Below are positions 1 through 33,388 of a stretch of 33,388 bases of DNA, in pieces. The notes under the pieces are model-generated. The model ran no database searches. It worked only from the letters and a program-made list of their open reading frames with translations, and was not told where the DNA came from. Source of the stretch: Candidatus Aphodovivens excrementavium (GTDB taxonomy: Bacteria; Actinomycetota; Coriobacteriia; Coriobacteriales; Eggerthellaceae); NCBI GenBank assembly GCA_018715935.1, contig DVKR01000021.1:1-33388 (forward strand), in the 5' to 3' direction. How positions within the stretch are numbered: position 1 is the stretch's first letter; the number at the start of each line of letters is the position of its first letter. A program made the translations under genes and the position numbers.

Positions 1-876
1 ATGTTTATATTCTTCCAGTTCCTTCCCGGAAAGGACGTCGCCCGCCGAAGAATGATTGTAAAATATTCTCCACTTCATTTCCGCCAACGAGACAAACTGA
101 TAATACTTAGGAACGGAGCCAAAACGCTCGACGCACTTCTCTAAGACATCAAGAGAAACCCTCTTGGGAGATTCAAGATAAAACGATGGATCGTCCGTCG
201 CCGTTGCGGTTAGTGAAGAGAACTCGTCGCCTTCTTCGCCGCTGTTTCTCCGATAATAATACGCACACCCACTCACAATGCCTAAAAGCATTGTGCCCAT
301 TAAAGCCTCGCTACAAAATTTAGTATCTTCGTAATAAGTCACTTTTTCATCAAGTTTTAGACCCTTTATGGCTTCCGTCCTGAAAAATGCTGGTGCGATC
401 CTAGAAACAACGTAAGACCACTTCGACCGATGAAGAGAAACGACCCTAGAGCCTTTGCTAAACTTCCCATTGGCATAATGGGGCTTTTTTCTTGCACCAT
501 GCATATTGTAAACAGGACACACTGCAACATTAACTTTGTCGCTGCAGTTCGAATAGAACTCATCGACCTTCGCAACTATGTTCTTAGACACCCAATCGTC
601 AGAATCCACGAACCCTATATAATCGCCAGTAGCGAGTTCTATGCCCTTATTTCTCGCACGCGAAACCCCGGCGTTTTCTTGTTCCACATATATGACAAAA
701 GGGTATTTTTTTGCATAGTCTTCACACAGCTCCGCCGATCCGTCCGTGCTGCCATCGTTAACCAATATTATTTCCAGCATGCTCTTGTCGACCGTTTGAG
801 CAACTAAGCTATCAACGCATTTACGCAAATACTGTTCAGAATTGTATACAGGAACAACGATGCTGAACTTGTTCAC
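1..876 (-). CDS. Family 2 glycosyltransferase, 3' end outside the window
   Basis: Open frame of 292 codons running off the left edge, so the C-terminus is missing. The GT-A fold nucleotide-sugar domain opens with FSIVVPVYN at residues 4-12, followed by LVNDGSTDGS and the metal-binding region FVDSDDW; the NAGVSRARNKG segment is typical of GT2 enzymes. It probably adds a sugar to a cell-surface polymer on the inner face of the membrane; donor and acceptor cannot be read from sequence. I chose GTG at 876, which follows the weak purine run AAAGAG; an in-frame GTG at 882 is equally possible. It is the last visible gene of a minus-strand cell-wall polymer locus and follows another GT2 gene by about 145 bases, so glycosylation of teichoic acid or a related glycan is the likely job (inference). 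Confidence 0.9.
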   Translation of the reverse strand, partial: MNKFSIVVPVYNSEQYLRKCVDSLVAQTVDKSMLEIILVNDGSTDGSAELCEDYAKKYPFVIYVEQENAGVSRARNKGIELATGDYIGFVDSDDWVSKNIVAKVDEFYSNCSDKVNVAVCPVYNMHGARKKPHYANGKFSKGSRVVSLHRSKWSYVVSRIAPAFFRTEAIKGLKLDEKVTYYEDTKFCSEALMGTMLLGIVSGCAYYYRRNSGEEGDEFSSLTATATDDPSFYLESPKRVSLDVLEKCVERFGSVPKYYQFVSLAEMKWRIFYNHSSAGDVLSGKELEEYKH

Positions 877-1021
877 ATTCACTCTTTCTCGCGAACTCCC
901 ATTTCCCCGTAGGGTTAACTGCAGTTCAACATAATACCAAACCCCTTACAGGACACGAAAGCAACAGCTCGTCGTTTCCGCTTCTTTTTTCTTAATGGAA
1001 GCCCCCTCCTTCCCCGAAAGT

Positions 1022-2605
1022 TCATATACGAAAAATCTTGTGTTTCGTCGTTATCAAACACAACCCTCCCCGCTGCGTTTGATACGCACTCACGGTACAA
1101 CACCAGTCGGAAGTCAAACTACAAAGAGGGGTGTTTACCGATTCGGCAAATCGCCAATCGGTTGTAACCCTGACTCGCTTGATCAGCTTCCCTTTTGACT
1201 TTATCAATAAATACACATACCACTTTTTCTCACCGGAAAAATCCCTCCTTCTAAGAGGAAAAGAAAAAAGGGGTAATTTGGCGAGATGCGATTCCGACAA
1301 CGAACAGACCCATTCCCGGCAGCCTTTTTTCGTTTCCTCATCGGCAACGCCACATTCTATTATCGGGCAATTCAACTCTATGGTCGGATGCCCTCTTACT
1401 TCCTGAATCTGAAGAGCTAGGTTTCGATTTTCAGTCAAGATCCAATACGGGGCACTGATGGTTCCTTTTACTAGGAGGGAGCATCCATCTGGCTGAAGCT
1501 CAACCGAATTCACCTGAGCTCCAGCTCCTCCCATATCGCTAAGAGGCACACTCAAATGAAAGCCATTGAAGGCAGAGCAAAATGCCAGACGCCCATCAAT
1601 GCAACGAAAGCATTTTTCATCCAGCTCTCCGTTCTGGATCCACACGGCTGCTTTAGACGCCGGCTCGAAACCTTTAATTAACGAGCAGTCCAAAATGATT
1701 CGCTGCGGAAGCGCCATCGATGACGATACACAATCAGAATAGAACGGTCGAACTAGGTTACATATCTTCTCGAACATGCTTTTATCGTTTTGCCTACATG
1801 CGGATATAAGCATATTGCTAATATCCCGCTGGAACAATCTGCGTAAAAGAATGATCGGGTCGTTCTCTTGAAACATAAGAGTTGAGACGATCGTAAACGC
1901 ATCCACCATAGCTCGGTAATTCGATTCAAGATTCTCCCACGTGGAAAAAGAGCACTGTTGATCCGTGTCGTATAGCAGGTAATGATAATACCCGTAGTCA
2001 GAGGCTACCGACACCGTCTCAGCAGCCAAATAAGCTTTTAACGAAAATAGAATATCCTCCGGCATATAACTCGGGAATTTTATTTGGTGTTGCAGTAAAA
2101 GCTTTCGCCTGAATAGCTTCATTGGACCAAACGTCCACATGACGTTTGATGCAAATACGTCTACCGATGGCTGATTCGCAAAGAACATGGACTGCGGAAC
2201 ATCACGACCCCCCTCGCCGACTAGTCTTACTAGCAAAACATCCGATCCCCACTCTTCCGCATGATCTATCATTAGCTCAACCGCGCGTGAAGCAAGCCAA
2301 TCGTCGGCATCCAAAAAGAAAACGTACCTACCCTTTGCTTGGTCTAGGGCAACGTTTCTGGGCTTTGCAGGCGTGCCCGACGCCTCTGGTAGGGCAATCA
2401 CTGAAAAGAGATCTGGGTACAAGGCTTGATATTGCTCAGCAGCCAACAGCGTATCATCCGTAGAGCCGTCATCGACAACTATCACTTCTATGCCTTCTAG
2501 CGGATACGATTGATTCAGTATAGAATCAAGCGCCACGGAAAGGTGAGGCATAGCATTATATGCCGGGATGATGATACTGAGAATCTTTTCTTCCTTGTCG
2601 CCCAT
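1022..2605 (-). CDS. Family 2 glycosyltransferase with large C-terminal domain (TarS/TarP-like)
   Basis: Protein of 527 residues. The N-terminal GT-A domain (about residues 8-240 from the chosen start) shows SIIIPAYN, VVDDGSTDDT and FFLDADDW, the donor- and metal-binding signature of GT2. A second half of nearly 290 residues is beta-rich in appearance, with segments such as VKGTISAPYWIL. This two-part layout resembles teichoic-acid glycosyltransferases such as TarS, where the C-terminal part mediates oligomerisation (family knowledge; my match is by layout, not alignment). The gene lies in the same locus and direction as tarI/tarJ, so decoration of poly(ribitol phosphate) with a sugar is a reasonable guess. 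Start chosen at ATG 2605 behind GGAAA; the frame extends to a TTG at 2635 that has no ribosome site. The 289 bases upstream to the RloB gene show no gene and no convincing promoter. Confidence 0.85.
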   Translation of the reverse strand: MGDKEEKILSIIIPAYNAMPHLSVALDSILNQSYPLEGIEVIVVDDGSTDDTLLAAEQYQALYPDLFSVIALPEASGTPAKPRNVALDQAKGRYVFFLDADDWLASRAVELMIDHAEEWGSDVLLVRLVGEGGRDVPQSMFFANQPSVDVFASNVMWTFGPMKLFRRKLLLQHQIKFPSYMPEDILFSLKAYLAAETVSVASDYGYYHYLLYDTDQQCSFSTWENLESNYRAMVDAFTIVSTLMFQENDPIILLRRLFQRDISNMLISACRQNDKSMFEKICNLVRPFYSDCVSSSMALPQRIILDCSLIKGFEPASKAAVWIQNGELDEKCFRCIDGRLAFCSAFNGFHLSVPLSDMGGAGAQVNSVELQPDGCSLLVKGTISAPYWILTENRNLALQIQEVRGHPTIELNCPIIECGVADEETKKGCREWVCSLSESHLAKLPLFSFPLRRRDFSGEKKWYVYLLIKSKGKLIKRVRVTTDWRFAESVNTPLCSLTSDWCCTVSAYQTQRGGLCLITTKHKIFRI

Positions 2606-2894
2606 AACACGATTTCCATTCTCTATCACTAACAAGTTATTGAATCAAGCGGAGGTCATCCTTTGCACCTTCCGCTTCGCTCAAGCTAAACACCTCAGTC
2701 ACGCTTTGCTCACAACACACCTATCACGCTCACATACAAACTTCTTCCGGAACTCCGCTACCACCACACGATCAAGCCGGTCGTCAAGGCATGCCGGACG
2801 GTCAAATCTCCCATAGGCTCAATCGCCCGACGTTCCCGAAGAGATATCCCACGATAACCATCGACCCGCAGAGAACAGTGTTTTTTGCTGTGGC

Positions 2895-3569
2895 TTAGAT
2901 TCGTCGACCTGCGAGCGCTTCGACAACGTCCGCCACGTCGGTCCACACTGCGTAGCTGGCAGTATTGTCAACTGCCGTTTTTCTTCGTAAGCCTTTCTCA
3001 TCCGTATTGTGCTTCTTCGCATTCTTGATTGCGGCGTTGACCCGCCCACGTAAAGCGTCTTCGCAAATCGCCTTCATGCGCTTTTTTCCTCTGCCGGAAG
3101 CAGTGGAGCTTACCACCCCCTGTTTGACCGCATATCCCTGACACTCTTTTGTCGGAAAGCAGCTATCCGGACAAACACGGATATGGTCAATCAACCAAAC
3201 TTCAAAACAAGGGTTAGAAAGAATCAGGGATACACCTTCCTTGCGCGCGGTTTTCTGCGCTTCACCAAGGCAAAACTCGTCAGCGTCGGTAACAGCCCAT
3301 ACTGTCTCGAACGAGTCGTACCCTTCTTTCTTGGCCTCCTTGTCTTCGAGCTTCTTTATCTGCGCCGTATCTTTCACCAAGATAAGAGGATCCTTCCCGG
3401 CGGCGCGATCAGCAATCGTCGTAGTGCTCGATGCGTTGCGCCCAAGTTCGCTCAGGAGAAAACGAAAATACTGAGGCTCGGTCACCTTGCCGTTACAGGC
3501 TATAAGGTATCTTTTCCGCCTAATGCGCTTTGTGCGAGGCCGCCCTGATGGTAGCTTGCTTCTAGACAT
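2895..3569 (-). CDS. rloB: RloB-like Toprim-fold protein (AbiL-type defence partner)
   Basis: A 224-residue protein matching the RloB family layout: a basic N-terminus, a Toprim-like entry motif ACNGKVTEPQYF (residues 24-35), an acidic strand VWAVTDADEF, and the hallmark LSNPCFEVWLIDH. RloB proteins occur beside RloA ATPases, often in restriction or abortive-infection loci; the lactococcal AbiL pair has the same organisation (family knowledge). Here the ATG at 3569 overlaps the end of the upstream ATPase gene by 8 bases, so translation is probably coupled. Oddity: the usual 'EG' of the first motif is 'NG' (Asn26), which replaces the expected acidic Toprim residue; the DxD-like pair and Glu31 are kept. 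Likely role: nuclease-like effector of an anti-phage module (inference). Confidence 0.85.
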   Translation of the reverse strand: MSRSKLPSGRPRTKRIRRKRYLIACNGKVTEPQYFRFLLSELGRNASSTTTIADRAAGKDPLILVKDTAQIKKLEDKEAKKEGYDSFETVWAVTDADEFCLGEAQKTARKEGVSLILSNPCFEVWLIDHIRVCPDSCFPTKECQGYAVKQGVVSSTASGRGKKRMKAICEDALRGRVNAAIKNAKKHNTDEKGLRRKTAVDNTASYAVWTDVADVVEALAGRRI

Positions 3570-4869
3570 TTCCGTCCCCCGCCTTCTGCTGTATCACATA
3601 ATGAGCAAACTGCTCGTGGAAAGAGAGGGACGGAACAGCCCGATAAACGCCGTTAAGATAGTTTCTTCCAATGTTTTCATTCGAACGCGGGCTATACTCG
3701 GTCACCGCAACAAGCTCAGAAGCTCCGTACTCATCTTTTTGCACAAGCCAAATCTGGTCTCGATCAAGCGTTGCACCGTTCGCCTGCGAACCCAAAATCA
3801 GAGACGCATCATGTGTCGTAAAAACAAGCTGAGCTTGATTGGGATTTGTTACAGGATCAGTGAACAGAGCAACGAAATCTTTAAGCAAAACTGGATGTAA
3901 GCTCCTATCAAGTTCATCTACCAGCAGAGTTTTTCCCCACAACAGCGCGTCAAGGGCAATCGAGAAGAAAACTAGCGAGGCGATGGTGCCGTCCGACTCA
4001 GAGGCAGAAGGCAACCAGACATCCCCCTCTTCTCCTTGATGTAGAAAGAAAATATCGCTTCCGTACTGCATTTTCAAAGCCGATTTAACTTCCGGATCTT
4101 CCTGCAAACTATCGATGGAGCCTCCTAAAGGTCCCAAAATCGAATCATCTCGCCTAATTTCGATTCCCTTCACTCCCATATCAGCATACTTGATCAGGTT
4201 TGATAAAGCATCAACTTTCGCCGGATGCATAACCGCAGCGCGCTTTATGGCACCAAGTTCGCTTCTGTAGGTTGAGGAATCAAAGCAGAAAATACCGCTC
4301 GTTATTTCCTGAAAGACGGGATCGACAACTTTGCTGCCAGCAGCTGCGGCAACAGAAAGAAACAGGGCGTTGGGGCGCGTCATCTTTTCGAGCTGTTTCT
4401 TTGGCCCACTAAACGCAGAGCTGAACGTGATTTCAAGCTCTCCTTCATCGTCCAACCGCCGGACAAAAAGCTTTGTTGGCTGCGCCGAGTAGTAGGCAAC
4501 AAGCTCTTCGAAAGTAACCTTGTTGCTGTTTATCGCAAACGAATAGACATATCGGACATTACGAGAAATCAGTTCAATGAGAAACTCTGTGTCTTGGCTT
4601 TCGGAATCTTTGTCTAGAAGAAACGGGTTGCGAAAAATCCTACCAGCGGAGTCACCGTCTCTAAAGCTGCTCTTCACAAAATTTGAAACGAATTCCAACG
4701 CTTTAAGAAAATTCGACTTTCCCGAGGCATTGGAACCGTAAAACGCCGCCGCAGTCACGATGTCAGGGTTTTGCCAATTGGGATTTCTGGCTTCCATGTC
4801 TCGCTGCATGCTAAATTGCTGCGTTTCACGAAAGCTCATGAAGTTCTTAAATGAAAAGTTAACTAACAC
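3562..4869 (-). CDS. rloA: RloA-like AAA/ABC-type ATPase (defence module)
   Basis: A 435-residue P-loop ATPase of the AAA_15/AAA_21 (SMC/ABC-like) group. Walker A is GSNASGKS at residues 45-52, directly after the typical opening NFSFKNFMSF. The C-terminal half carries an ABC-type signature area (SESDGTIASL), Walker B with catalytic acid LLVDELDRSLHP, and the switch histidine in VFTTHDASLI. Such ATPases gate the toxic partner in RloAB/AbiL-type systems (family knowledge). GTG start at 4869 is preceded by GAGGG. The pair is more AT-rich than the teichoic acid genes on its left flank, has its own candidate promoter, and interrupts the cell-wall locus, which suggests acquisition by transfer. Confidence 0.88.
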   Translation of the reverse strand: MLVNFSFKNFMSFRETQQFSMQRDMEARNPNWQNPDIVTAAAFYGSNASGKSNFLKALEFVSNFVKSSFRDGDSAGRIFRNPFLLDKDSESQDTEFLIELISRNVRYVYSFAINSNKVTFEELVAYYSAQPTKLFVRRLDDEGELEITFSSAFSGPKKQLEKMTRPNALFLSVAAAAGSKVVDPVFQEITSGIFCFDSSTYRSELGAIKRAAVMHPAKVDALSNLIKYADMGVKGIEIRRDDSILGPLGGSIDSLQEDPEVKSALKMQYGSDIFFLHQGEEGDVWLPSASESDGTIASLVFFSIALDALLWGKTLLVDELDRSLHPVLLKDFVALFTDPVTNPNQAQLVFTTHDASLILGSQANGATLDRDQIWLVQKDEYGASELVAVTEYSPRSNENIGRNYLNGVYRAVPSLSFHEQFAHYVIQQKAGDGNV

Positions 4870-4913
4870 GCTGCCCTCTTTCCTTCGGACAAAGCAACAA
4901 AAGGAACTATGCG

Positions 4914-4942
4914 ATTTTATTTTAAAGCCCCTTTTTGCAAAA
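4914..4942 (-). promoter_or_regulatory. Candidate promoter of the rloA-rloB module
   Basis: Read on the minus strand, a -10-like TAAAAT (4919-4914) lies 15-17 bases after a TTTTGCAA stretch that can serve as a -35. The 105-base gap is very AT-rich compared with the surrounding genes, and a second TTGCAA lies just upstream. Position about 45 bases before the GTG fits. Sequence-only prediction. Confidence 0.4.
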
Positions 4943-4974
4943 TAGTTGCAAATACTAAAAATAAAATCGATTAA

Positions 4975-6159
4975 CTATTCCCCAAACACAGCCTTCATGA
5001 TACGGCCGGTTGCGTGGCCGTCGCAGGAGCACATGAACTTCTCTCGGAACTTTGCCACTACTGTCGGGTCGAAGCGTTCGTCAAGATGCACCAGGTAGTC
5101 GAGCACCTCTTCGCTCGTAGAAAGAACGGGCCCGGGCGTGAACTCGTCGTAGCTGTAGTAGAAGCCGCGCCAGTCGTCGTAGTCGTCTAGGTCGTAGGCG
5201 AAAAAGATCATCGGGCGTCCGAACAGCGAATACTCGAACACGATTGACGAATAGTCGGAGATGCACGCATCGGCGGTGCACAGCAAGTCGTCGATGGCAA
5301 TGTCGCCTTGCACCAGGTACGCGAAGTCTTCGCATCCTTGCGGGACGGGCGCCGGGTGCTTCACGAAGGGATGGTGCTTGACAAGCAGCACCCACTCGTT
5401 GCCCAGCGCTTCCTTCAGCGCGGGAATGTCCAGCTCGTTGGGACCTTCTGCCTCGCTCACGTGGCCGCGGAAGGTCGGCGCGTAGAGCAAGACCTTCTTG
5501 CCCGCCGCCGGCGGGAACGCCGCGTCCACGCGCGTGCGCGCCACGCTCAAAAACTGAGGGTCGAAGAATATGTCGGTTCGGCTTACGCCCAGCGCCTGAA
5601 CTATGTCTTCTTGCCCCTTCAAATCCATCGCCTCAATATATGCCCATGCCACTTCGGGGCTGCTGATGGTCACCAAGGAAAGGTTCTTGTAGAAGGGGTG
5701 TCTCCTCGTTTCTTCCAGCGTACCGCCGAACTTGAGATCTGCCGTGCTGATGCCCCACTTTTTGAACGCGCCGCAGGCATGCCACAGCTGCACTGCCTTG
5801 GTTTCCTTGCGGAGCGGCAAACAGCTCACAAGGTCGCAGGCGTCGTCCAAAAAAATCACTTCCGCCTCGGCAAGACGTTTAAGACAGTTCAAGCCGTTGC
5901 GATAATACTGGATGAGGCTGACGTGGTTTTGCTCCAGCGTGATGTAGTCCACCGTCTTGGCAGGATCTGCCGACAAACGCTCGTAGAGCAGATCGAAGCT
6001 GCCGGGCATCTCCCGCTCTTTCGTTTCGAAAAACACCACCAGCCCCGGTTCGGTAGGCGCACTCGCATAGCGCTCGTACCTGCGCGGGTATAAAAAGCCC
6101 AGCGTGAAGTCTTTTATCATGCGTTTGAGATGGCGTTTCACGAAGCGCTTGATTCCCAT
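4975..6159 (-). CDS. CDP-glycerol/CDP-ribitol polyol-phosphate transferase (TagF/TagB family)
   Basis: A 394-residue protein of the Glyphos_transf (TagB/TagF) family, peripheral membrane enzymes that transfer glycerol- or ribitol-phosphate from CDP-polyols to lipid-linked teichoic acid. Diagnostic motifs: VQLWHACGAFKKWG near residue 125, LLYAPTFRG, and the C-terminal SDYSSIVFEYSLFGRPMIFF with DLDDYDDWRGFYY. It has single-domain length without an extra N-terminal glycosyltransferase region. The start is 2 bases after the stop of the related upstream gene. With tarI/tarJ in the same operon, ribitol-phosphate priming or polymerisation is more likely than pure glycerol-phosphate, but sequence alone does not decide substrate or whether it acts as primase or polymerase. 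Last gene of the core polymer operon before the rloAB insertion. Confidence 0.92.
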   Translation of the reverse strand: MGIKRFVKRHLKRMIKDFTLGFLYPRRYERYASAPTEPGLVVFFETKEREMPGSFDLLYERLSADPAKTVDYITLEQNHVSLIQYYRNGLNCLKRLAEAEVIFLDDACDLVSCLPLRKETKAVQLWHACGAFKKWGISTADLKFGGTLEETRRHPFYKNLSLVTISSPEVAWAYIEAMDLKGQEDIVQALGVSRTDIFFDPQFLSVARTRVDAAFPPAAGKKVLLYAPTFRGHVSEAEGPNELDIPALKEALGNEWVLLVKHHPFVKHPAPVPQGCEDFAYLVQGDIAIDDLLCTADACISDYSSIVFEYSLFGRPMIFFAYDLDDYDDWRGFYYSYDEFTPGPVLSTSEEVLDYLVHLDERFDPTVVAKFREKFMCSCDGHATGRIMKAVFGE

Positions 6160-6161
6160 AG

Positions 6162-7424
6162 CTAGTTATTCTCGCTTTCAGATAGCTTCCTCAGTACAAA
6201 ATCGGCGATGTCTGCCGCAGGGTCTTCGTCCGATCCTTCAAACGCACCGTCAACGAAACGCTCCAGCTGCTCGTGCGGATACGTTTCGGGATGCTGCGCC
6301 CACGTCTCCAGCATTGCAAGAAGCTCGTCTTGCGTGCGTGCGCAAAGCTTTGGGCATACGTTGGTAGGGTCGACGTTGAGCCCCGGCGAGTGCCGGTAAT
6401 GCTCGATGTCCGGCACGAAGAACACCACGCGCTTCCCCAGCAGATACGCCTCATAGACGATAGATGAGTAGTCGGTTACCACGAAGTCGGCTTCCAAAAC
6501 ATGAGCGGGAACGCCTCCCGCCGCTTCCTTGCCGCTTTCCAGGGGGTGCAGCGCCCAGTGCGTTTCATAAGGGGCCTGCGCAAACAGCTCGCCAGCCCGC
6601 TCCATGAGGTCTTGCACAGGATGCGCTGTCTTGTCATATTTCCTGATAGTAGGCGCAAACAGAACCACGGGCTTGCGGGATGCGGACTTGCGGGGTGCGG
6701 AGGCCTGCGCGGCCGCCTCACACTGCGGCTGGCCGCCTGCTTCCCATTCCGCCTGCCCATCCGCCGTCTGCCGCATGCTCTCGCCGGCAGCCGCCACTTG
6801 TTGCGCAAGCTCCCTCATGCGCCGCTGCGTCGGACGCGAAAGCGGCACCACGCGCTCCTTCGGGCACGCGAACGCCTCGGCAAAGCCCGCGCGGGCGCCC
6901 TCGCCCGAACAAACTACCCACGAGTAGTTGCGATGGATCTTAAACAGCGTCGCCTCTTCGGTGGAATGCCCCTCGGCGATGTCAAGCGCCTGATAGCCGA
7001 ACTTCTTGAACGCGCCGAACGCATGCCACAGCTGCACCACCATGGGCTCGCGCGGAAAGTCGTGATGGAGTGCAAGCGCCTCTGCCTCCGTGGGCGACTC
7101 GCAGGCGAAGTCAATAAGGCACACCACCGGGTCGTATCGATCGATCACGCACACCCTGCACCGCGCCAGATGATATATCTCGCGCAGCACCAGCCATGCA
7201 TACGGGAAAACCGTCTTCGCCCCTAAGCGCTGAGTGAGATACACGGGCGCAAGCCCGCGCTGCTTGAACGCCGCACCGCATTCCAGGTAGTCGTAGGAAG
7301 GAGCATCCGCCTTGCGGGAAACGAACAGCACCTCGTCGCGCCGCTTGCCTAGGCAGAAAAGCTTATACAGCCCGTTAAACACCCCTGCAGCGGCATGCAC
7401 CGCCACCGTGCGCAAAGCTCCCAT
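6162..7424 (-). CDS. Second CDP-polyol polyol-phosphate transferase (TagF/TagB family)
   Basis: A 420-residue member of the same family as its downstream neighbour: VVQLWHAFGAFKKFG, VVLFAPTIRKYD and the C-terminal VVTDYSSIVYEAYLLGKRV are shared landmarks. A low-complexity Ala/Gln/Glu-rich insert (around residues 205-240) sits between the two halves and looks like a flexible linker. I chose ATG 7424 behind AAGGCGG; the frame continues to GTG 7448, which would overlap tarJ by 13 bases but lacks a ribosome site. Two such transferases in tandem commonly divide priming and chain elongation (family knowledge); which does which is not determined here. Confidence 0.9.
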   Translation of the reverse strand: MGALRTVAVHAAAGVFNGLYKLFCLGKRRDEVLFVSRKADAPSYDYLECGAAFKQRGLAPVYLTQRLGAKTVFPYAWLVLREIYHLARCRVCVIDRYDPVVCLIDFACESPTEAEALALHHDFPREPMVVQLWHAFGAFKKFGYQALDIAEGHSTEEATLFKIHRNYSWVVCSGEGARAGFAEAFACPKERVVPLSRPTQRRMRELAQQVAAAGESMRQTADGQAEWEAGGQPQCEAAAQASAPRKSASRKPVVLFAPTIRKYDKTAHPVQDLMERAGELFAQAPYETHWALHPLESGKEAAGGVPAHVLEADFVVTDYSSIVYEAYLLGKRVVFFVPDIEHYRHSPGLNVDPTNVCPKLCARTQDELLAMLETWAQHPETYPHEQLERFVDGAFEGSDEDPAADIADFVLRKLSESENN

Positions 7425-7435
7425 ACCCAACCGCC

Positions 7436-8461
7436 TTACGCGTTCCACTCCATAATGGTTTTGCCCATGAGCTTGCTGGTGTCAGACTCGAACGCGCTGG
7501 CCATATCCGCAACCGATTTTACGGGACGCACGCTGCCCACCAAACGTCCCAGATACTCCAGCGCCTCGGGGTGTTGCTCGTAGAGCGCAAGCGTTGCCTG
7601 GAAATCCTCGCGGCTGCTGCGGCTGCTGCCAAACAGGCGCAGGCCCTTCTCCAGCACCATGCGCGTGTCGATGGGAACCGGGTTTTCCGACACGCCCAAA
7701 AGCGAAATGGTGCCCTCGGGCTTGATGCAGCCGATGATCTGGTCGATTGCCGCCGCCGAGCCGTCGCCTCCACAGCATTCGAATGCGTGGTCAACCAACA
7801 GATTGTCGGGCACGTCGTAGGACACGTACGTATCGTCGGCGAACGTGAACTCGGCTAGCTTGTTGGGGTTGCGCCCCACCACCACAAGCCGTACGTTAGG
7901 CACGGTGATGCGCAGCAGCAGCGCCACGATAAAGCCCAGGTTGCCGTCGCCCCACACGCCAATGACGTCGCGTCGCTCATGCGCAATGCCGCAGAAACGA
8001 CGCACGGCATGCATCCCCACGCTTACGATCTCCGTGAACGCTGCAACTTCGTCTTCCAGCACGTCAGGCAGCGCCAGCACGCGCCTCTCGGGCAGATACA
8101 CGCACTCCTGCATGAACCCGTCGAAGCCGCTGCCGCAGAACTTGCTTGTGCGCAGATAGTTCTCGCCGATGTACGGGTCGGTCTCGCTTGCGCTGTTGGG
8201 AAGCATCACCACACGCGTGCCCGGTTTAAACGTGCCAGTGGCGTCAAGCAAAACCTTGCCAATGCCCTCGTGGATAAGCGCCATGGGGAGCTTTTTTGCC
8301 AGAACTTCGGCACCGCGCGTGCCCAGATAGTAGCGCATGTCGGCGTTGCAGATGGATAGATGCGTGGGACGCACCACAACCTGCAAGTCTGCCGAGGGAA
8401 CCTCCACCTGCACAGGCTCGATAGAGCGCGGGGCTATGAGTCGGTACACGCAATTCAGCAT
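7436..8461 (-). CDS. tarJ: Ribitol-5-phosphate 2-dehydrogenase, TarJ-type alcohol dehydrogenase
   Basis: A 341-residue medium-chain zinc dehydrogenase. It reduces D-ribulose 5-phosphate to ribitol 5-phosphate with NADPH, the first step of CDP-ribitol supply. It follows the staphylococcal TarJ pattern closely: APRSIEPV near the N-terminus, LSICNADMRYY with the catalytic-zinc cysteine, ALIHEGIGKV with the zinc histidine and glutamate, IGVWGDGNLGF as the nucleotide-binding glycine loop, AFECCGGDGS, and GSSRSSREDF. ATG 8461 lies behind AGGGGG. It follows tarI by 12 bases, the usual tarI-tarJ pairing, making the assignment secure. Confidence 0.95.
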   Translation of the reverse strand: MLNCVYRLIAPRSIEPVQVEVPSADLQVVVRPTHLSICNADMRYYLGTRGAEVLAKKLPMALIHEGIGKVLLDATGTFKPGTRVVMLPNSASETDPYIGENYLRTSKFCGSGFDGFMQECVYLPERRVLALPDVLEDEVAAFTEIVSVGMHAVRRFCGIAHERRDVIGVWGDGNLGFIVALLLRITVPNVRLVVVGRNPNKLAEFTFADDTYVSYDVPDNLLVDHAFECCGGDGSAAAIDQIIGCIKPEGTISLLGVSENPVPIDTRMVLEKGLRLFGSSRSSREDFQATLALYEQHPEALEYLGRLVGSVRPVKSVADMASAFESDTSKLMGKTIMEWNA

Positions 8462-8473
8462 ATAAGCCCCCTG

Positions 8474-9190
8474 TTATTCGCCCAGCAGAGCCTGAGCGAG
8501 GCGCATGTCCTGCGGGTAGGTGATTTTCATGTTGGACGAGTCGCCGCGCACCAAAGCCACGTCCTGCCCGCGCAGCACGAAGATCTTGCACGCGTCGGTG
8601 AGAATGCCCTTCTCCTCCTCGGTGAGGCTCTCCATCAGCTCTTTGAGCTTGTTCAAATTGAACGACTGCGGCGTTTGGCCCTGATAGAGGTTGCGCCTGT
8701 CGGGAATGGCGGAAATGGTTTCTGCGTTGCGGCTTTCCACGATGGTGTCGGTTGCCGGGATGACGGTGTCGCACGCCCCGTGCGCACGTGCCGCAACGAT
8801 GTTCTCCTCGATGATACGCTGCGAAACGAACGGCCGCACCGCGTCATGGGTGACGATGATGCTCTCGGCATCCACCTCGCAGTTCTGCTCGAAATACTCG
8901 ATGGCGTTCATCACCGTGTCGTTGCGCGTGACGCCGCCTGCCGTCACCACCACTTTGTCGGCAAAGGCGGGGCAATGCTTTTTCAGAAGGTCTTGCGTTT
9001 GGCGTAGCCACGTCTCGGGGCACAGCACCACCACCGCGTCAAAGCAGTTCGAAATGCAAAACTTCTCTACAGTGTGGATGAGAATGGGCTTTTCCCCCAG
9101 CATCAGAAACTGCTTGGGCTTTTCCATGTTTCCCATGCGCGTGCCCGACCCGCCGGCCAGGATAGCTGCAAACGCATTCGTTTTAGTCAC
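8474..9190 (-). CDS. tarI: Ribitol-5-phosphate cytidylyltransferase
   Basis: A 238-residue IspD/TarI nucleotidyltransferase that makes CDP-ribitol from CTP and ribitol 5-phosphate. Visible motifs: AAILAGGSGTRMG (CTP-binding P-loop) with KPKQFL, GGVTRNDTVM, VTHDAVRPFV, YQGQTPQSFN and SSNMKITYPQDM. These match TarI better than IspD, especially HDAVRPF together with the adjacent tarJ. The start is GTG 9190 with GAGGAGG five bases upstream; a longer frame back to 9301 would add a basic tail inside the tagH gene and is rejected. Operon member between tagH (40 bases upstream) and tarJ. Confidence 0.95.
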   Translation of the reverse strand: MTKTNAFAAILAGGSGTRMGNMEKPKQFLMLGEKPILIHTVEKFCISNCFDAVVVLCPETWLRQTQDLLKKHCPAFADKVVVTAGGVTRNDTVMNAIEYFEQNCEVDAESIIVTHDAVRPFVSQRIIEENIVAARAHGACDTVIPATDTIVESRNAETISAIPDRRNLYQGQTPQSFNLNKLKELMESLTEEEKGILTDACKIFVLRGQDVALVRGDSSNMKITYPQDMRLAQALLGE

Positions 9191-9230
9191 TTCTGCCTCC
9201 TCAAACCTGCGCAATCTTGCAGCGGTTCTC

Positions 9231-10046
9231 CTAGTAGTTCGCCTCGTAGTAGGCCGTAGCGTCGTCAATGGATCCTTCGAACACCTTGGTTCCTTTGTCA
9301 AGTACGATACCGCGGCTGCAGAATTCCTTTGCTATGGCCGACGCATGCGTGACGAACAGCACCGTTACGTTCTCGTCCATCATAATCTCTCGGATGCGCG
9401 CAATGCACTTCTTCTGAAAAGCGCGGTCGCCCACCGAAAGGGCCTCGTCCACCACAAGGATTTCCGGATCTATCGCCACGGCAAACGCAAACCCCAAGCG
9501 CGCCTTCATACCGCTGGAGTAGGTGCGCATGGGCTGGTCGATGTAGAGGCCCAGCTCCGCAAAGTCAACCACGCCAGGCTCGATTTCGGCGATCTCGCGT
9601 TTGGTGAGCCCAAGGATTTGCCCACGCAGATGGATGTTCTCGCGCCCGGTGAGCTGCATGTCGAACCCCGCCGTCAGCTCCAGCAGCGCGCTCACACGCC
9701 CCTTCACCTCAACCGTGCCGCTCGTGGGGTGCGTTACCCCGGTAACCATTTTTAGCGCGGTGCTCTTGCCGGCTCCGTTGCGCCCCAAAAACGCCACCGC
9801 CTCGCCCTTTTTTATTTCAAAGGAAAGGTGGTTGTTCGCGTCTACGCTGCCCAGAAACACGCTCTTCTTTTTGTAATTGAAGATGCCCAGAAAGCGGCCG
9901 CGATCGTTTTTGTACAGGTTGTAGGTTTTGGTGACGTCGTCGAAGCGGATGACCACTTCGTCGCTCACGCTGGTTTTATGCAGATCCTTCGCATCGGAGA
10001 GCTGAGCCTCCTGAGGCTGCTGTTTTGCCTGCTCGCTAGAGGACAT
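9231..10046 (-). CDS. tagH: Teichoic acid export ABC transporter ATPase (TagH-like)
   Basis: A 271-residue ABC ATPase of the polysaccharide/teichoic-acid exporter class (TagH, RfbE). Walker A is GRNGAGKST, followed by ALKMVTGVTHPTSG; Q-loop region ELTAGFDMQLTGREN; ABC signature YSSGMKARLGFA; Walker B EILVVDEALSVGD; switch histidine VTHA. The phrase SVGDRAFQKKC is typical of this exporter class. It ends without the C-terminal extracellular domain of Bacillus TagH. ATG 10046 with GAGGAGGTG overlaps the end of the permease gene by 11 bases, showing coupled translation. It powers flipping of the lipid-linked polymer across the membrane. Confidence 0.93.
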   Translation of the reverse strand: MSSSEQAKQQPQEAQLSDAKDLHKTSVSDEVVIRFDDVTKTYNLYKNDRGRFLGIFNYKKKSVFLGSVDANNHLSFEIKKGEAVAFLGRNGAGKSTALKMVTGVTHPTSGTVEVKGRVSALLELTAGFDMQLTGRENIHLRGQILGLTKREIAEIEPGVVDFAELGLYIDQPMRTYSSGMKARLGFAFAVAIDPEILVVDEALSVGDRAFQKKCIARIREIMMDENVTVLFVTHASAIAKEFCSRGIVLDKGTKVFEGSIDDATAYYEANY

Positions 10047-10854
10047 CGGCCACCTCCTCGTTAAACTTCTTGTAGATGACCACCATAAGCACCAGCGTCA
10101 CCACAAACACGATGGCGAAGCCGCCCAGCATAACCGGATCTTCCCAGAACCACGTGTTGTCGTAAAAGGCGCCGCGATAGGCCGACGTGAAAAACGTGAT
10201 GGGATTGAAGAACAGCAGCGTCTGAATCCAGTCAATGGGAATGCTCTGCACGTCGAAGATAACACCCGATAGCCAGAAAAACGGCGTAGACAGGGCGTGC
10301 ATGAGGTTGGCGAAGTCTTTGCTGATACCCGAAAGCTGTGAGAACAGGATAGAGGCCATGTCCCAGAACACAAACATCATCACCAGCAGCAACGGCACCT
10401 GCAGAAGATAGATGGACGGCTTCATGCCGCAGAGGAAGAATATGGCGAACAGCACCACCACCAGCATAAGGTGCACAAGCATCGAGGCGCTTGTGTAGAT
10501 GGTTGAGATGCCGCTTAGGGGGAACTTAATTTTGTTCACCAAATACGAGTAGCGATGATAGACGTCGATGCCGGATCCCAACATGTCCTGAATGAAAAAC
10601 CAGGGGATAAGCCCGGCGCACAGCCATAGAATGTAAGGTCCGCTGCCGGAGTCTGCCATGCCCGATCCAGTGCGCAGGCCAACGTCGAGCGCGAACCAGA
10701 AACAGAAGATGTACATGGCGGGTTTGATGAAAAACCACGCCCACGACAAAACCGCTCCGCGGCTTTTCTTCACCAATTCGAACAACGCCAAGCGGCTGAT
10801 TTGCTTGCGCCACTCCCAGTTGTCCTTAAGTATGGTCGATAAGGTTTTGAACAC
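10036..10854 (-). CDS. tagG: Teichoic acid export ABC transporter permease (TagG-like)
   Basis: A 272-residue ABC-2 type permease with about six hydrophobic membrane segments, beginning at WAWFFIKPAMYIFCFWFAL. LWLCAGLIPWFF and the NPITFFTSAYRGAFYD region are typical of TagG/Wzm proteins. Start is GTG 10854 with AAAGGA nine bases upstream. It forms a two-gene exporter with tagH. It is the first gene after a 208-base gap that follows the LCP gene, so this half of the locus may be transcribed from its own promoter. Confidence 0.92.
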   Translation of the reverse strand: MFKTLSTILKDNWEWRKQISRLALFELVKKSRGAVLSWAWFFIKPAMYIFCFWFALDVGLRTGSGMADSGSGPYILWLCAGLIPWFFIQDMLGSGIDVYHRYSYLVNKIKFPLSGISTIYTSASMLVHLMLVVVLFAIFFLCGMKPSIYLLQVPLLLVMMFVFWDMASILFSQLSGISKDFANLMHALSTPFFWLSGVIFDVQSIPIDWIQTLLFFNPITFFTSAYRGAFYDNTWFWEDPVMLGGFAIVFVVTLVLMVVIYKKFNEEVADVL

Positions 10855-11027
10855 GATACGTAATCCTTTTGGTTTACGGCACGCAGCTGCGTCTCAACTG
10901 CATTTTCGCTTGTGCCTTTTCGCCTTTCGCTTACTGCAAGCTTCGCTTTTCACGCTTCAAGCTTCATCTCGCCTGTTGCAAGCGTCGCTTACCCATAGTC
11001 CAACCGAACCGCTAACCTATTCACTCT

Positions 11028-11033
11028 ACTATA
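11028..11033 (-). promoter_or_regulatory. Candidate -10 element for the tagGH-tarIJ operon
   Basis: In the 208-base gap between the LCP gene and tagG, the minus strand reads CAGTATAGTAGAG, with TATAGT as a possible -10; no good -35 is visible. The rest of the gap holds short degenerate CGCTT/AAGCTTC repeats and no gene. Confidence 0.25.
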
Positions 11034-11062
11034 CTGTTTACTCTATTTTTACCTTTTATGGG

Positions 11063-12100
11063 CTAACTGTTGGGAAACTCCGGAATTGGCACAATGCCCG
11101 TTGGGTCTTCCCCGGCGTCAACGGCAGCCATGAGCTCGGCCCACGCCTCTTTGTCTTCCTCCACGGTCCACAGATCGTTTTCGTCGTTTTCTCCCTCGTA
11201 GGGACCTGTGCAGCTGTAGAACGTAAGCGCGTCGATGTTTTCGGCGATCTGATACGCCACCTCGCGCACGACGTTGTAATCCAAATTGGTGGTAACGTTG
11301 CCGAACAGCGCATCGAGCATGCGCGGGAACGCGCCGCCGCTCGAACCCGAGGAAAAGCAGGCGTCAAGGGCCTTGTAGATGATGGATTCCTCTATGTTTC
11401 GTACGTTGATCTGGCGCAACGCCTCTTGGTTGTCGCCGTACTCCTTGCGTGCGCGCGCCACAACGAGCGCCTGAGATCCGTTGAGCTGCTTGTCGTCGCC
11501 TGCGCTAACCTGCACGTCTTTCGCCGTAGACGGGTCGGGAACCGTGACGGTTTGGGGAACGTCTACGGTTACGCCGCCCAGCGCGTCAACGAAGTCCTCG
11601 AAGCCAATGAACGTCGTCATGGCGTAGTAGTCTATCTCAACGCCCGTCAGCTGCTCTACCACGCTCACCACCGCTTGGGGGTCGTTGTCGGCAGCAAGCG
11701 CCTCGTTGATTTTCTCGCTGGTTCCCTCCAGCTTGGTGTCGCGCGGCACCGTCACCAGCGTGATGGTTGGCGTGTAGGGGTCTACGCGCATGAGCGTCAT
11801 GATGTCAGAGCGCTGGTCTACCTGGGAATGCTCGTTGGCCCTTCCGGTGTAGAGTGCTGTGCCTTTGCGCGAGTCGGACCCGATAAGCAGCACGTAGAAC
11901 GGCTCGTCGGGAACCTCCACTTCGGTTATTTCCACAGCGCCAGAGTCGGCAACTTCACGCCCCTCGACAATGCCTTTGGACTGGGCGAGCATGCCAACGG
12001 CCTCAACTACCATCAAACACGCCACCACGAAAACGGCAACAACCGCCACGGCAAGCGCGGCTTTCTTGCGGGCCTTTACAACGTCGGGAGAGGCCATCAT
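11063..12100 (-). CDS. LytR-CpsA-Psr (LCP) family cell-wall polymer ligase
   Basis: A 345-residue LCP phosphotransferase, which attaches undecaprenyl-linked glycopolymers to peptidoglycan. One N-terminal membrane anchor (about residues 14-38) leaves the catalytic domain outside. Conserved landmarks: YVLLIGSDSR, RSDIMTLMRVDP, VTVPRDTK, YYAMTTFIGFEDFVDALGGV and ARARKEYGDNQEALRQ, which include the arginine and aspartate residues used for pyrophosphate binding. The ATG overlaps the tagO-like stop by 4 bases (ATGA), so the first and last enzymes of wall polymer synthesis are translationally coupled. Confidence 0.95.
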   Translation of the reverse strand: MMASPDVVKARKKAALAVAVVAVFVVACLMVVEAVGMLAQSKGIVEGREVADSGAVEITEVEVPDEPFYVLLIGSDSRKGTALYTGRANEHSQVDQRSDIMTLMRVDPYTPTITLVTVPRDTKLEGTSEKINEALAADNDPQAVVSVVEQLTGVEIDYYAMTTFIGFEDFVDALGGVTVDVPQTVTVPDPSTAKDVQVSAGDDKQLNGSQALVVARARKEYGDNQEALRQINVRNIEESIIYKALDACFSSGSSGGAFPRMLDALFGNVTTNLDYNVVREVAYQIAENIDALTFYSCTGPYEGENDENDLWTVEEDKEAWAELMAAVDAGEDPTGIVPIPEFPNS

Positions 12101-13341
12101 TCACCCCCGCCTTTGGATTTGCCGGCGCGTGCAGCCCGGGTCGGGGCGTCGGCGTCTGCGGATCCAGCTTGGGCCGAATCGGAAGGTTCGACTTTGGAAG
12201 GATCCGAAGCCGAACCGGCGGCTTTCACGTGCGGAACGCGCGGCCCGCGCTTCCCTTTTCCCTCATAATGATGGCGCAGCACCGGATGAGCCAAGCCCAG
12301 AAACCACACGGCCACCATGCCGCCCACGAACAGCACCACAAACACCAGCGCCTGCACGCGAACCGGCATGCCGATAAGGAAGCAGGCGCAGCCCACCAGC
12401 AAGGCAGAGCAGCCGTAGAGCACAAGCACCGCCGTTCGCTGGCTCATACCGAAACGAACCAGGCGATGATGAATATGCTCCAAGTCGGCTTCGCCCACCG
12501 GATGGTGCTCGTGCCTTCTTCGAACGATGGACGAAAGCGTATCGAGCACCGGCACGCCTGCGATAACGAAAGGAACCAGCATCACCACGAAACTCTGCGT
12601 GCGCACCACGCCCGTTACCGACACCACGCCCAGGATGAGACCGAGCAAAAGCGCTCCGGAATCGCCCATGAACACGCTTGCCGGATGGAAGTTGAACCTG
12701 AGAAACGCCACGCACGCCGCAATGAGCGCCAGGCACGCCAAGGCAAGAAACGTGCTGCCGCGGTTCGCCGTGAGTATGAACAAACCCACTGCCGCAATGG
12801 CGACAATGCCCGCCGCCAAGCCGTCCAAGCCGTCGATGAGGTTGATTACATTGGCGAATACCACCAGGTAAAGCACGGTAATGGGCACATCCAGCCACGT
12901 AAGCTCAAGGTAGTTGCTCCCCAAAAGCCTGACGGCTTCCACCGAAACACCCGAGGCCGCAACAATAAGCGAGGCGACAATCTGACCCGCAAGCTTTACC
13001 GGGGCGGAAAGCTGAACGATGTCGTCAACCAAGCCGACGCAAAACATAAACGTCATGCCCACGAACAGCAGGCGATAGTCTATATCCTGCATGACGAAAT
13101 AGTCGTCCGCGCCCCAGCCGAAAAAAACATTCCCGATGTACACCGTGAAGCAGCCCGCCAAAAACCCGCAGTAGAGCGCGATGCCGCCGCAGCGCGGGAT
13201 GGGGTCGGTGTTAACGCGCCGATTGGAAGGGTAATCGATTGCGCCCAAGGCATGGGCGATACGCTTGGAAACAGGCACCATGATATACGTGACGACAGCC
13301 GCCACGGCAAACACGATAAGACCCTGTTCGAACGATATCAC
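12097..13341 (-). CDS. tagO: Undecaprenyl-phosphate N-acetylglucosaminyl 1-phosphate transferase (TagO/WecA family)
   Basis: A 414-residue polytopic membrane enzyme of the MraY/WecA superfamily that begins lipid-linked polymer synthesis. About ten hydrophobic helices. Signature residues: IPRCGGIAL, CVGLVDDI (the metal-binding DD pair), VINLIDGLDGLAAG, FRFNFHPASVFMGDSGALLLG and the HIHHRLVRFGMS loop that distinguishes WecA/TagO from MraY. The C-terminal 50 residues are a hydrophilic Ser/Asp/Ala-rich cytoplasmic tail. Start is GTG 13341 with GAGGAG close upstream. The frame runs on to 13485, but that extension encodes a repetitive NAWANAWAN stretch and has no better ribosome site. Confidence 0.9.
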   Translation of the reverse strand: MISFEQGLIVFAVAAVVTYIMVPVSKRIAHALGAIDYPSNRRVNTDPIPRCGGIALYCGFLAGCFTVYIGNVFFGWGADDYFVMQDIDYRLLFVGMTFMFCVGLVDDIVQLSAPVKLAGQIVASLIVAASGVSVEAVRLLGSNYLELTWLDVPITVLYLVVFANVINLIDGLDGLAAGIVAIAAVGLFILTANRGSTFLALACLALIAACVAFLRFNFHPASVFMGDSGALLLGLILGVVSVTGVVRTQSFVVMLVPFVIAGVPVLDTLSSIVRRRHEHHPVGEADLEHIHHRLVRFGMSQRTAVLVLYGCSALLVGCACFLIGMPVRVQALVFVVLFVGGMVAVWFLGLAHPVLRHHYEGKGKRGPRVPHVKAAGSASDPSKVEPSDSAQAGSADADAPTRAARAGKSKGGGE

Positions 13342-13767
13342 GCAGCTCCTCGCGCCGATTGCCCGCCTCGCCGTGCGCCCAAAGCGCGCAGCGCGGTTTG
13401 CCCATGCGTTTGCCCACGCGTTTGTCGGCACGCCCCCAACGCACCGCTCCCGCGTTTGCAAGCCAAAATCCCCGCCGCCGCACATGCGGCACGAACTGAG
13501 CTCATGGGTGCAAACCTTTCATATTTTAGCAATACTTTGTGAAAAAGCGCATTCCGGCTCTATGGTTTGAGCAAAAGTCCAGATAAATATGGTTTTTCGA
13601 GCGCAATGCGAACCCATGCGGGCTATTCGGACGAAACGTTACGAGCCGAGCCCAGGTGCGGGCGTGCGTGGGGGTGCCGTGCGAGCACGCCACAGCGCCC
13701 GTGCGGGCGTGGGGCACCGTGCGAGCGCGCCGCACCGCCCGTGCGACCACACCCGCACCGCCAGCCG
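13342..13767. other. Intergenic region upstream of tagO
   Basis: Between the tagO start and the end of the enolase-family gene. It contains 12-bp direct repeats TTTGCCCAYGCG at 13397-13420 and a possible tagO -10 (TAAAAT on the minus strand near 13530-13540), then the GC-rich tandem repeat listed separately. No gene supported. Confidence 0.5.
13656..13762. repeat. GC-rich imperfect tandem repeat, about 2.5 units
   Basis: Units begin GTGCGGGCGTG at 13656 and 13701 (45 and 40 bases), each ending in GCGCCC or CCGCCC, with a degenerate third unit from 13741. Can fold strongly, but there is no T-tract, so I do not call it a terminator. Sits right after the stop of the enolase-family gene. Confidence 0.6.
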
Positions 13768-14862
13768 CTACAGCTCTACCGTGTACCTTGCCACCGCGTC
13801 CTCGTCAAGGGTCACGCCCAGGCCAGAACCTTCAGGAGCATACACGCGGCCGCCTTCAAAACGAATTGACTCGTTTATGAGACTCGGGCGCCCTTCTTGC
13901 TCAAAGTCCATGAACTCGCACGGACATTCGAACGCCTTCATTCCGCATGCCATGTGGACGATAGCCGTCATCCCCAAATCGCTTTCCGATTGCGACCCTA
14001 TCATCATCGGGCGCTGAAAGCCATCGCACAGCGAAGCGATTTTGCGGCCAAGCGTAAACCCGGAACGCGGGATCTTTATCATCAGGATAGAAAGGGCGTC
14101 GATATCGATCTGGTGAGCAATGTCGCCCATGGTAAAGTTGCTTTCGTCGCCCGTGATGGGGATGTCGATGCTATGCGCCAAGCGCACTCGGTCGCGCTCG
14201 TTTTGGGCGTTGATGGGCTCTTCGAAGTAGTCGAGCTCGCCGCGCGTTTCGTCGTAGACGCGCTTTGCGCCGAAGTAGGTGTAGAGCTGGTTTCCGTCGA
14301 TGTAGAGCTTCGTGTCGGGCGTTACCACCTCGCGCAGCAGATGGATGCGGCGGATGTCGGCCTCGGGATCGGCGCCGCCCTTCACTTTGAACGCGCGATA
14401 CCCGCGCTCGTTGAGTTCTTTTGCCTGCTGCTGCAGCACTTCGTCGCTGGAAAGCCACAAAATCCTGCTAGGGGCGATGCTTTCGCGATAGCCGCCAAGC
14501 AGCTTGAAGATCGGCTTGCCGCACGCTTTCCCTATGATGTCCCAAAGCGCTACGTCGATGCCGCCCTTCGCCGCTAGGTTGCTCTTGATGAAATCCATCT
14601 TCTCATGGATCTTCTCCGTGTCGAACGGATCCATCCCCTCAATGAGGGGCGCGAGATGGCGGGTGACCACGTGCACCATGCCCACTTGCGTTTCGCCATA
14701 GATGTTTTCGCGCGGAATGGCTTCGGCTATGCCTTCAATCCCCTCGTCGGTCATGATGCGCACGAGCACGTGCGACTGCGCGGTCATGCGACCCGTCGCC
14801 CACTCCATCACATGAGGCAGCGGAAGCCTTACCGGAATTGCCTGCACGCTTGTGATCTTCAT
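13768..14862 (-). CDS. Enolase-superfamily protein, muconate-lactonizing-enzyme subgroup
   Basis: A 364-residue TIM-barrel enzyme of the mandelate racemase/muconate lactonizing enzyme family. These use Mg2+ and an enolate intermediate to racemise, cycloisomerise or dehydrate carboxylates. Catalytic residues are in place: the K-x-K pair Lys159/Lys161 (FKVKGG), metal ligands Asp189 (YIDGN), Glu214 (YFEEP) and Asp239 (TGDES), and the opposite-face Lys263 (MIKIPRSG). This KxK...K set marks the MLE subgroup (cycloisomerases, o-succinylbenzoate synthases, dipeptide epimerases). The capping-domain sequence does not let me name a substrate. ATG 14862 is about 13 bases after GAGAGG. It is monocistronic between the wall polymer locus and the HD gene, with no linked catabolic partner. 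Confidence 0.88.
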   Translation of the reverse strand: MKITSVQAIPVRLPLPHVMEWATGRMTAQSHVLVRIMTDEGIEGIAEAIPRENIYGETQVGMVHVVTRHLAPLIEGMDPFDTEKIHEKMDFIKSNLAAKGGIDVALWDIIGKACGKPIFKLLGGYRESIAPSRILWLSSDEVLQQQAKELNERGYRAFKVKGGADPEADIRRIHLLREVVTPDTKLYIDGNQLYTYFGAKRVYDETRGELDYFEEPINAQNERDRVRLAHSIDIPITGDESNFTMGDIAHQIDIDALSILMIKIPRSGFTLGRKIASLCDGFQRPMMIGSQSESDLGMTAIVHMACGMKAFECPCEFMDFEQEGRPSLINESIRFEGGRVYAPEGSGLGVTLDEDAVARYTVEL

Positions 14863-15020
14863 CGTGGAATCATCGCCTCTCAAAACTTGCCTGCACAGCC
14901 CCGTTATACCACTTTGAGGCGCATTAAAAAGAGCCTCGAGGCAAGAACCTCCAGACAGTTGCGCGCACACCGGAAGACAGCTTGGCATTGAGGATTTCAG
15001 CCAGGGGCGAGAATTGACAG

Positions 15021-15122
15021 GCAGCGACCCCGAAACGCAGTACCTAGCCCTCATTCGAATTGATAGCAGGAATAGGGAGGTGACGAGCAGCCACCCGGAA
15101 ACGCAGGGCCTAGCCCAGCAGC
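15021..15122. repeat. Two-copy imperfect direct repeat, 66-base period
   Basis: About 38 bases around CCGAAACGCAG...CTAGCCC occur at 15021-15053 and again 66 bases later at 15087-15119. The second copy contains the stop codon and final codons of the HD-domain gene, so the first looks like a duplicated gene tail. Confidence 0.5.
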
Positions 15123-15544
15123 ACTTCTCGGGCGGCAGCGTATTTCTGCTGGTAGGCTGCAATCTTTTCGAGCGAAACGTCGCAGCCGGCGAACCGCGTT
15201 TGATCGGAGTTGTGGGCCAAATCCGCCAGCTTTACCTTAACGGCAACGGGATGACCCTTAATCGCGCGGACGTAATCGAGGTAGCCTACGCCCGGTTCGT
15301 GAGTCATAAGGCGAACGCCTTCAACCACTTCGGGCGGAAATTCCCGGGCGAGATCGTCAAGCGTTACATCGGTATCCTCCACAACGTCATGCAGCAGCGC
15401 CACACAGGTGGAAGTCTCGTCGTCCATTTGCTCGGCAACATGCAGCGGATGCGCGATGTAGGGCATGCCGCACTTATCAACCTGACCCTCGTGCGCCGCA
15501 TAGGCAATTCGCATCGCTTTGTTCGTAAGCGCGGTGTAGATCAT
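15110..15544 (-). CDS. Small HD-domain hydrolase resembling a (p)ppGpp hydrolase (MESH1/SAH type)
   Basis: A 144-residue single HD domain. The motif order follows SpoT and small alarmone hydrolases: AAHEGQVDKCGMPYIAHPL (His18, His32), VALLHDVVEDTDVT (His52-Asp53 and the E-D-T triad), and VKLADLAHNSD (Asp109, His112, Asn113). The metal site is therefore complete, and hydrolysis of the 3'-pyrophosphate of (p)ppGpp is the most likely activity; a related nucleotide substrate is possible. ATG 15544 follows GAGGAGACGC; the longer frame to 15769 would overlap the antitoxin gene on the other strand and is rejected. Divergent from the toxin-antitoxin pair. Confidence 0.85.
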   Translation of the reverse strand: MIYTALTNKAMRIAYAAHEGQVDKCGMPYIAHPLHVAEQMDDETSTCVALLHDVVEDTDVTLDDLAREFPPEVVEGVRLMTHEPGVGYLDYVRAIKGHPVAVKVKLADLAHNSDQTRFAGCDVSLEKIAAYQQKYAAAREVLLG

Positions 15545-15619
15545 GCGTCTCCTCGCTTTCCAACGTGAAGGGGGCGGCCGCTTTCCCCCGCGGTCGCTTT
15601 TCTCATGTCTGATATTACA

Positions 15620-15648
15620 TTGCATTACGTAATGCAACTTGCTACCAT
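15620..15648 (+). promoter_or_regulatory. Promoter with palindromic operator of the toxin-antitoxin operon
   Basis: A perfect 18-bp palindrome, TTGCATTACGTAATGCAA (15620-15637), overlaps a -35 TTGCAT with 17-bp spacing to TACCAT (15643-15648). The site lies 30 bases before the antitoxin start, the classical place for RHH antitoxin autorepression. Confidence 0.65.
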
Positions 15649-15668
15649 ATCTTGAAAAAGGAGGAGAA

Positions 15669-15959
15669 ATGACACGGAGCTCGACTTTAAACGTTCGCTT
15701 CCCCGGCGAGTTAAGCGATCTAAAACGGCGCGGAGACAACGTGCTGTCCCAGGCCGGCATATCTACCACTCAGGCAATCCGCGGGCTGTATCAGCACCTC
15801 GACGAAACGCAACAGGTTCCCACGTGGCTTTTAAAAAACGACAATACGGGGCAACGCCGCAGGGAGCTCATGCGTCAACTCGTAGGCATCGCCCCTTTGG
15901 AGGTCGAGGAGACGCTTGACGACCTGAAGTGCGAGCGCTTGTCTCGCATCACGCTGTAG
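15669..15959 (+). CDS. RelB/DinJ-family antitoxin
   Basis: A 96-residue protein starting MTRSSTLNVRFPGEL, the short beta strand of a ribbon-helix-helix DNA-binding domain, followed by helices (LSDLKRRGDNVLSQAG, STTQAIRGLYQHL) as in RelB/DinJ proteins. The charged C-terminal half (RRRELMRQLVG onward) should wrap the toxin. ATG 15669 follows AAGGAGGAG with ideal spacing. Toxin start is 8 bases after its stop, and a perfect palindrome covers the promoter, so it most likely represses its own operon. RelB antitoxins usually pair with RelE toxins; here the partner is a PIN RNase. Confidence 0.87.
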   Translation: MTRSSTLNVRFPGELSDLKRRGDNVLSQAGISTTQAIRGLYQHLDETQQVPTWLLKNDNTGQRRRELMRQLVGIAPLEVEETLDDLKCERLSRITL

Positions 15960-15967
15960 AGGCAAGC

Positions 15968-16414
15968 ATGAAAGTTCTCTTCGACACCTGCGTCGTAATA
16001 GACATTCTAGGGAAAACAGCGTTTGTCGCAGACGCTTTTGCCGCATACGATGTAGCCGTTTTCAAGAAAATGGACGTCTGCCTGTCGGTGTCCTCCACAA
16101 CCGACATCGTATATTTGCTCCATAGTCGAGGCTGCTTGTCAAAGCAAGCATCTCGCGACATGGCGCGGCAGCTTGACGTTTTGTTCGACGTTCTCGATGT
16201 TACCGCAAGCGATTCCCGGCAAGCTGCCAAAAGCGACATGCCTGATTACGAAGACGCTCTCATCGCTTATTCAGCGCTGAGACAAAACGTCGATTTTATC
16301 GTCACGCGAAACAAAAAGGAATTTACGCGCTCCCCCGTTCCCGCTTTAACCCCCACCGAATTCGTAGCGATTTACAAGCCGACATGCCTCAACTACGACG
16401 AAGTGGAGCTGTAG
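15968..16414 (+). CDS. PIN-domain toxin (PIN_3 type RNase)
   Basis: A 148-residue PIN-domain nuclease. Acidic active-site positions visible: Asp6 in VLFDTCVVIDIL, Asp46 in SVSSTTDIVYLL (many PIN_3 proteins have Asn or Asp here rather than Glu), Asp93/Glu95/Asp96 in DYEDALIAYSA, and the closing VTRNKKEF. TPTEFVAIY near the end matches the PIN_3 C-terminal strand. Expected role: Mg2+-dependent RNA cleavage when released from the antitoxin encoded 8 bases upstream. ATG 15968 has AGAGGC upstream. It looks intact, unlike the VapC remnant just downstream. Confidence 0.88.
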   Translation: MKVLFDTCVVIDILGKTAFVADAFAAYDVAVFKKMDVCLSVSSTTDIVYLLHSRGCLSKQASRDMARQLDVLFDVLDVTASDSRQAAKSDMPDYEDALIAYSALRQNVDFIVTRNKKEFTRSPVPALTPTEFVAIYKPTCLNYDEVEL

Positions 16415-16476
16415 GAGCTCGCGCCAGAAAAAGAACGGGGCTTTGCCTAAAATGAAAACACGGACGCTACGCCCAA

Positions 16477-16569
16477 CTACAAAGGCGCGCCTTCTTCGAA
16501 CAGGTTGGCAATTGGCGCGCCCAGGTAGTCGAAGCCTTTCACATTGAGCATCACCAAAGTAGCATCATG
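16477..16569 (-). pseudogene. Remnant of a VapC/FitB-type PIN toxin (C-terminal end only)
   Basis: Minus-strand codons from 16569 read HDATLVMLNVKGFDYLGAPI and continue ANLFEEGAPL to a TAG at 16477. This is the standard C-terminus of VapC toxins (HDATLVTRNVKDF...GVPIVNPFE) with the key TRN changed to MLN. No N-terminal PIN half or antitoxin is present upstream. It is related at base level to the copy at 25,040-25,130. Not long enough to function. Confidence 0.7.
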
Positions 16570-16671
16570 ACGAAAAGGGGACGTGCGCTTTTTTGCGTTA
16601 TTGCGGACGGAATGAACTGCATCCCAGCTATGAATTGTCTCCCTAAACCCGAACGCGACAAATCATACCCC

Positions 16672-16711
16672 AAGCGAAAGAAAGCTCTGCTGGTGCAAAT
16701 TCCAGCAGAGC
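16672..16711 (-). terminator. Rho-independent terminator of the system A operon
   Basis: Perfect 10-bp stem GCTCTGCTGG (16684-16693) and CCAGCAGAGC (16702-16711) with an 8-base loop. On the minus strand it is followed by TTTCTTTCGCTT, about 48 bases after the MFS stop codon. Confidence 0.85.
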
Positions 16712-16758
16712 CAAATTATAAAGAGCCCTTGGTGCATCGCCGAGTCAGCGTTGATAAG

Positions 16759-18081
16759 CTATTCCCCAGCCTTTCCCTTCATGTAGTTCTCCGCCAAAGG
16801 ATCTCCGTACTTGCCACCCGTCTTTGGAAGCGTTATCAAAGCAACCAGACCGCCAATAAGCGCAATGGGGGCAGCCAGGATTGGATAGGCAAGCATATTG
16901 CCACCCGCCATGCTCGCAATGAACCAACCGCCCAAAATAGGACCGCCAAACCTGCCTATCAAACCAAACGTAGAAACCATGCCAGGACCTGCGCCGCGTA
17001 AGTCGGGCGGGAACAGCTCGGTCATCACCGTTTGTAGCATTGCGTTTGCCGCGATAATGATGCCAACAAAGAACGCAAGCACAAAGACAATCGTAGCCGG
17101 CGTTTCCCAAGTGAGAACCGGATACACGCACAGGTACAGCGCACTCGCCGCCACCATCAACACGCCGAGAATGTTCTTGCGCGCGAACTTATCGCTGAGC
17201 GAGGGGAACACCACTTGACCGATACAGATTCCTACGTATAGCAGCGAGGACACCAAGCCCGCAACCGTGATTGAATAGCCGGCAGACGTCAAAGCTGACA
17301 CAAAATATGTTTGGTGCATCATGTAGTAGAGCTGGAAGGCCACGTAAACAACGATCATCTTCCAGAGGTTTGGCATCTTAAACAGACGTTTGATGCGCGC
17401 GACGCTCGATTCAGTTCGAGCAGCTTCGTCCACAACCGACTGGTCAACCACAGCGGCTTCTTCCTTGTCGGAACCAAATGGAACCGTCCCCATGGCAGCA
17501 GGGCTATCGCGAATGAGCAAGAAAGACAAAATCGCAACCACGATGCCGATCCCACCAATTGCCTCGAAGCAAAGACGCCATCCGCCTGCAGTAATGAAGA
17601 TAGGTGCGATAACGCCCATCATGACACCGCCCAAAGAGCCGCCAACGATACAAAGGGCGAAGCCCTTGCCACGTGTATGGTTAGAGAACCATGTCCCCAC
17701 CAGTTTCGGCGTCACACCTGCGCCAATGCTTGCAAGAAACACTCCAAAAGCCGAATAACCAACGATAACGCTCACAGGTCCTGTTGCCAGCATTCCCGTC
17801 GCAAGCAAGATGACAGACGCAATGAGAGACCCGACACCCATCACCTTGCGAATACCGATCTTGTCGGCAAGATTTCCCGCCAGCACGGAAAAGCCGGCAT
17901 AGAACAGGCCGAAAAGCGATGCGGCAATTGCAATGGATGTCTGTTCCACCCCTAAATCTTCGGAGATCGAACCCAACGTCATGCCGAATATCTGAACGCC
18001 CCAGCACGCAATTATCTGAGTGAGGAAGCCTGCTCCTGCAACTACCCACGCATACTTAGGGCTCACCGAGGTTTTACTCAT
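16759..18081 (-). CDS. MFS transporter, distal gene of system A
   Basis: A 440-residue, 12-helix major facilitator of the OxlT/monocarboxylate-like group. The loop 2-3 motif appears as GNLADKIGIRKVMG, helix 5 region GVIAPIFITAGGWRLCF, and the second-half equivalent as SLSDKFARKNILG; a long charged central loop (SDKEEAAVVDQSVVDEAARTE) separates the halves. It is clearly paralogous to the MFS at 18454-19794 (shared YAWVVA..GFLTQI, IRDSPAA.GTVP, ELFPPDLRGAGPG). ATG 18081 lies behind GAGGAGGGTGAA. As last gene of an operon for a molybdenum/tungsten enzyme, it likely imports the substrate or exports the product (inference). Confidence 0.9.
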   Translation of the reverse strand: MSKTSVSPKYAWVVAGAGFLTQIIACWGVQIFGMTLGSISEDLGVEQTSIAIAASLFGLFYAGFSVLAGNLADKIGIRKVMGVGSLIASVILLATGMLATGPVSVIVGYSAFGVFLASIGAGVTPKLVGTWFSNHTRGKGFALCIVGGSLGGVMMGVIAPIFITAGGWRLCFEAIGGIGIVVAILSFLLIRDSPAAMGTVPFGSDKEEAAVVDQSVVDEAARTESSVARIKRLFKMPNLWKMIVVYVAFQLYYMMHQTYFVSALTSAGYSITVAGLVSSLLYVGICIGQVVFPSLSDKFARKNILGVLMVAASALYLCVYPVLTWETPATIVFVLAFFVGIIIAANAMLQTVMTELFPPDLRGAGPGMVSTFGLIGRFGGPILGGWFIASMAGGNMLAYPILAAPIALIGGLVALITLPKTGGKYGDPLAENYMKGKAGE

Positions 18082-18106
18082 TTCACCCTCCTCTTTCGAA
18101 AACGCA

Positions 18107-18177
18107 CCGCGCCTCCCAACAAAGCGCCGAACCAAAAGTCGAGCACGATATCTCAACGCCATGCGACGGAGGCGCGG
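18107..18177 (-). promoter_or_regulatory. Long-loop inverted repeat before the distal MFS gene
   Basis: Perfect 10-bp arms CCGCGCCTCC (18107-18116) and GGAGGCGCGG (18168-18177) with a 51-base loop, in the gap between the zinc-ribbon gene and the distal MFS gene, 26 bases before its start. Could limit read-through or protect mRNA ends; function not known. Confidence 0.4.
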
Positions 18178-18188
18178 CGCGATCTCGC

Positions 18189-18389
18189 CTAATCGCGTTT
18201 AAGCTTGCGTTCCGAATCGGTAATAGGAGCCACCGTAGCTCCGGCGATAGTCTCATCGATTACCTTTGCGGCACCACACTTCTTACAAACTTCAGCGGAA
18301 GCAGCATTAAACGTACCGCATTCTGCGCATTTCCAAAGAACCTTTCCGAGAGGAGGAGGCCTGAATCCTCCCTTTTCCATAGAAGCCAT
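18189..18389 (-). CDS. Small zinc-ribbon protein
   Basis: A 66-residue protein with one C-x2-C...C-x2-C knuckle pair: WKCAECGTFNAASAEVCKKCG (Cys22, Cys25, Cys36, Cys39), resembling RanBP2-type or rubredoxin-like zinc ribbons. The N-terminus is short and Gly/Pro-rich, the C-terminus ends in a basic KLKRD. ATG 18389 follows AAAGGGGG with good spacing, and the frame lies cleanly between two MFS genes, so it is likely a real gene of the operon. Zn binding is expected; single-iron binding is possible. Its function is unknown; a regulatory, assembly or electron-transfer accessory role for system A would fit the location (inference). Confidence 0.8.
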   Translation of the reverse strand: MASMEKGGFRPPPLGKVLWKCAECGTFNAASAEVCKKCGAAKVIDETIAGATVAPITDSERKLKRD

Positions 18390-18453
18390 AATCTAACCCC
18401 CTTTGCAACAAAACCACATACCAAAGGTTGCGCGCCAACAAAACGACCGAAAC

Positions 18454-19794
18454 CTATTCCTCAATAGGAGCTTGCGCTTGGGTTTTCTGAGCCAAATACT
18501 GCTCTGCCATAGGATCGCCGTACTTGCCAGCAGTTTTCGGAATAAAGATCAGCACGATGATGCCGCCGATGAGCGTGCATGGAGCAGCAACCAACATGTA
18601 ACTCCACGAGATACCGCCAAAAGCTCCAATAGCTGCTGCCGCGAGCAGCGGGCCGAAGAACCGACCGATAAGACTCAACGAAGAGATGAAGCCTGGACCA
18701 GCGCCTCGAAGGTCTGGAGGGAATAGCTCGCTTTCAACCGACTGAATGATCGCGAACGCCCCGAGGCACAAGCCACTGCAAAACGCAACAGCGTAAATGG
18801 CGATAATGTCGAAACTGCCTTCGAGCATGTAGTAAAGAGCGAAATAGAAGACGCCGGACAAAACCATCAGCCAACCAAGCACCGTCTTTCTGGCGAAACG
18901 GTCACTCAATGGCGAAAAGATGATATAGCCAAGGGAGCATCCCAGCAAAACCACCGTCGCACCCAAGCTCGCAGAAGCAAGATCGTACCCATGGGCAGCA
19001 AGCGAAGCTACGAAGTATGTCTGATGCCCCGTGTAATACAGCTGGAACAAAATAACCGCGACAGCCATAATCCACATCTTGGGCATCTTCATAATCCTGA
19101 TCATGCGATCAACATTGCTCGCCTTCTTCGCGTCTACGTCAACGGCTTTTTGATCCACAAGCTCTTCGTTTTCTTTTGCAGCACCTAAGGGAACAGTACC
19201 AATAGCCGCCGGGCTATCACGAATGAAAATCGTAGCAAGGATCATGCACACCAAACCGATAGCGCCAATCGCCTCAAAGCAAAAACGCCACCCGCCCATG
19301 CCAATGAAGATAGGCGCGATAACGCCTGTTGTGGCTCCCGCTAGCGACCCGCCCAAAATACAGATCATGAAGCCCTTGCCGCGCTGGTGCGTTGCAAACC
19401 AAACACTAATAAGCTTTGGCGTAACACCGTTGCCGATAGCGCCGAGCATAATTCCAGCCAATGCATACACCACCACAAGGCTCATTACGTCGTTGGTAGC
19501 CAAGCCGGCAACCACCAAAAGCGCAGCACCCGTAATACCGCCAATAGCAACTACTTTTCTCAAACCGATGCGGTCTGCCAAATTGCCCCAGAACACCGAA
19601 GTGCCTGCATAAAAAATGCCGAAAAGCGAAGCGCCGATGGCGAGCTCAGTCGTTTCTACACCGAAGTCACCTGCCACGGTGGCCAAGTTAACGCCCCAAA
19701 GAACAACCGCCATACTTGAAAGAATCTGCGTAAGGAAGCCCGCAGCGGCAACAACCCACGCATAACCTGAACGAGCTGTGCTTGTCCCTGTCAT
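18454..19794 (-). CDS. MFS transporter, proximal gene of system A
   Basis: A 446-residue, 12-helix MFS protein paralogous to the gene 370 bases downstream; landmarks include GNLADRIGLRKVVA, GVTPKLISVWFATHQRGKG, IRDSPAAIGTVP and SPLSDRFARKTVLG. Best placed in the OxlT/organic-acid or aromatic-acid group. Start taken as ATG 19794 with AGGTGG eight bases upstream; GTG 19806 in the same frame is the alternative. Two related transporters in one operon suggest an exchange pair (substrate in, product out) or two related substrates (inference). Confidence 0.9.
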   Translation of the reverse strand: MTGTSTARSGYAWVVAAAGFLTQILSSMAVVLWGVNLATVAGDFGVETTELAIGASLFGIFYAGTSVFWGNLADRIGLRKVVAIGGITGAALLVVAGLATNDVMSLVVVYALAGIMLGAIGNGVTPKLISVWFATHQRGKGFMICILGGSLAGATTGVIAPIFIGMGGWRFCFEAIGAIGLVCMILATIFIRDSPAAIGTVPLGAAKENEELVDQKAVDVDAKKASNVDRMIRIMKMPKMWIMAVAVILFQLYYTGHQTYFVASLAAHGYDLASASLGATVVLLGCSLGYIIFSPLSDRFARKTVLGWLMVLSGVFYFALYYMLEGSFDIIAIYAVAFCSGLCLGAFAIIQSVESELFPPDLRGAGPGFISSLSLIGRFFGPLLAAAAIGAFGGISWSYMLVAAPCTLIGGIIVLIFIPKTAGKYGDPMAEQYLAQKTQAQAPIEE

Positions 19795-19812
19795 GTCATC
19801 ACCCACCTAACC

Positions 19813-19839
19813 GCCTCCCGCCTTTGCCGGACGGGAGGC
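19813..19839 (-). promoter_or_regulatory. Hairpin between the Fe-S gene and the proximal MFS gene
   Basis: Perfect 8-bp GCCTCCCG (19813-19820) and CGGGAGGC (19832-19839) with an 11-base loop, immediately before the MFS ribosome site. No T-tract follows, so mRNA processing or differential expression is likelier than full termination. Confidence 0.45.
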
Positions 19840-19883
19840 TACCGTGCGATACGCGAGCAGCAGCGCATCGCCATTTCGTATGA

Positions 19884-20243
19884 CTACCGAGAGAACAAAA
19901 CCTGGGTTGGTTTTTCCTTTAACTTCTCGGCGAGCTCGTCCAGCTTCCCGTAGTACATAATTCCTGCTTGGCAATGATGCACGCAGGTGGGGAGCTTGCC
20001 CACCGCCGTCCTGCTTGCGCAAAGATTGCACCTGCTCGTCAGAAGCGGCAGGTTAACCCATTCCCATTTATTGTTAGGAAGCTCAACTGGGCCGTATTCC
20101 AGCACCTTAATTCCCCATTCATGAGGAGCAAGGCCTAGCTCTTTCTGACACGCAACTTCGCAGGTATGGCAGTTCGTGCAAAATTCGTAGTCAATGAGAA
20201 TCCCGTACTCATTCGCCGAAGAACTTGGTAATGTCATTGCCAC
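19884..20243 (-). CDS. Small 2x[4Fe-4S] electron-transfer subunit of system A
   Basis: About 119 residues with eight cysteines in two ferredoxin-like sets: CTNCHTCEVAC (C-x2-C-x2-C-x3-C) and CNLCASRTAVGKLPTCVHHC (C-x2-C-x11-C-x3-C). This is a shortened DmsB/transhydroxylase-beta type subunit, about half the usual length, enough for two clusters. It should pass electrons to the molybdopterin subunit encoded just upstream, with which it overlaps. No signal peptide. The start is ambiguous: TTG 20246, GTG 20243 (GGAGG with 5-base spacing, chosen) or ATG 20237. It is paralogous to the subunit at 30465. Confidence 0.9.
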   Translation of the reverse strand: MAMTLPSSSANEYGILIDYEFCTNCHTCEVACQKELGLAPHEWGIKVLEYGPVELPNNKWEWVNLPLLTSRCNLCASRTAVGKLPTCVHHCQAGIMYYGKLDELAEKLKEKPTQVLFSR

Positions 20244-22575
20244 CAAACCCTCCTCCCTTGGTTACGATTTCGCTAGGCGAGCAATCGTTTTCTTCCGTTA
20301 CCTTGTAGACTTTGCACAACAGGCTCTTGTAAGGGGCGCCGAATCCGGAGCGTCCCGTTACGCCCAGCGTCGTTACGTTGTTCGAATTCGAGTCGAACAC
20401 GCCAAACAGATTCGGCTCGGCGCCCTCTTGCTCAGGGAACCACCATCCATGGCGCGCCCTTACCAGACCCTCAAGCAAGCCGGGTGCAATGTGCGCCTTT
20501 TGTTTGAACTTGCCTCGCTCGTTTTCGATCCAGATCCAATCTCCTTCTCGAACCCCTTCGGCGTCGGCAATCGACTGCGAGATATCGCACACGGGATCTT
20601 CCCAGAATTGCCTCATGTAGGGCATCTGTCGATGTTCGGAATGGAAGAATCCCGCCTGCCTGTGACCGGTAGTGAGCAGATAGGGATACTCTTTGTACAA
20701 TTCAGGAGTACGGTACGGGCTTTCGTATGGCTCGCAATATGAAGCGAGCGGATGAAGGTCGAGCACCTCGAACACCGGCGAATAGAACTCATACAGCCCC
20801 GTTGCCGTTACAAAGCCCGGCTGTCCATCCTGGCGAAGCATGCCTTTTTCGTACTTCTTGTACGTTTCGTTGAAATCCCAGTAGTCATACACCTTTTCGG
20901 TTAACTCGGGATAGGTGTAGTCGACGCCGTTGCCTTCATCTTGGATCATCCAAGTAAGAAAGTCTTCAAGCTGGTCGAACTGGCCGAAGAAGTCCGGACG
21001 GAAACGCTTTCCAAGCTCAAAGACAATTTCCTCATCCGCTTTCGCCTCGTAGTATCTATCCGCTGAAGCGGTAATAGCGCGCAATGGTTGCCACCACGAA
21101 CGGAAAGAATTGCGTTCAACGCTCATGGCCGCTGGTAAAACAAGATCGGCAAACGCCACCGCCGTCGGCGTCATGAACAGATCCACCACAACGGTATAAG
21201 GAACGTTCTTCCAGGCGCGATATACGCGAGGTGCGTCTCCCGCCATGTTGGCGATGGCATTGCTGCCTTCGCACCACAACATCTGGATAGGATAAGGCTC
21301 GCCCGATTCCAGCTGCTCTATTAGGCGATCGCAAGGAACGAACACGGTGAAGCCGGAAGAACACAGCGGCGACTCGCTTAAGCCAACGCGTCTGTCCTCC
21401 ATTTCGCTGCTGATAAATTCCATTCCGCAGCCATACTTCTTTGAGCTGTTGTAAGCATAGCGAACGATGATGTTGCCACCTGGAACATCCAAGTTGCCTG
21501 TCATGGCAACAAGATCGTTGATCGCCATACCGGCTTCCATGCCGGACACCTGCTGGTCGATCGCAAGACCCCATTGCACTGCTGCAGGCTTTGCCGCAGC
21601 ATACATGCGCGCAGCCTCAATTATCTGCTCTGCAGGAACCCACGTAACCTCGGAGGTCTTTTCAGGCGTCCACTCCTGTACATGCTCTTTAAGCTCGTCG
21701 AATCCATAGGTCCAATTCTCAACGAATTCCTTGTCGTATAGCTCTTCGTTGATAACCACGTGAAGCATGCCCAAAGCAAGAGCGCAGTCGGTTCCAGGGC
21801 GGATCTTCAACCACATGTCTGCCTGTGCCCCAAGCCACGTTAACGCCGGATCGATCACAATCAGCTTTGTTCCCATGCGCATGAGATCAACAAGCCAATG
21901 CCCCATAAAGCCGTCACCGTTAGAAGACAGGGGCTCGTTGCCCCACACGACCATCAGCTCGGGCTTTTGCCACTGCGGATTATCGTAGCGATCATGCAAG
22001 GTTTGAGCTGCGTCCAGGATCCAGCAGTCGCCGCCTTTGAGCATGTTGGCAAGCATACGCGGTTGATAGCACGATTCACCGCTAAGAAAAGCAGTAGCAA
22101 GATTGGGGCTTCCGAAAACCGCTCGGATCACCATAGCGATATGCCACATAGTGTTACGGCCAGTGCCGGCAAGGCCCACGATGCCCTCCGGCCCTATTCC
22201 GCCGGGATACTGCTTGATCGTCTCACAAATTTCGGCGTACTTCTCTTCGATCCAGTCGAAAGCCTCATCCCACGTGATGCGCTTCCATTTGTTCTCGCCC
22301 TTTTCCCCATCACGCAGCAAGGGATACTTCAAGCGATCTTTGTGATACACGGCCTCTGCCATATCGAGACAGCGCATGCACAGTCTGCCTTGGTTGTAGG
22401 GAAAGTTGGGGTCGCCCTCTACATGATCCAGCTTTCCGTCCTTGGTGTAGTACAGAACACCGCACCCGTTGTGACAGCCAGGGCCAGTCCATACCGAAGA
22501 TCGCGTAACTTCGAACTCCCCCTCTTGCCATCGCCATTGATCTTTATAGATCGATTTGTCGTATTCGTTTATCAT
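20209..22575 (-). CDS. Molybdopterin (bis-MGD) oxidoreductase large subunit, system A; dehydroxylase/transhydroxylase-like
   Basis: A 788-residue DMSO-reductase superfamily enzyme. N-terminal Fe-S domain: Cys34-x3-Cys38-x27-Cys66-x2-Cys69, with Gly where the first canonical cysteine should be. ESCYQPR (Cys169) lies where family members supply the Mo/W ligand. VVWGNEPLSSNGDG and KLIVIDPALTW are cofactor-binding segments, and the C-terminal molydop-binding domain includes TTGHRQAGFFHSEHR. No Tat signal, so it is predicted cytoplasmic. Composition (large subunit, tiny Fe-S partner, MFS) resembles gut catechol dehydroxylases and is in the wider group of acetylene hydratase and pyrogallol-phloroglucinol transhydroxylase (family knowledge). 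ATG 22575 has AAGGAGGTG seven bases upstream. It is the first gene of a five-gene operon. The substrate is unknown; an aromatic hydroxyl compound is inferred. Confidence 0.9.
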   Translation of the reverse strand: MINEYDKSIYKDQWRWQEGEFEVTRSSVWTGPGCHNGCGVLYYTKDGKLDHVEGDPNFPYNQGRLCMRCLDMAEAVYHKDRLKYPLLRDGEKGENKWKRITWDEAFDWIEEKYAEICETIKQYPGGIGPEGIVGLAGTGRNTMWHIAMVIRAVFGSPNLATAFLSGESCYQPRMLANMLKGGDCWILDAAQTLHDRYDNPQWQKPELMVVWGNEPLSSNGDGFMGHWLVDLMRMGTKLIVIDPALTWLGAQADMWLKIRPGTDCALALGMLHVVINEELYDKEFVENWTYGFDELKEHVQEWTPEKTSEVTWVPAEQIIEAARMYAAAKPAAVQWGLAIDQQVSGMEAGMAINDLVAMTGNLDVPGGNIIVRYAYNSSKKYGCGMEFISSEMEDRRVGLSESPLCSSGFTVFVPCDRLIEQLESGEPYPIQMLWCEGSNAIANMAGDAPRVYRAWKNVPYTVVVDLFMTPTAVAFADLVLPAAMSVERNSFRSWWQPLRAITASADRYYEAKADEEIVFELGKRFRPDFFGQFDQLEDFLTWMIQDEGNGVDYTYPELTEKVYDYWDFNETYKKYEKGMLRQDGQPGFVTATGLYEFYSPVFEVLDLHPLASYCEPYESPYRTPELYKEYPYLLTTGHRQAGFFHSEHRQMPYMRQFWEDPVCDISQSIADAEGVREGDWIWIENERGKFKQKAHIAPGLLEGLVRARHGWWFPEQEGAEPNLFGVFDSNSNNVTTLGVTGRSGFGAPYKSLLCKVYKVTEENDCSPSEIVTKGGGFGGNDITKFFGE

Positions 22576-22853
22576 CCGGACACCTCCTTGCTTACTCGTC
22601 TGTTTCATCTCGCGCCCGCCTTGACTCCCTTCTCTCTGCAAAAGCGCTAGCTGAAACATAGAACGCGGCGCCGGGTGGCACATCCATCGCAAATGTGTAA
22701 CGTTTGACGCGGGAATATGAAACGAAGTACTGCCGCGCTACACCTCCTACCCTCTGCAGAAGGATTTTTCGATTTCATGCTTCAAGAATCTGGTCTAAGC
22801 AGCCCTAATCCCGAAAATAAAGTGCGAATAAGGAAAAGCAGGGACGGTGCACC

Positions 22854-23297
22854 ATGAATAACATTCGAATTGCTCCCATGACAGAAGCCGATATTAGAGA
22901 CGTAATGCCGCTAGAAATCAGCTCTTTCCCAGACCCGTGGTCTCCCTTAGCGTTTGTTGAGGACCTTCGGCTTAACCCCTGTGCGCGATATTTCGTCGCA
23001 AAAGACGAAGCCGATACCGTATGCGGTTACATCGGATACTGGATCACGCCCGATAAGGTAGACATTCTCAAGATCGCCGTTGCAAGCGAATGCAGAAAAG
23101 TCGGCGTCGGAAAAGCCCTCGTTCAATTCGCCCGCAGAAACGAGAGCTCGAAAGGGTGCCTCCGTGTTTTCGTGCGAACAAAAAACTACGGAGCTCAGGC
23201 ATTTTACAAAGCGCTAGGGTTTCAAGATGTTGGAATAGCGAAAAACTATTACACCCACCCTCAAGACGACGCCCTCATCATGATGTCAGCTGACTAA
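22854..23297 (+). CDS. GNAT-family N-acetyltransferase (RimI-like)
   Basis: A 147-residue GNAT protein. N-terminal IRIAPMTEADIRDVMPLE and SFPDPWSPLAF resemble RimI (ribosomal-protein or peptide N-terminal acetyltransferase). The acetyl-CoA loop is ASECRKVGVGKALV, followed by the late motif NYGAQAFYKALGFQDVGIAKNYY. The ribosome site (GCAGGGA) is weak. It starts about 280 bases from the divergently transcribed system A operon; this intergenic space shows no further gene. Its acceptor is unknown, and a small-molecule substrate is possible given the neighbourhood. Confidence 0.85.
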   Translation: MNNIRIAPMTEADIRDVMPLEISSFPDPWSPLAFVEDLRLNPCARYFVAKDEADTVCGYIGYWITPDKVDILKIAVASECRKVGVGKALVQFARRNESSKGCLRVFVRTKNYGAQAFYKALGFQDVGIAKNYYTHPQDDALIMMSAD

Positions 23298-23321
23298 AGC
23301 GGTGTAAAATCGATTCCCTCT

Positions 23322-23375
23322 GTCTACAACCCAGAGTTGTAGACGTTGACATATTCGCAGTTCATACACCATATT
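23322..23375 (+). promoter_or_regulatory. Promoter and adjoining inverted repeat upstream of the LuxR regulator
   Basis: Perfect 9-bp arms GTCTACAAC (23322-23330) and GTTGTAGAC (23336-23344) with a 5-base centre, two bases before a consensus -35 TTGACA (23346-23351), then 18 bases to CATATT (23370-23375). Likely activator or repressor site; could also end the acetyltransferase transcript, but no T-tract follows. Confidence 0.55.
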
Positions 23376-23498
23376 TGAACAGAGAAAGCCCAATGAAAAT
23401 ACTACGCGATTTATCTTGCGCTCTACTACCCTTATAGACCACAATATCAACTAGAAGCTGACGAGATAGCGTATACGTAGGCCAATGGGGGAGGCAGC

Positions 23499-25037
23499 AT
23501 GAGCGAATACGAGGTTGCCGCAAAGCTGTCGAAGGACTACATTACAACTCGAAAGCTCGACGGGTTTGGCATTCTTTTTGCCTGGCACACCATTCTCATT
23601 TTTGCGCCGCTGATCACGTCGAGCCCCTTTCACGTCCTTGACGTTCTTTGGTTGCGTCAAATCGTACTTTGCTTCTCTATCGCCGCCGCATTCGCCTTGT
23701 ATCCCCTGCTATTTCAGCCTCTTTTTTCGCGCATAAGCAGCCTTGAAATACCTAGCGTATTCGTTTTCTTTGGAATTGCGTGCCTGGGAACAACCTCAAC
23801 AACGGTAATGCTTTGCACTGACCTGCCGGCACCTTACTTGGTCGCCAATGCGATTGCAGGTCTCTCTGAGGGCATTTTAATGATGTTTTGGCTCACTAAT
23901 TATTACAGCATTTCCGGCTATAAAACCAATGTGACCGCTTCGCTGCACGCCGTCGCCGGAACACTCGCGGCATTTTTGCTCGGACAACTTTCGTTCTTGG
24001 CGGCGGTTGTCGTTATTTCAATACTCCCCCTGATCGCCGCATCGCTATACATCCGCGGAGCTCATCTTTTGCGTGAGGCGGATAACTTCGATTGCTTTTC
24101 AGCGGAAGGCGACGACGCGGACAGTGTGCAACTTACGGAGTCCAACATAGCCGATGCTTTCAAGCGTTCGCGCCATCATTTTGAATTGATGATCATCCTA
24201 ACTATCGTTTTCGGCCTGTCGTTCGGCATGGTTCAATCAATTCACCTAGAAACTGAGCAATTTCTTATTGGGGCTACAAATCCTCTTGCTTTATTAGGCG
24301 CAACTGCGGCCTATCTCCTTATCGCAGCATTCCTCGATTACCGTAAGACCAGGCTTGCTCTCATTATTGTTCTTGCCGTATCGTTTATCGCCTTTTCCAT
24401 TGGCGCGATGGGCGTTTCGGTGTCGCCTTTCGAAAGTCCGAGCTGGACGATATCGTGCGGAATCGTGATTGCCGGATTTCATTTTTTCGATTTCGCGGTG
24501 CTAGCTATCACCATCAGCGTTGCGCAATCGGCTCAGTCAAGCCCTATTCTGAGAATTGGAATTAACCGCGCCGCAGTTTATTTCGGCTACGGCCTGAGCT
24601 TTCTTTTGGGGCATGTTGTCTTTTCTCATTCAAGCGTTATTACCGAAAGCCAACTTACCGGCTTCCTTTTGGTGCCCATCATCACCATTTTGGCCGTGTA
24701 TGTTTGGTTTACCCTCAGTGGAGAAGGGGATGTTCCGCCGTCCGGAATCCAAGAAGGTGCAGAACAGGAAAACGAGCACGAACCGAAAAAGATCGCTACC
24801 ACGTCGGAGTTGGGTAATTTCGAAAACGCCTGCGCCACCGTTGCCGACCAGTATCATCTAACTCCCAGAGAAACCGATGTGCTACGCATCTTGGCAAAGG
24901 GGCGCAATGCCGCCTACATCGCACAAGAACTATGGATTTCAACGCTTACCGCAAAGACGCACATTGCAAACATATACAGAAAGCTAGGCGTTCATTCTCT
25001 TCAAGATCTGCTTGATGTTGTTGAAGAGTTTAAGTAA
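23499..25037 (+). CDS. Membrane-anchored LuxR-family transcriptional regulator
   Basis: A 512-residue protein: residues 20-410 hold about a dozen hydrophobic helices arranged like an MFS fold, then a charged linker (about 415-445), then a LuxR-type helix-turn-helix with LTPRETDVLRILAKGRNAAY, STLTAKTHIANIYRKLGV and a final LLDVVEEF. This architecture is abundant in Eggerthellaceae, where such proteins control nearby substrate-inducible metabolic genes (family knowledge). ATG 23499 follows GGGGGAGGC. Its closest metabolic target is system A, about 1 kb away and divergent; it may sense the transported substrate in the membrane (inference). Confidence 0.92.
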   Translation: MSEYEVAAKLSKDYITTRKLDGFGILFAWHTILIFAPLITSSPFHVLDVLWLRQIVLCFSIAAAFALYPLLFQPLFSRISSLEIPSVFVFFGIACLGTTSTTVMLCTDLPAPYLVANAIAGLSEGILMMFWLTNYYSISGYKTNVTASLHAVAGTLAAFLLGQLSFLAAVVVISILPLIAASLYIRGAHLLREADNFDCFSAEGDDADSVQLTESNIADAFKRSRHHFELMIILTIVFGLSFGMVQSIHLETEQFLIGATNPLALLGATAAYLLIAAFLDYRKTRLALIIVLAVSFIAFSIGAMGVSVSPFESPSWTISCGIVIAGFHFFDFAVLAITISVAQSAQSSPILRIGINRAAVYFGYGLSFLLGHVVFSHSSVITESQLTGFLLVPIITILAVYVWFTLSGEGDVPPSGIQEGAEQENEHEPKKIATTSELGNFENACATVADQYHLTPRETDVLRILAKGRNAAYIAQELWISTLTAKTHIANIYRKLGVHSLQDLLDVVEEFK

Positions 25038-25315
25038 AGCGCACCCTCTTCAAACGGGTTGACAATTGGCACGCCCGGGCAATCGAAATCTTTCACATTG
25101 CGCGTTTCCGAGATTGCATCATGGCAAACGCGCGATGAGGCCATCATCAGATCCTCGATTTCAGGCATTTTTCCAGAAGAAATAGCAAAACGGTGCAACC
25201 GATCACATTCGCGCGCAACTTCAGGATCGAAAGAAACGGTTCTCGAAGAATACCCGTTTAAGATTATATCGATCGTCCCCAATCGCCTAGTTCGTCTTTT
25301 CCCCTCAGGAAGCAC
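25001..25315 (-). pseudogene. Truncated VapC/FitB-type PIN toxin
   Basis: The frame of 104 codons carries the C-terminal two-thirds of a VapC protein: LPEGKRRTRRL, the strand RTVSFDPEVARECDRL, EIEDLMMASSRVCHD (active-site acid), SETRNVKDF and GVPIVNPFEEG. Related residues continue upstream of the apparent GTG (GIATRV) but are cut by TGA, and the N-terminal strand with the first catalytic Asp is absent, as is any antitoxin. It overlaps the 3' end of the LuxR gene by 37 bases on the other strand. A decayed toxin is the best reading. Confidence 0.7.
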
Positions 25316-25355
25316 TCTTGTAGCAATCCCTCAAAAACGCGGTTCCGCTTTTCTG

Positions 25356-25871
25356 TCAGCAAGAGCGATCCCGGCTACGCACGCAGGTACAACCGAACTC
25401 AACATCTCCGGGTCGCTCGGCCGTCTGCCTGCCGCACGCGCGGCATTTCACCACCATCACATCTTGACCTTTTCGCACGCCGCGGATGATATCCACCAGA
25501 TCGTAGCCGTGCTCGTCGGCAAGCTGCTGAGCCTCTTCCCAAGTCGCATCGCGCTTTTCGGTGATAACGCCTTCTTCGATGAGCACGCTTCTGGGAACGC
25601 CGCGATCGATCATCTGCTGCACGGAGGAATCGTATAGCCCCCGAGCGTCTTCGTACCAGCTGCGCCAATAGCACGCGCGGCACACGGGCTCGCGGATGGC
25701 GTTCTTGTCAAGAATGTACTTGAGGCGATAGTGCGCCTCGACACCGCAAGCCGTGCAGGTGGTGAACAGGTACGCATCTTTTCTATAGCTGTGCCGAGGA
25801 GAATACTCTTGATTGAGGGCTAGCCCTCCTTCCGCCAAAATAGCATCGAGCTCTGCGTCGGTAAGCTTCAT
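25356..25871 (-). CDS. Treble-clef/zinc-ribbon protein of unknown function
   Basis: A 171-residue protein with two metal-binding modules: CTACGVEAHYR...VCRACYW (C-x2-C, about 24 residues, C-x2-C) at about residues 39-70, and CRACGRQTAERPGDVEFGCTC (C-x2-C-x12-C-x-C) near the C-terminus. This resembles proteins built of repeated treble-clef units, often annotated only as zinc-ribbon proteins; the short end after the second module suggests C-terminal truncation. ATG 25871 follows AAAGGAGCC. A copy of the last module's DNA is found at 26487-26537. A nucleic-acid-related role is possible but not shown. Confidence 0.75.
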   Translation of the reverse strand: MKLTDAELDAILAEGGLALNQEYSPRHSYRKDAYLFTTCTACGVEAHYRLKYILDKNAIREPVCRACYWRSWYEDARGLYDSSVQQMIDRGVPRSVLIEEGVITEKRDATWEEAQQLADEHGYDLVDIIRGVRKGQDVMVVKCRACGRQTAERPGDVEFGCTCVRSRDRSC

Positions 25872-26082
25872 AGCTGGCTCCTTTCTGATTGGAAACATGA
25901 TACCGCCCAGTTAGTCATCGTCCGCAAACGCCTTTCCAGCCGCTTGTGAATGAGTCACGCCGCAGAATGAAACCGCGAGAGGTGGCTGAGGAGACAGGAG
26001 CTTACACCCCTTTTCGCACGACCCTTTACAACGCTTGCCACACCGCTTTTCACGCGGCAATGCCATTAGTGCGAGGCGAAAA

Positions 26083-26111
26083 CGCGAAAAAGCGCACGCC
26101 TCTTTTTCGCG
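26083..26111. other. Perfect 10-bp hairpin
   Basis: Arms CGCGAAAAAG (26083-26092) and CTTTTTCGCG (26102-26111) with a 9-base loop. The A/T half of each arm could serve as a weak terminator in either direction, but there is no external T-tract. Confidence 0.5.
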
Positions 26112-26130
26112 CTGGATCGGCCCAAGAAGG

Positions 26131-26365
26131 GCTGCGGACAAAACCCGCATTCCCCTGCCTCTCAGTCCGCGCCCGAAGGATTGCCCCGCGTTAGGATGAG
26201 CGGCGCAGCGGCCGTCCCCAAAACCGCGACCAAAGACCAAGAGACAAAGCCCGCATTCCCTGGCTCCGTCGAGCTATATTCCCAAAAACTGCGGGACAAA
26301 TCCCGCAGTCCTTGGGCTTCCGAACGATCCGCAAAGGGATGCGGGGCAAACCCCTTGATCCCCCG
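26131..26365. repeat. Degenerate dispersed hairpin repeat, four copies
   Basis: Copies share (G)CGGGACAAATCCCGC followed by ATTCCC/AGTCCTTGG, at about 26134, 26240, 26290 and 26341, spaced about 100, 50 and 50 bases. The third is a perfect 9-bp stem (ACTGCGGGA, loop CAAA, TCCCGCAGT, 26288-26309); the first and fourth keep shorter stems, the second has lost its stem. Confidence 0.55.
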
Positions 26366-26371
26366 CTTCGG

Positions 26372-26480
26372 ACGGAACAACGCTCGTTCGGGCGGCGAGA
26401 CGGCTCTTCTATCGGAACGACGGCCACTCGGGCGACGAGACGGCTCTTCGATCGGAACGACGGCCGCTCGAGCAGGGCGG
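26372..26480. repeat. 40-bp tandem repeat, about 2.7 copies
   Basis: Units start at 26372, 26412 and 26452 with CGGAACRACG near the front and GAGACGGCTCTTC near the end; the second and third units match at nearly every base over their shared length. Confidence 0.75.
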
Positions 26481-26486
26481 CGGTCC

Positions 26487-26537
26487 CTACCTGCGCACGC
26501 AGGTACGCCCGAACATTACATCTCCGGGTCGCTCGGC
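26487..26537 (-). pseudogene. Copy of the 3' end of the treble-clef gene
   Basis: Minus-strand codons read AERPGDVMFGRTCVRR and then TAG, matching AERPGDVEFGCTCVR of the intact gene at 25356-25871; one metal-binding Cys is now Arg. Base-level similarity spans about 50 nucleotides. It lies directly after the LysR stop codon. Confidence 0.65.
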
Positions 26538-26540
26538 TGC

Positions 26541-27431
26541 TTACAGGGCGGCGGCGCTGATTTCGTCCACCAGGGAGAGAAGCGCAGGGGTTTCGCGCAC
26601 CCTATCCCAAACAACCCTGACGCTAAACGGGGGGACTTCGGATTTCAGCGAGATTTTCTGCAGGCCGTCTTGGTTCATGAACTCAAACACATGCCCGTAG
26701 GTTATGACCGCCTTGCTGCTGCACATCAGCAGCGTTTCGAGCGTGAGGATATTCGAATGGAACTTCCTCTCGCTTCGCATCGACTCCTCGAGCCCCAGCA
26801 GCTTCCTCAGCGCGCTCGACTCTGGCGCGTCAAGCCCGCGATACGGGAAAATCACATCGTCGCGCGAAACAAGATCGTCGATGCGCACGCGGTCGTACGC
26901 ACAAAGCTCATGCCCGGCAGGAGCGATAACACATATCTCATCTGGGACGATTTCCCGCGATCCATACCTCTCGGGAAAGGCAAAAACGCCTGTGGTGACG
27001 GCGACGTCCAACTTTCCCTTCAGCAACGCCGAAATGATGTCCTCTATCTCCATGGCCTTGAATTCCACGGTAACGTTCTGATGCTTTACGCGAAACGCCG
27101 ACAACGCCTCGTTCAAAAAGCCTTTCGTGGCGCAATACAAATACCCCAGCCTGATCTTGCTGCCCTCGCCATCGGCAGGCTGTTTGATGCGCGACAGAGC
27201 CTTATCGTAATCGTTTAAAAGCCGCTTTACATCGGGAAGGAACCGCTCCCCCACCAACGTGAGCTCGATGCCGTTTGAGGTTCTCAGAAACAACGTAACG
27301 CCCAGCTCTTTCTCGAGCGCAGCGATATGCTTGCTCATGGTCGATTGCGTTACGTAGAAATTCTTCGCAGATGACGAAAAGCTGCGCGTCTGCGCAAGAT
27401 CGTAGAACTCTCTGAGCACTTCGATATTCAA
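26541..27431 (-). CDS. LysR-family transcriptional regulator, divergent from system B
   Basis: A 296-residue LysR protein. The winged HTH is at residues 1-60 (LREFYDLAQTRSFSSSAKNF, TQSTMSKHIAALEKELG, LFLRTSNGIELT), followed by a LysR substrate domain beginning KIRLGYLYCATKG, a split periplasmic-binding-protein-like ligand pocket. The start is TTG 27431 with AGGAGAGG seven bases upstream; the upstream extension to 27611 is repetitive and rejected. It is transcribed away from the system B large-subunit gene across a 616-base gap, the usual arrangement for a LysR activator of the divergent operon. A ligand related to the enzyme substrate is likely (inference). Confidence 0.9.
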   Translation of the reverse strand: MNIEVLREFYDLAQTRSFSSSAKNFYVTQSTMSKHIAALEKELGVTLFLRTSNGIELTLVGERFLPDVKRLLNDYDKALSRIKQPADGEGSKIRLGYLYCATKGFLNEALSAFRVKHQNVTVEFKAMEIEDIISALLKGKLDVAVTTGVFAFPERYGSREIVPDEICVIAPAGHELCAYDRVRIDDLVSRDDVIFPYRGLDAPESSALRKLLGLEESMRSERKFHSNILTLETLLMCSSKAVITYGHVFEFMNQDGLQKISLKSEVPPFSVRVVWDRVRETPALLSLVDEISAAAL

Positions 27432-27477
27432 GATCGCGCCTCTCCTCGTCACTTCGCACCTGCACTGCCTGGGGGTG

Positions 27478-27605
27478 TTTCGGCCCGCGCTGCGCGCAGC
27501 CTGGCAGCGTTTCGGTCCGCCTCGCGCCCGCGCAGCCTTGCGACGCCCGAACCAATTTGCGCGCTCTGCGCCGCTTCGGCCCGCATTGCGCGCTCCGCGC
27601 CGCTC
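27478..27605. repeat. GC-rich imperfect repeats of about 31-32 bases
   Basis: TTTCGG(C/T)CCGC recurs at 27478 and 27510, and TTGCGCGCTCYGCGCCGC occurs at about 27556 and 27586. Together they form about four degenerate units in the LysR 5' leader. Confidence 0.45.
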
Positions 27606-27636
27606 AAACACGCAAAGGGGTAGTCAGCTTTGTCCT

Positions 27637-27711
27637 AGGGTATTCCAATTCCCTCAAGCGCTACCTCCCCATTTGCTAGGAAAATTATACGTGTAGACAG
27701 GGGATAGTCGA
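27637..27711 (-). promoter_or_regulatory. Candidate LysR promoter and dyad operator
   Basis: On the minus strand, TCGACT (27711-27706), a 16-base spacer and a consensus TATAAT (27689-27684). About 30 bases further lies the imperfect dyad AGGGTATTCCAATTCCCT (27637-27654; halves agree at 7 of 9 positions), a plausible LysR binding site shared with the divergent operon. Confidence 0.4.
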
Positions 27712-28047
27712 GCGGAACAAAGCGTCCTCATGCAGCGAAGACCGGCGATGCGGCAGTGCTGCGCGGCGCGGCAGCACCGGATTGCGAAGCTCAGGAGAGC
27801 GGTACGGGGGAATTGGACGGCGAAGCGGTACGGGATAGCATGGCGCGGCGGGCGCAGCAGGCACAACAGGCACGGCGCAGCGCGGAGCTGAGCGGCGGGC
27901 GCGGCAGGCGCAGCGCCGGACGGCGAAGCAGCAACCGAACCACCCCGCGGCGCACCGCACCGCAACAGACCCAACGCGGCAAGGCAAGCAGACCGAAAGG
28001 CAAGGCGATACATCAAGACGAGCGAGAACGAAAGGAAAGGAGCAGGT

Positions 28048-30447
28048 ATGAGAACGAAGGCAGTCGAGAGCAAGCCGACGACGAAAGCCGACGGCACCGA
28101 GCAGAAAAGCGCGAAGAACTTCTTCGGCGGATCGGGAACGCACAAAAACGACGTCCCCCAAGACGACCCGACCGGCAGGCTTTGCCAATGGGAGGAAGAC
28201 GGGATGACCGTCTACCGCACCAACGCGCGCACGGCGCCGGGCTGCCACAACAACTGCGGCCTGCTCGTGTACGTGAAAGACGGCGTTATCGACCACATCG
28301 AAGGCGACCCGGAAAACCCCCACAACCAGGGCAGATTGTGCGTTCGCTGCCTTGCTGCGAAAGAGGTCGTCTACCACAAAGACCGCGTGCTCTACCCTAT
28401 GAAACGCGCACGCGAGCACCGCGGCGAAGACAAATGGGAGCGCATCACCTGGGATGAGGCGATGGACATCGTCTACGACAAGATGATGGGAATCATCAAA
28501 GAGTACGGCGCGCAGTCCATTTTCGTGCACCAGGGCACCGGCCGCGACATCAACGGCTACACGGGCATCTTCGCCCACACGTTCGGCACGCCCAACAAAG
28601 GCATGGGCCTGCTGGCAGGCCAGTCGTGTTACGCGCCGCGCTTTTTCAGCACGTCGCTCAAGATCGGCGATTTCTTCATCTGCGATTACGGTCAGTTCTT
28701 CCCCCAGCGCTACGACGACCCGCGCTTCACGCCGCCGGGATGCATCATGGTTTGGGGCAACAACCCCCTCGTCGCAAACTCCGACGGCTCTCTTGGCCAC
28801 TGGGTGGTCGAGTGCATGAAACGCGGCTCGAAGCTTTTGGTGGTCGACCCCAAGCTCACCTGGCTTGCCGGCAAAGCGGACGTGTGGGTGCCGCTGCGCC
28901 CGGGCACCGACACCGCTTTGGCCTTGGGCATGTGCAGGGTCATTCTCGAAGAAGGCCTTGAAGACAAGGAGTTCATCGACCTTTGGACCTACGGCTTCGA
29001 AGAGTGGAAAGCCGCCGTGGAAGAATACACACCCGAAAAAGTCGCCGAGATCTGCTGGATCGACCCCAAAGACGTTGTTAACGCGGCTCGCCTTGTGGGC
29101 AGCGCCGATTCCGCCTGCCTGCAGTGGGGCGTTGCGCTCGACCATCAGCCAAGCGGCTTCACAACGGGCATGGCGGCCTTCGATCTGCTTGCGCTTACCG
29201 GCAATTTCGAGAAGCCGGGCTCTATGGTCACCGCGCGTCCCTGCTTCGGCGTTGGAGAAACCTGGATGTCGGGCCAAGACTTCTTCGAGGAAATCCCCGA
29301 AAGCGAATGGGCTGCCTCGGAGGATCTGCGCATGAACGACTGGTACGGCCCTCTGCGCGCTATGGCCGCAGTCGCTCCCGACGAAGAGCTCAACGCGCTT
29401 CTGACCGGCGACCCCTACCCCATCAAGGCCGTGTGGCTTGAAACCTGCAACGTCACCGCCAACATGGGTGCCGAGGTCGACAAAATCATGCGCGGGCTCC
29501 AAGGCACCGAGTTCAACGTAACGGTGGACCTCTTCATGACCCCCACCGCCATGGCAACCGCAGATCTTTTCCTGCCTGCCTGCACGTTCTTCGAGCGCAT
29601 CGGCCTTACCGGCCACCAGCCCTATCAGCTCGGCGCCATCCAGCAGTGCATCCAGCCCTTAGGCGAGTCGAAGTCGGACATGCAAATCCTCATGTACGTC
29701 ATGGACCGCTTCTACGGCTCGGAGAACCTGCCCTGGAAAGACCGCGACAACATCGAGGGGTTCTTCGATTACATCCTGCGCAAGACCCCCTTCACCTACG
29801 ACGACATGCGCCAGCGCACCTGGGCATACCCGCCCTTCGAGTACGACAAGATGCGCTCGGGGAAAATACGGCCCGACGGCGGCGCCGGTTTCAACACCGC
29901 CTACGGGCGCTACAACTTCTACGTGAACTTCATGCAGCAGTTCGACCTCAACCCGCTCGCGGTGTTCGATGAGCCTTACGAAAGCCCGGTGACCACGCCC
30001 GACCTGTACGAGGAATACCCGCTCATCCTGGTGACGGGCGTTCGCAAATGGGGTCTGTTCCATTCCGAGCATCGCCAGTGCCCGTCTATGAGGCAGCTTC
30101 ACCCCCGCGCCACCTCGTACCTCAACAGCAAAACGGCGACGAAATACGGCGTGGAGACGGGCGACCGCATCCTTATCGAAAACAGGTACGGCTCGTGCAC
30201 CCAACATGTCGAGATCGACGACTGCATCAAAGACGACATGCTCTACGTCGACCACGGCTGGTGGTATCCGGAACGCGCCTGCGACGACGGCACCTACTTC
30301 GGCGTTATGGAGGAAAACATCAACAGATGCCTCCCGATGACTCCTGGAAAAACGGGTCTGGGCTGCTCGTACAAGACGCAGCTTTGCAAGATCACCAAGG
30401 TGCCGGAAGACTACGTTGTCGAGTTCCCCGAAAACATCAAGCACTAG
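28048..30447 (+). CDS. Molybdopterin (bis-MGD) oxidoreductase large subunit, system B; dehydroxylase/transhydroxylase-like
   Basis: A 799-residue paralogue of the system A large subunit, with a hydrophilic N-terminal extension of about 32 residues and no Tat signal. Fe-S motif: Cys66-x3-Cys70-x27-Cys98-x2-Cys101, again without the first canonical cysteine (Ala63). GQSCYAPR (Cys194) is the candidate Mo/W ligand region. Cofactor segments IMVWGNNPLVANSDGS and KLLVVDPKLTW and the C-terminal VTGVRKWGLFHSEHR are conserved. ATG 28048 follows AAAGGAG. It is co-transcribed with the small Fe-S subunit 17 bases downstream. Likely activity: reductive removal or transfer of a hydroxyl on an aromatic substrate (inference from family members such as catechol dehydroxylases); the substrate is unknown and probably differs from system A. 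Confidence 0.9.
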   Translation: MRTKAVESKPTTKADGTEQKSAKNFFGGSGTHKNDVPQDDPTGRLCQWEEDGMTVYRTNARTAPGCHNNCGLLVYVKDGVIDHIEGDPENPHNQGRLCVRCLAAKEVVYHKDRVLYPMKRAREHRGEDKWERITWDEAMDIVYDKMMGIIKEYGAQSIFVHQGTGRDINGYTGIFAHTFGTPNKGMGLLAGQSCYAPRFFSTSLKIGDFFICDYGQFFPQRYDDPRFTPPGCIMVWGNNPLVANSDGSLGHWVVECMKRGSKLLVVDPKLTWLAGKADVWVPLRPGTDTALALGMCRVILEEGLEDKEFIDLWTYGFEEWKAAVEEYTPEKVAEICWIDPKDVVNAARLVGSADSACLQWGVALDHQPSGFTTGMAAFDLLALTGNFEKPGSMVTARPCFGVGETWMSGQDFFEEIPESEWAASEDLRMNDWYGPLRAMAAVAPDEELNALLTGDPYPIKAVWLETCNVTANMGAEVDKIMRGLQGTEFNVTVDLFMTPTAMATADLFLPACTFFERIGLTGHQPYQLGAIQQCIQPLGESKSDMQILMYVMDRFYGSENLPWKDRDNIEGFFDYILRKTPFTYDDMRQRTWAYPPFEYDKMRSGKIRPDGGAGFNTAYGRYNFYVNFMQQFDLNPLAVFDEPYESPVTTPDLYEEYPLILVTGVRKWGLFHSEHRQCPSMRQLHPRATSYLNSKTATKYGVETGDRILIENRYGSCTQHVEIDDCIKDDMLYVDHGWWYPERACDDGTYFGVMEENINRCLPMTPGKTGLGCSYKTQLCKITKVPEDYVVEFPENIKH

Positions 30448-30464
30448 CGCGCGAGGAGAAGATC

Positions 30465-30809
30465 ATGGATTACGGTTTGCTTATTGACTACAAGTGGTGC
30501 TGCGGGTGCCATACCTGCGAAATTGCCTGCCAGCAGGCGCACGAGGGCTATGCGCCAACGGAAATCGGCGAGCAGGGCAAGTTCGGAATCAAGCTGTTCC
30601 AAATCGGGCCGTTCGATTTAGGAAACAAGAAATACCAATACGAATGGCTGCCGGTTCCCACGTCGTTTTGCGACCTCTGCGCCGACAGGACGGCAAAGGG
30701 CAAGCTTCCCACGTGCGTCAAGCACTGCCAAGACGCCTGCATCAAGTACGGCCCTGTTGAGGAGCTCGCCAAAGAGCTCAAGTCGGACCACATGGCGCTG
30801 TTCCGATAG
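30465..30809 (+). CDS. Small 2x[4Fe-4S] electron-transfer subunit of system B
   Basis: A 114-residue protein with two clusters' worth of cysteines: Cys12-x2-Cys15-x2-Cys18-x3-Cys22 and Cys69-x2-Cys72-x11-Cys84-x3-Cys88; Cys13 is extra. The order (GLLIDYKWCCGCHTCEIAC ... FCDLCADRTAKGKLPTCVKHC) closely mirrors the system A subunit. It should deliver electrons to the large subunit. ATG 30465 has GAGGAG six bases upstream. No membrane anchor subunit is encoded next to it, so the electron donor must be a soluble or distantly encoded carrier. Confidence 0.92.
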   Translation: MDYGLLIDYKWCCGCHTCEIACQQAHEGYAPTEIGEQGKFGIKLFQIGPFDLGNKKYQYEWLPVPTSFCDLCADRTAKGKLPTCVKHCQDACIKYGPVEELAKELKSDHMALFR

Positions 30810-30832
30810 CGCGACGAGAGCCACGGGCGTGC

Positions 30833-30865
30833 CGGGCGCCGAGGGTCGCAAGCCCTCGGCGCCCG
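30833..30865. terminator. Strong hairpin between convergent genes
   Basis: Perfect 13-bp stem (CGGGCGCCGAGGG at 30833-30845, CCCTCGGCGCCCG at 30853-30865) with a 7-base loop between system B and the convergent LysR gene. No T-run, so termination efficiency is uncertain; CTCGGC repeats follow to about 30925. Confidence 0.55.
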
Positions 30866-30926
30866 ACGCTCGGCCCTCGGCTCCGCCACTCGGCTCCGGC
30901 GCCCGTCCCCGGAGCCCGACCCTCGG

Positions 30927-31814
30927 CTACCCCTTCGAAGCCGTCTTCTGGGCCGCTTGATAGAGCTTCATCGCCTGCGAGTTGGGATGCTTGGGGAAGA
31001 TGAGTCCGTAGGGCATGCTATACGTCTCGGCAAACGGAACGCACACGAGGTCGGAATGGATGTCTTCCCACATTTCGAACGTTACGATAGCGCGCTGGTT
31101 GATCTCGCAGTCGGCGAACAGTTCCATCGTGTAGAAGGGAACCTCGGTGATGCGATTTGCCCCCAACGACGAGAGATACAGGTGAGCGGCGTCGAAATCG
31201 GCGGACACCCCTTGCTTCATCGTGACCAAATCCAAGTCGCGAAGCATGGCGGCATCAACGACCTCGGAGGTTGCCGCCTTGAGCGATTTCGGCAAAGCGA
31301 GACAGAACGGAATGCGCACGAGCTCGAGAAACATGCATCGATCCCGATAGAGCTCAGACATATAGAGCCCCTCCATCACGTCGTAGGAAACCCCCAGACC
31401 ACGCAGATAGTTCCCCGGCTCGACGCCCGCGCTTTCAAGCGAAATGATGTCGATGCGGGTTCCGGGCGCATCCTCAATCATGCGCGACCAGATCCCCGGC
31501 AGAAGACGGCACTTCATCAGAAGCGACGTTGCCACACGTATGGGGCCTTCGCCCTGCTGGATATGACGCGCTCGCGCCACCGCCTCATCGCATCGCCGCA
31601 CGATGTCAACCGCGTCTCGGTACAACGACTCCCCCGCTTCGGTAAGCTTGATGCCCCGAGGTCCGCGCTCAAACAGCTCGATGCCAAGACGCTGCTCAAG
31701 GAGATCTATCTGCTGTATAAGCGAGGACGGCGCGATGTAGAGCGCGCGGGCGGCTTTGGTGAAGCTTCCCGCATTCGCCGCCTCGATGAACGATTTGATG
31801 TGACGCGAATACAC
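30927..31814 (-). CDS. LysR-family transcriptional regulator, divergent from the OxlT-like MFS
   Basis: A 295-residue LysR protein: HTH in residues 1-60 (IKSFIEAANAGSFTKAARAL, APSSLIQQIDLLEQRLG, LFERGPRGIKLTEAGE), then an effector domain from IRVATSLLMKCRLLPG. It is not a close copy of the LysR at 26541. Start GTG 31814 behind AAAGGAG. It is divergent from the MFS gene across 127 bases with several dyads, so the MFS gene is its most likely target; system B may also be in its regulon (inference). Confidence 0.92.
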   Translation of the reverse strand: MYSRHIKSFIEAANAGSFTKAARALYIAPSSLIQQIDLLEQRLGIELFERGPRGIKLTEAGESLYRDAVDIVRRCDEAVARARHIQQGEGPIRVATSLLMKCRLLPGIWSRMIEDAPGTRIDIISLESAGVEPGNYLRGLGVSYDVMEGLYMSELYRDRCMFLELVRIPFCLALPKSLKAATSEVVDAAMLRDLDLVTMKQGVSADFDAAHLYLSSLGANRITEVPFYTMELFADCEINQRAIVTFEMWEDIHSDLVCVPFAETYSMPYGLIFPKHPNSQAMKLYQAAQKTASKG

Positions 31815-31831
31815 AGCCGCTCCTTTGTGTA

Positions 31832-31904
31832 AGGTTTTAACCTAACATAGCTATAGGAAAATACTCGATCAATCGCGCATTATACCAACTATCATAAGGC
31901 TATG
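31832..31904. promoter_or_regulatory. Divergent LysR/MFS control region
   Basis: Contains the dyad AGGTTTTAACCT (31832-31843), the palindrome ATAGCTAT (31847-31854), inverted partners CATAGC (31846-31851) and GCTATG (31899-31904), and a minus-strand extended -10, TGGTATAAT (ending 31879), for the LysR gene. The dyads are plausible LysR sites. Confidence 0.45.
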
Positions 31905-31941
31905 CTCTAAAGCGAAAACAGGGGTTTGAGGGGGTCTTGTT

Positions 31942-33165
31942 ATGGAGCTACAGGCAATCAAGCGCAAGCGCTATGTCTATCTTTTCATGTCGGCGATTTC
32001 GTTTTTGGTGTTAGGCCTGGTCTATGGCTGGTCGCTGTTCGCCACGCCACTCGCCGAAATCTACGGCTGGGAAATGTCGGCGGTGAAGATGACCTTCACG
32101 TTCTGCATGATGGCGTTTTGCGTAGGCGGGCTTATCGGCGTCAAGGTTCTCAACGGAATAGGACTCAGAGGCGCCATCCTGCTGTCGGCGTGCCTGCTTG
32201 TCTGCGGGTTCGGCGGAACGGCGCTGCTGGCGCCCCAGGGCATCTGGGCGCTCTACATCTGCTATGGCGTCCTGATTGGCTGCGGCACCGGGCTGGGCTA
32301 CAACGTGACTATCGCGTCGATCACGCCTTGGTTCCCCGATAAATCCGGTTTCGCATCGGGCGTGATGTTCGCCGGGTTCGGACTTGGCTCCATCACGCTT
32401 GGCACGCTCACGCGCGGCATCATCGGGACGGCGGGCATCACCGTCGCGTTTGCCGTTGTTGCGGCAACCGCCGGCGTTGTCATGGTGATTTTGTCGCTGC
32501 TTTTAAAGCGCGCCCCCGAAAATATCGCCGAGCTCTTGGGCGTCACCGCAAAAAAGACCAAGACCGCGCCGGACGCCGAGGCGGATCAGCGCAAGATCTT
32601 CAAAGATCCGGCGTTCTACACCTACTACCTGTGGGCCATCATCATCTTGGGCGCCGGCCTCACCATGATCGGCACCTCCATGCAAGGCGCGCTCGAACTG
32701 GGCATTAACGAGACGTTCGCTGCCACGCTCGTGGGTATTGTCCCTATCGTGAACGGGTGCTCGGGCTTCTCGATGGGCGTCGTCTACGACAAGATCGGCC
32801 TGCGCAAATGCATGATCCTCGTTGCCGCCATCGGCTTCGTGTCGCTCACGATGCTGGCGGTCTCTTTCCAGACGGGAGCCGGTGCGCTCTACGTTGCGGG
32901 CTGCCTGGTTTTGGTTATCGCCTACGGCAGTGTGGCACCGCTTGCAGCCGGCTTCGCTCGCGAACGCTACGGCAACGCGCGCTATCCGCATCACCTCGCC
33001 ATCGTCAACACCGACATCGCTGGCGGGTCTGCGTTCCAGCAAGTCGTATCCAGCGCATGCGCGGGAGCAAGCCCGGCAATCTATGTCGCTATGGCTGTTT
33101 TTGGCGGCGTCGCGCTGGTGACAAGCGCAATTCACTCGCGCATCACCAAGCCAAAGCGGCAATAG
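31942..33165 (+). CDS. OxlT-like MFS transporter
   Basis: A 407-residue, 12-helix MFS protein of the oxalate:formate antiporter-like group: LVLGLVYGWSLFATPLAEIYGW at the start, GCGTGLGYNVTIASITPWFPDK in helix 4-5, a short charged central loop (AKKTKTAPDAEADQRK), and YDKIGLRKCMILVAAIGF in the second half. ATG 31942 follows GAGGGGG. Members exchange small carboxylates, and in gut actinobacteria such transporters often sit beside redox enzymes acting on imported aromatic acids (family knowledge plus inference). It may serve system B through the shared regulator rather than a shared transcript. Confidence 0.92.
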   Translation: MELQAIKRKRYVYLFMSAISFLVLGLVYGWSLFATPLAEIYGWEMSAVKMTFTFCMMAFCVGGLIGVKVLNGIGLRGAILLSACLLVCGFGGTALLAPQGIWALYICYGVLIGCGTGLGYNVTIASITPWFPDKSGFASGVMFAGFGLGSITLGTLTRGIIGTAGITVAFAVVAATAGVVMVILSLLLKRAPENIAELLGVTAKKTKTAPDAEADQRKIFKDPAFYTYYLWAIIILGAGLTMIGTSMQGALELGINETFAATLVGIVPIVNGCSGFSMGVVYDKIGLRKCMILVAAIGFVSLTMLAVSFQTGAGALYVAGCLVLVIAYGSVAPLAAGFARERYGNARYPHHLAIVNTDIAGGSAFQQVVSSACAGASPAIYVAMAVFGGVALVTSAIHSRITKPKRQ

Positions 33166-33178
33166 ATCCGAGAAGGAA

Positions 33179-33208
33179 GCCGACTTCATCCCTCCTTCGG
33201 AAGTCGGC
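33179..33208 (+). terminator. Hairpin after the MFS gene
   Basis: Perfect 9-bp stem GCCGACTTC (33179-33187) and GAAGTCGGC (33200-33208), loop of 12, beginning 14 bases after the stop codon. No T-tract follows; it probably acts with the next hairpin. Confidence 0.5.
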
Positions 33209-33225
33209 CCCGTCCCTCCACGGGT

Positions 33226-33270
33226 GAAAAAGCGGCAGTTGCTTTTCAAAAAAGTAGCTGTCGCTTTTTC
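33226..33270. terminator. Long A/T-ended hairpin, likely bidirectional terminator
   Basis: Two 21-base arms (33226-33246 and 33250-33270) pair along their full length, with three G-U wobbles, around a 3-base loop. The outer ends are GAAAAAGCG and CGCTTTTTC, so a T-run is present in either direction. Confidence 0.7.
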
Positions 33271-33388
33271 GTGCAAAGGCGATCTTCCGCCCAGAAGCGG
33301 GCAGGGAAAAGCATAGGGCGCCAACGCTAGGCCCCCTACGCCCCAACTTCAACAGATCCGCGACCGAAACGCGCGTGAAAACACTCTT

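Follow-up and report, generated by a model that had tools for sequence, protein, structure and literature searches.

A displaced cysteine in the Fe-S motif of Gordonibacter-type catechol-dehydroxylase-like enzymes and its coordinated loss in a related group

Described relatives and the two systems of the window

The fate of dopamine, dietary polyphenols and some drugs in gut bacteria is decided by catechol dehydroxylases. These enzymes form a clade separate from pyrogallol hydroxytransferase, and their closest characterised relative is acetylene hydratase (PMC7028382). The enzymes of the Gordonibacter type have been described as lacking a signal peptide, with a catalytic subunit of about 770 aa, a small 4Fe-4S partner, MFS neighbours and often a LuxR regulator (PMC7028382, PMC11585353, PMC12771579). 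According to a 2024 review, the Fe-S motif of the Eggerthella-type catalytic subunits is absent from the Gordonibacter-type ones (PMC11574389). In the broader family, FS0 (the cluster next to the Mo cofactor) is held in subfamily II by one His and three Cys (PMC8840923).

The window analysed here, a stretch of 33,388 nucleotides, is contig 13 of the 2.08 Mb genome of Candidatus Aphodovivens excrementavium and encodes two bis-MGD large subunits, about 42% identical to each other, as parts of two systems that we call A and B (Table 1). MFS transporters adjoin both systems, a LuxR-family regulator is found at A only and LysR-family regulators at B, and no membrane-anchor-type gene was identified beside either of them among the window genes with Pfam. 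Judged by sequence, both belong to the acetylene-hydratase/catechol-dehydroxylase group and to its Gordonibacter type, i.e., putatively cytoplasmic enzymes with a small 4Fe-4S partner and an MFS neighbour. Among solved structures, the top relative of both large subunits by sequence is acetylene hydratase (PDB 2e7z; E 1e-82 and 6e-76, the latter for A), well ahead of the next one; it is also the nearest in fold, the AlphaFold2 model of A (pLDDT 91.4) superposing on 2e7z with Z 37.8 and 2.4 angstrom over 691 residues. A sequence search with A and B found no structure of their own clade in our PDB copy. All 30 of the best clade matches that we read in G. pamelaeae 7-10-1-b and Gordonibacter sp. 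28C show the motif type of A and B (see below), one of them with Asp at C2.

Two further groups of genes lie nearby. An enolase-superfamily gene (mandelate racemase/muconate-lactonizing; 13768-15162, minus strand) adjoins the MFS pair of system A and could be part of the same aromatic catabolism. Cell-surface polysaccharide genes occupy 10036-13485 (minus strand), namely an ABC permease (KpsM/Wzm-like, a weak match), an LCP-family ligase and a family 4 glycosyl transferase.

Table 1. Genes and codons of systems A and B in the window
Feature	Position	Strand	Remarks
System A large (bis-MGD) subunit, 788 aa, Gordonibacter-type catechol-dehydroxylase-like	20209..22575	-	Pfam PF00384, PF01568, PF04879 over cut-off
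System A small subunit, about 118 aa, two 4Fe-4S sites (FCTNCHTCEVAC and RCNLC..TCVHHC)	19884..20240	-	
MFS transporter adjoining system A	18454..19806	-	
Second MFS transporter, downstream of system A	16759..18162	-	
LuxR-family regulator, 512 aa, divergent from system A	23499..25037	+	PF00196 GerE at C terminus
System B large (bis-MGD) subunit, 799 aa	28048..30447	+	
System B small subunit, 114 aa, two 4Fe-4S sites	30465..30809	+	
LysR-family regulator upstream of system B	26541..27611	-	
LysR-family regulator downstream of system B	30927..31814	-	
MFS transporter downstream of system B	31942..33165	+	
Gly31 codon, C1 position, system A	22483..22485	-	Ala/Gly/Pro there in all C5-bearing relatives
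Cys34 (C2) 22474-22476, His35 22471-22473, Cys38 (C3) 22462-22464, system A	22462..22476	-	
Cys66 (C4) 22378-22380, Arg68, Cys69 (shifted Cys, C5) 22369-22371, system A	22369..22380	-	
Cys169 codon, predicted Mo ligand, system A	22069..22071	-	Aligned with acetylene hydratase Cys141 region; invariant in all classes including cluster-free
Ala63 codon, C1 position, system B	28234..28236	+	
Cys66 (C2) 28243-28245, His67, Cys70 (C3) 28255-28257, system B	28243..28257	+	
Cys98 (C4) 28339-28341, Arg100, Cys101 (C5) 28348-28350, system B	28339..28350	+	

The displaced cysteine and its distribution in the family

Reading the codons directly places Gly31, Cys34, His35, Cys38, Cys66, Arg68 and Cys69 in the large subunit of system A (N-terminus MINEYDK) and Ala63, Cys66, Cys70, Cys98, Arg100 and Cys101 in that of system B (N-terminus MRTKAVE). 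The two share the spacing C-x3-C-x27-C-x2-C and depart from the canonical FS0 pattern C-x2-C-x3-C-xn-C (C1 to C4): the first cysteine is missing, as the initial annotation had stated for both large subunits (Gly31 in A, Ala63 in B), and another one, C5, stands three residues after C4. The range given there, 22369-22476, runs exactly from Cys69 to Cys34 of system A. The Fe4S4 domain PF04879 is over the Pfam cut-off in A and B, the match beginning at profile position 9, and other paralogues in the same genome (L010, L012) also bear the C5-type motif.

Relatives were collected by scanning 84,980 species genomes with an alignment of four sequences, which yielded 76 named loci, and by genome searches that contributed further ones; the resulting survey set comprised 208 non-redundant relatives, 163 in the clade of A and B and 45 outside it. 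Motif classes were assigned by sequence pattern, with the rows outside the pattern read by eye and one cluster-free row (L163) placed by hand. Four classes cover the clade, with no member (0/163) outside them: C2, C3, C4 and C5 all present behind an Ala, Gly or Pro in position 1 (129 sequences), C5 kept but Asp instead of Cys at C2 (five), none of the four cysteines (27) and a rearranged motif (two, L114 and L207). Position 1 is never Cys (0/163), and C5 is present in 134/163. Outside the clade, a Cys at C4+3 was found in 0/45 relatives, the canonical first Cys being present wherever the motif could be read (in a few highly divergent rows no motif can be made out clearly), and in a phylum-wide draw of PF04879 sequences 26/26 readable canonical motifs end in C-x-K-G. 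Among the 129 relatives with the motif, C2 and C3 are separated by 3 residues in 116 and by 4 in 13, and C3 and C4 by 27 in 88, 28 in 40 and 26 in a single one; such recurrence rules out chance as well as the error that the initial reading had already discounted, and what was then proposed as a conserved subfamily trait proves clade-wide in the 163 members read. The upstream residue at C2-7 was ruled out as a source of a replacement ligand, since it varies freely (T, S, C, Y, N; Cys in 24/129).

In the 124 full-length motif-classed members the invariant cysteines are 34, 38, 66 and 69 plus Cys169, the only one beyond the Fe-S positions, and the next most conserved Cys reaches 85%; this full conservation within the C5 class is partly by construction, the class having been set by pattern; what does not depend on the pattern is that the four classes leave out no member of the clade. 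The His at C2+1 (His35 in A, His67 in B) is present in 161/161 clade members, including the cluster-free group.

Trees were built from 671 columns with the Fe-S domain excluded (FastTree, and IQ-TREE with a mixture model), and in both of them one branch with support of 100 parts the canonical from the C5-clade sequences. The C1-to-C5 switch is therefore needed only once in this sample. The lost and the gained cysteine do go together, with 134 members having C5 and lacking C1 and none having both, a count that, given one switch event, is not equivalent to 134 independent tests, so that the later exceptions weigh more. The hosts are widely spread (Coriobacteriia, Sporomusa, Moorella, Peptococcaceae, Anaerolineales, Dehalococcoidia and a deltaproteobacterium), and therefore the trait is either old or has been widely transferred.

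Cluster-free orthologues and other exceptions

Free variation of the extra cysteine, which would have spoken against a shifted ligand, is not what we observe. C5 is lost in only 29/163 members, of which 27 have also lost all the other ligands and the clusters of the partner subunit, and two (L114 and L207) have a rebuilt loop; put differently, it is kept in 134/136 members that retain C3 and C4.

The 27 sequences form an orthologue group that spans about 20 genera of Eggerthellaceae at 78-93% identity and branches within the C5 clade, next to the Asp variants (support 99). The large subunit reads PPGSHPVGYG ... GRVNAMN, with S34, Y38, N66 and N69 in 27/27 and Met or Leu at the Arg68 position, while His35 and the predicted Mo ligand Cys169 are kept. 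In the adjoining small subunit both 4Fe-4S motifs are gone in 26/26 testable loci, with TYFSGNHAAEIACKE in place of WCCGCHTCEIACQQ. By comparison, the small subunits beside C5-bearing large subunits have both motifs intact in 103/104 cases, the exception being masked by Ns; in six further C5-bearing systems no adjoining small subunit was found. The joint loss of C5 with C2, C3, C4 and the clusters of the partner is the strongest argument for C5 being a cluster ligand.

The dN/dS of two cluster-free pairs is near 0.15 and 0.05, and therefore these genes are maintained. The pair probably acts as a non-redox enzyme, to judge from the residues lost and kept, and its small subunit had no match to any Pfam or NCBIfam model. 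It occurs (L134-L164; e.g., L164:2975-5350 and 2596-2964, both on the minus strand) in about 35/138 Eggerthellaceae genomes; in Gordonibacter pamelaeae 7-10-1-b it lies at about 3413068-3415398. We give an even chance to a scenario in which the clade moved one FS0 ligand from the N- to the C-terminal side of the motif and one Eggerthellaceae lineage then became Fe-S-free in both subunits, with the bis-MGD site under purifying selection, a dehydroxylase-type complex thus turning into a non-redox (hydratase-, isomerase- or transhydroxylase-like) Mo enzyme. The group offers a ready natural control.

Two other kinds of deviation occur in the clade. L114:418-2655 and L207:1456-3741, both from Dehalococcoidia, read C-x5-C followed by C-x-K-G and have neither C1 nor C5; Gly stands at C5, C2 is shifted by one residue, Lys-Gly replaces Arg-Cys, and the small subunit is normal with its clusters kept. 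They are nested in the clade as sister to the C5-bearing L211/L214, so a rebuilt loop can do without C5, which was dispensable in that lineage. The five sequences with Asp at C2 retain C3, C4 and C5, leaving four possible ligands. Paralogues of this kind (PPGDHPVGCG) are L013, L014/L031 (G000 contigs 51 and 34), L088, L090 and L119; the copy on contig 34 of the genome to which the window belongs is split into two frames, with a near-identical copy at the end of contig 51.

Cluster ligation and comparison with known systems

We consider it very probable that A and B, as Gordonibacter-type catechol-dehydroxylase-like bis-MGD enzymes, retain FS0 next to the Mo cofactor and that it is ligated by C2, C3, C4 and C5 (Cys34, Cys38, Cys66 and Cys69 in A). 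Physical ligation by C5 is strongly implied by the sequence patterns; the altered redox potential that the initial annotation also proposed may accompany it. 4Fe-4S clusters are often chelated locally by a CxxC pair, and the variant would keep one such pair at the opposite end of the motif, C4-x-R-C5 instead of C1-x2-C2. The electron route that we infer, along with metal binding, the type of cluster and the substrate class of A and B, would run from the donor into the small subunit, through its two 4Fe-4S clusters to FS0 and on to Mo, where an aromatic substrate would be reductively dehydroxylated.

Position 1, now Ala, Gly or Pro, would belong to a fixed x-P-G loop by which the invariant His35 is positioned over the Mo site. 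The residue that follows the second cluster Cys of acetylene hydratase, Asp13, contacts the water bound to the metal and is required for activity (PMC12096430). His35 in A and His67 in B occupy this position instead of Asp, and since the His is found in all 161 members, also where the cluster is gone, a catalytic role is likely and would account for the fixed x-P-G-[C]-H loop in the cluster-free sequences as well. The freed first position beside this residue may have made room for larger aromatic substrates.

One alternative is a large subunit without any Fe-S cluster, its four cysteines being structural (disulfide or zinc) and the electrons reaching Mo straight from the small subunit. A relative without FS0 exists, pyrogallol hydroxytransferase, and the wording of the 2024 review, that the motif is absent, points the same way. 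It appears highly improbable to us given four invariant Cys at the FS0 loop positions with PF04879 over the cut-off, and a structural or zinc role would not predict that they are lost exactly where the clusters of the partner are lost, in the same group in which the Arg next to C4 disappears. C2, C3 and C4 by themselves might instead hold a [3Fe-4S] cluster, like the one found at the FS0 position in arsenite oxidase, or a [4Fe-4S] cluster with water or some other fourth ligand, C5 merely packing nearby. L114 and L207 would fit such a site, having neither C1 nor C5 and yet keeping the clusters of the small subunit, but the near-complete retention of C5 wherever C3 and C4 are kept, including 5/5 sequences with Asp at C2, and the change of both C5 and C4 to Asn in the cluster-free group are stricter than packing requires, and we judge it improbable.

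A ligation like that of NarG or ethylbenzene dehydrogenase (subfamily II), with a first ligand other than Cys, draws on a true precedent, since the His and three Cys reported there (PMC8840923) mean that a ligand exchange at position 1 has happened before. Here, position 1 is Gly, Ala or Pro, none with a ligating side chain, the freely varying residue at C2-7 offers no substitute, and the predicted Mo ligand is Cys169 rather than the Asp of subfamily II, all of which makes this reading hardly credible. Ligation by C2, C3, C4 and C5 is the reading that we retain. FS0 ligand exchange was already known and the relocation to C5 is apparently a new form of it. The data say that the motif of the Gordonibacter-type subunits is, as far as its residues tell, rearranged rather than absent. 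A search of open-licence papers turned up no earlier account of the C5 arrangement; for the absence of the motif the 2024 review relies on Le et al. (2022, Annu Rev Biochem). If the four cysteines do hold FS0, the electron path would be unbroken as in the relatives and the published statement of a missing catalytic-subunit motif would need correcting. In practice, xPGCH..CG...LCxRC is a simple signature to find members of the clade.

Among described systems, A and B match the published architecture of the Gordonibacter-type catechol dehydroxylases (Dodh, Gp Hcdh, Eadh1/2/3), a likeness drawn from their published descriptions, and may share the para-dehydroxylation of a catechol that marks this type. 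Neither A (788 aa) nor B (799 aa) has a twin-arginine signal, with no RR motif near the N-terminus, and both are encoded together with a small 4Fe-4S protein and no identified membrane-anchor subunit, although system B differs in having LysR instead of LuxR regulators alongside. Acetylene hydratase from Pelobacter acetylenicus (2e7z) resembles them in its Cys metal ligand (Cys141, corresponding to Cys169 here) and in having a catalytic-type residue right after the second cluster Cys. However, it is a tungsten hydratase, unlike the group of A and B, and keeps the canonical ligands Cys9/12/16/46 with Asp13 (PMC12096430), whereas A and B lack C1, have gained C5 and have His for Asp. In formate dehydrogenase FDH-H, K44 is a cationic residue that stabilises the cluster (PMC12176258), and Arg68 of A sits at its position. 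The subfamily II of DMSO reductases (NarG, EbdA, PcrA) provides the precedent for an altered FS0 ligand at the first position; there His replaces the first Cys (PMC8840923), while A and B have the replacement Cys at the opposite end and differ in their predicted Mo ligand. Finally, pyrogallol hydroxytransferase (4v4c) is also a bis-MGD enzyme acting on an aromatic ring, a distant relative in sequence (E 1e-8), and would be, if anything, a functional analogue of the cluster-free group and not of A and B.
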